Positions 1-64,000 of a stretch of 64,000 nt of DNA are shown here, in pieces; position 1 is the first letter of the stretch, and every line of letters starts with the position of its first letter. The stretch spans positions 13,098,430 through 13,162,429 of the forward strand of contig OZ038383.1 in the NCBI GenBank assembly GCA_964036045.1. The letters are read 5' to 3'. The notes beneath the pieces are model-generated. The model was given only the letters and a program-made list of their open reading frames with translations. It was not told the DNA's origin and searched no databases. The DNA is from Eutreptiella sp. 'Long Island Sound 2002' (Eukaryota; Euglenozoa; Euglenophyceae; Eutreptiales; Eutreptiaceae). The position numbers and the translations under genes were made by a program.

Positions 1-175
1 GTACCCCTACTACCACAAGCGACGCATCTTAGCGGAGCCCCTGCAGCCACGGTCGCAGGACGGTTTTGCGGGAAGCGCCACACCATCCCATTCGGGAGAC
101 AATGAGCACAAAGGGATTGCCGCGGGCGGAAGGCCCGGTCCGGCACCCAAGACGAAAGACAGTCGCAGTGGCAGG

Positions 176-1600
176 GTGGGGGCAGGTGAAGGCACGAACC
201 CTTGCACCCGTCGATTCTTTGCGACCAAGAACGTGTTTGATGTGCTCCAAGATCTTTCTGAGAGTATCCGAGGATCACCCGGACCGCAGCTGGATGCTGC
301 AGATGGGCAGCCTGAGCCCATTGTCCACGACCTGCACCAGTCGCTTATTGAGCTTCTGGAACGGCCGGAGATCCTGAGCTTGCACGCCGTGCGCCGTGTT
401 GGGCGTGAGCGGCAGTTGCACCTTAAGGTCCGTGCCCTATGCGGGGAAGTGGAGAAGGTCTTCGACGTGTTGGTCGACACGGGAGCTCAGGTCAGCCTGG
501 TCAAGGCTGGCCTACTTCCGCCAGAGTGCTTGACCGACAGCCAGAGGCCTGTCAGGCTGAAGGTGGCAAACGGCCAGTACATGGTGGGAGGCACGAGGGA
601 AGCGGCCATTGGGCTGCAGTTCGTGAACCACCGTGAGCTGAGCCGCCGGGACCTCGGCAAGGAAATCCTCCTGCAAGGTCGCTTCTACGAGGCCCAGATG
701 GACTGGGACATGATCGTTGGGTACGACTTCATGATGGAGACAGACTCCGGCGTTCTCCCGGCCCAGGCCCCCATGACCCTGTACCAGGACAACCAGCTCT
801 CGTGGCTTTCGTCACCTGAGCACCATGTGGAGTGCCAATGGATCCACCCGGAATGCAATCAGCTCAAAGTAGCCGCGCTGGGGACTGAGCCAGCTGGGCC
901 AGCAAACCAGGAGTACGGCGTAATGCCGGAAGTGGCGAGCTGAGTGGTTGCGGACCTGGGAGCTTCGGATCTGGCCCTGGATGTGTTCTCTTCAGGAACC
1001 ACCGCCCATCTTTGGGTTTGTGAGAAGTACTGGAGCGCCCAAGACTCCGCGTGGAAGAAGCACTGGGGTCTGCATCAGGGTTTGATGTGGATTAATTGCC
1101 CCCGATGGGACATTCCAAGGGCGGTAGCGAAGATTCGCAAGGACCGCTCCAAGGCAGTGCTGGTTGTTCCTATGGGATGCACCGAGGAGGAAAGCACCCG
1201 AGATTGGGTGGTCTCACTGACCAACATGACCTTAAACAAGGTCGCCCTACCGGCTGGAGAGAGTGTCTATCAGGACGCTAAGGGACAGCCCATTCCACCC
1301 CAGAGATGGCCAACGGACTTCCACTATGTGGATGGGGGCCTTGAGCAGGCCGACATCACGGACTTCGTGTGTGTTAACCGCATCATAGCGGAGCCCTGGC
1401 GGCAGTGCTTTGCAGTTTCCCCTGTTGACATCGGAGAGTCGGACGACCTCCTCACTGAAGAGGAGCTGGACCTGGTTCAGGGGTATATGGATCAGCCCTT
1501 TCACAACTGGGCAAGCCAGCGTGAGGGCAAGGGCCAGGACAAAGCCTGGGGGAAGTGGACTCCATCGTCTCTCGTTCCTATAATGGGGATACCTTCGTGA
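176..1600 (+). pseudogene. Ty3/gypsy gag-pol N-terminal part with aspartic protease
   Basis: Frame 2 carries an aspartic-protease active site, Asp-Thr-Gly-Ala, encoded at 476-487 and preceded by a hydrophobic strand, as in retropepsins that cleave the Gag-Pol polyprotein inside the particle. A TGA at 941-943 interrupts the frame, which then stays open to 1600. The segment 944-1600 links protease to RT and resembles no domain I can name. Reading resumes in frame 1 from about 1555, so a frameshift lies in 1555-1600. The start at 176 is only the first possible start after the window edge. Confidence 0.8.
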
Positions 1601-2805
1601 GGAGGTTGCTGGACCACATGTCCAGCCAGGACGAGCCAATCGGCGGGAACCCACCCAACTACGGTGACTTGTTCCGAGGCAAGACCAGAGATGGCCCTTT
1701 GGGCCACCCCGGGAGACCACCTGAGCCGAAGCCATGCGGTGGTACCCCGCAAGTAAGCTCAGTGGTTCAGGTGCCCGGAAAGGCCAAGGCGGAGTCCGAT
1801 GAGTGCCCCAAGATCCAGGCATTGAGGGCCAGGCTGAAGCAGAAGTATGGTGATACCTTCTTCAGCGGAAAGCGCGTATTTCCCCCGCCGGTGCCTGGAC
1901 CGTATGGTGAGGCCAAGATACGGCTGAAGCCGGACCCCCGTGTGTACCGACACCGGGAGTTCGCCCTGAGGGGCGAAAGGAAGGAGGCCATGGAGAAGAT
2001 CCTCCGTGAATTCATCGAGAGGGGCTGGCTTGAGCCGTGCCACTCCGAATAGGCCTCCCCGTGCTTCGTCGTCCCCAAGGAGGTGGCCGGAGAGTGGCGG
2101 CTCGTGGTCGACTACCGCGGCCTAAACGCCCAAACGCAGCATGACACCTATACGCTGCCTCTCATTGAGGACATGCTGCAAAATCAACACCGGCGGAGGA
2201 TCTTCACGGTGATTGACCTGAAACGTGGTTATCATCAGATGCCTCTCGCCGATGAGTCCCGTGCCTGGACAGCCATGAGCACCCCACTGGGACCCCTCCA
2301 GTGGAAGGTGATGCCCATGGGCGTTACCAACGGCAATGCGGCTTTTCGGCGGATGCTGCAGAACCTGCTTGAGCCGGTGTGTGACTGTGCGGATCCCTTT
2401 GTGGACGGCGTGATCATCGCGTCTGGGGACCCCAGTACGAGCTATGATGAGCTCCTGGAGGCACATGAGAGGGACGTCACCAGACTGCCCGACCTCCTGG
2501 TTTGGCACAAGCTTACGGGCAGCAGTGACAAGGCCACCATTGCGGTAAGCGAGGTGGTCTTCGCTGGCCACGTAGTCGGGAACGGGCAGCAGAAGCCCAT
2601 ACCTGGCAAGGTGGCTGCGATTGAGCACTGGGAAAAGCCTAAGACGGTCTCTGAGCTACGGGCATACTTGGGGTTCTGCAACTACTACTCGGGGTATATC
2701 AAGATGTATGCCGAGTATGCAGCCCCGACCGAGAGGAGACCAAGAAGGGGTCCAAGAAGGCTCTGGTCTGGAATGATGAGTCTGACCCTGCCTTTGAGGG
2801 GATGA
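1555..2805 (+). pseudogene. Ty3/gypsy reverse transcriptase domain, catalytic motif lost
   Basis: Frame 1 encodes the fingers and palm of a Ty3-type RT, including the motif WRLVVDYRGLN near 2095, FTVIDLKRGYHQ near 2205 and LRAYLGFCNYY near 2655. A TAG at 2050-2052 interrupts the finger region. The catalytic box, expected as Tyr/Phe-Val-Asp-Asp, reads Phe-Val-Asp-Gly at 2398-2409, so the second catalytic aspartate is missing. After about 2730 the true frame becomes frame 0. Loss of the catalytic residue plus stops shows this copy is inactive. Confidence 0.88.
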
Positions 2806-3260
2806 AGCAGGTGCTGCTATCCGCAGTGGGTCTGCACCTCGTGGATCCGGACTGAGGATTCGTCCTGCGCGCTGACGCTTCCGACTACGCCTTGGGCGCT
2901 GTGTTGGAACAAGTGCTTGACGATGGGAGGCACGTGCCCGTGGCCTTCTGGAGCCGAGTCCTGGCGGAAGGCCAGAGACGGACGTGGACGCCCCGAGAAA
3001 AGGAGGCGTACGCCATCGTCATGGCTCTCAGGAAATGGGCCGGGTACATAGCCCTCCATCCCGTCGGGGTCTGCACCGACCATCAGAGTCTGCAGTTGTG
3101 GCACAAAGAGCACGTGGACACTCCCTCTGGTCCCGCCTCCCGACGGGCAAGATGGCATGAGACCTTGGCCAAGCTCGACCTCACGGTTGTGTATGTTCCT
3201 GGCAAGGACAACACCGTGGCGGAGTGTCTCAGTAGGTGGGCCTACCACGCCAGCAAGGGC
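2739..3260 (+). pseudogene. Ty3/gypsy RNase H domain
   Basis: Frame 0 resumes the polyprotein at about 2739 and reads through the RT connection into the RNase H domain that degrades the RNA strand during minus-strand DNA synthesis. A TGA at 2853-2855 falls just before the start of the RNase H fold (the motif LRADASDYALGAVL, from about 2865). The typical TDHQSLQ motif is at about 3079 and the YVPGKDNTVAECLSR motif at about 3193, both standard for Ty3 RNase H. Apart from the stop, this region is well preserved. Confidence 0.85.
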
Positions 3261-4424
3261 ATGACGGATGTCTCCGCCCATGGCGATGAGGCTGAGACCG
3301 CTGAGGCCAAGAGGGTCATAGAAATGGAGCGCCTGATGGAGGAGGAGGGTGTTAAATGCTTCGTCGTCGTGGCTGCGGATGCCCCCCTTGGAAGGAGGAT
3401 GGGCAGAGCGGTCGGGGTACTCGCTTCTGAGGGAGCCGAATCCAACAAGCACCTCTTCCCTGAATCGTGCCTCCAGAACGACTGGACCGACAACTACGCC
3501 AAGTCTGAGGCCTTTGTGGCCGAGTATAGGGCGGTGACCGACCCTGATGACGGGCAGAAGTGGCCAAAGGGGCTGACTGAGGAGGATGGGAAGCTCTACC
3601 GGAATGGTAAGCTGCTGGTCCCAGAGTCCCGAGTGCTCGAGCTATGTGAGGCTTGGCACCATCACATGATGCACCCAGGGGTCAGGAAGCAAGCCCTGGA
3701 TATGCAGCGCCGGTTCGAAATCGACCAGATCAGTCTCTACAACGCTATCAAGAAGGTCATGAAGGGTTGCTCGGTCTGTCAGGCCTGCGATCCCGACAAC
3801 CGGAACGTCAAGGGGGAAGCCCCATGGACTCCGGTGCTTGACCAGCCCATGGAGAGCGTGGCCATGGACGTCTTCTCCAGGCCCGAAGTTCACATAGGCA
3901 AGGAGACCTTTGACTGTGTGGTCCTTTGTGTTGACCGCCACAGCGGCTACGTAGTAGCCGTTCCGGCACGCAAAAGGGGGTTGCTTGCCAAGGAAGTGGC
4001 AGTCATGATGATTCGTCATTGGCTGACTGTCTTTGACATCCCCCGCACCATTTGCAGTGACCGAGGGCCCCAGTTTACTGGCAGCTGGTTCAAGGCCATG
4101 TGTTCCCTCATGGGAATACGTCATGGCAAGAGCGTCGCCTATCTCAGCCGGTCCAACGGCCGGGCTGAAGTGGCTGGAAGACAGCTGTTCGAGAAGGTAC
4201 GCAAGATTCACATCACGAACCCACGTCGGAACTGGTTTGAGGGGATGTGGCCTGCTCTGAAGGCCCATCATGACACCCCCACTCCGGGTGGATTGTCCCC
4301 TCACCACATTTTGTTCGGCAGGGACCCCCTGGGTTGGGGACTTCCCTTGTCGGGTGATGGTATGGCCATGGACGCCAAGAAATTCTTTGCGCGGCAGGAG
4401 GCAACGGCGCGGGACATCCGCTAG
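3261..4424 (+). pseudogene. Ty3/gypsy integrase
   Basis: Frame 0 encodes an HHCC zinc-binding module (His-His near 3658-3672; Cys pair near 3772-3790) followed by a DDE integrase core. The first Asp is in the segment VAMDVFS near 3860, the second in CSDRGPQF near 4053, and the Glu in NGRAEVAG near 4155. The enzyme would insert the cDNA into chromatin. The frame ends at a TAG at 4422-4424, but translation in the same frame beyond it gives the chromodomain, so the stop is a nonsense change. Positions 3889 onward recur at 9801. Confidence 0.88.
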
Positions 4425-4979
4425 CAGCTCGAGAAGGAGCATGCCGAGCATCAGAAGTCCGCCCCGAGCTCAACAGCGCAAAAGTTCAGGGTGGGAGACC
4501 CGGTGTGGGTGATCAGACCCCGCCCCGTGGGCACCCACCGCACCAAAACCTGGTTCACTCCCGGAGAGGTGGTCCGCAGGATTGGTGAGGACACCTACCG
4601 CATCAAGGTGGGTCACGGGCAGTTCCGGGAGTGCCACGAGAGTCAACTCCGTGTGCGGGAACCCGATCTCCGTGGCCAACATGTGTCCCCGGACTACACC
4701 GCACATGAGGCCGATTCGGACGACGACTATGCTGAGCTGGACGACTATACCGTCGAGAAGATCCTGGCCCAGCGTCCAAACGCCTCAGCGCCTGGAGGCC
4801 TGGAGTTCAAGGTTCGTTGGCGAGGCTATGGGCCGTCCCACGACACCTGGGAACCCGTCTCCTCATTCGTGCCGCGGATTAACACCCCCTTCATGGACTA
4901 CATCCGCAGGCACAAGACCAAGCTCCATGTTGCGGACTTGGCTGCACTCATCCGGGCGATAGCAGCCAGGGGCGCCTGA
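4425..4979 (+). pseudogene. Ty3/gypsy integrase C-terminus with chromodomain
   Basis: After the TAG at 4422-4424 the same frame stays open to a TGA at 4977-4979. It first encodes the GPY/F-like strand region (FRVGDPVWVIRP near 4485 and PGEVVRRIGEDTYRI near 4560). A chromodomain follows from about 4740, with YTVEKIL, FKVRWRGYG and DTWEP, the classical aromatic-cage core. Chromodomains of chromoviruses target integration to modified histones. The most parsimonious reading is one polyprotein with a nonsense mutation, not a separate gene. Confidence 0.85.
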
Positions 4980-5858
4980 TCACCGCCCTGCGCTCTCCCC
5001 TGTGAGCATCACTGGTCTTTCCAGTGCGCCTTCGGAATCCACGAAAGCATGACATTGCCGTTTGAAGGAGCGCAGCAAACATTCGCCGTAAGCATTTTCC
5101 TGCTGACATTCCCCTGGCGTCGCGGACATGCTTGGACGGCCATACCCCCCTGCTGAATTCGTTGGAAGCCAGCGCGGATGGCCCCCCTTCGCTGTCCCAC
5201 ATTGAGGCCTTGAGGCCCATACGACGTTGCGCAACGGATGCCGCTGTCATCGGCATTGCAAATTTGGGTGTGTGGTCTGGTCCCATGGCACTTGCGGAAT
5301 CCAGACCAGTCTATGTGTGTCTGCAGACTATATATTGCCTGAACTCAGGCGTTTTTCTGTCAACCCCCTCTGCATATGCCTTATCCTGACCGGGGCGTGG
5401 TTTGGCGCTCTGTTCAGAGAGTGTTTACACGCCTATTTACCCTTTTATTGCTCACTTCTCTGCCGTCCAGGGTATGTGCATCTGTATGTTGAGTGTTAAT
5501 GGCCCATCACTGCAGTATGGACTGTTTTTCCCCAGAGGGGATGCGATTCGGAATACGAAGGCACCCTGAGTCGCCGTGTACATGTTTCTACATAAGGTCC
5601 AGCCTGGACCATTACCTAAGTACAGATTGTCACGTGTGTGTGCCCGTGATACCGTGTGCCCTAGTGGCTGTGATGTGCTGAGATCCTGATTGCGCCAGGC
5701 GGGAAGCCCAGTTGCCTGACTACACTCCCAGCGGTCTGCCACTGTCAGTCCCAGCGTGAGCCTACCGACTCACGGAGGCACTTGCAGTCGGCTGGCAACC
5801 TTCGGTGTCCTGACCTCGGTCAGTCTGCCTGGGAAACTGGTGGTTTCAGGAGTCGACG
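4980..5858 (+). repeat. 3' end of chromovirus, LTR candidate segment
   Basis: This non-coding stretch follows the chromodomain stop. Together with 4931-4979 it occurs three times in the window: 4931-5858, 8873-9800 and 10843-11770, with no difference seen by eye. Its position after the integrase/chromodomain makes it the best place for the 3' LTR, but I could not find the 5' partner or convincing TG...CA ends. The abrupt ends at the GTCGACG motif (5852-5858) are duplication breakpoints, not demonstrated LTR ends. Confidence 0.5.
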
Positions 5859-8800
5859 CCTCCGCCCAGACTGCATGGGGACTCCCCCATGCATGGCCTT
5901 CGTGGTAATGGGGCGAGGGAAAAGACGGCCTTGATGCCCGATCCTTTATGGGGAAGCTCGTTTGGCTTTACCACTCTGGACTCGCGTCGTGGACATGGAC
6001 ATGGTGCGCCCGAGGGAGGATCCGTGGGGACTCTCCCCCAGTCTGCGGCCTTGGGAAGCTTGGGGTAGCCTGATGGATCTTCGTGGTCGCTTTCGACCTG
6101 TGGGACCACCTCGGTCGCTGTGTGACGCCTATGTTGGCCGTGTATGCCACTGCCACTGTGGTAGTGAGCGCCGCAGCTGGCACCCGGTGCGCCTGGTTTG
6201 GGTAACGGGTCCTTTGGATGCCAAACAATCGCGGCCAGGACCCGGGACTTGATACTTGATACTATACTTGCGGTTACCAGGATACAGCACCGTACTTGTC
6301 CTACTGTTGAGCTGTAATGGGCAACCTAACCCGAAAACGAGCCTGAAGTGAAAAGTGTGACCCCCCCCTTCAAGGGATGGTCCTGGGTACCCGCTGCTAT
6401 GCTTGGGTGTTATCAAGCCCCCCATGGTTTGCTCTACGGAGGGGGGTGAAGCGGTACCCAGAACCTATGGCTAATGGCCCAGAGGCCCGTGAGCTGTCAT
6501 ACCCGTGCGGAAGCCGTTGACACCGGCTGTCAGCGGGATATCCCTGTTCTCTAATCCGCGAGATCTGGAATCTGATCCCTAACCATTAAATCGATGTAGA
6601 ATTACCATAATTTTACTGTCCTGGTCGATTTTCGGTTAGAAATCGGTGAAATACCCGATTTCTACCACGATTTCTAATTGCCGTGAAATCGCCGCCTGTT
6701 GTAGCCTGCTCGCGCGCTTTCATCGCTTCTCCGTGGGGAGTCTTGTGGCGGACTTTTCTCGAGTACCTTTGAGGTTCTAAAGGAGGTTAAGGACTGGATC
6801 GAGAGGGTTTTTCTTGTACCTCCATCTGTTGTGTTCACCAGAACCTTTCGCCGTTGCGTCTGAGAGAAAATCAGCGCGCAAACTGTTCCGTCGATCGCTC
6901 GAACTCATGGTTCTCAAGGACCATGAGCTCGGACGGAACCCTACATCCCCCCCCTATGCCTATCATCCATGCCCCTTTCACGTGGGCATACCACTTTGCA
7001 TGGGGAAGAGGGCAATAGGGATGTTTTAGGCAGCCTATGGGTTTCGCAAACCCAAGTCGTTTGCGTGCGCAAACGCTAACTTTGTGGCCTTGTGAGCATG
7101 CACGTTTTCAACCGAACACAATGCTCACAAGACCAAAAACCCTAGGCAATTTTCGTCTTTCGGGCCAACTCAAAGATAGCTCCACGCAATTCAATGCGTA
7201 CCAAAAATCATTTTTTGAAAAAGGACAAAGTTTGTCGGAGGATTTGGCCCAAATGGCCGATCCCCAGAGGCTTGTACTCGAAGTACATGGGGAGTTCAGC
7301 CTTGAACCAAGGCACTATGTAAAGTAGAGACCACAAAGAACATCGTGAATAGCTCGGTTGACTTTTGCAACCTTGCCTTATATTTTCTATAGTGCCGTCT
7401 TGTGAGCACGCGTGCCCCACTGCCTCTTTGCACATGGGCTCATATGCAAACGCTAATGACATCAATGGGCGAGGACAATCTAACCATAGTGTGCATATTT
7501 GAAAGCACCTACTATGGGCCTACTCCAAACATGTTTGCTCATATTTTTGATCGTCAATGACCCAAAGATATGTATATACCAATATCGCCGATATGTGCAC
7601 TTTTTCCCACAAATAGTGTGCTTCAAGGATTGACGTGTTAAAAATGTTTCCATAACGCTTTGAACCCCAACCCTTATCGCAAAAGGGAAGCAAAGCTTCG
7701 GTTTGCATCCATGCAAAAGCCCGAGGCTCGTCTCTCTTGTGACACGGAGACACAATTTTTCGAGTGACCACTTTTGGGTGAATTTTGGCCGTTTTGCCCA
7801 GAATGGCCACAAACCCCGTCTCCCCCTTAATGTTTGGCCCGAGGTTACGTGCGCTACTTGACTAAGGGTAAGGGCGATTCGGAGAGGGAACATAAACCCG
7901 CATTGAATGGAGTGTGTCCCCGTGTGGCCTCTCCTCGTGAGGGGAGAGTTGTGAGTCACCCAATTTGGGGTATGTTGCCATTCTGCCCCATTTGTGTGAC
8001 ATTTTCCCTCCAAGGGGGAAAATAGCTGAAGGAACCTATGAGGGTTGGCAAGTGGCATATATTGGGACCTAAGTCCCATGTGTCTATAGCATCTTTGGTT
8101 GGAAGGATCCTCGCCGTGACCATGGAGATATGGAATCATGAGTGCGGGGCATTTCGGCCAAATTTCGCTATTATTACCATTTTATGCCATATTCGAATTA
8201 CCATATCTCCATTGGGCACGGAACCTAGCCAGGAAGGAGGGGCAATTATTGTAGCATATGTAAAAGGGTTGAATGCCATTGAGTTTCGTATTTGCTCCTC
8301 CGGCTCATCCGGAGTTATTCAACTTTTGGTGCGATCCATGATCCCCCCCTTTGCACCGCATGCTGCTTTCTGCCCCAGGCACAGGAGGCAGGCAGGGGGG
8401 GTGGACGTGTGGGTCACAGGGGGGGGGGAGGTGGTGTTGCAACTGCAGCACAGGGAGCATGTGGGGACCGAGTGGGGGGCAGAGAGAGCGGTTCAGATAC
8501 GGCCAGACAGAGCGGTGTGGCTCGAGGCGGGATGGAAGGGAAGGTACAGGGTGGCGGCGGGGGGAGGCCGGTGGTGCACCTAGGATTTTATGGGGTCCAA
8601 AAATCCCAAAACCAGCTACAGTCAGAAATACTACTTTTTTTGTCAAATTATACCATAAAGAGGATATTTTCCGGAGTTAGCCCCCCTCCTACCCTCCAAA
8701 TTGGAAATTTTCCAGCCCCTAGATCGACAATGCAGGCTTGATTCCATCTAAAATCGGCCGTATCCGAGAAATATGACATTCACCATCTAGTTGCGAATAG

Positions 8801-8869
8801 CAGCTTTTGTATAGCTCAAACCATACATGTTTGTTTTTGGCAAGAAATACGGTTTTTTGGTAATGGCGG
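5859..8869. other. Non-coding stretch, first copy
   Basis: About 3 kb without a convincing gene. It holds an imperfect inverted repeat around 6384-6466 (outer arms built on GGTACC with an inner C6/G6 pair), an A/T-rich stretch at 6570-6680, and a poly-G block at 8385-8580 whose composition resembles the G-rich sequence downstream at 16.4-30 kb. Its right end (8850-8869) already matches the beginning of the 185-bp satellite monomer. The short open frames here have no recognisable motif. The segment is repeated at 11771-14781. Confidence 0.6.
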
Positions 8870-8872
8870 ACT

Positions 8873-9800
8873 TGCGGACTTGGCTGCACTCATCCGGGCG
8901 ATAGCAGCCAGGGGCGCCTGATCACCGCCCTGCGCTCTCCCCTGTGAGCATCACTGGTCTTTCCAGTGCGCCTTCGGAATCCACGAAAGCATGACATTGC
9001 CGTTTGAAGGAGCGCAGCAAACATTCGCCGTAAGCATTTTCCTGCTGACATTCCCCTGGCGTCGCGGACATGCTTGGACGGCCATACCCCCCTGCTGAAT
9101 TCGTTGGAAGCCAGCGCGGATGGCCCCCCTTCGCTGTCCCACATTGAGGCCTTGAGGCCCATACGACGTTGCGCAACGGATGCCGCTGTCATCGGCATTG
9201 CAAATTTGGGTGTGTGGTCTGGTCCCATGGCACTTGCGGAATCCAGACCAGTCTATGTGTGTCTGCAGACTATATATTGCCTGAACTCAGGCGTTTTTCT
9301 GTCAACCCCCTCTGCATATGCCTTATCCTGACCGGGGCGTGGTTTGGCGCTCTGTTCAGAGAGTGTTTACACGCCTATTTACCCTTTTATTGCTCACTTC
9401 TCTGCCGTCCAGGGTATGTGCATCTGTATGTTGAGTGTTAATGGCCCATCACTGCAGTATGGACTGTTTTTCCCCAGAGGGGATGCGATTCGGAATACGA
9501 AGGCACCCTGAGTCGCCGTGTACATGTTTCTACATAAGGTCCAGCCTGGACCATTACCTAAGTACAGATTGTCACGTGTGTGTGCCCGTGATACCGTGTG
9601 CCCTAGTGGCTGTGATGTGCTGAGATCCTGATTGCGCCAGGCGGGAAGCCCAGTTGCCTGACTACACTCCCAGCGGTCTGCCACTGTCAGTCCCAGCGTG
9701 AGCCTACCGACTCACGGAGGCACTTGCAGTCGGCTGGCAACCTTCGGTGTCCTGACCTCGGTCAGTCTGCCTGGGAAACTGGTGGTTTCAGGAGTCGACG
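8873..9800 (+). repeat. Third copy of 4931-5858 between the two long repeats
   Basis: 928 bp identical by eye to 4931-5858 at offset 3942. It begins at the last codons of the chromodomain and ends at GTCGACG, and it is joined at 9800/9801 directly to the integrase sequence of 3889. At the left junction the octamer GCGGACTT is present in tandem, and GCGGACTT also begins the copied segment at 4932, consistent with microhomology-guided switching. It holds no gene of its own. Confidence 0.88.
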
Positions 9801-10891
9801 TTCACATAGGCAAGGAGACCTTTGACTGTGTGGTCCTTTGTGTTGACCGCCACAGCGGCTACGTAGTAGCCGTTCCGGCACGCAAAAGGGGGTTGCTTGC
9901 CAAGGAAGTGGCAGTCATGATGATTCGTCATTGGCTGACTGTCTTTGACATCCCCCGCACCATTTGCAGTGACCGAGGGCCCCAGTTTACTGGCAGCTGG
10001 TTCAAGGCCATGTGTTCCCTCATGGGAATACGTCATGGCAAGAGCGTCGCCTATCTCAGCCGGTCCAACGGCCGGGCTGAAGTGGCTGGAAGACAGCTGT
10101 TCGAGAAGGTACGCAAGATTCACATCACGAACCCACGTCGGAACTGGTTTGAGGGGATGTGGCCTGCTCTGAAGGCCCATCATGACACCCCCACTCCGGG
10201 TGGATTGTCCCCTCACCACATTTTGTTCGGCAGGGACCCCCTGGGTTGGGGACTTCCCTTGTCGGGTGATGGTATGGCCATGGACGCCAAGAAATTCTTT
10301 GCGCGGCAGGAGGCAACGGCGCGGGACATCCGCTAGCAGCTCGAGAAGGAGCATGCCGAGCATCAGAAGTCCGCCCCGAGCTCAACAGCGCAAAAGTTCA
10401 GGGTGGGAGACCCGGTGTGGGTGATCAGACCCCGCCCCGTGGGCACCCACCGCACCAAAACCTGGTTCACTCCCGGAGAGGTGGTCCGCAGGATTGGTGA
10501 GGACACCTACCGCATCAAGGTGGGTCACGGGCAGTTCCGGGAGTGCCACGAGAGTCAACTCCGTGTGCGGGAACCCGATCTCCGTGGCCAACATGTGTCC
10601 CCGGACTACACCGCACATGAGGCCGATTCGGACGACGACTATGCTGAGCTGGACGACTATACCGTCGAGAAGATCCTGGCCCAGCGTCCAAACGCCTCAG
10701 CGCCTGGAGGCCTGGAGTTCAAGGTTCGTTGGCGAGGCTATGGGCCGTCCCACGACACCTGGGAACCCGTCTCCTCATTCGTGCCGCGGATTAACACCCC
10801 CTTCATGGACTACATCCGCAGGCACAAGACCAAGCTCCATGTTGCGGACTTGGCTGCACTCATCCGGGCGATAGCAGCCAGGGGCGCCTGA
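9801..10891 (+). pseudogene. Duplicated integrase core and chromodomain, lacking N-terminus
   Basis: This repeats 3889-4979 in frame 0 and lacks everything upstream of the middle of the integrase: no protease, RT, RNase H or zinc-binding module. A fortuitous open frame runs from 9698 into the integrase because the LTR-like segment stays open across the junction, producing a chimeric start. The same TAG (10334-10336) separates integrase from the chromodomain, so the nonsense change predates the duplication. It is not expected to be functional. Confidence 0.85.
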
Positions 10892-13800
10892 TCACCGCCC
10901 TGCGCTCTCCCCTGTGAGCATCACTGGTCTTTCCAGTGCGCCTTCGGAATCCACGAAAGCATGACATTGCCGTTTGAAGGAGCGCAGCAAACATTCGCCG
11001 TAAGCATTTTCCTGCTGACATTCCCCTGGCGTCGCGGACATGCTTGGACGGCCATACCCCCCTGCTGAATTCGTTGGAAGCCAGCGCGGATGGCCCCCCT
11101 TCGCTGTCCCACATTGAGGCCTTGAGGCCCATACGACGTTGCGCAACGGATGCCGCTGTCATCGGCATTGCAAATTTGGGTGTGTGGTCTGGTCCCATGG
11201 CACTTGCGGAATCCAGACCAGTCTATGTGTGTCTGCAGACTATATATTGCCTGAACTCAGGCGTTTTTCTGTCAACCCCCTCTGCATATGCCTTATCCTG
11301 ACCGGGGCGTGGTTTGGCGCTCTGTTCAGAGAGTGTTTACACGCCTATTTACCCTTTTATTGCTCACTTCTCTGCCGTCCAGGGTATGTGCATCTGTATG
11401 TTGAGTGTTAATGGCCCATCACTGCAGTATGGACTGTTTTTCCCCAGAGGGGATGCGATTCGGAATACGAAGGCACCCTGAGTCGCCGTGTACATGTTTC
11501 TACATAAGGTCCAGCCTGGACCATTACCTAAGTACAGATTGTCACGTGTGTGTGCCCGTGATACCGTGTGCCCTAGTGGCTGTGATGTGCTGAGATCCTG
11601 ATTGCGCCAGGCGGGAAGCCCAGTTGCCTGACTACACTCCCAGCGGTCTGCCACTGTCAGTCCCAGCGTGAGCCTACCGACTCACGGAGGCACTTGCAGT
11701 CGGCTGGCAACCTTCGGTGTCCTGACCTCGGTCAGTCTGCCTGGGAAACTGGTGGTTTCAGGAGTCGACGCCTCCGCCCAGACTGCATGGGGACTCCCCC
11801 ATGCATGGCCTTCGTGGTAATGGGGCGAGGGAAAAGACGGCCTTGATGCCCGATCCTTTATGGGGAAGCTCGTTTGGCTTTACCACTCTGGACTCGCGTC
11901 GTGGACATGGACATGGTGCGCCCGAGGGAGGATCCGTGGGGACTCTCCCCCAGTCTGCGGCCTTGGGAAGCTTGGGGTAGCTTGATGGATCTTCGTGGTC
12001 GCTTTCGACCTGTGGGACCACCTCGGTCGCTGTGTGACGCCTATGTTGGCCGTGTATGCCACTGCCACTGTGGTAGTGAGCGCCGCAGCTGGCACCCGGT
12101 GCGCCTGGTTTGGGTAACGGGTCCTTTGGATGCCAAACAATCGCGGCCAGGACCCGGGACTTGATACTTGATACTATACTTGCGGTTACCAGGATACAGC
12201 ACCGTACTTGTCCTACTGTTGAGCTGTAATGGGCAACCTAACCCGAAAACGAGCCTGAAGTGAAAAGTGTGACCCCCCCCTTCAAGGGATGGTCCTGGGT
12301 ACCCGCTGCTATGCTTGGGTGTTATCAAGCCCCCCATGGTTTGCTCTACGGAGGGGGGTGAAGCGGTACCCAGAACCTATGGCTAATGGCCCAGAGGCCC
12401 GTGAGCTGTCATACCCGTGCGGAAGCCGTTGACACCGGCTGTCAGCGGGATATCCCTGTTCTCTAATCCGCGAGATCTGGAATCTGATCCCTAACCATTA
12501 AATCGATGTAGAATTACCATAATTTTACTGTCCTGGTCGATTTTCGGTTAGAAATCGGTGAAATACCCGATTTCTACCACGATTTCTAATTGCCGTGAAA
12601 TCGCCGCCTGTTGTAGCCTGCTCGCGCGCTTTCATCGCTTCTCCGTGGGGAGTCTTGTGGCGGACTTTTCTCGAGTACCTTTGAGGTTCTAAAGGAGGTT
12701 AAGGGCTGGATCGAGAGGGTTTTTCTTGTACCTCCATCTGTTGTGTTCACCAGAACCTTTCGCCGTTGCGTCTGAGAGAAAATCAGCGCGCAAACTGTTC
12801 CGTCGATCGCTCGAACTCATGGTTCTCAAGGACCATGAGCTCGGACGGAACCCTACATCCCCCCCCTATGCCTATCATCCATGCCCCTTTCACGTGGGCA
12901 TACCACTTTGCATGGGGAAGAGGGCAATAGGGATGTTTTAGGCAGCCTATGGGTTTCGCAAACCCAAGTCGTTTGCGTGCGCAAACGCTAACTTTGTGGC
13001 CTTGTGAGCATGCACGTTTTCAACCGAACACAATGCTCACAAGACCAAAAACCCTAGGCAATTTTCGTCTTTCGGGCCAACTCAAAGATAGCTCCACGCA
13101 ATTCAATGCGTACCAAAAATCATTTTTTGAAAAAGGACAAAGTTTGTCGGAGGATTTGGCCCAAATGGCCGATCCCCAGAGGCTTGTACTCGAAGTACAT
13201 GGGGAGTTCAGCCTTGAACCAAGGCACTATGTAAAGTAGAGACCACAAAGAACATCGTGAATAGCTCGGTTGACTTTTGCAACCTTGCCTTATATTTTCT
13301 ATAGTGCCGTCTTGTGAGCACGCGTGCCCCACTGCCTCTTTGCACATGGGCTCATATGCAAACGCTAATGACATCAATGGGCGAGGACAATCTAACCATA
13401 GTGTGCATATTTGAAAGCACCTACTATGGGCCTACTCCAAACATGTTTGCTCATATTTTTGATCGTCAATGACCCAAAGATATGTATATACCAATATCGC
13501 CGATATGTGCACTTTTTCCCACAAATAGTGTGCTTCAAGGATTGACGTGTTAAAAATGTTTCCATAACGCTTTGAACCCCAACCCTTATCGCAAAAGGGA
13601 AGCAAAGCTTCGGTTTGCATCCATGCAAAAGCCCGAGGCTCGTCTCTCTTGTGACACGGAGACACAATTTTTCGAGTGACCACTTTTGGGTGAATTTTGG
13701 CCGTTTTGCCCAGAATGGCCACAAACCCCGTCTCCCCCTTAATGTTTGGCCCGAGGTTACGTGCGCTACTTGACTAAGGGTAAGGGCGATTCGGAGAGGG

Positions 13801-14781
13801 AACATAAACCCGCATTGAATGGAGTGTGTCCCCGTGTGGCCTCTCCTCGTGAGGGGAGAGTTGTGAGTCACCCAATTTGGGGTATGTTGCCATTCTGCCC
13901 CATTTGTGTGACATTTTCCCTCCAAGGGGGAAAATAGCTGAAGGAACCTATGAGGGTTGGCAAGTGGCATATATTGGGACCTAAGTCCCATGTGTCTATA
14001 GCATCTTTGGTTGGAAGGATCCTCGCCGTGACCATGGAGATATGGAATCATGAGTGCGGGGCATTTCGGCCAAATTTCGCTATTATTACCATTTTATGCC
14101 ATATTCGAATTACCATATCTCCATTGGGCACGGAACCTAGCCAGGAAGGAGGGGCAATTATTGTAGCATATGTAAAAGGGTTGAATGCCATTGAGTTTCG
14201 TATTTGCTCCTCCGGCTCATCCGGAGTTATTCAACTTTTGGTGCGATCCATGATCCCCCCCTTTGCACCGCATGCTGCTTTCTGCCCCAGGCACAGGAGG
14301 CAGGCAGGGGGGGTGGACGTGTGGGTCACAGGGGGGGGGGAGGTGGTGTTGCAACTGCAGCACAGGGAGCATGTGGGGACCGAGTGGGGGGCAGAGAGAG
14401 CGGTTCAGATACGGCCAGACAGAGCGGTGTGGCTCGAGGCGGGATGGAAGGGAAGGTACAGGGTGGCGGCGGGGGGAAGCCGGTGGTGCACCTAGGATTT
14501 TATGGGGTCCAAAAATCCCAAAACCAGCTACAGTCAGAAATACTACTTTTTTTGTCAAATTATACCATAAAGAGGATATTTTCCGGAGTTAGCCCCCCTC
14601 CTACCCTCCAAATTGGAAATTTTCCAGCCCCTAGATCGACAATGCAGGCTTGATTCCATCTAAAATCGGCCGTATCCGAGAAATATGACATTCACCATCT
14701 AGTTGCGAATAGCAGCTTTTGTATAGCTCAAACCATACATGTTTGTTTTTGGCAAGAAATACGGTTTTTTGGTAATGGCGG
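9801..14781 (+). repeat. Direct duplication, second copy (4981 bp)
   Basis: Second copy of 3889-8869 (three substitutions noted). It runs straight into the 185-bp satellite at 14782, whereas the first copy is interrupted at the equivalent point by the 8870-9800 segment. The second copy therefore preserves the original right-hand junction. The part 11771-14781 is non-coding, as described for 5859-8869. Confidence 0.9.
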
Positions 14782-16412
14782 CTACAAACACTCGATAACC
14801 TGCTCCAAAACCTTGCAAAACAAGTTCTTCTGAGTCCACCACACTCAAAATAGGGTATGGGGCCCTACAACTGACCACTCATGCCCCCAAAATGCTGTTT
14901 TGGGCCAAAAAAAATGGCTTTTTTTGGGCAAAAAAAGCGGTTTTTTGGTGATGGTGGCTCCGGAACCCTTGATCATTTGCTCCAAAACACTGAAAAACGC
15001 GCTTTTTTGAGTCCACCATCCTCAAAATAGGGTATGGGGCACTACCTGTGACCACTCAGGCCCCAGAAACACTGTTTTACGCCAAAAATTGGCTTTTTTT
15101 GGCCATTTTTTGCCAAAAAAGCGTTTTTTTGGTGATGGCGGCCCTGAAACCCTTGATTATCTGCTCCACAAACTTGCAAAACGCTTTGTTTTGAGTCCAG
15201 CACCCTGAAAATAGGGTATGGGGCCCTACAACTGACCACTCAGGCCCCAATAACGCTGTTTCAGGCCAAAAAATGGCATTTTTTGGCCATTTTTGGGCAA
15301 AAAATGCGGTTTTTTTTGGTGATGGTGGCTCCGAAACACTCGATAACCTGCTCCCAAAATTTGCGACACACGTCTTTTTGACTCCAGCACCCTCAAAATA
15401 GGGTGGGGGGCCCTACAACTGACCACTCACGCCCCAAAAACACTGTTTTGGGCAAAAAATGGCATTTTTTGGCCATTTTGGGGCAAAAAATGCGGGTCTT
15501 TGGTGATGGCGGCTCCAAAACAATCAATAACTTGCTCCACAACCTTGCAAAACCCGTTTCTTTGAGTTTAGCACCCTCAAAATAGGGTGAGGAGCCCTAC
15601 AACTGACCACTCAGGCCCCAAACACACTGTTTTAGGCCAAAAAATGGCTTTTTTTTGGCTATTTTTGGGCCAAAAATGCGGTTTTTTGGTGATGGCGGCT
15701 CCGACAAACTCGATTACTTGCTCCAATACCTTGCACAACACTTTTTTTTTGAGTCCAGCACCCTCAAAATAGGGTGGGGGGCCCTACAACTGACCACTCA
15801 CGCCCCAAAAACACTGTTCTAGGCCAAAAAATGTCTTTTTTTGGCCATTTTTGGGCAAAAAATGCGGTTGTTTGATGATGGCGGCTCCAAAACACTGGAT
15901 AACCTGCACCAAAACCTGGAAAAACACGTTTCTTTGAGTCCAGCACCCTCAAAATAGGGTGGGGAGCCCTACAACTGACCACTCAGGCCCCAGACACACT
16001 GTTTTAGGCCAAAAAATGGCTTTTTTTGGCCATTTTTTGGGCAAAAAATGCGGTTCTTTTGGTGATGGCGGCTCCGAAAAACTCGATAACCTGCTCCAAA
16101 ACCTTGCAAAACACGATTCTTTGAGTCCAGCACCCTGAAAATAGGGTGGGGGGCCCTACAACTGCCCACTCAGGCACCAAAAACACTGTTTCAGGCCAAA
16201 AAGTGGCCTTTTTTGGCCATTTTGGGCAAAAAATGGGGTTTTTTGGTGATGGCGGCTCCGAAACACTCGACAACCTGCACCAACAACCTGGCAAAACACG
16301 TTTCTTTGAGTTCAGCACCCTCAAAATATGGTGGGGGGCCCTACATTCAACCACTCAGGCCCCACAAACACTGTTTCAGGCCAAAAAACTGGCATTCTTT
16401 GGCCATTTTTTG
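14755..16412 (+). repeat. Satellite array, ~185-bp monomer, about nine units
   Basis: The anchor CTGACCACTCA or a close variant recurs near 14869, 15044, 15228, 15417, 15601, 15787, 15972, 16156 and 16343, a period of about 175-189 bp. Each monomer also carries a GGTGATGGCGGCTCC-like block, a CACCCTCAAAATAGGGT block and A/T homopolymers. Monomers differ by several point changes and small indels, so the array is moderately old. Open frames across it are by-products of the repeat. Confidence 0.9.
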
Positions 16413-16418
16413 GGGCTG

Positions 16419-19331
16419 GCATTTGACCTGGCGAGCGGACCAGGGGGAGGGGTCCCAGTCAGGAAAGAGTGCGGAGGAGAGCTGCCAGGAGGAGGACATG
16501 AGGCGAGTAGCATGCGCGCACAGTTCACTGGGGCGGCATTGACTCCGGCACCCACGACACAGGGACACAGGGGGCAGGGGTTGGTGTATACGTTCGGAGA
16601 GGAGATGACGCTGAAGGCGGCGGAGGCCATCAAAATGGTGCTGGATGAAGGGACAGCGTGCATGGCCAACCGCACGTACCATGTGCACCCAGAAACGGGG
16701 GACACGTGGCAATATGCATTCCGGGGGGACGACGGCATGGAGAGTATAGAGCCACTGCCGGAGGGTGAGAGGCAGGGTGCAGAGATATCAGCCCTTGCCA
16801 GGGTGGAAGAAGAATAGGCGCGGGAGACGTGAGGAGTGGAGCAAGGAATGTGGGCGGTGGGGGCCATTCGGCGTGCGAGGTACCGCAGGGGAGAATGGAT
16901 GACGCGGGAGGACACAAAGGCGATATTCCCCGTGGCGACGAAGGGGCCGGCGGCGGCACAGTGGACGGGACAGGCAGTCCACATCATCCTCCCGGATGAC
17001 AGGGTGGGAAGCAGGGGGATGGTGGAAGTCGAGGTACGCCACGGACAAGGGGCAAGGTACCAGTACGATGTGCTGGTCCCAAACGTGGTGGTCACCACAG
17101 CAGCGGCGGCGGGTATGGAGGTCCGGATTGGACTCGGCCGGGAGGGATAGGCGGTACAGGTTTACACCATGGGACACTGGGAGGGACAGCCGGCAATCCA
17201 ATGGATGGCGGAGCCCACGTGGAGGGAGCCGCTGCATCCCTAGGGCCAGGTGGGGAGGGGAAAGGCGGATGCGGCGGACTCTGCTGAGCTGGACAGAGCA
17301 GAGAAAGAAAAGGAGAAGCGCCAGAAGGAGGTAGCGGCGGAAGGGTTGGACATGCTCGGGGACGGCAGGGACAGAAAGGATATGCTGCAGAAGTGGGCAC
17401 AGAGGCTGAGGGGCAAGGCGACGGCAGGTCAGAATGTCTTGATAGAAAATGGAGAGGCGCAACCAGGGCTGGAAGACCGCATCAAAGGATGTAGGGGTGA
17501 AGAGGTACGGCAGATGGTGAGCAAGGCTAGGTACCACCTGAAGGCCAGGGCGGAGGCGGTCGAGGACAAGTGCAGGCCAGAGTGCACGCTGGCCAGGTGC
17601 CTTTGCAGACTGGACGGACCGCAGGAGCCCAAGGGAGGATACCATGGGATCAGAGTAAGGCAGCCCAGGAGACAAGGGCCTATGTGGCTGCAGATGGGGG
17701 AAGAGGAAGGGGCACCGCTGGTGTACTTCCACCAAGTCAAGCACATGTGGGTGGGATATGCGGATGGTCGGACCAAAACAGTGGGGGAGGAGGAGGAAGG
17801 GGGTGAGAGGCAAGCAAAGGCGCAGCTCCTCACAGCAAAGAAGGTGGAGCCAAAACAGGCGGTGCTGTGGATGCAGATGCAGCGGGATGCGCAGGTAGCG
17901 GCGTTTGCGGACAGCACGAGCAGAACGGTGGAGGCTTGGGGGCCCACGAGGCAGGTCTTGGCCATGGCGCTGTACGTTGGGGAGACAGTGCGGCGCAGCA
18001 GAGGCATGGCCGGAGAGTGGGACCCAGACACAGAAATGCACCGGATGCGCAAGGTTATCACCATGGTTGACTATGGCGAAGCGGCGTGGAGGAGGGCCAA
18101 AGGGCACACAATACAAGTAGTGTCCCCACAGGCGAGTGCCACGGGGGCTGCAGACCAAGGGGTCACGGACCTGGTGCAGGACGGACACACGTGTTGGGTC
18201 ATGGAACCCAGGGGGGATAGGCGCCAAGCGATGGTGTATACGGCGGAGCCGTTGAAAAGGGTGGAGCACCCGCTCATGCGGTGGGTCGGGGAGGTGGAAG
18301 AGGTGCGGGTTGAAAGAACGGAGGCGGTACGCGAGATGGCCGTCCTACGGGCGTTGGAGTCGCAAATGGATAGGTGTGCGGAGGCGTAAGAAGCGGAAGA
18401 TATCAGGGAACAGATCCCCCAGGCATTGGAGTGGGTGGCCAGCAGCAGGGGAGGGGAGCAGCCGAGGTGGATCGTGGCACCTGGAACGGAGGACAAGCAC
18501 AGGAAGGAGGCATTGGGGAGAGCGAGAAGGCTCACGGAGCGGGCCAGGAAGCAGGGCCAGGAGGTGGAAGACGATCAGGGGGGGGAGAGGCCAAGTAGGT
18601 GGAGGGGGATGTGGAGGGGGAGAGGGGGACAAATGCGGTTCATAGTGCCGGATGGGGATGGTGAGGAGGAACGAGACGAAAGGGGGCAGGATCAAGCGCG
18701 GGGAGTGGAAGGCGGGGAGCCGGGGCTGGCAGCAGGCGGGCGGGAAGACAGAGAGGAGGGAGAAGAAGAGGTGGAGGAGGGAGAAGCGGAGGGAGGAGGG
18801 CAGGAGAGTGCTGTTGGAGACAGGGTGGAGGAGGGGAGCAATGGTGAGGGGACAGGAGAGGGAAGTGAGAGGGAAGGCGGCAAGCGGGGGAGAGAGGCGG
18901 ACGAGCAGGACCTGCACGCAGAGCAGCAGCAGGAGGGGGAAGGGGAAGGGAGGCCAAGAAGGAAAAGGGCGAGGGGAGTCAGGTACGGGGAGGAGCAGCG
19001 GGGCCGTGAAGAGCAGGGGGTGGTGCGGGAAGGGATGACAGTGTATGGTCTGCACAAGGTGAGTGGGAAGTGGAGGAGGTATGTGGGAACGGTGGAGGAG
19101 ATGATCGAACATCAAGATCGCAAGAGACATGTGACGAGGGCAGCCATCGTGCAGTGGGAGGATCAGGGGGAGGGAGATGAGGAGAGACTGCCGTACCCGG
19201 TGGAAAGGTTGCAGGTATGCCCGCAAGGTAGGGAGATGGAAATACACGGACAGTTGGTTCTGGAGCAGGAGGCGAGAGAATTGGAAGGAGAAGAGGTGTC
19301 GACGGGGGGGAAGAACAAGAAGAGGAAGTGA
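16419..19331 (+). pseudogene. ORF1-like region of the non-LTR element, with five or six in-frame stops
   Basis: Frame 0 reads as sensible protein from about 16419 to the TGA at 19329-19331, broken by TAG 16815, TGA 16830, TAG 17148, TAG 17241 and TAA 18387, with no frameshift needed. The product would be highly charged, with a Lys/Glu-rich helical stretch after 17275 and a very acidic Glu/Gly tract at 18660-18960. I recognise no RNA-recognition motif or CCHC knuckle, so the role in RNA binding is inferred from position only. The final TGA lies six bases before the ATG of the next frame, as expected for a true ORF1/ORF2 boundary. Confidence 0.65.
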
Positions 19332-19337
19332 CAATTA

Positions 19338-20759
19338 ATGAAGCCGGGGGCGGCCGGTAAGAAGAAGAAAGAAGCCAGACGGAGACAGGGGGGAAGGAGC
19401 ATCGGGGAAGGAAAAGGCACAACGGACAATGGGGATCTGCGAGAGGATGGGGAGGGCAGGTGGCAACGCATGAAGTTGTACACCCATAATGACCCCGCGG
19501 CACTGTATCGGGCGGACAAGGCAGCGTGGCAGCAGATGAGGCTGCATGAGGCGGACCCCGACGTGGTGGCGTACCAGGAGATAAGGTCGCAGGGGAAGGA
19601 CAACGTCGTGTGCGCGCAGATGTACGACAAGGAGGGGAGGGAGTACCAGCGGGAGTGGGCGCAGGGGGTGCCGCTGTTGGTGTGCAGAGGGCTCAGCGTT
19701 GTGCAGGACAAGAAGGTGGGAGCGAGGGGACGAAGGGCGGTATATGATGTGGCGACGGAGCATGGACAGGTAGTCATCATCAACTGCCATGTCCCACATA
19801 GGAGGAGGGTCAAGGGGTATGTGGCGCAGCTGAGGATGGAGTACGTCAGGGCGCTGGAGAGGGGGCCGGTCATCGTGGTTGGAGACTTCAACTACAATCC
19901 CCGGAGGAGGGGCGCGGAGACGGAGGTGGACCGCGAGGTGCGGAAGTTTGTGGAGGAAATGAGGCTGCAGGATGTGTCGTACAGTGGAGCGCCGGGCCCC
20001 TCACACTACCCGGCACCGGAAGGCAGCGCGCCGTCGCGGATAGACGCGGTGTACGCGGACCCCAGCTGGGTCAAGGGGGTGACGGCGGGATACATGGTGG
20101 GGCCGGAAGAAATGCAGGACAGGAAGGGGCATTGCCCCATGATGGTGACCGTGGATGTGAAGGTGGGGGAGCCCGGGGACGAACAGGAGGATGAGCAGGG
20201 GTCGGACGAGGAAGGCGTCAGCCTGCCGCCGATGGTGAAGTGGCCGGAGGAGGGGGACGAGGGGTGGCAACAGTGGGGGCAGCGGGTACACACCAAAATG
20301 AGGCAGGGGAAACACGTGCATCAAGCCATGAGGAGGGCAGCGCGGATATGCGGGTTTACCAAGCAAGGGGGGGAGTCGCAGGCACAGCCCAAGCTGCAAA
20401 GGCTGGTGGCCACCCTGAGGAAACGGCAGCACGAGGAGGTCGAGGCAAGGGCGCGGGAAGAGGGGACGAAGTGGCAAACGGAGGTGATACAGGCGAAGAA
20501 GAAGGTGCGAACAGCGAGGAGGGCTGTGGAGGAGGAACAGGAGAGGATATACCAGAAAGTGGTGGCAGAGCATGAGCGGTACATGGAAAGGGCGGTACCG
20601 TACAAGTCACTACGGTACATCAGAGAGCTCGCTGAGGCTGGAAAACCAAAGGAAATCAGGGCGGTACGCCTGCAGTGTGGCAGGGTCACTGGCAACAAAA
20701 GAGAAGTGCTGGAGGAGGTGGCGCAGAGTTTCAGGAGGCAGCACAACCAGGGGCAATAG
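19338..20759 (+). CDS. ORF2 N-terminal part: APE-type endonuclease
   Basis: The first ATG after the ORF1 stop begins an exonuclease-endonuclease-phosphatase fold domain that nicks target DNA to prime reverse transcription. Catalytic landmarks are in order: Glu81 in VAYQE, Asn149 in INCHVP, Asp183 and Asn185 in VGDFNYNP, Asp236 in SRIDAVY, and His265 in GHCPM, which replaces the usual Ser-Asp-His. A basic, helical linker follows to a TAG at 20757-20759. The same frame continues into the RT, so the stop probably splits one ORF2 by nonsense mutation; readthrough or separate translation is less likely. Confidence 0.85.
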   Translation: MKPGAAGKKKKEARRRQGGRSIGEGKGTTDNGDLREDGEGRWQRMKLYTHNDPAALYRADKAAWQQMRLHEADPDVVAYQEIRSQGKDNVVCAQMYDKEGREYQREWAQGVPLLVCRGLSVVQDKKVGARGRRAVYDVATEHGQVVIINCHVPHRRRVKGYVAQLRMEYVRALERGPVIVVGDFNYNPRRRGAETEVDREVRKFVEEMRLQDVSYSGAPGPSHYPAPEGSAPSRIDAVYADPSWVKGVTAGYMVGPEEMQDRKGHCPMMVTVDVKVGEPGDEQEDEQGSDEEGVSLPPMVKWPEEGDEGWQQWGQRVHTKMRQGKHVHQAMRRAARICGFTKQGGESQAQPKLQRLVATLRKRQHEEVEARAREEGTKWQTEVIQAKKKVRTARRAVEEEQERIYQKVVAEHERYMERAVPYKSLRYIRELAEAGKPKEIRAVRLQCGRVTGNKREVLEEVAQSFRRQHNQGQ

Positions 20760-20783
20760 GAGCTCAGCGGGATCACAAGGAGA

Positions 20784-23700
20784 ATGGTAAGGGCGTTACC
20801 GCGGGTGTTCACAGCGGAGCAGAGCGAGGACATACACCGCAGCAGGGTGACGCTAGGGGAAATTAAGGAGGCAGTGAAGGCTCTCAAGGGGAAAAAGAGC
20901 CCGGGAGTGGACCAGCTGGTGGCGGAGGCGTACCAGCACCTAGAGGCGCCGGAGCTGGATGGTCTAGCGGGGAGGGTCACGGAGGTGTTGCGCACAGGCG
21001 AGCCCCCGGTGGAATGGGGGGGCAAGGTGCGGCCCCTGTACAAGAAGGGGGATCACCTCAGGCCGGAGAACTGGAGACCAATATGCTGTGCCGTCACGGA
21101 GGCCAAGCTGGTCTGGATGGTGATCTTCGGGAGGATACAGCGGCGGCTGTATGCAGCGGGGGTCATACCGGACAATATGTGGGGGTCAGTGCCAGGTAGG
21201 TCCACACAGGAGGCAAGCTTCCTGTACGATATGTACCTCGATGATGAGGACCTAGAGGCGTTCATGGCGTCTGTGGACGCGAAGGGGGCGTTTCCCAACA
21301 CGCCGCAAAGGGTCATAGAGGAGGTGTGGCGACAGCTAGGACTCCCATATGGTGACTTAGTGGAAAAGTACCTGCGCACGAGGAGGTACACGGTCGCCAC
21401 AGGGAAAGGGTTTACCGAGTGGGTTACCCCAGGCAGTGGGGTGCCACAAGGCAGGGTGGAAGGCCCATTCCTATACTTGCTGGCCATGCTCCCCCTGATG
21501 AGTTGGATAGCGCGGGAATATCCACAACTGGCGAGGGCGCCACACACGTCGCCGGCGCAGGCGTATGTGGATGATGCGGTGCCCATGGCGCGGGATGAAA
21601 AAGCCCAACAGGTGGTACAGGACCTGATGCAGAGGTACGGGAGGGATAACCACCTTGTCTGGAGCGCGGAGAGGTCGGCGGTTCTGAGGAGGGGTGGGGA
21701 GGAAGGCATGGCGCTGGATGTAAGAGACGGAGTGGCATGGCTGGAGAGGGCAGAGGAAGCGGTGGTGCTGGGACATGTGCAGGCCATGGAGGTGAGGGGG
21801 GTCAGGCTACCTGACAAATTAGTCAGGGGGTTCAGGGCGATGCTGGTGGTCCTGCGGCATCACCCCCTGTCAGTGCAGACGACCCTGTACTACCTGCGGT
21901 CGGTGCTCAATGCGGTGGTAGGGTACCAGGGGATGCACCTCCCGTACTGGAGGAAGCAACTGGAGGAGGTGGGGGGAGAAGTGCGGAGGCTCATCAGAGG
22001 GTATGAGGGGATACCCACAGAGGTGCCGTGGTGCGTGTTGCGGTCGCCGACGGCCTACTATGGAGAAGGGATGCCAACAGCGGGGGAGGCGTACAGGGCA
22101 CACACGGCGAGGACGCTGAGCAGGATGTGCCACAATCAGGAAGAGGTGGTGAGACGGGTGTGCTATCACGCGGTCACAGAGGTTCAGAATGAGGAGAACA
22201 TGTGCCCGCGCTATGTGTGGCACCGGCGAAGACGGTTGGCGGCGGGGAAGAAGGAGCGCATGTGGCGAGCTCTACAGGCAGTGTTGCCGGGGGAAGAACA
22301 CATGCTGGAAACCAACAGGACGTGCGGTAGAAGGGGACCAATCCTGGTCCTGGACACGGACTTCGGGGGGGCGGCACATGGGACAGTACGGTGGATCAGG
22401 AAGGAAGGGGTGAGCATGGAGGTGCTGCACGTGCGCAGGAAGGATATGAAGGAATACAAGAAGGCGGGGCTGCACAATGCGGAGTTCTATCGGGACACCA
22501 GGGTGGTGGAATGGGGTGCATACAGGTGGATGATGAGGAGAGCACGAGGACAAGAGGACCGCACGAGGTGGAGCAGGAGGATGCGCGCGATGTGGAACGA
22601 GTGGGTAGCGCTGTGGGGGATCCAGCAGAGGAAGCCAAGATGCGGGAGGGGAGAGGGGGCGCAGCAAGACAGAGTGGTGCTGGACAGCGGGGAGAGGGAC
22701 AAGGCCAGACCGGGCATACTCTTGTGTGCGCCGCTGGGACTCAAAGGACCGAGGGGCAAGGTACAGAGTGCGGCCGGGCAGTGGTATGATGTCCATGCAG
22801 ATATGTTCCGGAAAGACAACATCCCGGAAGGGGCAGGACAGGGGGACCAGTGCTGGAGGTGCACCAAGGAGGCGGGGCAAAACCCGTGGCCCGTCCTACG
22901 AATGACGGCGTGGGCGTTCCCGAACGCGGCCATGCGCACTACGGACACCAGGGGGCAGTGGTGGGGGCCGGTGCTGCGGCTGCCCAAGGAGGTGCAGGAG
23001 GATGAGGAGGCCCAGGGGGACGTGGAGGTCTGGTGGGGAGAGGAAAAGGAGGGGAAAAGAACAGGGGTCCAGTTGGGATGGGACACAGTGCGGGGACTAC
23101 AAGAAGAGGATGATGGAGTGGCGGTGAGTTTCCGGATGACAGACACGGGGAGGCCCGACGAGGAGGCGCCCATAGTGCCCCTGGGCCACAAGTGTGGAGA
23201 CAGTGCGAGGAGGATCAGGCTGACGGTCCACGGGTTGCCAGCGGACAGGGTATGGTACTTGGTTCTGGTACAGGCATACCTGGAGCAGGGCAGGGCGAAA
23301 GGGGACAGGGCATGGTGTCACGGAGTGTTGGTGACGATGGGATGGAACGCCAGGACGGAAAATAAGTGGGCGGTCTACAGAGGGGTGAGAGAGCTAAGCA
23401 TCGGGGATGGGGTACGAGAGTATGGCATTGGGAGGCACAAGGTGTACTGCCACTACCCAAGGGAGGTGGTGCGCACACCGGAGCCCACGAAGGAGAGGGT
23501 GGTGCTTTTTCTGGACGGGTCCGGGCTGGAAGGACAGCCGCCCATGGCGGGGGCAGCGGCGGTAAGGGTCAAGGGGGTGGGACAGCTGACGGAAAGTGTG
23601 GTGGAAAAGATGGTGTACGGAGCAGCGTCCCATGGAGAGGTGCAGGCGGTGGCGGACTTGGTTGGGGAGATAGGGGAGGACGTACGGGAAGTGTGGATGG

Positions 23701-24806
23701 TGGTGGACGCGGAGGCGGACATGGCGTCCCTCAGGAGACTGGCCAGCAGGCCACTGCATGAGGCCCTGGGCACGGGACTGTCGTCACAGGTGTACGCGAT
23801 ATGCCACGGGCTGGAGATGAAGAAAGTGCCCCTGGTCATACACCTGGTGAAACAGGAGTCACACAGGGCAGGAGTGGGGAATCATGAAGCGGATGGGGCG
23901 GCGCAAGCAGTGGATAAGGAGCGGGAACCAGAGTGGAGGGTGCCAGAGAGCAAGGAGCACCTCCACTTGGTGCATATACCTCCAAGGGTCGGGGAGGACG
24001 AGAAGGCCAGGTGGGTGGTGGAGGAGGACAGAGGCAAGCAGGAACTAAGGGTGTATCCACAGCCGGTGCACATGCTAGCTCAAGTACGAGGGGGGCCGGA
24101 GGTGGTAGAGCTGAACGAGTACTTGGAGGGCAAGGTGGGACAGCGGGTCCAGTACCCCAATGTGCTGAGGCCGGAATCGCCGCCCAAAAGACTGCAGACC
24201 AGAAGGCTGCAGGCAATCACGGGGCAGGTGCCGGTGCGGGAAACAATCATGAGGTGGTACAGACATAAGGGTATGGACCTCCCGGAGGAGTACATGAGAT
24301 GCCACTGTGGCCAAGGGCAAGAAACCTACGAGCACTTCATGCGGTGTGCACAGTATAAGGGGATCGAGGAACCACTGGTTCGGGATCAGGACGTCCCGTT
24401 GCTCAAGAAGGGTGCGAGAGGCAGAAGCGAGGTGGAGAGAGAGCTGGGGAAAGAAGGGCACCGAAAGGGACTGTGGCACATGGTGATAGTGAAACCGCTG
24501 TGGCGGGCACTCCAGAAGCATACAGTGGCACCGGAGGCCATGGCGCACAGGCTGTTGCGGCGTATGGTGGAACATCTGCAGGAACGCATGGCGTGCAGAG
24601 AGACGCAGTTGGAGGCGCGGGTGGACGACATGCGTGATCCAGTCACCAAGCGGGTGGAGATGGCGTTGATCAGGTACAACCCAAAAATCACGGAGATGGA
24701 ACTACGGAGGCGGCCAGATTGGCGGCCAAGGCGGTCAGGGGGAGAGACGGGAATGGAGGACAGAGAGGGAGACGAGCAGAGGAACCGCCTGATTTCACGC
24801 AGATGA
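20784..24806 (+). CDS. ORF2 C-terminal part: reverse transcriptase, RNase H, zinc knuckle
   Basis: A 1340-codon open frame. The RT domain starts near residue 25 with the KGKKSPGVDQL-type motif, continues through VRPLYKKGD and ENWRPI, and has the catalytic YVDD with aspartates at residues 263-264. An RNase H I domain has Asp911 (LFLDGSG), Glu952 (SHGEVQAV), Asp975 (VVDAEAD) and Asp1037 (HEADGAA). A Cys-X-Cys...His...Cys knuckle lies near 1173-1190. All catalytic residues are intact, so this is the best preserved part of the element. The frame is contiguous with the endonuclease part except for the TAG at 20757. Confidence 0.92.
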   Translation: MVRALPRVFTAEQSEDIHRSRVTLGEIKEAVKALKGKKSPGVDQLVAEAYQHLEAPELDGLAGRVTEVLRTGEPPVEWGGKVRPLYKKGDHLRPENWRPICCAVTEAKLVWMVIFGRIQRRLYAAGVIPDNMWGSVPGRSTQEASFLYDMYLDDEDLEAFMASVDAKGAFPNTPQRVIEEVWRQLGLPYGDLVEKYLRTRRYTVATGKGFTEWVTPGSGVPQGRVEGPFLYLLAMLPLMSWIAREYPQLARAPHTSPAQAYVDDAVPMARDEKAQQVVQDLMQRYGRDNHLVWSAERSAVLRRGGEEGMALDVRDGVAWLERAEEAVVLGHVQAMEVRGVRLPDKLVRGFRAMLVVLRHHPLSVQTTLYYLRSVLNAVVGYQGMHLPYWRKQLEEVGGEVRRLIRGYEGIPTEVPWCVLRSPTAYYGEGMPTAGEAYRAHTARTLSRMCHNQEEVVRRVCYHAVTEVQNEENMCPRYVWHRRRRLAAGKKERMWRALQAVLPGEEHMLETNRTCGRRGPILVLDTDFGGAAHGTVRWIRKEGVSMEVLHVRRKDMKEYKKAGLHNAEFYRDTRVVEWGAYRWMMRRARGQEDRTRWSRRMRAMWNEWVALWGIQQRKPRCGRGEGAQQDRVVLDSGERDKARPGILLCAPLGLKGPRGKVQSAAGQWYDVHADMFRKDNIPEGAGQGDQCWRCTKEAGQNPWPVLRMTAWAFPNAAMRTTDTRGQWWGPVLRLPKEVQEDEEAQGDVEVWWGEEKEGKRTGVQLGWDTVRGLQEEDDGVAVSFRMTDTGRPDEEAPIVPLGHKCGDSARRIRLTVHGLPADRVWYLVLVQAYLEQGRAKGDRAWCHGVLVTMGWNARTENKWAVYRGVRELSIGDGVREYGIGRHKVYCHYPREVVRTPEPTKERVVLFLDGSGLEGQPPMAGAAAVRVKGVGQLTESVVEKMVYGAASHGEVQAVADLVGEIGEDVREVWMVVDAEADMASLRRLASRPLHEALGTGLSSQVYAICHGLEMKKVPLVIHLVKQESHRAGVGNHEADGAAQAVDKEREPEWRVPESKEHLHLVHIPPRVGEDEKARWVVEEDRGKQELRVYPQPVHMLAQVRGGPEVVELNEYLEGKVGQRVQYPNVLRPESPPKRLQTRRLQAITGQVPVRETIMRWYRHKGMDLPEEYMRCHCGQGQETYEHFMRCAQYKGIEEPLVRDQDVPLLKKGARGRSEVERELGKEGHRKGLWHMVIVKPLWRALQKHTVAPEAMAHRLLRRMVEHLQERMACRETQLEARVDDMRDPVTKRVEMALIRYNPKITEMELRRRPDWRPRRSGGETGMEDREGDEQRNRLISRR

Positions 24807-25290
24807 AAGAGAATCCGGCAGATTTGAGGGCAGGACGGGTGTACGGTTCACCGCGCAGGAGGACGTCAGGAAGGGGACTGGAGGGAAAGGGACAGCAGAA
24901 GCGCCCGTCGCATGGACTGGAGCGTCCGGGACTGGGCACGCAGAGTCATAGGGCGGAGCAAGAAGCGGGGAAAGCGAAGCGGGGACGAGGACGGCGACAG
25001 TGCAGCCTGCGGCAGAGAGAGTACGACAAAAAGACCCCCCGGATTGGAGCATCCGGGGGGGAATGAAGCACGGCGCTAGCCCCTGGACTTGATCGTCCAG
25101 GGGTGAACCCGGTGCCACGGACTGGAGCGTCCGAGGCAACGGAGAGAATACGATAAAAAGACGCCCCGGATTGGAGCATCCGGGGCGGAACGAAGCACGG
25201 CACTAGCCCCAGGACTGGAACGTCCAAGGGTGAACCCGGTGCCACGGACCGGAGCGTCCGAGGCAGCGGAGATAATATGACAGAGCACCC
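24807..25290 (+). repeat. 3' UTR hairpin array with two ~127-bp direct repeats
   Basis: Downstream of the ORF2 stop are repeated short stem-loops with a TGGAGC-type hexaloop. Stems: 24914-24927 (4 bp), 25035-25060 (10 bp), 25080-25103 (9 bp, loop TTGATC), 25118-25133 (5 bp plus an outer GCC/GGC), 25162-25187 (10 bp), 25212-25225 (4 bp) and 25246-25261. The block from 25021 is repeated from about 25148. Between the two 10-bp stems one C-G pair is replaced by G-C, a compensatory change. These may be the 3' recognition structure of the RT, which is an inference. Confidence 0.75.
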
Positions 25291-25377
25291 CACACGTAGG
25301 GCGCGCGAACAGCGGGGGTAAAAGGCGGGGGAGGTGGGGGACAATGGCGACAGGGCGCAGGGCTCAGGCGTGATCCC

Positions 25378-27799
25378 ATGTGCAGCGCAATGTCACACAA
25401 GCCTGACCCACAGCCCAGCCAGCCACCGACAGTGCGGGCAGAGGTGGCCCGCATGCAGGCGGGCGCAGCCCCGCGGCCCCCCTCGCCGGCTCCCTCGGCG
25501 ACGTCTGCGGAAGTGTCGTCGCCCTCGTCTCCGGAGAGCCCGGAGACGGTCAGAGAGGAAGGGCCGGGGGCTACAGGGCAACAGAGGGGGGAAGGAGCCG
25601 TGGTGGGGAAGGGAGAGGGGAGGGAAAAGGCAGGACAGGCGGAGGCAGGGAAGGGCGGGGCAGAGGGGGTGGCGGAAGGGGCTGAAGGGCAAGGGGAGGG
25701 GCAGGGGCAAAGGGCGGCGGAAGGGCCAGGGGCGGACCCGTTCCACGTTGTGGATGTGAGGGCGGGCATGGATATGAGGAGGAGGGAGTGGAGGAGTCAG
25801 AGGGAGTCGGTAATCGCCGACATCCTCGAGGTGTCGGAGGATGAGGGGGAGGGGGCGGGGAGGATGACGGTGGAGGGAGGCCCAGGACAGCCGTCGGCTC
25901 CTAATGTGCTGGCGGCTGCCATGAAGTCCATCCTCCCGGAGGTGCGGAGGCAGGAGGAAGGCAAGGGCGGCCGAGGGCAGCTAGAGGCGGGAGCGGCAGG
26001 GAGCGGAGACAGCAACGTAAGCACCGGAGGGAGAGGGCGGACGGGCAAGGGAGGGAAAGGGGAGGCAGGGACGTCGGGGGCTGTACACGCGAAGGGACAC
26101 CTGGCAAGAAAGGGGGGAAAAGGGAGTGGACGGGGGCGACAATGGCCGCAGCCCCAACGCTCGTTCAGGCAGCCGCCGCCGAGGTCGCCCCCACGGGTCA
26201 GTGCGGCGGTAAGGGCGGTAGAGGAGAGGGACGCGCGCCGCCAGCAGGCGGCGCGGTATGAGGCGCTGGCGCACGTGGAGCACCAGCGCTGTCGCCGCCA
26301 GCCCCCAGAGCAGGGGCCGGACACCATCTACCAGTTGGAGATGGAGCAGGGGAGGGCGGGGGTGAGGGGGGGGCAGGCGGAGCAGAGCAACGCAGCGGTG
26401 CAGGGCAGTGGTGCGGAACAGGTAGAGGCCGACAGGGGCAAGCAGGGGAAAGGAGCGGGGCAACAGGGACTACAGGGGAAGGGACGGGGGAGGGCGGGAC
26501 TCCACGGAGTAGGCGGCAAGGGACGCGAGCGATGGGGCGACAAGGCAAGGGACAGGGGAAGGGGGTGGCCTTGGGTACATGGGCTCGCCGGTGTTCCCAG
26601 GGACGGGATTGGGATGGTGGGGAGGTGTAGTCCCGCCAGCCGTCCCACCAATCATCCCACCATTCCCGCCGCCGCCAAACCCGGCGATGGGGATGATGTA
26701 CCCGCCCCTGCCGGCGTACCCGGGCATGCAGCCACAGGCGCACATGCAGCAGCACCAGCAGGCTGGTGGGACAGCGTGGGAAGCGCAGGAAGGGAAGGGA
26801 GAAGAGCACAGGAGGGCGTGGGAGAGGTTAGGGGAGGCAGAGAGGAGCATGCGGGAGAAGGAGGCCAGGGTCAAGGGTGAGGTGGGCGGGGAGGAGGAGG
26901 GGAGGACGGAGGGGACCGACAGGCCGCAGGGAGGGGAAGCACAGGCAGTGGAGGAGCTGCTGAGGGCGTGGGCGGACGTTCGGAGAAGGCAGGAGGGGGT
27001 TGGGAGGGCGGAAAGGGAGGAAGGACGACAAGAGGAGGGTAGGGGGCGGGAGGATACCCCGCTGGTGCCGTTCCGGCAGCCGGCTATCCCACCGGAGCAG
27101 GAGGGAGAGATGCAGGAGAGGGCATGGAGGCGGATCAGGGGGGAGGCGGCGAGGCTGGCGGACAGGGACAGGGAGGTGGCGGCGCGGGAGCGCAGGGTGC
27201 GGGAGAAGGAGGAGGCGGTGGCCCGGGGGACCCACCGGGTCCTCCCGGATCCGGAAGGGGACACCCCCTCCACAGATGTGGAGGGGCGGTAGCCGTCAGG
27301 GAAAAGGGCCAGGGAGGAAGACAAGGAGGCAGGGCAGGAAAGGGGGAAGCGGCGCAGGGGGGAGGAACGAGGGGCAAGGGAGGCAGAGGGGGCACCGCGG
27401 CCGGCCAGCTCCATTCCAGAGCCGACGCCGACGGACTGGGACTCGGAGTCTCCGCCGCCGCGGCAGTATGCGCCGCCGCCGGTGCGGAGGGGACCCGGGA
27501 CGGTCGCGGGGTGGACGGAGGGGGACGTGGCGGAGGTGGCCCGCTACGTGAAGTGGGCAGGGAAGACGAGGGGAAGGCGGGAGAAGAGGGGGCCCCGCCC
27601 CTTCAGTGACCTGGTCGGCAGGGCGGGGAGGCCCAGGGAAAGGGGGCTGCAGATGGATGAGGGGCGGTGGAGGAGGATGCTGGGGGCGGCGCTCCCGGGG
27701 GTGCGCCTGGACTGTCCCCAGGAGAGAGGGAAGAAGCCGAAGGTTCAGATGCTGCGAGAGCTCTTGCAGCGGGAGGGGCGGTACGGTGGCGACACGTAG
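25378..27799 (+). pseudogene. Decayed proline/glycine-rich and coiled-coil ORF
   Basis: Frame 1 from 25378 gives a Gly/Glu/Lys-rich, low-complexity protein to about 26570. A frameshift then moves the sensible reading to frame 2, with a proline-rich stretch (26610-26760), a Glu/Arg-rich coiled coil (26790-27230), a TAG at 27290-27292, a second proline-rich patch and a basic C-terminal module ending at 27799. It resembles an ORF1 or gag-like protein of a second G-rich element, but I cannot name the family. The start at 25378 is uncertain. Confidence 0.5.
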
Positions 27800-29198
27800 G
27801 GCCGGGCAGGAGCAGGAACGGGGAGCGCTAGGGGCATGGGGCCAGGGGCGTACGGAGGGACGGGCAGATGGGATGCGGGGAGGCGGACACGGGGGGTCGG
27901 CGGAGGCGGAGGAGGGTGAGGAGGGGATGTGGCAGACGCGAGGAGAGGAGGAGGGGAGCGGAGAGGTGCAGGTGCGCAGAGGAGGGCAGGGACACGGCTG
28001 AAAGTGGAGGGGGATGTGGTGATGGCGGACGCGGACGAAGACCCCAAGCGGAGAGCGCAGGAGCAGCGGTGGGGGACAGGGGAGATGGAGCGGCGGAGTA
28101 CGGGGGCGCAGGCGAGTGCGGAGGAAGCAACCGGGCAGTGTGACGCCAGACATATCGTGGGTACGGCGAGCAGTCTGGGGCAGAACGGGCAGTAGACGGG
28201 AAGCAGTATCGGAATGTCGTACAGTGACGGAGCAGAGCGAGAGGTCGTGACTGGCGAGAACGGCCGGCGAAGGCGTGGAGCAGCGCTGTGCCCTTCGGGT
28301 GCAGCACGGCGCCAGCGCTCCGACTTGCAGGGGAGGCGAACGGGCAGACGCATCCAATATTCCGACAAGTTAGTGCCAGGGTCTTGGCTAAGGGTGTGAT
28401 CGGAGGGATTGCTGGGATGGGCAGGTGGCAGTGCAGGTGTACTCGAATCCGGTGCAGTGGAGCCACGTCACGGTGGCGCCCCAGTGGACTGGCAGCCGGG
28501 GTGTGCGGGCTATCTGCCGACTTGGTACATCGCGGCAAAGCTCTCTGCATGGCAGGAAGGTTATGCATTGAAAACATTGAGCTTACGTGCACCATGCTCA
28601 GAGGGGTTGACCACGCCAGGCCTTGGTGGCTACCGGCGCCATGGGACACCTACGAAGTGCAACGGAGTGCGAACCTTTGGCTATGCGGTGGGGCTCCACA
28701 ATGCAAATGCAGCGGCGGGATTGCGACTAGGGCCACAGTCCATTCCTCAGATACACCCCCCCCCCCCAGCACAGGGCGCCAGGCAGCCAGGATGGGGTGC
28801 GAGGCGGGGACCGGGGGAGCACCCAGGGGAAAGGGTAGGGGCGAGGGGGAGGGGCAGGGGTAGAGCACACGGGTGGCACACACGAGTGACAGCGCGGCAC
28901 AGACAGGGGGGGCAGCCGTACAGGCAGGGTCGACAGCGGGAAGGAGAATGGGAGGAGAGACAGGCGAGAGAGGGGGCGCAGGGCAGCGGGACCAGGGTAG
29001 CACGGAGAAGAGCAGGGGGCACACGCAGGGCGTGCGGGAGCAGCATGGAACGCGAGCACAGAACGAAAAAAAAAAAACAGCAGCAGGACAGGCGGACACA
29101 CAGAAAGGGCACAAAGAGGAGGCAGGGCGCGGGAGGTGGGGGGAACAGGGGGCCAACGAGGGCGCAAAAGAACACAATGTCTCTCCAAGAGAAGCACC
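27800..29198. other. G-rich non-coding stretch
   Basis: No gene is supportable. The plus strand is strongly purine-biased except for 28390-28740, which is compositionally balanced and may be an insertion. A C13 run lies at 28757-28769 and an A12 run at 29069-29080. The long open frames on both strands are low complexity. Confidence 0.5.
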
Positions 29199-29444
29199 AT
29201 GCTGATGCCCCACGTAGAGCCGTACCGGCCGCCCCGCCCGACCATCAGGGAACTGATGGAGGGGCGACCGGCGGGAGAGGACGACGGGGGAGTCCCCCCG
29301 AAGGGGTGTCTGGGGAGGCCGCCCAGGGTGGCCTACAGGTCGGAAGACAGGGCCGAGGCCCTGAGGCGCCTGAGGGCGCACCAGATACAACCATGGCGCG
29401 GAGACGACCAGCGGCGAGCACACGGAGCAGGAGAACAACACTAA
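29199..29444 (+). CDS. Small hypothetical ORF
   Basis: An ATG at 29199 opens an 81-codon frame with mixed composition, including a basic helical segment near its end. It differs from the surrounding low-complexity frames by having ordinary residue diversity. No family is recognised and no regulatory signal is seen. It could be a remnant of a transposon ORF. Confidence 0.25.
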   Translation: MLMPHVEPYRPPRPTIRELMEGRPAGEDDGGVPPKGCLGRPPRVAYRSEDRAEALRRLRAHQIQPWRGDDQRRAHGAGEQH

Positions 29445-29830
29445 GAGGGCGGGCAGGAGACAGAGGGGAGGGGAGGGTAGAGAGGAGAGAGAGCAGATAC
29501 ATGTACAGGAACACGGGCTAAATGGCTGGGTCGCCCGGTATGGCCGGGGACCGCCAAGGGCAGCGCCACAGGATGGCGGAGGGACTGGACGAGAGCACCG
29601 AGCAGAACCGAGACAGATGGCGATGCAGTGTTGTTGTGCGTGCTTGCAGGGAGGAGGGAACCAAGCGGAAAAAAGGACGGCAAAAAAAAAAAAGGAAACA
29701 AACGCGGACAACACCCCGCAGCACCACAAGGAGACGGGACAGAAAAGGACGAGTGGCTAGGGCCACACGACGGCCCCAGGTGACGGGGACAGCAAGGGAG
29801 ACGGCACAGGAGAGAGGGGTGGGGGCGGGA

Positions 29831-30310
29831 GGGGAGCCACCCGTGCTAGGCGCACAAAACGGTCCCCGGATGGATGAGGATCCAGAGGGCCCGCACCACA
29901 GGGTTCCTGGCGGCCCGGTGGGGTATAAACACGGGAAGAGGGATGGGACGGGGCCGCACGACAACCCAGGGGAATAGGCCGGGGCCGCGGCACGGGGGAA
30001 GGGGGCGGGAAGGGAGCGACCCGTGCTAGGCGCACGAAACGGTCCCCGGATGGATGAGGATTCAGTGGGCCCGCGCCACAGGGTTGCTGGCGGCCCGGTG
30101 GGGTATAAACACGGGATGAGGGATGGGGGGGGGGCGCAAGACAGCCCAGGGGGTTAGGCCGGGGCCCCGGCACAGGGAAAAGGGACGGGGGCGGGAAGGG
30201 AGCGACCCGTGCTAAGCGCACGAAGCGGTCCCTGGAAGGAAGAGGCCCCAGTGGGCCAGCGCCACAGGGTAGCAGGCGACCCCGTGGGGTATAAACACGG
30301 GATGAAGGGA
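29831..30310 (+). repeat. Three tandem ~180-bp repeats, each with TATAAA
   Basis: Three units begin near 29831, 30011 and 30197. Each contains CCGTGCTAGGCGCAC-like sequence, a CGGTCCC block and a GGGGTATAAACACGGG box, with TATAAA at 29924-29929, 30104-30109 and 30290-30295. Spacings are 180 and 186 bp. They could be promoter monomers like those at the 5' ends of some LINEs. The minus strand has a 316-codon open frame (29757-30707) in which the units become three ~60-residue repeats, so a coding reading on that strand cannot be excluded. Confidence 0.7.
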
Positions 30311-32290
30311 CAAGGGGACGGGGCGGGGAAGGGCGTGTGGCTAGAGCCGCACAACGGCCCGACGGGGTAGGGAGTCCATGGGACGCTGGGAACGGGCCGG
30401 TGCACGGATGAGGCAAAGGGGAATGGGACATGGGGAGGGCAGGGAGGCCGAAAGCACCAAGCAACAGCCCCATGGGATTGGGAAACCAGTCGCCACGGAG
30501 TGGTGAACCATGGGCCAACCATGGGGAACCTGGCCACGGGAAGTCGGGAAAATGCCCTGAACTCCGGGACGGTTGTGATGTGTCCGCAGGGGTGAGGGTT
30601 GACCTTGAGATCCCCGGGTCAATTGCCTGAGTACACGTAGGTTCACGCGTAAGCGGCACCAGGGGGAACGTGGAAAGGGGCACCAGCCGCCGATGCACGA
30701 CAACCAAGTGCAGCCGGGAGCCGAGTGGGTACTCCAGCCCGTGAGGGATGGGGAGTGGTGGAATGTGGTTGACAGAGAGAAATGCTCCGCTGTCGGCGAG
30801 GGCTATCCACAGGAAACCCGCCTGCCGGCGCCCAATAGGCTGTGCTAGGGGGAAAAGGCCGGGGGATCCTTCAGAGGGTGACCTGAAGGAGCTGAAACCG
30901 TGAGGGCAGCGACTGAAGGGAGCCTACCACCGGTCATGCCCCAAGGGAACCTGGTTAAAGTTCTCGGCCGTGAGGTCAGACAGGGGTCGCCAGTGGAACT
31001 GATGGTGGAGAGCACTCCTTCCCGCCAGAGGCGGCCACCATGTAACACAAACAAGGAGGAGTCAGATGAGGCTGCGGACGCGGCCGCCCTTACTTACTTA
31101 CTTACTTACTGCTTTCTGCCCCATCCGCGTGTTCATCTTCTCGATGAACAGTAAGCAGCCAGTGTGACAGCAGGCCATAACCCAGGGCATGGGGCCAAAG
31201 GGGATATCAAGGCTGGTGAATCAAGGCTTGGCGCAACAAGATCGCCAAGGTTTCCTACCCTGCACGGTCGCCCGAGGCGGCTGACTTTGCCATTTCGGCA
31301 GTGGTGGACCCAGTTTGGATCGTCACCATGCCGAGTGGCATGGAGATCTTTGGGAGCCAAGTGCATGGGAGTCTTCATTGGACTCCAAGTGGATCGCATG
31401 TGGAACAGCGGGCTTGATTCTCAAGCCGGCGTGGAGATATACCATTGGGGATACCTTCGCTCTTGGCTCATTTTGAGCAGCCAAAATGACCCCCAGTTGG
31501 GACCCCAATTTCAGCCCCCCGTGTAGTCAATTGGCGGTCCCATATCTCTCTGCCCACATGAGGCCCGGACCCAAGTTCAAGTCGTGCACCTAGATATGGG
31601 TCATAGGTCCGACCTCCTGTTCTGTGAGCCATGGGGCTTGCCCTGCCTGGGCGGGCCGCCCGTAGAAATGACTCCGATTTTGGTGATTTTGGCATCATGA
31701 CCCCACGTGGCCAACCCTCGGCGCCCTGATGCCGAGGGCTCAGAGGGAACCAGGTTGGGTGAAGGTTGCAGAGAGTTCGTAATTGAAGGGCATAGGGTCA
31801 GTTGCCTCGTCCCTACCTCTGGCGGGTCCGGACGAGGGGTCAATTTTGGAGTTTTTCGAGCTAATATCAGTCTGGGCTGAAACAGCCCATTTTCAGCTAC
31901 CAACTCCTAGGGGATAATGGCGGGGCCTTCTCTCTGGCTCAGAGAGGAGTTGGGACCTGCCATCAAGGCAGCATGGGAGGCCACTGTGGGTTGGCTTTGG
32001 ATTCCCTTGTTTCCCAGGAACTCGCCTGTGGCTGGGCAAGACACCCTTCCCTATTGGCAGGGTTGTGTTTGAGCCCCCGCCCCTGCCAGCCACTGGGAGG
32101 GTCGGACCTGGGATTTGGATATGAGTTGGGAATGAGTGTCTATTGTCTTGTGATGCCCTTATTCCAGTCCAGTATTAACCTAATGTGTACACATCCTGAT
32201 GTGTTGCTGTACATACCTTTGTTCCCTTGTTTCAGAGTGGCAAGGATCCTGAAACGCTTTGTCACATGACCAGAGCATGAGGATACCCTT
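30311..32290. other. Non-coding stretch with a TTAC microsatellite
   Basis: No gene is supportable. A short (TTAC)n tract lies at about 31091-31113. Composition changes from G-rich to balanced after about 31100, which probably marks the end of the G-rich retroelement block. Nothing else recognisable was seen. Confidence 0.5.
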
Positions 32291-33608
32291 GTGAGCGCAG
32301 TGCTTTGCCTGCCTGCTTGCTTGTGCGTGTCCGCCGCAGCGTACCGTGGCCAGGTCCCCCACGAGAACGCGTCACTGGCAGCGCTCAGTGTGCGCGCCAT
32401 CACGTCAGGGGCCGCTGTGTCCAGCTCTTCCGCCGCCCCTTCCCACACACGGACGAGCGGCACTGCCCCAAGGCCGCACGAACCATCGGCGGCCCCGCAC
32501 ACGGCGACCCTGATCTCATCGCAGTCAGTGCGCCCCTGACGTGGCAGCGACCCCCCCTCAGCCCCACAACACCGACCAGAGCACCCACAGGGGCCACCAC
32601 ACACACCAGCACACGCAGCAGGGGGGGCACAGGGCTGCGAGACGGAGGCCTCGGCAACCGGCGTGACTATGACACCTCCGGCCCTGACTGCGCAGGCCCC
32701 GCTAAGCGACCCCGGCACCGCATGCGCCAAATTCCCTACCCTGGCCGTGATGCAAGCGCGATCCACGGGCTCAGTGCTACGCCAGCACGAAGGGACCGGC
32801 AACACGGCGCAAGGCACCATTGAAGCGATGACGGAAAGCCCGTAATCTGAGAAGCCTGGTGCCACCGCGTCTACTACTGCATGCCCGGGCCCGGCACCCC
32901 CACGGCCCGGGGGGGCCGCGGAAGACATGCACACGGAACCCGACAACAACGCATCAGGTGACACTCCCTCATCCGGCACTCTTGCGGCCCGGGACAGGGA
33001 GATCGTGCCCCCCCTACCCCCCCTGCCGCTGCACTCAGGAGACCCCCTACGCTTGGAGGAGCTACGGAGGGCATACGAGGTCTACAACGGCACGCCCTCG
33101 CACAACCTGGTAGGCGCCCTCCGGGCGCACTTCCAGGACGTCCGCACCGACCGACCCTTCGCAGCGGCCCTCCTCCCACATGGAGCTACCAACATCTGCG
33201 TGCAGCAGCTCCAGGGGGCTCCTCACCCCAGGACAAAGTACCACAGAGGACCTAATCGACGTCTGGATCTGGTGGATCAACCACCACCAGCCAGATCAGG
33301 GGCGGATATGGGTCCCGCACCTCGCCTGGGCAAAAACGCTCATTGCCCCATGGACCGAACCCGGGCCTGCACCGAGCCCCGGAGGCCAGACGTGAGCCGC
33401 GCCGCAACTGAACACCGACGCCCTCAACATCCCACCGTACAATGGCTTCGCAGACTGGGAAAGCACGACAGCCCCAGAGAGGAGGCACAACCTCCAGGCG
33501 ATGATGCAGCGATAGGCGCAGACCGTGGGGCCGGAGGCAAACGCGGAGCCTCCGGCGCGCGGCACCCCCAGCACCGTCGCCATGGTGGTAGTGGAAAACG
33601 GCCACTAA
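32291..33608 (+). pseudogene. Decayed ORF ending in an Ulp1/C48-like cysteine protease region
   Basis: Frame 2 from 32291 gives an Ala/Pro/Thr-rich protein with stops at 32537 (TGA) and 32843 (TAA). Near 33220 the sensible reading shifts to frame 0, which contains a TTEDLIDVWIWWINHHQ segment resembling the substrate-binding helix of Ulp1-type SUMO proteases, and later a VAMVVVENGHY segment that would carry the catalytic His. Stops at 33393 (TGA), 33513 (TAG) and 33606 (TAA) end it, before any visible catalytic Asp or Cys. Such proteases are carried by several algal transposons. The assignment is by motif only. Confidence 0.45.
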
Positions 33609-33869
33609 TACTCTAGCAACCCGTTTTCCCGAGGTAGAGTGTAACAACAGTTGCACTAAGTTTTTGCCAGTTGCACAGAATTGCACTACACTTGCACAGT
33701 GCAATCCTTGTGCAACGGCGCTGGCACCATCGTCCTGTCTGCCGCCGTTGCTGCCGCATTTTCAATTTCACGACAAATTTACTAGCCATTTGCCAGATTT
33801 GCAATGGTTTCGCAAGGAAATACTATTTCCAAGTTCATTAGAACTACTTGATTCGGGCCCTGCGACATA

Positions 33870-34195
33870 AAGACGTCAGGATGGCATCAGGATGGCGTCA
33901 GGATAGCGTCAGGATGGCGTCCAGATGGCGTCAGGATGGCGTCAGGATGCGTCAGGATGGCCGTCAGGATGCCGTCAGGATGATGGGTAGTTCGGCGTCA
34001 GGATGGCGTCAGGGCGCGTCAGGATGCATCAGGATGGCGTCAGGAAAACGCTAAAGTAGCGTCAAGATGGCGTCAGGGAGCGTCAGGGTGGCGTCAGGAT
34101 GGCGTCAGGGTGGCGTCAGGATATTATGGTGGCGTCAGGATGGCGTCAGGATAGCGTCAGGATAGCGTCAGGATAGTGTCAGGATGGCGCAGCCA
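33870..34195 (+). repeat. GGCGTCAGGAT minisatellite, block 1
   Basis: About thirty imperfect copies of the 11-mer GGCGTCAGGAT and shorter variants (GCGTCAGGAT, GCATCAGGAT, GGCGTCAGGGT). Unit length alternates between 10 and 11 bp. Any open frame through it is an artefact that encodes a simple peptide repeat. Confidence 0.95.
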
Positions 34196-34739
34196 GGACC
34201 TGATGGCATCTCAGGGTGTCAATCAGGCCTCCGGGGTTGATACTTACCAGAAATAAATTACACATAAAAGACAAAATGTTGTACAGGGTACAAACCTAAT
34301 GAGATGTTTTGAACATCTTTTAGAAGACTTTATGGCAGGAAATGCCGAAATATGTTTTTTGAACAGAAAAATATCTTTCCTTTGTGAGATAAAGGTGGTT
34401 GAAGTGAATAGCAGGCAGCGGGTACGACGGCAGCGAATCCTGCTTGCCAGCGATTCCCGAAAAGAAGAAAATGGTTTACAACAAAATTGTTCACAGGTAT
34501 GCAATTTACAACTTTTCACAGATTATGTCCCTGCCATTTATACACACCGCCCATGATTGCTACAGTCAGGAACTTCATGAAGGTGGAAGAGTGAAGAAGT
34601 CGAAAAAGTTGGAAGAAGTTCATTCAGGTCAAGCATGAGGTCACAATTTACCCGTAATCAGATTGTCCTGCGTTAGTCCAGGAGCGAATAATATCTATTG
34701 GTGTACACCGGAGCTCTCGGAAACCTCGTTCACTCGTGT

Positions 34740-35032
34740 CGTATTGTTGTGCAACATTACAAACCCAACTGACGGAGAAGGAGCAGTATCCTCAAAGGAT
34801 CGAAGCGGAGCGTGACAGGGAAAAGGCAATGAGACAAGCCGCAGAATCTCAAGCCTCAATCTGGCAGGAAACTGCAAAAAAGATGCGACGTGACTTAGAA
34901 CGTTTGCTGACGTAGGAAGAGCAAAGGAGGCGCGACGTCGAAATGGATAACGCACACAACCAACGTGGAGCTGCTTGGGTGGATATGACTGAAGTGCAGT
35001 TGAGGCGCGAAGCAGAGCAAAAGCTATCCAAG
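34740..35032 (+). pseudogene. Coiled-coil exon remnant with in-frame TAG
   Basis: Frame 2 reads as a continuous Glu/Arg/Gln-rich helical protein from about 34740 to 35032, interrupted by a TAG at 34913-34915. It ends in AAG followed by GTATTG, a plausible 5' splice site. Its heptad-like composition suggests a coiled coil. The sequence between 34240 and 34740 is A/T-rich and shows no clear exon. No family is recognised. Confidence 0.4.
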
Positions 35033-35034
35033 GT

Positions 35035-35225
35035 ATTGATGAGCGCGCTGTCTGTGGTTCGTTTGTGAGTCAGCGCTGTCTGTGTGTCATTTCTGTGTCT
35101 CTTGGGTGTCAGCACGCTGTCTGTGTGTTCATTGTGTGTCAGCGCGCTCTGTTTGTGTTCTCTGTGTGTCAGCGCGCTGTCTTTGTGTTCTCTGTGTGTC
35201 AGCGCGCTGCCTGTGTGTCACGAGT
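35035..35225 (+). repeat. ~33-bp minisatellite in a putative intron
   Basis: Five to six imperfect units built on GTGTCAGCGCGCTGTCTGTG with C/T-rich spacers. The array begins right after the candidate splice donor at 35033 and would lie within the intron. Confidence 0.8.
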
Positions 35226-35451
35226 GCAGCCTCAGCCGGCAAACATCTCGTCGCCGCTCTCCTTGCCATTAGCAACACCTCGCTTGGTTGGCTCACGCGT
35301 CGCATCAGTGCCCTTCGCTTCTCCTTCAACAGCAGCAGGTTTTCACTAACAATTCGAATTACAGGCACAATCACCAACAGCCTTGGGCATCGCTTTCTGC
35401 TGCTGGCACACGGTCGAGCCATCAGTGGATATTCATTCTTGTTTCCCAGAA

Positions 35452-35632
35452 ACATATCATCGTTGAGAATTGCTTCTCCAACATCAAGAAATTCGGGTTT
35501 TTTGAGCGGCGAAGCGCTGTGGAGGATTGTATGACAACGACACTGTGGCGAAGCGCTTCATATTTGCATGTGCACTTCACAATGCCGAGCAGCAAATCGA
35601 CATGATTGCCCGGTGCTGGCCGCTCGGGTAGA
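35452..35632 (+). pseudogene. PIF/Harbinger-like transposase C-terminal fragment
   Basis: After a TTTCCCAG acceptor-like sequence, one frame encodes HIIVENCFSNIKKFGFFERR, close to the third catalytic block of DDE_Tnp_4 (PIF/Harbinger) transposases, where the Glu of VEN is the catalytic acid. About 15 codons later another frame continues with NDTVAKRFIFACAFHNAEQQ, matching the ACAILHN-type block that follows in this family. A frameshift near 35525 separates them, and a TAG at about 35630 ends the fragment. The two Asp blocks are not found upstream. Confidence 0.55.
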
Positions 35633-35914
35633 AAACGTGTTTTTGCGGAATGGCACGGTAAGGAAAGTGCAAAGATAAGAAATGTCCATTTTGGCTAACA
35701 ATGATCGTTTGCAATTTACTCTAAAGATTCTGTTTGATGATTTGAAGTGTTTTGGTTGCATGCTACATTGCCATATTGGGTAAGGGCAGGTGCAATGGTG
35801 CGCAAAACTGTTTTTTTTGTTGAAATGGAGAATTTTCGCAAAAATTGTAGGTAGGGTTAGGGTCAGGGTGGCATCCAGGTACTCCAACTGGGCCTGGAGC
35901 TTCAAGGGCGGCAC

Positions 35915-36365
35915 GGTGCGTCAAGAGTGCGTCAGAATGCGTCAGGATGACGTCAGGATTGCGTCAGGATGGCGTCAGAATGGCGTCCGGATGACGTCAG
36001 GAATGTATCACGGATGGCGTCAGGTTGCGTCAGGATGCGTCAGGATGGCGTCAGGATGACGTCAGGAAAATGTCAAGACAGCGTCAGGATGGCGTCAGGA
36101 TGGCGTCAGGATGGCGTCAGGGAATGTCAGGATAGTCCAATGGCGTCAGAAACCCGTCAGGATGCGTCAAGATGGCGTCAGGATGGCGTCAGGATGGCGT
36201 GAGGATGCGTCAGGATGGCGTCAGGCAAGCATCGAATGTGTGTCAGGGTAGAGGTTTAGCCGTCAGGAGCGCGTCAGGATGCGTCAGGATGCGTCAGGAA
36301 GGTGTCAGGGTGGCGTCAGGAAGGCGGCAGGATAATTTAGCGTCAGGTTGGCGTCAGAATGACGT
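35915..36365 (+). repeat. GGCGTCAGGAT minisatellite, block 2
   Basis: A second array of the same 10/11-bp unit as at 33870-34195, again with mixed unit lengths and variants such as GACGTCAGGAT. It lies 1.7 kb from the first block, with unrelated sequence between. It ends at GACGTCAAACGACG just before the exon-like segment at 36390. Confidence 0.95.
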
Positions 36366-36389
36366 CAAACGACGCGGGGCCCGAATCAA

Positions 36390-36600
36390 CTTACGGTAGT
36401 TTTAGCAGCGAGGACTTGATGGATGACCTTGTGGGACTATTTACCTCGTTGGCACCCGGTACCGCCCTATTGGACTGCCTCAATGAACGTATCAGTAAGC
36501 AAAAACGATACAAGAAATGTGCAAAGGACGCCATTCGGCAGATTTATACACCTAGCGAGGCTATCTGCCTTGTTTTGAAGCTTGAAATGCCGAAAAAAAA
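36390..36600 (+). CDS. Exon-like segment, unassigned
   Basis: The frame through 36359-36700 contains, at about 36410-36600, a segment of ordinary protein composition (hydrophobic helix followed by a Lys/Arg-rich part) that ends in AAA-AAG followed by GTAATG, a candidate 5' splice site. No downstream exon was located with confidence. The family is not recognised. Confidence 0.3.
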
Positions 36601-36906
36601 GGTAATGTTTATTGCTATGTCAGTTTTTTGCGTTATTGATGCGTTGTACAACCGCGCTTCGTGGTGTGCGAGTGCCACTGGCACACTTTCGAAGCCATAG
36701 CATTCTCATACATCGTCTAATGTGGTCATTCACTCCATTCCGCATACATACATACTCTACCTTGCACAATTCGGACACCCTATAACACTAGATTGATAAA
36801 AATAGTGTGATAATGGCAATGTTACGCTTTGTGCAAACTTGTGTGCAAGTAGTGTATTGCACCGTTTGCACACAGTTGCACTGGTGCAACCGCCAATATA
36901 TACCTT

Positions 36907-38020
36907 TTGCTGTCTAGGCACAAGAACCTTATCCGTCGGGTATCCAAGCTTCGCAACGATGGGAAGGAGCGCCTCCCCTCAAATTCGGAGCACCCCTTTC
37001 CATGGTTTGAGGCTTTCAAGATTGCTTGGCGGGAGCTTGGGAGCAAGCAAATCCTAGTCCCAAGCGATTATAATGGGAAGGTAGGTGTTCGTTGGGATCT
37101 TGATTAGTTTTTTCAGTATATCTCAACTCAAGATGATATACTTGATACAATGACATTCCCTCTTTTGGACGGGGAACGTCCATATGTTTTGATCATTAGG
37201 GGTGATGGACTCCCTCGTGGATCTCGCCCTAGGGTGCAATTGGCCATTGGGTTTGCCAACCATGGTCAAAAGGCGCGCACCCTAGCTTATAATTGCACCA
37301 TTGAGAGAGCAAGGAGGAGAGGCAAAGGCCACGGAGGATGTCAACGACAAGCCCCCCACCGCAAGTGACGCAAGTGTGGCCGTGGCGCAAGAGGGGAAGA
37401 GCGATGAGGGGCCCAACAAGAACACGCCGAACAAAGAGGGTTTTGATGCAACGCAAAAGCTATGGAGCTCGCCACGTCCGCAATGACTAGCCGACACGCT
37501 CGTTGAGAAACTACGTCTTGCAAGGGGTTAAGAGAAGATTGAGAGACATGGCACTCACTATCGGAGGCTCCTCCTCGGGGCCGTTAAGGCATTTCCAGGC
37601 TTTTGCAAGGAGATTGCAATTTCCGCACCGACCTCCAAAATGGAGCCATTAATGTGATGTGTAAACGAATTTGTGCGACGACACCTCCCCCATTTGTCCT
37701 ACACAAGCGCTTGCTCTTGTGCATGGCGCGGGGAGAGCCCTCAGGAGCCTTCATACTCATGGCCGCAACGATTGTGCTCTCACCGGCGAAATCACCATTG
37801 GTGATTTCGATGGGGGATACCTTTTCACGACAGGTTATTTGGGAGGGGGGGAAGTCATGGCCCGTGCATGGGCACATTGGGGGGAGCGAATCATATGGGC
37901 TCGCTTGGTCGATGCATGAGCCAGCGTCCTCTTCAATGCATATGATTTGCATGGACCTACGCGTTGTCGTGGGGAACGCTATGCTATTGTATGCTACACA
38001 AGTGCATCATTGGCATGCTT
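36907..38020 (+). pseudogene. Decayed ORF with possible 2-oxoglutarate oxygenase (TET/JBP-like) end
   Basis: Frame 1 from 36907 is broken by a TAG at 37105 and resumes through 37150-37310 with a well-formed segment including RPYVLIIRGDGLPRGSR. From about 37671 the sensible reading is frame 0, which contains GEITIGDFDGGYLF, a TGA near 37918 and then LFNAYDLHGP plus RGERYAIVCYTS. A His before a GxRYxxV strand, preceded by a jelly-roll-like segment, resembles TET/JBP dioxygenases carried by some algal and fungal transposons. The similarity is weak and the reading frame is broken in several places. Confidence 0.35.
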
Positions 38021-38643
38021 GACGCCCGCCATCCAACAAGGACTCCTTGAAATGGGGTTCCATTGCAGTGATGACATGTGATTCCAATGATGCAGGATGC
38101 GTCTTTGCTCGTGCTATGTGTGATTTGCAGTGCATTGGTCAAATGTGCTCGCATTGAATGGATTCTTCATTTTTTGTAGTACGGCGCGCACGGCACGTTG
38201 CATGGTGGTTGTGCACGGTTGCACACGGTTGCACAAGTGCAACTGGTGAAAATGGGTGGTTCCACACACCAATGGGGGTTGACAAAAATCGGTTTTAATG
38301 TGAAATGTTGTGGTGTTTGATGGCAAAAAACATGGTTCCCCTTTCTCTACAACCTATTCGTTACAAGGATACCGTGACAGCAAGGTCCCTTTGGTTAGGA
38401 TGGCATGTCCAATGGGGTGGTTGTGCAAGGGGGCGGCTGCACAACCCGCACATTTGGGAATTTTGCGGGGAGGTGTTACGTAGGTATGGGGCACACTTAT
38501 GAGGCATGTGAGAGGTTTGTGTCACAGTACACCAATGGAAGATGCCATGGAGGATTTGATGGCACCCAAAAACTACCAAAAAAGAGGGTGAAATCAAAGT
38601 TTGGGTTCGCTGTGCAAGGGGTGTGCAAGTGGCCTATTTCACA

Positions 38644-38648
38644 CTTCA
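38644..38648. repeat. Target-site duplication CTTCA, left
   Basis: CTTCA immediately outside the 3' LTR end; the partner is at 48692-48696. Confidence 0.75.
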
Positions 38649-39440
38649 AGAAAGTTTTATAGTGATTTCAACACTGCGTTTTTGTTGTGCCTCTCCTGCT
38701 GCTTGCTGCTGGTGTAGGGTTCCTGCTGCTTTTTTTGGATTGGGAAAAAGTTTTATTGTTGAAATACAACCAATCCAGGATAACCCAAGCCAGAGATAAG
38801 CAAGGACAAGATAAACAGGATCAAAGCATGAAGGGCTGCAGTCACAAAGAGTTAGATAAAGACAACTATCAACAATAGACCACAGCAATTAGCATACATT
38901 GCAACTCAGGATGAAATATTTTACATGTTTGAGAAAAACTGATTGGAAAACTGCCCCAAGGGCTCACTCTCATCCAGAGTGCCATCTTGAGATGTGCACT
39001 CTTTGTTTTTGGGTCCCATAGGTGCTGAGGTGGCATGGCTTGTTGCACTGAGGTCACTGCCATTTCACATGGGATAATCCTACTTAGCTAGGCTGACCGG
39101 GTATTGAACCCAGGACCTCTCAAAAAGAGGTGCCCCTGCCGCCTAGGGTGCATACCACTAGGATAGCTAAGAATTCATGAGAAAAAATAGATAAATTCAT
39201 AGGCTCTGCCTTCAGTATATCAGTGCCTCAGTCACCCAGGAAAAGATGTTTTAGTGCCTATAGCTTGGGGATTAAGGGGTCCACAAAACATCCTGATTTA
39301 GTGTTTGGTTCCATAGGTCAAAATGTGTTATCACCCATTTTGTGTAGGCAAATACTAAGATAAAAATGCAAGAGTGCTTAGAGCACCTCTAATACAACTA
39401 AAGTATACTCTAAAACATTGGAAAAGCACTTTTTCTTACT
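38649..39440 (-). repeat. 3' LTR
   Basis: 792 bp, matching 47898-48691 with roughly 35 differences by eye, clustered at 38735-38755. In minus orientation it starts AGTAAGAAAAAGTGC and ends ATAAAACTTTCT. It includes a tRNA-like segment (39084-39170) and, downstream of it in minus orientation, an AATAAA-type sequence near 38750-38760 that could serve as poly-A signal. Confidence 0.88.
39084..39170 (-). other. tRNA-like sequence with Pol III B box inside the 3' LTR
   Basis: Read on the minus strand, 7-bp acceptor-like arms (TTAGCTA and TAGCTAA) enclose a D-arm-like CTAG...CTAG stem with GG in the loop, a hairpin ACCTC-TTTTTGA-GAGGT, and a T-arm with GGTTCAATACC, which fits the B-box consensus. 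An extra 11 nt between D-arm and hairpin breaks canonical tRNA geometry, so this is tRNA-derived or tRNA-like, not a working tRNA gene. Equivalent sequences are at 48335-48421 and 49937-50024. Confidence 0.55.
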
Positions 39441-39448
39441 CCCCCCTT
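39441..39448 (-). promoter_or_regulatory. Polypurine tract of the gag-only LTR element
   Basis: On the minus strand AAGGGGGG directly abuts the start of the 3' LTR and is absent beside the 5' LTR, as expected for the plus-strand DNA primer. The related element has a similar G-run at 50293-50299. Confidence 0.7.
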
Positions 39449-40121
39449 GGGCTGTGGTGGCCACCACTGTCCCAGTTTCAGGAAAAAGGGATTTTCTCTT
39501 GGCCTTTCCTTGGTTTCCACACCTACTTTAAAATACCTATAGCTTCCCTAACACTGGAAAAGAGCGCTTTATCATGGCCAGCGACTCTTGCTGCATTGTT
39601 GATTCCAATTTCCAACAGAACACTCAGCGCTGTTGGCGCTGCAGGGGTTCCTGTGGCTTGGTGGGGTTAGAATAGGGCATGCCAAGACCATATGCATGTG
39701 CCCCCCTCCCTCCAAGCTGCAGCGTAACACAACCCAACGCCAGACTCTCATAGGACGCTCAACCAAAGTCTCATTGAACCTGATGGAGACACCTGTCCTG
39801 GTACTGGGGCGAGGGTGCGCTGATTTAATTAGAATTGCCCCTTGGAGGGGTCTTGATTCTGGTTCAGTCTCCTGCTGCTGCTTTTTGGCTGGAACGGCGG
39901 CCTACTCAGCGAGGCTTTGCGAGGATGTCTGTACAACAGAGGAATGGGAGGATGAGGGACCAATTCACGCAAACGCGAAGCGACAACACCTAAATCCGTC
40001 AAATGACGGCCTAGAACTTTTCTGAAGGCACACAACTGAACAGAATCTAATTGTGCATCAGATACAAATTTTTATAAAATTTGTAGTCATCTCTTGATTT
40101 TTTAAATCAAGAAATTCTTAC

Positions 40122-40402
40122 GCAGAAAAAGGCGGCGCACAGGAGCGGCTCCTAGCGAAGCGCCGGATAATAAAGATTTAATAAGATGATAAACGTACGT
40201 TACGTATAATGACAAAAATGACGAGACATACATTAATAAGTAAACATAAAGATTCCACCCACACTGACAGTAAGAATCCAAATTCCAAGAATTCAAAAAT
40301 CCAAGAAAGACTTCAATGAATGACGTATAAACCACAGGTATGCTTGTCTCGTATGCAGCATGCACATTGCTCGTCTCGTGTCTCCGTGAACGTGCCTTGT
40401 AG
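40122..40402. repeat. 281-bp direct repeat flanking the G/T-rich insert, left
   Basis: Matches 43831-44111 at offset 3709 with about eight differences (about 97% by eye). The sequence belongs to the internal region of the LTR element, because the diverged relative at 50990-51270 carries one uninterrupted version. Confidence 0.85.
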
Positions 40403-42008
40403 GTAGGTAGGTGCACTCGGTCGTGGAGAGGCGCCCCATGGTTCCCCCTGGCGTCGCCCCTGTGACGATCAGAAAGAGGCTCCGCGCGTGAAGAGGGGAG
40501 GCGGCTTACATCCCGCTTGACCTGACTACTGGCCCCCAACAAAGCGGCCCCGGGCAACACGGTGAGGGCTGATCGCCGCCGGCGTGACGTGCTTGTCTCG
40601 CCAGGAGGGTGTGCCCCCGTGCTTGTGCACGTCCCCTCCTTTGGGCGGAACGCTAGAGGTTCACCGGACTTCCTGGCGTATCCCGTTCCCAAGGCATGCA
40701 TGCACGTTCTTGGTACTAGGGTTCTGAGGCGCTTGGGTGTCGCACGCTCCGCCTTGAGTCCCAAAGCAGCGCAGGCCTTAGGATGCAGCCTTACCCCCGG
40801 TCTCCGGATCTCGTTTGGCCGGGTCACCTGCATGGCACGGGCTGCCTCAGTGCCCGGGCTGTTGGCACTGGGTTTCCTACTGTTGTGCGGCGTTTGTGTT
40901 TGGTTCCGGTTTGCGGTTGGGTGTGGGTTTTGTTAACCCCGCCAGTCCTGGCTGGGGCCTTTGGTGGGTGTGTTTGGGCACGGTTTGTGGTGTTGTCCCT
41001 CTAGTGCCGGCTGTTTGTGGTGTTCGTGGTTGGGGTTAGGTTTAGGCCTGCTTATGGGACGTGTGTGGTTTCGTGCGCGCTCCGCCTGCCCCCCGCCTTT
41101 TCTTGTTCCGGTGTGCGGTGTGCGCGTGCGTGCTGGGCCCGGGTCTTGGCTGTGCCCCGCCATTCTTGGCTGGGTTGTCGGGGTGTGTTTTTTGCGCTTT
41201 TTCATTTTTGCTTTGTGGTGTCGGTTGCTTGGTGTCCCTGTCCCGGGCCTTGTGGTCCCTGTCCCCCCATCCCCTTGCTTTCGGGCTGGGCTGCTGGCTC
41301 TTTTTTTTTTTCGTGCTGTGTGTCTGCATGTCTCGGTGTCCCTTTTCCCGGTGGGCCGCTGTTCCTGGCTTGGTGTTGCCGGTTTTGGCTGGGTGGTCCC
41401 CCTGTGCCTCTTTGGGGGTCCTGTCTTCGGTGCCTTCTGGGGGGGGGGTTTGGCCGCCTCTGGCTGTGTTGGCGGGCGGTTTGGTGGCTGTGGGCTGTTT
41501 TCGCGCCCCCCCCCCTCCTCCCTCCGGTTTTTTTGGGGGGGGGGGGCTGCCTGTGCGCTTTGGTGTGTGGTGTGCGTTTGTGGGGCTCGTGCCGGTGGCG
41601 GTTGTGGTGGTGTGTGTTGTGTGCATGCGCGGGCGTGTGTGCGGTGTGTTGGTGGTGCGTTTGGGTGCCTGTCCTCGCATTTCTTGGCTTGGTTTGGCGG
41701 CTCTGTGTGGGTGTGGGGGCTGTGTGTCGTGGCCCTTCTCCCGTCTCGGCTGTGTGGTTCCCCGCCCCCCCTGGCTTGGGTCTGTTGGTGGTGTGTCCCC
41801 CCGCCGCCCCCTTTGTGTGCCCTCCCCCCTCTGTCTCTTTTCCGCGTCGCTGGGGGCGGTGTTTCCACTGGTGCCGTGCCCGGGCCTTCCCGGCTGTGGT
41901 GGGTGGGGGGGGGTCCTTGTCGTCGGCTCGGGTCCCTTCCCCTGGTGTTTCCCCTTTGGGGGCCGATGCTTGCACTCCCCGTCAGGGTGTAACTCTGTTG
42001 TACGGGCC

Positions 42009-42039
42009 GTCCATTTGTACCCGCTCGGTACAAATGGAC
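42009..42039. other. Perfect hairpin, 13-bp stem and 5-nt loop
   Basis: GTCCATTTGTACC pairs with GGTACAAATGGAC around CGCTC. It is the only A/T-containing island in a G/T-rich tract. Confidence 0.8.
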
Positions 42040-42859
42040 CTGCTCCGTAGCCAGGTACTCCAGCCGTTCCCCACACCGGGGTCGGGTACACTGTGGGTCG
42101 CAGGGGAGTTCTTGCGGGATAGGCGTGTCTCTTGTCTGCCCCGATGGACAGTGTGCCCTACCCGCAGCCCCTCACTGGGCCCGAACCGCAGTACGTGCCG
42201 TTGAGAGTGCTCTTGGTCAGGCCCATTGGTCACCCCCCCAGGCCGGTGCCACCGCGGGCCGCTGACCAACGGTCCCGGGCGTTCCCCACCTTATTGCGTG
42301 TGCTCAGGTGGGGCCGATACGGTCACCGGGGGGGCCCCCAAACCCCTGAGGTTGGGTCCCTCGCCTGTTTCTCCCACGGCCCTTTTTCGTCCCGCCCCCC
42401 TTTTCGCTGTGTGATTTGCGGTGGTGGGTTACCCGTCTCTCCCGGGTGGGGTGCTGGTGGTGGGGGGCGCTTTTCGCTTTTCCTGGCCGTGTTGCTTGTG
42501 TGCGTGTCTCCACCTCCCCTGGTTGTGGTTCGCCGTCGGTGTGTGTGTTTGTGGCGCGGTGCGTGCGCGCGTGGTGTCTGTGTTGGTGTGTGTGTCGTGC
42601 GTTCGTGGTGGCTTGGGTGTGGGTGTGCCTTCCGTGTGTGTTGGTGTGTGTGTGTGCGTGTGTGGGTGTGTGGCTGGGGCCGGCTGGGGCTTGCTGCTGG
42701 TGTGGGTGTGGGTGTGGTTGGTGTGTGCCGTGGTTGGTCCCTCGCTGGCTGGGGTCCGCTGGCAGCGGTGGTGTGTGGTGTGTGGTGTGTGCTTTGTGGT
42801 GTGTGGTGTGCGGCGGTGGTGTGTTGGTGGGGTTGTGGCTGGTGTGTGGTGTGGTTGGG

Positions 42860-43680
42860 CCCTCGCCACTCCTGGCGGAGGTTCCCGTGTGCTACTCCCC
42901 GCCACTCCTGGCTGGGTTTCGCTGCCGGTGGTGGTGGGCGTCCCTCGCCACTCCTGGCTGAGGGTCCCGGGTGCGGTTCCCCGCCACTCCTGGCTGGGTT
43001 TCGCTGTCGGCGGTGGTGGGTGCTCCTCACCTCTCCTTGCTGAGGGCCCCGGGTGCGGTTCCCCGCCACTCCTGGCTGGGGTCCGCTGGCGGCGGTAGTG
43101 TGTGTTTTGTGGTGTGTGGTGTGTGGTGTGTGGTGTGTGGTGTGCGGCGGTGGTGGGTTGGTGGGATTGAGGCTGGTGTGTGGTGTGTTTGGTCCCTGGC
43201 CACTCCTGGTGGAGGTTCCTGTGTGCTACTCCCCGCCACTCCTGGCTGGGTTTCGCTGCCGGTGGTGGTGGGCGTTCCTCGCCACTCCTGGCTGAGGGTC
43301 CCGGGTGCGGTTCCCCGCCACTCCTGGCTGGGGTCCGCCGGCGGTGGTGGTGTGCGGCTCCCCGCCACTCCTGGCTGGGGCCCGCCGGTTGTGGTGGTGT
43401 GTTTCGCGGGTGGGGGTGTCCCTTGTTGTGTGTGTTTGTGGTGTGTGTGGGTGTGCGCGGTGGCCGTGCTGTGTTGTGTCTTGCGCGTTTGTGGTGTCTG
43501 CGTTGTTGGTGGTGTGGTGTGGTGGTGCGGTGGGTGTGGCTTCAGCGTGTGCTGGTGTGCGTGGTTGCGTGTGTGTGGTGTGCAGGTGGTCTGCGGTTTG
43601 GTGTCCCTGCCCCTTGCCACTCCTGGCCGTGGGCCGTGGGCGTGGTTCCCCGCCACTCCTGGCTGGGGGCCACTGGTTGT
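42860..43680. repeat. CCACTCCTGGCTG minisatellite
   Basis: At least ten copies of a CGCCACTCCTGGCTG-type box, spaced about 40-60 bp where dense and mixed with GTGGTGTG-rich spacers. Neighbouring boxes are joined by CCGGGTGCGGTTCC or CTGCCGGTGGTGG blocks, indicating a compound unit. Confidence 0.8.
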
Positions 43681-43830
43681 GGTGGTGGGGGCCCCCGGTG
43701 CCCTTCTCCTTGGTCCTGGTGTGTGTGTGTGCGCTGTGTGGCCGTTCGTGTTGGTGTGGGTGGCGTGGGGGGGGTCGTGCGCGGTGTGGCTGCCGTGTGT
43801 GTGCGTGTGTGTGCTTGCGGTGTGTGGTTG

Positions 43831-44111
43831 GCAGAAAAAGGCGGCGCGCAGGAGCGGCTCCTAGCGAAGCGCCGGATAATAAAGATTTAATAAGATGATA
43901 AACGTACGTTGCGTATAATGACAAAAATGACGAGACATACATTAATAAGTAAACATAAAGGTTCCACCCACACTGACAGTAAGAATCAAAATTCCAAGAA
44001 TTCAAAAATCCACGAAAGACTTCAATGAATCACGTATAAACCACAGATGTGCTCGTCTCGTATGCAGCATGCACATTGCTCGTCTCGTGTCTCCGTGAAC
44101 GTGCCTTGTAG
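43831..44111. repeat. 281-bp direct repeat flanking the G/T-rich insert, right
   Basis: Partner of 40122-40402. The original internal sequence continues from here to 44112 and onward, in line with the relative at 51270 onward. Confidence 0.85.
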
Positions 44112-45348
44112 CAGCGCTAACAAACGATGGAGGGATAGATTAGAAAGATTGCAGATGATTAGAGGTAAGTCCAGGGTGATTAGACATACATACTTATGCA
44201 TAGCGTCGTTTCTCGCTTGTGTCTCGCTTTTCCCTCACGTTGCTTCACTCTCCAGCGGTGAGTAGGGTAGGTAAGCCCAGGTGGGGCCACCCCCTGGTGG
44301 AGTTCGTGATTCTGAGTAAGATTAGGAAGAAAAACAGTGGTGGACCCAGATTGACGGTAAACTCGTGCATGCTCGTGCATTCACACACCCATTAAAGGGT
44401 AGGCCACGCGAAGTGCGCACAGTAAACCTTGTTTAGGTTACCCAGGGGCTCCACCCCACGTTCTATAAGAGAACGGGTGGAGCTTCCTAAGCTTACTTGA
44501 TGGGGGCGTTTGTGGACAGCGTATTATAGGGCCATCTGAGAAGCGTATAATACGTGGAGATGGTCTTGGTTCCTCTGCTGCAAACGCTCCTGCATCCGCC
44601 TTTGTTTTCCAGGTGGGAAGGTCAGGGTGAACTGCTGCAGTCCCAAGCCGTGCTACAATATGCGGCGCTGATCACACACAAACCACAAGCTGCGGCTCAG
44701 CCAGGAGTGGCAAGCGCAGCCCGACCCCCTCAACATCCACGCTGTGCACGAAACAAGAGCACCCCTTCCCTCCAAGCCCTAGCAGGGAAACGCGTTGTGG
44801 CGTCCCTGTTAGGCCACAGAAGCTTAGTAGCTCTGTGTTTTCCTGCACTCTCACAGGTGAGCAGCTAGGGCTCTTGTCTTCATCCTCAACGCCACCCAGT
44901 AGTGCGTGCGTGTAGGAGTGGTAGTCCTGAGTGGGGGCTTGAGCCAGTTGCAGAAGTGCTCGCCCACCAGGATGGTGCCACTGTAGGGTGTGTAGGACCT
45001 GTAGTGCGTGTGTCACTGTCCCACCCTTTTTCTGCAATTTTAGAGGGCTTGGTGGGCAGTGGCAGCGGTTAGGCTAGATTTTGGCCATTGTAGCAAATAG
45101 GCGTTTTCAAGCCTTCATAGCTTTTGGCCATCCCTCCCTGTAGTAGACAGATAGGTAGGGAAAACAATACCTGGATTAGTACGCTGGGTATTCCCCCAAG
45201 GTTTTGCGCCAGCACAGCAATCGGGCGCTTAGGGGAGGGGAGACCCGGGGCGTACCCAGTGGCATCGGTAAGACAACCCTCCAGGTTTAGCAAGCTTGCA
45301 GACTTGGGTATAATTAGGACACCACTTCTGCGGCTTGCTCGCAGGACC
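44112..45348. other. Internal non-coding part of the LTR element
   Basis: No gene is seen. Sequence similar to 51270-52058 of the diverged relative indicates that this region belongs to the family's non-coding internal domain downstream of gag. Confidence 0.6.
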
Positions 45349-47744
45349 TTAGGTCACCTCAAACCCCTTGTTCCGCAATTTGCGGGCCATCCTCATGAAT
45401 CGGCTTCTCTTCTTAGCGTTGCCGTCATCACCACCTTCATGCTCACGCTTCGCTCCTTGTTCTCGCCGGGCCTGCGTTTGTGAGCGCGTGGTAGGACCAG
45501 ACTGCCCTCCAGAGGGCTCGGAGTTCCCCCCTGGATTAGGGTTTGGGTTGCCTCCGTTCTTGTCCCGATTTCTGTTGTCTGTGTCTGGCTGGCAGTTAGC
45601 GCCTCCTTCTCGTCCACCTTGACTCTTGTCTTGCCCTTTTCGACGTCCTTTCGACTTGCCCTTGCCGGAGTCGTTGCCGTTGCCCTTGCCACTGCGCTTG
45701 CCAGAGCCTTTGCCAGGATCCTCGCCCTTCAGCTTCGCAGACAGGCGCTGCTTGTGGTAGCACTCATCCTCGTAGTGCTTCCTCTTCCCACAGAAGGCAC
45801 AGGTGATAGTACACCTGTAGTGATACGGCATCTTCGCTTTGGCGCCGGTGTTGGTCTCCTGCTTCTTCCCTTGGACTACGAAGCAGTCTCGGGCTCGCAG
45901 TCAGGGGCGTGCTGCAGGTGGCCCTGCTCATCTCTGGCATCAACCAAGAAGAGCTCCTTGACATTTTCAATGATACGGGCGTGTTTGGGGGTAGTCCCCT
46001 GTCCAGGTCGAGGTCCTTGGCACCCTTTGCCATGGCCTCCAGAGCCTCCCCCTCCAGGACGGTAGGCGTTCAGGTGCTTGTCCCTTTCTTTCTCCAGCGC
46101 CAGCTCCAAAAGTAGCACACATAAACCCTCGTAGTGGAGGGCTCTAGCCTTGCGCTCTGCCGTTGAACGGCACTCGTCCCACAGCTCTCAAGGGAGCTTA
46201 GCCACCAACCAGAAAAGCAGGTCGTCGCTGCTGTAGGAACCGGGCGTCAATCGTCCGGCCGAGTGATCCAAGTCAGCCAGTAGCTCAGAGACCCTGCTAG
46301 GTTTGGGGTTGATGGGCAGCACGGCCAGGTTCTGGATCTCGGCCCTGATGAGGAGGTCGGTTTCATAGGTTGGGTACTGCCTCTTCAAGGCAACCAGCAC
46401 GTCGGCAAAGGTGGTTGACTTAGTCACAATCCGCTTGACCTGCTTCTCCAGGTACTTGGTCTTGCAACACTGCAGGAGCAGATCGTAATTGACCCGTCCA
46501 CTAGCGTGGGTTTGGCCGGTCATTCGGAGGAACCGGCCAAAATTCTCAGCGAACTCGCTGAGGTCCTTGCCTGTGAACTCAGGCAAGTTGACCACGATCT
46601 TGGAGGTGGCAATGGCCTTAGCCTCCTGAGACCTGCGTCCCTCAGGGCGCCTGGTCTTCCTCTTCTTCTTCTTCTTCCGCCCACTCGGGTTCTTGGGGAC
46701 CTCAGGGTCATGGTCCTCCGAGGGCGAAGCAGAAGTCATGGACGGCGGCTCATCATCAGAGGGGTCTCTGCCTAGGTCACTAGAGACATAGGGCCCCACG
46801 TCAACCATAACCCTTAGGGCTGTCAGCCCCAGCTGGTCCAGCTCGGCTCTGGTGGAATTCCCCACGTGGCTGTAGGGAGGCTGGGCCGTTCTTGGTATGA
46901 AAGGGCTTCTCGGTATAACAGCAGGGGCCGGCATCGGTCGGCTCCTCAGGCTCTCCAGGGTGTTTGTCAACCCTGCCACCAGGTGATTAGCCTGTACTCG
47001 GTGGGCTGAAACTCCCACGATGGTAGGTGACACTTGGGGCGGAATCAGGGGCTCTAGTTTAGCCCGAATCTCTTGAGTGAGATCACCAACAAGTTCAGGG
47101 GTGGCTCCTCGGAGAGCCTCTTTTATCTCCGACCGCGTCAGGGACCTGTTGGAGGATCTTCCCGATCCTCTACTCCTGCTCCCGCATGACTCAGGTGCAT
47201 ACCCAGGAACATCCACATAGGTTCCCGTAGCAGGTAGAGGATGGTGATAGTCAGCCGCGTACCATCGCGGCGCAGAACTGGAGGCCACTGGCCCACTGGT
47301 AGTAGTTGCCTCTGGAAACGCAGTGGTAGATGGGTCCACACCATAAGCAGGGTAGGTAGGCATACCAGTAAAGCCTGTGCCCTCAGCCATAGGCGGGGTG
47401 GTTATGGGTGTGGATGTTGTCGCGGCTGGGTCTGGAGTTGGGAGTGTGGTGGTCGTAGGAGAGGGTGATGTGTGGAGGTCAGAGGCGCTTTGTGCGCCCT
47501 CGAAGGTCGACTCACTCGTCGGGTTGTGCCCATGGTCTACTCCTTCGTCTGCCATGCTTTCTCCGGCATCCTTCTCTCTGTCTCTCTTTCTCTTCCAAAG
47601 TTTGGTGTGCACCTCCTCGACTGAGAGGGCCCAGAAGGCCGACCGAAGTCCCTCCGGCGAGTCATCAACCACGTCCACTGGCCCATGTAAGGGCACGAAA
47701 GGCACAGCGCTAGGTCCAGGTCCAGGTTCACCAGGTGCTGGCAT
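45349..47744 (-). pseudogene. Ty3-like Gag with CCHC zinc knuckle
   Basis: The ATG at 47744 begins a 518-codon frame with a Pro/Ser/Thr-rich N-terminal half, a Lys/Arg patch near 46680 and a retrotransposon Gag (capsid-like) domain starting with NLPEFTGKDLSEFAENF near 46600. A TGA at 46188-46190 interrupts it. The same frame continues to about 45876, then a frameshift leads to the segment with CAFCGKRKHYEDEC (45800-45760), a C-X2-C-X4-H-X4-C knuckle, and a basic tail to 45349. Gag would package the RNA. One nonsense and one frameshift make this copy defective. Confidence 0.85.
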
Positions 47745-47883
47745 TGCTGTTTTCCTCAGGCGCCGTCCTCACGTCGGTGTCTTTCTTCTTTTCCGTCCAT
47801 ATTCGCCCTTCTTGCTTATATATGACATATCTCAGCGCACCGGATGTACGGCACGGGGTTGCTGCCGGTATGCAGAGACTGTC

Positions 47884-47898
47884 TGCCTCTTGCTACCA
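47884..47898 (-). promoter_or_regulatory. Candidate primer-binding site
   Basis: On the minus strand TGGTAGCAAGAGGC follows the 5' LTR. The leading TGG pairs with the universal tRNA CCA end, so a tRNA ending GCCTCTTGCTACCA would be the primer. The tRNA species is not identified. Confidence 0.6.
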
Positions 47899-48691
47899 GA
47901 ATGTTTTATAGTGATTTCAACACTGGGTTTTTGTTGTGCCTCTCCTGCTGCTTGCTGCTGGTGTAGGGTTCCTGCTGCTTGCTGTTTGATGAGGAAAATG
48001 TTTTTATTGTTGAAATACAACCAATCCAGGATAACCCAAGCCAGAGATAAGCAAGGAGAAGATAAACAGGATCAAAGCATGAAGGGCTGCAGTCACAAAG
48101 AGTTAGATAAAGACAACTATCAACAATAGACCACAGCAAATAGCATATATTGCAACTCAGGATGAAATATTTCACATGTTTGCGAAAAACTGATTAGAAA
48201 ACTGCCCCAAAGGCTCACTCTCATCCAGAATGCCATCTTGAGATGTGCACTCTTTGTTTTTGGGTCCCATAGGTGCTGAGGTGGCATGGCTTGTGGCGCT
48301 GAGGTCACTGCCATCTCACATGGGATAATCCTACTTAGCTAGGCTGACTGGGTATTGAACCCAGGACCTCTCAAAAAGAGGTGCCCCAGCCGCCTAGGGT
48401 GCATACGACTAGGATAGCTAAGAATTCATGAGAAAACATAGATAAATTGATAGGCTCTGCCTTCAGTATAACAGTGCCTCAGTCACCCAAGAAAAGATGT
48501 TTTAGTGCCTATAGCTTGGGGATTAAGGGATCCACACAACATCCTGATTTAGTGTTTGGTTCCATAGGTCAAAATGTGTTATCACCCATTTTGTGTAGGC
48601 AAATACTAAGATAAAAATGCAAGAGTGCTTAGAGCACCTCTAATACAACTAACGTATACTCTAAAACATCGGAAAAGCACTTTTTCTTACT
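47898..48691 (-). repeat. 5' LTR
   Basis: 794 bp, the partner of 38649-39440. In minus orientation it ends ATAAAACATTCT and is followed at once by the primer-binding-site-like sequence. It should contain the promoter; a TATATAA-like stretch at 47814-47825 lies downstream of it, before gag. Confidence 0.88.
48335..48421 (-). other. tRNA-like sequence inside the 5' LTR
   Basis: Same as 39084-39170 with a few substitutions. The acceptor-like arms and the T-arm are kept. Confidence 0.55.
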
Positions 48692-48696
48692 CTTCA
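48692..48696. repeat. Target-site duplication CTTCA, right
   Basis: CTTCA immediately outside the 5' LTR end; the partner is at 38644-38648. Confidence 0.75.
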
Positions 48697-48907
48697 TCAC
48701 GCGGGTTGCACACTAGTGTCGCCATCTACGTGGGAAAAACAGGTTCCAAGGGCACCAGGTGAGAATGACGCCACGACCGCTGGAACATCACTGGGACGTG
48801 GAGGCTGTGAACTCCGTGATCCCCAGGGACATGGACCTGCCGGATGGCCCTACTCCTGTGCTCCCGGGCCAGCCCCCAGACCTCCTGACGGCAATCGTGT
48901 CCGGTAG

Positions 48908-49156
48908 GGCCGGCACCTGGCACCCAGGACAGCCCTCTGCTGCCTGTGGCGGTGGGCCCAACGGAGGTGGCAGCACAGTAAGGAGTGGTCAGTGACATGC
49001 AGGTTCCACGTGGAGCGCGGGCAACAGGCGGAGATCATCCCGCCCCGCGACCGGGCGAGCCCCCCCACCACGGATAACTTGTGCCCCGTGTTCACAGTCC
49101 ACCACATCCGAGCATTGGCGGCGGGACACGTGTCAGCTGCCGTCCACAAGGAGTAG
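48908..49156 (+). CDS. Short ORF remnant, unassigned
   Basis: An 82-codon stretch open between TAG 48905 and TAG 49154, of ordinary composition with a Trp/Arg-rich start. It has no ATG and no recognised family. It lies between the target-site duplication and the next LTR and is probably a decayed element fragment. Confidence 0.25.
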   Translation, partial: GRHLAPRTALCCLWRWAQRRWQHSKEWSVTCRFHVERGQQAEIIPPRDRASPPTTDNLCPVFTVHHIRALAAGHVSAAVHKE

Positions 49157-49516
49157 GAAGCAGGACAGCACATAGGACCCTCGTGAGCGAGATCTTCGCC
49201 GCCCTCCGCACCGCCCTCGTCCGGCATTCCGGTAACCCCGGGATGCCTTGACCGATGACGGGCCACAACCTAGACCCCCCCCAGGACGCGCGGATCACCA
49301 AGATGGCTACCATACAACACTGGCCACCACAGGGCCACATGGCCCGACGGAGGAGACCACCGCCCCGCCCGCCCAACAGGGTGGGGTACCAATGTGGCAC
49401 CATTGGGACCACCTCAACCCGACCCCATCAGCTGTGTGCCGGAGCCTCGAATGTTCAGCTACGGTGCATGCCCGCGAGCTGCCGATGGCAACCCTTCCCC
49501 CAAGGTGTGCACCACG

Positions 49517-50292
49517 AGAAAGTTCAAACATGCTTTCACTGTTGATTTCTTTGATGATATTGTTTAGTTTGTGCCTCTGCTTGCTTCTGCTGCTTCTTGG
49601 TGTAGCTCAGGCTTTTCAGATAAATATGTTTTGATGAAATCAACCAGAAATTCAAGTACCCCCAGTGCAAGCAAGGGACCACAGGATCAAATCCACAACA
49701 TGAGAGGCTGCAGTCAAAGGGGATAGTGTGTCAACAAGGGAACTCACAATAACTACAGATTTAGGAAAAGATAGTTACAAAATATCCTACAATCATTGGA
49801 AAACTGCCCACATGCGCACTCTCTCTTTTATAGTGCCATCTAGACATGTGCACTCTTTGCTTTGGGTCCCATTGGTACTGAGATGGCATGGTATGTGGCA
49901 ATGTGGTCACTGCCATGTCACATGGCATATTCCTACTTAGCTAGGCTGGCTGGGAATTGAACCCAGGACCTCTCAAAAAGAGTGGTCGCAGCGCCCTTAG
50001 GGTGCAGACCACTAGGATAGCTAAGCATTCATGAGTAAATATAGAAAAATGTATAGGCTCTGGATCAATGTCAGCGCCTCAGTCAGTCCAGGAAATGGTG
50101 CTTAAAACCAATCTGTTGGGGGGTTAGGGGTCCACTGAACATCCATAGTTCAATGCTTGGTTTTATAGGTCAAAGTGCTTTGTCACCCCTTTTTGGATAG
50201 GCCAATACTAAGATAAAAATGTAGTATGCCTTTAAGCATCTCTAAAACAACTAAAGGTTCCCTTTTGGCATGGAAATACACTTTTTCTTACT
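49517..50292 (-). repeat. Diverged 3' LTR of a related element
   Basis: Clearly related to the LTRs at 38649 and 47898 but much more diverged. It keeps the terminal AGAAAG and TTCTTACT sequences, the tRNA-like segment (49937-50024, with a GGTTCAATTCC B box) and an adjoining G-run purine tract in minus orientation. Its mate LTR was not found. Confidence 0.75.
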
Positions 50293-52058
50293 CCCCCCCT
50301 GTGCTGTGTTGGCCACTACTGTCGCATTTTAAAAGAGAGAAAGGTATTTTTTTGACCTCCCCATGGTTTCAACATTTTTCTAAAATTACCTATAACATTC
50401 CTAACACTGGAAACAAGGCGCTGCGTAAGGGCAGTCGCCAGTTTTTGCTTTGTCGTAAAAGACTCCTACAGCTCCCACTGTAATCATGGGCGTCACTGGG
50501 GCAGCTGTGGCTTGGTAGGGGGTTAGAATGGGCATGCCAATTCATGTGTGCATGCACACCTCCCTCAAAAAGAAAAGTGCAATGCGGTACGCAAAGCCCA
50601 ACGCAGGATACGGTCAGGGCACGCTGTCTGGGGTCTCGTGGAACCTGTAGGCTGACCTGACCTGTCCTTAGGGCGAGGGGGCGGCGTTGAAAATTATTTT
50701 GCCCCTTAATGGGGTCTTGGAACTGTGGACAGTGGTCCAGGAGTCAGCGCTTCGACCAGAACACGACCTACTTCGCTGTTTTCGCTCCAGGATATCTGCA
50801 GAGAAAAGATGCAGGGGTTGCGGGCCTACCTACGCGCAATGATCGACGTAACACCAAAATCAGTCAAATGACGGCCTAGAATTTTCCGAGGGTACACACC
50901 TGTCCGGAATCTCCATGTGCATTAAATGCACATTTTTAGGCATTTTTTTTTCATCACAGGAATTTTTACATCCCTGGATTCACATGCAGAGAAAAGGGGC
51001 GCGCAGGAGCGCATCCTAATTGGGCGCCGGAAAAGACAGAGTAAATAAGATTATAACAGTATGTCACGTAATAATAAGGAAATGACGAAACACACATTAA
51101 ACAATAAACGTAGAGATTCCACGCATGCTTATAGGAAAATTCAGTAATGAAGAATTCGATAATTCAATAGAGATTCGCAGAGCAAGGTATACACATACAG
51201 GTTTTTGTTGCTTCGTATGCAGCATGCACATTGCTTGTCTCGTGTTACCGCAGACTAGCCGTGTAGCAATGCAAACATAGAGTAGAGGGATTGATTAGAA
51301 GATTGCACGATGATTACAGGTGACATTAGGGAGAAACAGATGGCCTTCGGCCAGGGAGTGGTCGTCATTGGGGGCTAACGGTCCTGTCCTGCGATGCAAT
51401 GCGGGGCACCATGACAACTGTTCTTACACACCAACCTCCCTTTTTTGTAGCACTGACTAGAACATACACATGCGTGCATAAACACTTTGACTCGCTTCTG
51501 TGTCCTTCAACACTCCCACTTGCTTTCTCTCTCCAGCAGTAGGTAAGGTGCCCAAGCCCAGGAGGGGCCAGCCCCTGGTAGAGTCAGTGATTGTGGAGAG
51601 AGTCGCTATGGATTGATTGTTAAAGGATTGTTCTAAATAGTAGATTGGCGAACTCGTGCATACCTGTGCATGCATATGGCGCATTAAAGGGTAGGCCACC
51701 CGTGTTGCTCACCGTATAACCCTTGTTTAGTTTACCCAGGGGCTCCACCCTACGTCCTATAAGAGAACGAGTGGAGTTCCTTAAGCTTGCTTGCTTGATA
51801 GGGCGCCGTGTAGACAGCGTATTATTTTCCAGCCTGAGATCCGTATAATACGAGGAGCCTGGTTAGGTTCCTCAGCTAAAAGCCGACTGCATTTGCCTCT
51901 GTTCTCAGGTGGGAAAGGTCAGGGTGATTGGTGCAGTCCCTTGCCCGGCTAAACAGGGCGCTGATCACACAAACAACAAACTGTGCTTCAGCCAGAAGTG
52001 GCGAGGACAGTCCGTCTTCATCAACATTCACGCTGTGCACGCAGACCTTAGGCGGTCG
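50293..52058 (-). mobile_element. Truncated internal region of the related LTR element
   Basis: Similar to 39441-40402 and 43831-44760 in the same order, without the 3.4-kb insert. Similarity ends near 52058. No coding sequence is seen, and gag and 5' LTR are missing, so the element is truncated at this end. Confidence 0.7.
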
Positions 52059-52669
52059 AAGGAGGTGTGTTTTTGTACCGGGGTGTGTGCAAATTTGGTA
52101 TAGGTAATTTGCCCGAGTTTCCTATTTTTTTCTACCACAAAATTTGACTACTGGGCTTTTTTATTCAATCACCAACGAAAATGCATAATTTTCCTCCAAA
52201 AAAGGTCTCACAATGTTTGCTATTTTACCCGGTTTTCTGTAAAATGAACTAGAAAACCTTGCTTTTTGTTGTTCTCCTCTCCATGTTTTTTTCTCCGGGC
52301 TTGAAAATGCACTTCTTACGCCGGTGGTTTCCGAAATGCTGTAAAAGGGTACCATTTTCCTGTTCGTATTGCGAGGCCTCGCGATACGAGACATGAGACA
52401 ACGTAATTCGCTGCAATTACACACAGCTTCAGATCATCCGGAAAGAAGCAAAAACAGAATGCAGAGTATCAATACATTCTGTGCCTTGACACGTGAGGCT
52501 TTCGGAATGCAAGGCCTCGCAATACTGACTGCTGCCTTAGGGTCAGTATATTCGTCATCTCCAGGTGACGCTTCTGAAGACAGAGCTGAAATGGCGAATT
52601 GCCTAATCCGGAATGCGAGATCTGGCAATGCGAGACGACATACCACAAAAAAAAGGACTGCAACGCCCT
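52059..52669. other. 3' flank of paralog copy 1 with palindromes
   Basis: No gene. It holds a near-perfect 24-bp palindrome centred on GAGGCCTC at 52365-52388 and a degenerate one at 52508-52521. Confidence 0.6.
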
Positions 52670-53340
52670 TTAGGGCGTCTTCTTCTTCTTCAATCCCGCT
52701 GCAAACATCTTACTCCTCAACGTCGAGCCCACTGTTGTTCCGGGATCCGGAAGGCTCAGCGTCCTCTTCACTACCTGGGGCTGCGTCAGTGTCGTCTGCT
52801 TCGGCTCAGCTGCCGCCTGGGTCTGTGGCGTCTTCGGCTTCGGCGCCTGGCTCGCCCTGGGCTCGTCATATTCTGCATCGCCAGCCTGGAACGCCCGAAC
52901 CTGCGTTGACTTCCGAGGAGATCGCCGATCAGATCCTGTCAGCGGCGGTTCATTGTCATCGTCCCCAAGTTCCTCCAAGTCTTCGTCTGCACCTTCTTCA
53001 TGGGCATGATGACTTGCTTCCTCTGCCGTGGACACCTGGATACGCACATACCCCACGTGCTCGTCCTCAGCCCACATTGGCATGTCGAACTGGATCCAGA
53101 GCTCGCACTGCGCCAACCTGGTCTGGTCGATTCCCGCCTGCACACGCTGCGTCACCACTTGATGGTAGCTCCGTGCCCAATCCGACCGCCTCTGTTTGGT
53201 CAATTGCAGAGACCAAACTTGCGGAGGATTGTCCAACGCTGCCACCTCCGCAACCATGTGCACATCGCGATATAAAGCACAAGGGGCATGAACCCTGGTT
53301 CATCACGTTTGCGGCGACCCAAACCGATGTATGGTAGGAT

Positions 53341-53408
53341 CTGTAGTGAGGAGGCGCGAGATGGCACAGGCATTGCGAGGCCTCGCAATCCAAAAGCGCT
53401 GTACATAC
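53341..53408 (-). other. Intron with central palindrome, copy 1
   Basis: 68 nt, GTATGT...CTACAG, phase 0, with an 18-bp perfect palindrome at 53372-53389. It occupies the same position and phase as the copy 2 intron at 61595-61661. Confidence 0.8.
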
Positions 53409-54415
53409 CTTCTTCTTGATCTTCACACCGGCCATCAGAACTAGTGGTTTTACTTGAATTCCGCCTTTTCCTGTCTTGCCTGCACCAGGGAGCCAGTAGC
53501 ACACTTGCACTTTTTCATACCAGTAATCGTTCTCGGCATTTCCAGGCGTCTCAAGAACTGTTTGCAGGGCGTCCCAAACAGGCTCCACCTCGCTGTAGAT
53601 CACACGCACAGTTTCAGGGTTGTCAATCAACTTGGCCATCACAACGGGACTCACAGGATCAGCACCGTCCACCAGATTCGCATTCAGAATGATCATGTCG
53701 CTGTCCAGAGCCTCCAAAAACTTCAGGGGATCCTGCGGATCTTTGTAGGGGGCGTACAGCATTTTGACAACCTTTCCAGTGACCTCAATGTTAACCACGT
53801 CCACTTTTCCGGACTCCGCCGACTTGACTTCCGTCAAGGGCGATGCCAGTTGTGCACGCAGGCGACCAAGGTCCATGGATGAGCCATGCTTTGGATGAGT
53901 GTTTCCCATCACCGTCCAGAACCGCGCCTTGCTGAGCATTTCCCATTTCGGCGACGGAGCCTCAGCTTTCCATTGCCAAGACCCCAAAAGGGATCCGAAA
54001 CCAAAAAACATCCCAGTCGTGCAACGGTAGCTTCTCTGCCGACCTGGCCTCTGTAATTGTGTGAAATGTTGCGTTTATCTTGTTTGCGTGTTTGCTTACT
54101 TGCTTCTCAGGGGAACATACTTCGGGTCGGATGAATGACGCTGTCCGGCGCGGCTCCCCAATGCCAATTCATCCAGTGCTGCTTCTGGTAAGCAGAGGCC
54201 CGGTCCTGGATTTCCTTGATGTTCTTTTTTGGTCTCGACATGTCGGCGGCGACCCGTTGTAGGAGCGATGGCTGGTACAGACCCTGCAAGAACTTCAGCT
54301 GGTTCATTGTCACCGGCGTGTCCATCATCTCGAAATTATCCAGCAACGTCGCCGCTGCGTCCTCCGCATGGTACACCCAAGTGAAGAACGGTCCACACGC
54401 CTTGACTGAATAACT

Positions 54416-54482
54416 CTGGACAGGAGGAGGATGAGTAGCCATATTCGGATTGCGAGGCCTCGCATTCGACAATGGAACATAC
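54416..54482 (-). other. Intron with central palindrome, copy 1
   Basis: 67 nt, GTATGT...TCCAG, phase 0, with the palindrome at 54451-54464. Equivalent to the copy 2 intron at 60454-60524. Confidence 0.8.
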
Positions 54483-54841
54483 TTGGAGTTCATCATCGGA
54501 AGCCTGTGATGGAATCCAAGCACTTCCGCTAGCGGCTTTCGGGATGGTTCGGTGAATGTGTTCTCTGGCAGTCTGGTCAGGCCCAGCCGGCGAATCTCGC
54601 AAATGCATAAGGAAGTTGTCAGCTGCTTCCGACGGTGGCACGGCGGAGATGTCGAGATCGATGGCCTGCTTCCGACCGGGGATTGATACTCAGGTAGCCC
54701 AACTGGTCTCCGTTTTCAGCAGGTTGACCTTCACCACTTGCATCCACTGCGGTGGGTCAAGGCCCTACTCAAGACGCTCGTTTCGGAGTTCTTTCAGCGC
54801 ACAGACGCAGTGCTGCTTTGCAATGACAATCCAATCGTCGG

Positions 54842-54909
54842 CTGAAGACGAAAAAACGTTTTTGGCGAGTATGCACATGAAACATCACCGCTGCGACCAG
54901 GGTATGTAC
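54842..54909 (-). other. Intron without palindrome inside the ParB-like domain, copy 1
   Basis: 68 nt, GTACAT...CTTCAG, phase 1. Same position and phase as 60019-60091 in copy 2, which does carry the palindrome. Confidence 0.7.
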
Positions 54910-55192
54910 CTGGTGATTGCCATGCAGTCACGGTCAAGGGCTCCTCAGGTGAGTTGGCCATAAGACTTCTCTTAACCTCGTCCACTCGCTTCTGTTGATA
55001 CTTCTGGATCTGGCCGTACTTCTTCTTGTCGATAGAAAGGCTCCCGATGTCGACCTCCAGCTGCAAAGGCTTCTTTTAGATCCTCAAGAAGTCCTCTCGC
55101 ACCGTTTCCTGCTTGGATGGTATTTGTGAGGTGTTCGGTGATGCTCTGCCCGCTTCCGTTGGCGTCCAATTCTCTGCCATGTGGAAATAGGC

Positions 55193-55277
55193 CTGTAAAG
55201 AGGGAGCAAACTGTACATCTTTGTCCTTTGATTGTGAGGGCTCGCAAGCAACATTATAGGTATTTGTCGGCAATTAC
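55193..55277 (-). other. Probable intron with decayed palindrome, copy 1
   Basis: 85 nt, GTAATT...TTACAG, with a degenerate palindrome at 55232-55247. The donor choice is uncertain. Confidence 0.5.
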
Positions 55278-56820
55278 CTACTTTGTATTGCGAGGCCTCG
55301 CATTAGGGTAACAACATGTGGTCAAAAATGTACTTTTTGAAAAAGCGATTGCGAGGGCTCGCATTCCGAACACGCAGTAGTGAGCAAACGCACCGGCGTG
55401 CGCGCAACAAGAACAACCGAGCTGGGATTCAAACTAAAAACCATTCTCTGCATCCGTAAAGGCCCAGAATGTGTCGAGAATGTTCATGCGCTACGCATCA
55501 GACCGCAGAGGAACCTTGTTGTCCATCAATCGTATTACGGCAGGTGACAAATTCCGTGGCTGCCGCAGAAATGTACGCAAAACATCGGTCAACACAGTTC
55601 TGTATGTGTCCACGTCCGGCTCGCTGTAAGGGTCGGACTAAAAATCTGGTTCAGCCTCCCAGTGCCTCTCCCTGGTCGAGGTACCCGACTGCCAAGGACA
55701 GCACCGAATTCTCAGGCCGTCAACAAGGATGGGCACAATTGGGTGCGTGTCGTTCTACAGGGATGCAATGTAGTCCAACACCTCGATCAGGCCCTTGTAC
55801 GAGGATACCTGATGCGTACTCAGCAGCAGCGGTTTCCAACCAGGATTCGGTACTGGATCTCGCACGATGTCAAGGGGCGCCCTGATGCTCGGTAGTGCTG
55901 CAGGTCTGTCTGCAAGCAGGCCCAGATCTATCAGGATCCCATGAAAGCTCCGTTTCATCCTCGCAAGCGCTGCAGCCACACTGCCAATGCTGCCGATGAG
56001 CACATCTATGTTTGGGTGTCCTCTGAAATACGGCAACCTGCACGGAATCTCAACGATGCAAAGGGCTCTGCAATTTTGCGATTGATCCTGGATGGTTGGA
56101 TGCGTTCCATAGTGCTTAATGTAGCAATTGTCGATCCAGACGCAAACCTGCCGGTTCTCCATCCATCGCCATGTCTCAAGCATCTTTGCCGCCAACCGTT
56201 CCTTCATAGTTTCCTCTCGCAGCCGCAGCAGTCCTGTCCTGCGCAACCGGCGCCTGTACTGACGACCGATGGGGGCAAAACTTGGGGCGTCCTCGTCCTA
56301 GTGCTGGGGAGTGCACCGCAAGCGCAAAATGTTGTATAAATTGAAGAACTCCTCATTGAAGTGACTAGCCGCTCGGCTCCCTGGTCCGCTTTTCAAACTC
56401 AGTAGTGAGTGCCGTGTTTCCCGGTTCAGTCGCAACAAGCGCGACAAAGAAAAAAAGAAGACAGCTCCACTCTTGTTCTTTTCAACGGCAGCCCATAGTG
56501 ATTCAGCAGTGGTATACCCATGTTCTGTTGCACAGAAAGCTCGCAATCCCTTGACAGTGCGTTCCAGCTCTCTCTTCGCTCGATGCGCAATGTTACGTGG
56601 CATGAACAATCATGTCAAAGAATCAAAAAGGTGCATTTTATTATACAATTCCACAAAAAACAGGCTCCTTTAACGCTACAGGTAAATAGAATTTCTTGCC
56701 AGCACAGCGCTGCACACGCGACACGCGCATATTGATCTTTGCGCGCAACTTCGCCGCGCGTGCGCATTCTCGGTTACCGGTATCGGTCAACTGGTCCCAC
56801 ATTTCTCTTGTTTATCACTT

Positions 56821-57000
56821 TTGCGGTACCCAGTTGCGAACCGCTACGATCGGTGTTGGGCAGTGAAGCCAGCGGTGACCACAGTATGAAAACTAGAAAT
56901 GCCGGCGGGACCTGTATGGGCACCCATACAGTAGCGCCGCATCAAAGGGAATGCACATGCTGTGTAGCTGGTGGATCTGTCCATTTAATTGTTTCTTGTG
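56821..57000 (-). repeat. Conserved leader block, copy 1 arm
   Basis: The reverse complement matches 57961-58140 at about 89% by eye, far more similar than the genes themselves. An ATG on the minus strand at 57004-57002 lies just downstream of the palindrome at 57008-57021 and could start a short frame. Confidence 0.75.
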
Positions 57001-57960
57001 CCATTATTGCGAGGCCTCGCATTTCGATTAGCGAAACTACACCTTTTGCGAATATTTCGAACCGCAATGCGAGGGCTCGCATTCGAATTCGCATTGGAAT
57101 TTGTCATAATTACCCTAATACGAACTCTGCATGCGTTGGACTGTGGTAAAACAAATAAAATCGAATCATCGTATTGCGAGGCCTCGGAATACGTTGCAGA
57201 AAAAAGGCGTAACAACCAACACGTGGTGCGACGCACAGTGGGTTTCGCTTCCATGTTGCGATACCATTGTACGCAGCAGTACAAAGGAACCCAATCTGTT
57301 GCAACGTCACGAAAAAGGTACCTTTCTTTACTGAAAAAACATTCAAAAAAAATCAGGTCCAAAAAAAACAGGGTAATTCACTGAAATAACCCACATAGTT
57401 CTCAGTGTTTTATCAAAAATGAGCGGTACAAAAGCGTACCTGTCTTAGGCGGCTCAAGTTGCATGGTCAAAAACGAAGGAAAAGGTAGGAAAATGACAGG
57501 TTTCCAAAGGCAGCGAAAAATAGTTGTTTTGCTGGATATTATAAAAGCGTCGCAAACAAGTATGGCGGATTAAATATTTCTATAAGAATGATGTGTCCCA
57601 TGGGCGAGACGGGGAAAAGTATTGTTTGCTGACCATTCTTTGCGCGAGGCGTCGCAGAAAGACGTTCATTTGTGTCAGATTAACGTGATACAGCACGACA
57701 CATTAAGCAGGTTGTCGAAAAATGGAACGCTGTCGTATTTGTACACGTAACTTAGTACCATTATCAGGATTGCGTGATAGAGGTAGATCTATTAACGAAT
57801 AGACTGCAACAATGGTGTACCCAAAAATCTTGAAAAGTATGAATGTTCCGGAACAAACTGCAGTTTCAAGCGCGAGGCCTCGCGCATGGAACGGTGCATG
57901 AAAAACATCAAAGTTTCGGTGATCATTGCGCGAGGCCTCGTGCAATGGAGGTCACAAGCG
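57001..57960. other. Divergent intergenic region with palindromes of both types
   Basis: Between the two leader blocks there is no supportable gene. TGCGAGGCCTCGCA-type palindromes lie at 57008-57021, 57068-57081 (centre GGGC) and 57170-57193. The GCGCGAGGCCTCGCGC-type lie at 57870-57885 and 57924-57947. The switch between types falls between 57193 and 57870. The region should hold both promoters, but no clear TATA box was identified. Confidence 0.6.
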
Positions 57961-58140
57961 TTCATAAAAACCAAAATTGGACAGATCCACCAACTACACA
58001 GCATGTACCTTCCCTTGATGCGGCGCTGCTGCATGGGCGCCCATACAGGTCCCGCCGGCATCTCCGGTTTTCATACTGTGGTCACCGCTGACTTCACTGC
58101 CCAACAGCGATGGAAGCGCGCCGCAACTGGGTACCACAAT
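57961..58140 (+). repeat. Conserved leader block, copy 2 arm
   Basis: Partner of 56821-57000 in inverted orientation. One frame encodes CMGAHTGPAGISGFHTVVTA, with mostly synonymous changes between arms, suggesting a selected exon. Another frame starts at the ATG 57945-57947, which is the last three bases of a palindrome. Which frame is used is unresolved. Confidence 0.7.
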
Positions 58141-58331
58141 CAGGATTAACTAGTGAAATGTGGGATCACCAGACAGTTACAGGTAACCGAAAATGGTGCA
58201 TGCGACAAGCGAATTACAGAATAATTGGTCGCGCGAAAACTGAGTGACGGGTTGATGTTTGAAATCAAGAAAGTTTTTCAAACAGCGATTTTTACGCAGA
58301 TACAGTTACGCAATTATTCTTTACAGCAACA

Positions 58332-59336
58332 ATGTCCCTGCGAAAAGAGGTGGACCTTGAGAAGACAGTGGCCGCAGCATCCGGAGTTTTCCGCGATGTC
58401 TGCTCAGAGGAAACGCAGTACCAGACGGCAGACGAATTGTGGGAAGGGCTAAAACAGGGGGACGATGGCGCGCGATTGTTGTTTGTGTTTCTTCTGCGTC
58501 TGCGCAAAAATGAAGGGACGCGTTGCAGCATTGAAAAGGCGATTGCGGCAGAAGGGAAGAGATGGGTTGGTGTTTTGATAGAGGAGGCCTCGCGCCACTA
58601 TTTGCTGATGCGCCACCGCGCAGTTCCATACCAGGGAAAACCAAAGTCAGTTGTTGCGGTAGAGGGAAGTAGGGCGCAGCGTCGCATTTTAGCAAGGTCA
58701 GGTCTGGCGCGATACAGCGCACCTTCGTTGAAGGAGAAGGCCGCAGTCAGGTTACAGACTACATGGGACAAAATTTACCAACAGTGGGTTGTGTTGTGGA
58801 TGGACAACTGGTACAACAAACAGTTTACCACAAATCCCGACAAGAACGACAAAAGCCTGAACGCAACAGCGTTGGCTGTGTTGCTACTCAAGGATGCACC
58901 GCGCCACTGGCATGGTCATCCTAGCCTGGAAGACCTTGAACGGCGTGTTCCTATTGTTGCACGCATGCTGGGAAACACCGAGGGAACGTTTGCACGTATC
59001 CTGCACGATCTAGGATTTGCAAGCACGCGACCTGTTGTGCGAAACATTAGGGCACTGCTTGACATTATTCGCCCTGTACCTGCCAAAAGACCACATTGGC
59101 GACCCCTTTGTCTAAGCAAAGAAAAGGTAAGCGGCAACCTATCGCTTCTTAACCTACTGCAAATTACTAGGGACTTGGCGCAGCACAGCCGACCAGTTGT
59201 CCCTGTCATATGTGATGAGAACATCCATTACCGCATTTGTAAGATGATGTACGGTGAAAAAACAACGGGTTGGAAGGTCCGGCTTTTTTTGCGTTCACAC
59301 CCTATATTAAGTGGTAACGCAGCAGGGGCCACTTAA
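58332..59336 (+). CDS. Paralog copy 2, first main exon
   Basis: The ATG at 58332 follows a TTCTTTACAG acceptor-like sequence. The 334-codon frame is alpha-helical and basic, with a DNWYNKQF segment near residue 157 and a conserved CDENIHYRICKMMYG segment near residue 298, whose Asp and His look like catalytic or metal-binding residues. Copy 1 keeps the Asp in PILVDGLRIR. The sensible reading leaves frame 0 at about 59310 and continues in frame 1 to 59450 (GPLKAGFKRKLSEL and a helical stretch), implying a 49-nt intron (59277-59325) or a frameshift. The family is not recognised. Confidence 0.65.
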   Translation: MSLRKEVDLEKTVAAASGVFRDVCSEETQYQTADELWEGLKQGDDGARLLFVFLLRLRKNEGTRCSIEKAIAAEGKRWVGVLIEEASRHYLLMRHRAVPYQGKPKSVVAVEGSRAQRRILARSGLARYSAPSLKEKAAVRLQTTWDKIYQQWVVLWMDNWYNKQFTTNPDKNDKSLNATALAVLLLKDAPRHWHGHPSLEDLERRVPIVARMLGNTEGTFARILHDLGFASTRPVVRNIRALLDIIRPVPAKRPHWRPLCLSKEKVSGNLSLLNLLQITRDLAQHSRPVVPVICDENIHYRICKMMYGEKTTGWKVRLFLRSHPILSGNAAGAT

Positions 59337-59685
59337 GGCTGGTTTCAAGCGAAAACTGTCGGAGCTGATCCCCCAACGCAGTGTGTTGGAGGAACAGAGA
59401 GAGGCCGACACGCTGCGAAACGTTCGAAGAAGACTGGAGAACATGCAGTGATGCGCGAGGCCTCGCGCAAACAGCATGAAACAACAGGTTAGTACACCCC
59501 CTCACTTGCGCGAGGCCTCACGCAAGGTTGTCAGTCAAAAACAGTGGCGTGCCCCTTCAGTTTTGCATTCTCAACCACACTGTGCTCGTAGTCGCTAAAA
59601 GCACCCCACATATGCATTATCGGCGACGATTTTACCCATTTTTAATGTCATGTTTCCTTCAATACAGGCTTTCTTCTTATCGCAG

Positions 59686-60453
59686 AATGGCAAGCCACGC
59701 CCAAAAAAACAGCCGAGGAACGAGAAGATACCGACTATGACCCTGGGACCTCAGGATCGGAGGCTGGAACCCCAAAGAAGGGGCGTAAGAAGAAGGAAAC
59801 ACCAGATCCTGGCTTAACCTTGGGTACTGACATCGAGGACCACCTGAAGCCGGACAAGAGGCAGGTAGAGGTTGAGCTGGACAATGTGAGAATCGACCAG
59901 GAGAAGACAAAGGGGCAGATCAGACGGAGAGATGCGAAGTTACTGCAGAAGCGTATTGAGTCACTCGAAGCAGCACCGCCAACAGGCCCATTACACGTCG
60001 TTCTCTGGGAAGATAATAGTATGTTACCAACCGACTTTTCGCTCTTCTCGTTGCGCGAGCCCTCGCGCAAAGACGTGTCTCATATTTGCAGATGGCGATT
60101 ATTGGTTTGTATCTGGACAGCACAGCGTGGAAGCGGTTGCGAGGATTCGGGAGAAGCGACTCACCGCGTGTCTGGATCTGCAGCAGTGGCATACTACATG
60201 CATCGCCGATATTCTAAAGCCTACGACACCGTGGGCCTTCCGTGCAAAGCTGGCGGGACAAGCACAAGGAAGCGCACAAGACTTTGAGCCAATTCCGCTC
60301 TATGAGGCAGCAGATAACCTCATTCGATGTGTTGAAGATCAGCGGTGGCGAGGCCTACCTGACACGTACAGGAATCTCAAGATCGCCATTGTGGATGCTG
60401 TGCAGATGAGTGCCCTGGTTCCAACCGCTGAACTGAAGCAACCTGGTCAGTTC
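59686..60453 (+). CDS. Paralog copy 2, ParB/sulfiredoxin-like domain in two exons
   Basis: Exon 59686-60018 has a charged low-complexity start, then a strand-helix-strand unit beginning VEVELDNVRIDQEKTKGQIR and ending GPLHVVLWED. Exon 60092-60453 continues with GDYWFVSGQHSVEAVARIRE. The order (beta-strand with conserved Asp, helix of the eLaesI type, PLxVV strand, then strand plus G-Q/H-H motif and helix) matches the N-terminal fold of ParB, Srx and related proteins, where the GxHR-type motif binds nucleotide. Here it is GQHS. The intron 60019-60091 splits the fold in phase 1, as in copy 1. Function is inferred from the fold only. Confidence 0.6.
60019..60091 (+). other. Intron with central palindrome, copy 2
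   Basis: 73 nt, GTATGT...TTGCAG, phase 1, with a 20-bp palindrome at 60051-60070 whose centre reads GCCC instead of GGCC. Confidence 0.85.
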
Positions 60454-60524
60454 GTATGTTCATTAATCGTTGTTTCGGCGCTCTTCGTTTGGCGAGGCCT
60501 GGCGCATAACGTTGTCACTGTCAG
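60454..60524 (+). other. Intron with decayed palindrome, copy 2
   Basis: 71 nt, GTATGT...TGTCAG, phase 0. The palindrome at 60491-60505 is reduced to GGCGAGGCCTGGCGC. Confidence 0.8.
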
Positions 60525-60822
60525 GACAAAACGTATAACTTGTGGAAAGATTTTATGACGTTTGCCTACTATGCTGGTCCGGAAGCTGTGAAAGGTCTGC
60601 AGAAGTTCCACGACAAAGGGGAGAAAGTCACGAAGAACGCGCTGAATAAACTGGACGGGATCCTGTTGCCGGAGTTCTACAACAAAGTGGCAGAAGTGAT
60701 GCAGGAAGAAAAAACAACCCTTAAATCCTTGCATAATTCGTTTGACGACATCATCCTTGAGCAGTGGGTCTCAATGCATCTGGACCAACCGCACAACGGC
60801 CAGTACGTTCGACCTGAGAAAG
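60525..60822 (+). CDS. Paralog copy 2, helical exon
   Basis: About 99 codons, mostly helical, starting DKTYNLWKDFMTFAYYAGP. It aligns with copy 1 exon 54415-54121 (SYSVKACGPFFTWVYHAED) and has the same flanking intron phases. No domain is recognised. Confidence 0.65.
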
Positions 60823-60902
60823 GTGTGTACCATCGACGCGACTTGGGTTCCATTTCTGCATCAGTGCGCCGCACTTTCTCCATTTCTGTTCTTTGGCCAA
60901 AG
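60823..60902 (+). other. Intron without palindrome, copy 2
   Basis: 80 nt, GTGTGT...CCAAAG, phase 1. The equivalent copy 1 intron (54051-54120) also lacks the palindrome. Confidence 0.7.
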
Positions 60903-61594
60903 ACATGCGGACCCGCAAAGAGGTTGCTGCACTTGGAAGGTCTGCCCTGAAGGTGACTCTTGGTACATGGAGCTATTGGCGTGAGTCTGAAGGCAAAAGT
61001 CGCGGCCCATGGCCGGCATCGAAATCCATGATTCGCGCACCACTGTGGCAGGTGGCAGAGAAAGGCAAACCCGCCCCCCTGAAAATCCTCAACGTCCAAA
61101 AACTCCTGGGTCAAGAGCCTACCAAGAGCCGTGTGGTCCCCCCACCTGCTGGCGTTACTGGTGACTTCAAGACAGTGGAACAGCAGGATCCATCATTGTC
61201 GCAAACTATCACAGTTAAGGCGACCCGAAATGCAGCGTTTAACCACGAACCCCCGAAGCGGTTCATGGAGATTGACAAGAACCTGATTATCATCAACGGC
61301 GACATATTTGAACATCTTGCTCCTGAGACGATGTGCCCAGCCTGGCTGTATGAAGAGATGGCGGTTGCCGATACCCTTATCTGCGGCTCCAAAACTGTTG
61401 CTGAGAACATGTTCAACGTGTTTGAAACGGAAACAGAGAGGCGTCTCAACGATGATTTCAACGCGCCGCGCATTGGCCACATGTTGCTTATTCCCATCTT
61501 CAGTTGGCCAGTCAAACCGAAGCCTGCAGGGGATCTTACAACGTTTGACGTTCGCTGGTTGCTGATTGCTCCACCGGATAGCTGGTCGAGAAAG
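60903..61594 (+). CDS. Paralog copy 2, exon with conserved acidic core
   Basis: About 230 codons in frame 2, including TLGTWSYWRESEGK and a beta-rich part with MEIDKNLIIINGDIFEH. Copy 1 aligns through LGSWQWKAEA and LEALDSDMIILNANL. The exon ends AAG at the donor 61595. No family is recognised. Confidence 0.65.
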
Positions 61595-61701
61595 GTATAA
61601 TTCCCTCATTACGTCCGCTCTTTGCGCGAGGCCTCGCGCAATAACTTCTCCCTCATTGCAGATTCTGAATTATCTGACGTTTGGACTTCCTCAAGTAGAG
61701 G
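61591..61701 (+). repeat. 111-bp duplication of intron and exon start, left
   Basis: Recurs at 62743-62853 (offset 1152) with about four substitutions, none inside the intron body. It flanks the 1041-bp insert. Confidence 0.9.
61595..61661 (+). other. Intron with perfect 20-bp palindrome, copy 2
   Basis: 67 nt, GTATAA...TTGCAG, phase 0, with TTGCGCGAGGCCTCGCGCAA at 61622-61641. The whole intron recurs at 62747 onward. Confidence 0.85.
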
Positions 61702-62742
61702 TGCCCTCATTCTGCAGAATCCGGCGATACCCCACCTCTTTCCGACAACAATTCTGAAGCGAGCTCAGGAGTACATGGCCGTTTCTGGGGTACCGATTCA
61801 TTGGCCTCAGCCATGAGCAGCGCTCACTCCCTCGCTAAGGGGGGGTCGGCTAATGGCTATTCATTTTTTGAGCAGTCGTGTGCAACATCGGTGTTGGAGG
61901 ACTTGGACTGGCTTGATGATGCTTGTTTTTCTGCCCACCGCCACTTATGTAACGACACCATTGTGAAAGGGCGCGGCTATCAAACTACCTGCAGCTATCC
62001 AAAGTGCGACTGCAATATTCTTTGGCGCCGTGTGCAAGGCATTGAGCGCAGCGCTATCTGCTGCCCTCGTTGGCATGACCGGCAGGGAGACAAGCGTTCT
62101 ACCATGCTCTCCTCTTCGTGACTCATCTCTTTTGCCAGCGCAAGGTTTCGGAAACCACTCGACTTTCTGCTACTGAGTGCTACTCTGCTGATATTTCTCA
62201 GCTTCTCAGCACATTGATGTGCCTTGATGTCTTATCTTGCTCTAGTCTACCGTGCTGCAATCTGCCTGTGTCCTTTTCCCCTAGGGGTGAAAGCAAGGCT
62301 TTTTGCAAACTGCAGAGTGGGCAGGAAAACCAACCCACCTTTGGTGCAGAGACTCTGTGCCTACATCTATCTATTTTTGTACCGTCCTTTTAAATTTCCA
62401 CAGGTCCTCTCTCCTTTCACTTCATCGACAGACCACGTGCTACACCACCAACACAACAGACAACACACACCAGCACACTTCTTCACTGAATCCCCACGTA
62501 CAGAGCAAGTACACACATAACCAACACCACACACACACCAGTGCACACAGTAGACCACACGACATTTAGGCGAGTTCCACTTTGGGTCTCTGACCCTGAA
62601 TTCTGCTCCGGGTTCCTCAACCCTTTACTTCTCTGACTTGTGCCCATCTCACAGCTACAACTATCATCTGTAAATTTCTGGACGTCTTCCTGAGGGGGAC
62701 GTCAGCCCCTGAACAAGTTGATGCGGTTAAGAACATTAAAAA
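61702..62742 (+). mobile_element. 1041-bp insertion between the 111-bp duplications
   Basis: Absent from copy 1, where the equivalent exon is continuous. It contains a 107-codon frame and ends in ATTAAAAAAAA, resembling a poly-A tail. The family is unknown. The long flanking duplication is unusual for a simple retro-insertion. Confidence 0.6.
61801..62121 (+). CDS. Small ORF with cysteine cluster inside the insertion
   Basis: ATG candidates lie at 61801 (TTG-initiated frame) and 61813. The product of about 103-107 residues has a Cys/His-rich middle with CSYPKCDCNILW, and a further Cys pair (ICCPRWH) about 20 residues on, suggesting a zinc-binding module of a transposon protein. It does not match a family I can name. 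Confidence 0.35.
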   Translation: MASAMSSAHSLAKGGSANGYSFFEQSCATSVLEDLDWLDDACFSAHRHLCNDTIVKGRGYQTTCSYPKCDCNILWRRVQGIERSAICCPRWHDRQGDKRSTMLSSS

Positions 62743-62853
62743 AAAGGTATAATTCCCTCATTACGTCCGCTCTTTGCGCGAGGCCTCGCGCAATAACTTC
62801 TCCCTCATTGCTGACTCCGAATTATCTGACGTTTGGACCTCCTCAAGTAGAGG
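62743..62853 (+). repeat. 111-bp duplication of intron and exon start, right
   Basis: Partner of 61591-61701. The acceptor is changed from TTGCAG to TTGCTG, so this copy of the intron has lost its normal 3' splice site. It is preceded by an A-run at 62738-62745. Confidence 0.9.
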
Positions 62854-63612
62854 AGATGGATCCTGTTGAATTTGGCGGTCACCTTCCGATAACGACGGTT
62901 ATGTGGTATTTCGACACTCACCTCTTTCACCTGAAGCAGGATAAGACCTTCAAGCCTGTGTGTTCATTGATCATCAGCCGGATCTGGTGTGCAAGATCGC
63001 GTCCGTCGAGCTGAATTCTCGCATGTACCTTCTTGGTGTTACCTCCGACAATCTCTCCGATTGGGTCAACAGGGTGCAGACTCAGTTGAACCATGTATTG
63101 ACACAAGAGTCGAAACTGCACGCGTCTGGTGATTGGGACCAGCAAGCCAACTGGGCAAACCGTGGTATTCCCCTATGGGTTTGCGATGACAAGGTGGGTT
63201 ATGAGGCGTTGTCGCTGAAGGAGGAAGAGACTGTTGAGAAAGGTCAAGCTGCAGAAGCACTGGCCCCTGCGGAGCGGAAGTCTACTGGTGGGGAACCAGC
63301 CCCCAAGAAGAAGAAGACTGCCTCCAAGCCTCAGGCAGCGAAGTCAGTTACCGGTGCAGAATCCGACGAGAGCGATGGGGATAAAGAGGAGGAGAGCGAG
63401 GAAGAAGAGGAGGAGGAAGCGCAGGTCTCCCAGGGCAAGGCAGCGAAGAAAGGGGCAGCGAAGCCGAGGTCCGAGGAGACCGCGCTCCATTCAAGCAGCC
63501 AGGCTGTCAGTCCCAACCAAGAAGCGCGCCCGCAAAGCCACCTCCTAAGGGTAACACGTCCGTTGCTAAGGCTATGGGTTCTAAGATGCAAACTGTTCCG
63601 AAGAAAAAGTAA
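62814..63612 (+). CDS. Paralog copy 2, C-terminal exon
   Basis: The sequence reads in frame 0 (NYLTFGPPQVEEMDPVEF) to about 62958, in frame 2 (LVCKIASVELNSRMYLLG, then DNLSDW) to about 63470, and in frame 1 (ending SKMQTVPKKK, TAA 63610-63612). The tail is Lys-rich with an acidic Glu tract, like a nuclear protein tail. Copy 1 shows the same blocks, including the first -1 change of frame. The second shift may be a real lesion or a sequencing error. Confidence 0.55.
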
Positions 63613-63989
63613 TTTCTTCGCTTGATCTGATATATTATGCGCGAGGGCTCGCGCTATGCATTCCTCTTCAACGACCTTTAGGCTGTCACCTTGTGCGGCA
63701 CATTTTTCTCTGTGATGCATTTTATGGCGCTGTTGTGTTGGTGTTGGCGCGAGGCCTCGCGCAAAGAAGTGGTACCAAAAAATGCTTCTTGTGGTGCTGG
63801 GTGCAACATGGCTTTCGAAAACTGGTTTTCCAAAATATTGAAACCTCACGGGTGTTTTTATTGCAAAGCATAAATGGTAGAGGAAACAAAAAGTCGTGGT
63901 TTTCCCAAAAAAGAAGTTCATCTGGTGGAAATAAATCTTTTTCCCGGGCAGTCGGTTTTGTTGAAAATAAAGGAAGATGGACCAGTTAA
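63613..63989. other. 3' flank of paralog copy 2 with palindromes
   Basis: No gene. Palindromes lie at 63639-63654 (centre GGGC) and 63747-63762 (perfect 16 bp), mirroring the two palindromes beyond the end of copy 1. Confidence 0.6.
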
Positions 63990-64000
63990 TTGCTTTTCAC

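Follow-up and report, generated by a model that had tools for sequence, protein, structure and literature searches.

The palindrome-rich patch of the window, that is, of the whole analysed stretch of 64,000 nucleotides of DNA, is a pair of nested terminal-inverted-repeat (TIR) DNA transposons, L and R. From the sequence patterns the palindrome itself is predicted, with a probability of about 80%, to be a family-specific, two-fold-symmetric DNA-binding site for a transposon-encoded protein.

An exact search of the 64-kb window for GAGGCCTC yielded 15 places against 1.4 expected, a number that none of 100 shuffles reached, and 14 of the 15 were located within 52373-63758, the remaining one at 32645. 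When up to two mismatches were allowed, GCGAGGCCTCGC was found at 24 places (3.3 expected). As 23 of these near-matches fall within 52371-63760, the count of about 20 copies in 11.4 kb given in the earlier note was right; that there are no others in the window is nearly true, apart from one near-match at 39909 and the exact GAGGCCTC at 32645. Of the 23 near-matches, those at 58582 and 60348 are within coding exons and seem to be due to chance. The palindrome is 18-28 bp long, and neighbouring copies are about 55 to 2,500 bp apart and do not form a tandem array. A search of positions 44000-64000 with Rfam at gathering thresholds gave no match. The two elements and their genes are arranged as follows.

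52047-64130, minus strand: element L, a TIR DNA transposon split by R; it comprises 52047-57443 and, beyond the end of the window, the remainder of its 5' TIR at 64112-64130
Flanks of L: CAGAC/CAGGC, a 5-bp target duplication with 4/5 positions matching
52047-52083, minus strand: 3' TIR of L
52673-56609, minus strand: genes 1 and 2 of L, decayed, homologous to those of R
57444-64111, plus strand: element R, a TIR DNA transposon inserted in the 5' TIR of L, its last 111 bases past the window
Flanks of R: CCTGT/ACTGT, 4/5 positions matching
57444-57472, plus strand: 5' TIR of R (CTTAGGCGGCTCAAGTTGCATGGTCAAAA)
58332-59448, plus strand: gene 1 of R, candidate transposase, internally deleted when compared with 661-aa relatives such as P0202
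59682-61594, plus strand: exons of R gene 2, a to 60018, b 60092-60453, c 60525-60822, d 60897-61594
62856-63612, plus strand: last exon of R gene 2, "g3", frame broken near 62960

Three of the features by which class II transposons are recognized were found: matching TIRs, a target duplication of fixed length and, for the L+R pair, an empty paralogous site. The latter lies at about 44240-45350, and the joined flanks align with it at 76% over 1,153 columns. The 5-bp target duplications were exact in nine of ten elements checked, and in L013 and in the R and L of the window four of five positions agree. Altogether three element families, R, S, and L, were distinguished, with protein identities of 25-47%; family L is known from two copies. 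The TIRs of R and S are at least 23 bp long, and the elements named M and S-mini carry these TIRs as well. Exact TIRs were found genome-wide at 1218 + 1161 places for R and 799 + 800 places for S, with no hit for the controls. The element group is apparently undescribed, judging from Pfam scans and a limited literature search, in which the combination of TIR transposons, non-autonomous copies, and palindromic transposase-binding motifs gave no match.

As possible catalytic residues of a DDE transposase, gene 1 contains D158, D295, and E502, which both R and S have conserved and which the pieces of L also show; the gene has no Pfam match and its structural model is poor. Pfam scans of gene 1 and gene 2 yielded no match near the cut-off. 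The best hit of gene 2 was DUF7309 (E 0.011, 15.6 bits versus a cut-off of 27), and the comparison of 37 gene 1 rows with 24,736 Pfam models gave the P5A-ATPase hairpin (E 0.0004) and JAMP (0.086), each hit by a single row, which were taken as chance matches. The AlphaFold models had pLDDT values of 44.5 for gene 1 and 34.9 for exons a-b of gene 2. An origin from giant viruses was rejected: the 20-bp R-type site had no exact match in IMG/VR, and the P0202 peptide patterns were not found there. A tblastn search of P0202 against phages gave no match.

The palindrome core was found at 13,991 places in the 2.28-Gb genome, compared with 54 for a control. The half-sites differ by family, namely WTGCGCGAGG in R, AGTGCGCGAGG in S, and AWTGCGAGG in L. 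Exact sites were counted 6,172 times for the R type and 3,608 times for the S type, whereas a mixed G/W type occurred only 175 times (85 + 90) and all controls were zero; about 4,200 of the 13,991 cores are without an assigned type. In 22 elements with 116 site matches, 115 matches were closer to their own family's consensus than to any other, the family having been set by homology or by the TIR, and the sole exception was a match with five mismatches in an exon of L. Because the copies within a family inherit their sites by descent, these counts are not independent events.

The palindromes were also linked to the elements as such. The first 50 core places listed on contig C1 fall within 16 stretches, 15 of which hold an element of this kind; the remaining stretch, L009, consists partly of N and was matched to none. 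Of the first 50 R-type sites among the matches listed, 36 are inside, and less than 7 kb from, an exact R TIR and none inside an S TIR, and of the first 50 S-type sites listed, 47 are inside TIRs of their own type and none inside R TIRs; some sites of both samples are in stretches that had defined the families. Fourteen R-type and three S-type sites had no exact TIR of their own type within 7 kb. The many near-identical copies could suggest a tiny transposable insertion that hopped into the elements. Set against this are the mostly recurring distances of the sites from the element ends and their absence, in all 100 cases, from elements of the other type, and we regard such an insertion as extremely improbable.

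Each family has about ten sites, in leaders, between genes, in introns, and near the 3' end. Those of the window are listed here.

57640-57659: R-type site 1, decayed, about 206 bp from the 5' end of R
57868-57887: R-type site 2, about 434 bp from the 5' end
57926-57945: R-type site 3, about 492 bp from the 5' end
59451-59470: R-type site 4, at the stop of gene 1
59506-59525: R-type site 5, between genes 1 and 2
60019-60091, plus strand: intron a-b of R gene 2, site at 60051-60070
60454-60524, plus strand: intron b-c of R gene 2, holding a decayed site whose core is preserved in the copies L012 and L019
61595-61661, plus strand: intron d-g3 of R gene 2, site at 61622-61641
62774-62793: duplicate of the 61622 site, inside a 111-bp duplication
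63637-63656: R-type 3' site, about 466 bp from the 3' end
63745-63764: R-type 3' site, about 358 bp from the 3' end
52368-52523, minus strand: two L-type 3' sites, cores 52371 and 52509
53341-53408, minus strand: intron d-g3 of L gene 2, L-type site at 53372-53389
54416-54482, minus strand: intron b-c of L gene 2, L-type site at 54449-54466
55231-55365, minus strand: three L-type sites between genes 1 and 2, cores 55234, 55290, and 55351
57006-57190, minus strand: three L-type leader sites, cores 57009, 57069, and 57176

The spacing was usually the same in the copies examined, autonomous and gene-less alike: one site is found about 206-216 bp from the 5' end, and a pair is found about 355-386 and about 465-515 bp from the 3' end. 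These distances recur across elements with unrelated interiors. M_L016 shares TIRs and sites with R and little else, and the same is true of the S-mini element L022 (and also L023-L025) in comparison with S. The gene-less elements, including those of 1.2 kb, keep their sites, none of which is in a recognizable gene. Three exceptions were observed. The S copy L006 has no recognizable site at about 207, the diverged M_L018 has no clear 5' end, and L026, a deletion derivative of S with TIRs and an exact target duplication, has three 5' sites and lacks the 3' pair, so that the pair was either not needed or removed by a later deletion. A comparison of R with the 77%-identical R' revealed identity at 93 of 100 site positions versus 956 of 1,218 positions outside (Fisher P = 0.0002); a site was counted here if one or both copies had an exact core, a choice that favours conservation.

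The earlier note had centred on introns built around the palindrome. Five of its GT-AG introns (53341-53408 and 54416-54482 on the minus strand, 60019-60091, 61595-61661, and the decayed 60454-60524) are supported by an uninterrupted protein reading across them and by the presence of homologous introns in further copies. An intron at 55193-55277 was not confirmed, and its site is one of the triplet between gene 1 and gene 2. Splicing of gene 2 was tried in five copies. In the S copy L006 it resulted in an open frame of 880 codons with four introns of 69, 73, 71, and 97 nt, while in the S copies L010 and L013 gene 2 is broken by early stops at codons 81 and 109, and in the R copies L012 and L019 the start pattern used for splicing was not found. 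In the R copy of the window, the c-d intron (from 60823) ends with GG instead of an AG acceptor.

A palindrome shared by five introns of the window, one of them decayed, could be taken as the core of an introner-like mobile intron that inserts into genes. However, the intron positions are common to families with 25-47% protein identity, and across families R, S, and L the palindrome is present in 8 of 12 intron-by-family combinations and lacking in 4. Only two or three of the about ten sites of an autonomous element are intronic, gene-less elements have none in a recognizable gene, and the mobile unit is the whole TIR element with its 5-bp target duplications. The intron-centred claim therefore falls by the result that it had itself named, the palindrome occurring outside introns too, and introner-like units are very improbable. 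The intron copies probably exist only because introns are available non-coding space, and the palindrome is probably no kind of intron. Some introner families carry TIRs and target duplications, according to the cited part of PMC9860276, and introners described there resemble the present case in being short introns with a common sequence; here, in contrast, the introns are at positions common to diverged families and the common part is an internal site.

The second idea of the note, hairpins in splicing, can be extended to hairpins in 3'-end formation, for which the hairpin rule of Mimivirus transcripts is a precedent. Folded as RNA, the palindrome would be expected to form a stem capped by a GGCC loop, and sites are found within introns and at the stop of gene 1 (59451). 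Arm pairing was analyzed with 88 of the 116 matches, leaving out 25 M and S-mini sites, the 62778 duplicate, and the exon matches L_win 3899 and L021 1757. At arm positions d3-d9 of the 88 sites no G-U bias was detected, with 9 G-U versus 12 A-C pairs. Position d7 of the L type is always A or T in both halves, in the combinations T-A (7), A-A (6), T-T (3), and A-T (2), and these mixed pairings show that the half-sites are independent and not base-paired. The outermost letters of the R type were an unmatched A/T in 12 of the first 50 among the matches listed. A slight excess of symmetry, which would suit a hairpin, was confined to outer positions (R d9, 22 matched versus 20.2 expected; R d10, 14 versus 9.4; L d9, 11 versus 7.0). 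The sequence of the arms, beyond mere pairing, is conserved within a family, and elements without detectable genes retain the sites at equal distances from their ends. RNA hairpins are thus a poor fit and a quite improbable explanation.

The third idea, protein-binding sites, fits best, the binding being predicted from the family-specific arms, the link to the TIRs, the recurring distances, and the persistence of the sites in elements without detectable genes. The product of gene 1 or gene 2 would bind the palindrome as a dimer, and the terminal sites would help to assemble the element or to license it for movement. The dispersed sites would extend occupation along the element, as VANC motifs do in anti-silencing. 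The extra sites fill the leader, the intergenic gap, and the introns, which offer non-coding room. The families, two of which have thousands of typed sites, appear to record a joint divergence of the DNA site and the protein presumed to read it, and the gene-less partners reduce the cis code to TIRs and sites. This makes it directly testable how a selfish element coevolves with the address label that it carries. A more general implication is that a motif common to introns need not mean mobile introns.

The closest analogue appears to be the VANDAL/VANC system of Arabidopsis, in which a protein encoded by the element binds the motif and brings about demethylation. According to the cited passages (PMC5735166, PMC10398659), VANC21 motifs are mainly non-coding, motif-bearing repeats are present in the introns of VANB21 and VANC21, and the motifs are family-specific and proposed to coevolve with the protein. 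As in the present elements, a short family-specific motif is spread through the non-coding parts, including introns, of a multi-gene TIR-type transposon. The passages describe VANC targets as tandem 9-mers of the same orientation and the TIRs as degenerated. In contrast, the present palindromes have 18-28 bp, are non-tandem, recur at set distances from sharp TIRs, and are retained in gene-less elements. It is possible, though rather doubtful, that the sites recruit an element-encoded factor that lifts host silencing, with an indirect link to movement; this would be a compatible variant of the proposed binding site. The family-specific sites in leader, introns, and intergenic gaps would be in agreement with such a role, whereas the non-tandem palindrome and the three sites at set end distances, even in 1.2-kb elements without detectable genes, argue against it.

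Other transposons also have internal repeats. In En/Spm, the subterminal TnpA sites are 12-mers clustered at the ends, the target duplication has 3 bp, and an element-encoded protein at repeated internal sites serves both movement and regulation. The palindromes described here are dispersed, and repeated internal sites are the common feature. TnpA activates Spm, as stated in the cited part of PMC10398659. For the P element and the zebrafish P-like element (THAP9), the cited part of PMC7776569 describes subterminal inverted repeats of 11-12 bp, spacers of about 100 or 400 bp, and 8-bp target duplications. As in the present elements, there are, besides the TIRs, internal repeats with set distances to the ends, and the two ends are unequal; the differences are the 5-bp duplications and the about ten palindromes over the whole element.

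A far-reaching and quite improbable conjecture is that the elements form a new superfamily of eukaryotic DNA transposons. The TIR and about ten dispersed, family-specific palindromes would serve as a two-part identity code; the second protein, a clamp resembling ParB/Srx, would load on the palindromes and spread, turning the entire element with its introns into a single partition-like nucleoprotein body, and joint change of arms and protein would split families. ParB-parS systems use multiple palindromic sites, and the likeness consists of such sites and of the pattern of gene 2 exons a-b, which look ParB/Srx-like by eye, without statistical support (hhalign P 0.038, probability 1.35%, without a control comparison). 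Gene 2 gave no Pfam match and a poor model, and its assignment as ParB-like is not supported.

Lastly, the g3 exon of R gene 2 is displaced by a 1,041-bp insert between 111-bp repeats. The palindrome copy at 62778 lies within this 111-bp direct duplication, which comprises the intron 61595-61661 plus flanks.

The enrichment of the palindrome claimed in the earlier note proved to be strong. In the window, GAGGCCTC occurs 15 times compared to 1.4 expected, with 14 of the 15 within 52373-63758, and GCGAGGCCTCGC, allowing up to 2 mismatches, occurs at 24 places compared to 3.3 expected, 23 of them within 52371-63760. The places at 58582 and 60348 are inside coding exons and look accidental. Genome-wide, 13,991 cores, i.e. 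the central part of the palindrome, were counted (control 54). The copies, or sites, could be typed by their arm sequences into 6,172 R-type, 3,608 S-type and 85 + 90 mixed G/W sites (control 0 in each case); the typing covers all but about 4,200 of the cores.

The window (C6:13098430-13162429 of the 2.28 Gb genome) is part of a 147 Mb contig. Its right flank was compared together with 16 stretches of contig C1 (201 Mb) that surround the first 50 core places in its list; these stretches were picked by the core palindrome, and the sample is thus blind to families with another core. Sharp-ended repeated elements were found in 15 of the 16 C1 stretches, and no element was assigned in the remaining one, L009, which consists partly of N. 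The palindrome patch in the window is two nested transposons with terminal inverted repeats (TIRs):

57444-64111 (last 111 bases beyond the window), plus strand: element R, TIRs CTTAGGCGGCTCAAGTTGCATGGTCAAAA, inside the 5' TIR of L
52047-64130, minus strand: element L, 5' TIR interrupted by R

When joined, the outer flanks of L aligned with a paralogous repeat at about 44240-45350 (76% over 1,153 columns, small gaps only), which represents an empty site. Two copies of family L are known. A third family, S, has a length of 6.8 kb and TIRs CTTAGCCCACGCAAACTGCACCC. The target duplications are 5 bp long and were exact in 9 of the 10 elements checked; in the element copy L013, R and L, 4 of the 5 letters agree.

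The three families have the same gene set, consisting of gene 1 and a second gene with the exons a-d and g3 (gene 2), and the proteins of R, S and L are 25-47% identical where they match. In P0202, a relative of full length, the gene 1 protein has 661 aa. Protein searches yielded 222 relatives for R gene 1 and 215 for S gene 1, and none was named among the 120 listed for each. No Pfam match was found for gene 1, and among 37 rows there were two chance-like single-row hits. The residues D158, D295 and E502, conserved in R and S and also present in the L pieces, would fit a DDE transposase into which a further domain has been inserted. Splicing of gene 2 was tried in five copies (L006, L010, L013, L012 and L019). 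In the S copy L006, 880 codons could be read through four introns of 69, 73, 71 and 97 nt, and this reading frame provides good support for them as genuine introns. Early stops were present in L010 and L013, and the start pattern was not found in L012 and L019. The ParB-like look of exons a-b had no statistical support.

The positions of the gene 2 introns are common to the families, although for L those of a-b and c-d are approximate. The palindrome was found in 8 of the 12 intron-by-family combinations:

Palindromes in the gene 2 introns
Intron a-b: R only
Intron b-c: R, S and L
Intron c-d: S only; R instead has a short AGTGCGCCGCACT
Intron d-g3: R, S and L

The autonomous elements have 2-3 sites in the leader, 2-3 in the gap between the genes, 2-3 in the 3' region and 2-3 in introns, so that the majority of the sites are outside introns. 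Palindrome and intron are distinct features.

The type of the sites follows the type of the TIRs. The half-sites are:

R elements: WTGCGCGAGG
S elements: AGTGCGCGAGG
L elements: AWTGCGAGG

The own-type consensus was nearest for 115 of the 116 matches listed in 22 elements, the exception being a five-mismatch match in an exon. Among the first 50 R-type sites listed, 36 are on the inner side of an exact R TIR less than 7 kb away, and none is inside an S TIR; for the first 50 S-type sites the numbers are 47 and, inside an R TIR, none. Part of these 100 sites lie within the stretches that defined the families. As the copies of one family are related, counts of sites are not independent. The remaining 14 R-type and 3 S-type sites may come from elements with mutated or lost TIRs.

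TIRs and sites are retained by gene-less elements. M (L007, L016) has 1,709 bp, R TIRs and 4 R-type sites, and S-mini (L022-L025, L008) has 1.2 kb, S TIRs and 3 S-type sites. Gene fragments were not matched in L007, L016 and L018. Local alignments of M from L016 with R, and of L022-L025 with S, comprise the TIRs, an A/T run, and the sites together with a few adjacent bases. The distances of the sites from the ends match between gene-less elements and their autonomous partners:

Distances of sites from the element ends (bp)
S: 5' end 207-210 (L010, L013, L026); 3' end 353-356/512-515
S-mini: 5' end 209-211; 3' end 355-357/511-513
R: 5' end 204-207 (206 by exact end); 3' end 357-360/465-468
M: 5' end 216; 3' end 385-386/491-492
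L, against the pattern: 5' end 264; 3' end 324/462 (window), 351/489/595 (second copy, L021)

In the C1 listing, distances below 700 bp cluster at 206-216, 350-358, 380-386, 432-436, 486-492, 512, 614-618 and 672-678; the values 198, 398, 584 and 648 occur once each. The pattern is not followed by L006, in which the 5' site at about 207 is missing, nor by the diverged M element of L018. L026 (148-2454), a deletion derivative of S with an exact 5-bp target duplication, has retained three sites on its 5' side but not the pair on its 3' side, which bears on the question of which sites are needed. The exceptions L006, L026, L009 and the L018 element touch the claim about spacing, not the family-specific arms.

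Arm pairs were counted at positions d3-d9 in 88 sites of autonomous-type copies. An RNA hairpin would tolerate G-U pairs, but these were not in excess among the non-Watson-Crick pairs (9 G-U versus 12 A-C). At d7 of L, each half has A or T, and half of the pairs are unmatched (T-A 7, A-A 6, T-T 3, A-T 2), as two separately read half-sites would give. The outermost letters of the first 50 R-type sites listed were T..A in 32 cases, A..T in 6 and unmatched in 12. A slight excess of symmetry was observed at the outer positions d9 and d10 of R and d9 of L. The hairpin is disfavoured on account of the missing G-U excess and the unmatched pairs at L d7 and the R-type outermost positions. Judged from these arm pairs, the palindrome is probably a DNA site and not an RNA hairpin. 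In a comparison of the leader and 3' stretches of R with its 77% identical relative R', 93 of 100 site positions were identical versus 956 of 1,218 elsewhere; a site was defined here by an exact core in one copy or both, a criterion that favours conservation.

We think that the DNA sites are probably bound by a dimer of an element-encoded protein. Its presence close to the two ends would mark or assemble the element, and the dispersed sites would stretch the occupation by the protein along it. The nearest known system is VANDAL/VANC, in which non-coding regions, introns among them, contain motifs that are specific to each family and are read by an element-encoded anti-silencing protein (PMC5735166, PMC10398659). 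In contrast to the VANC motifs, the present sites are palindromic, non-tandem and at recurring distances from the ends. For P elements, subterminal repeats at set distances are described (PMC7776569).

Several additional features were observed. R contains a 1,041-bp insert that is absent from L012 and L019 and is enclosed by 111-bp direct repeats (61591-61701 and 62743-62853, 96%), in which the intron 61595-61661 was carried along. The leaders of L (56765-56986) and R (57975-58195) have 222 bp in common with 84.7% identity, compared to about 32% for the gene 1 proteins; gene conversion or a common promoter is possible. S (L010) gave no match to this stretch. Next to the M elements are long frames that look like retrotransposon polyproteins and contain a YANPPF motif (L007 6054-7928, L016 7126-9999). 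Elsewhere in the window, a direct duplication of 4,986 bp (3884-8869 and 9796-14781, 99.9%) includes a 929-bp part present in three copies, and a Gypsy-type RNase H/integrase frame is located at 2892-4424. A tandem array at 14746-16410 consists of nine units of 187 bp, in which A/T inverted repeats are abundant. Strong positive GC and AT skew extends over 14 kb (16001-30000) around a 1,340-aa reverse-transcriptase frame (20784-24806), and related arrays of the 11-bp unit CGTCAGGATGG are present at 33874-34189 and 35918-36333.
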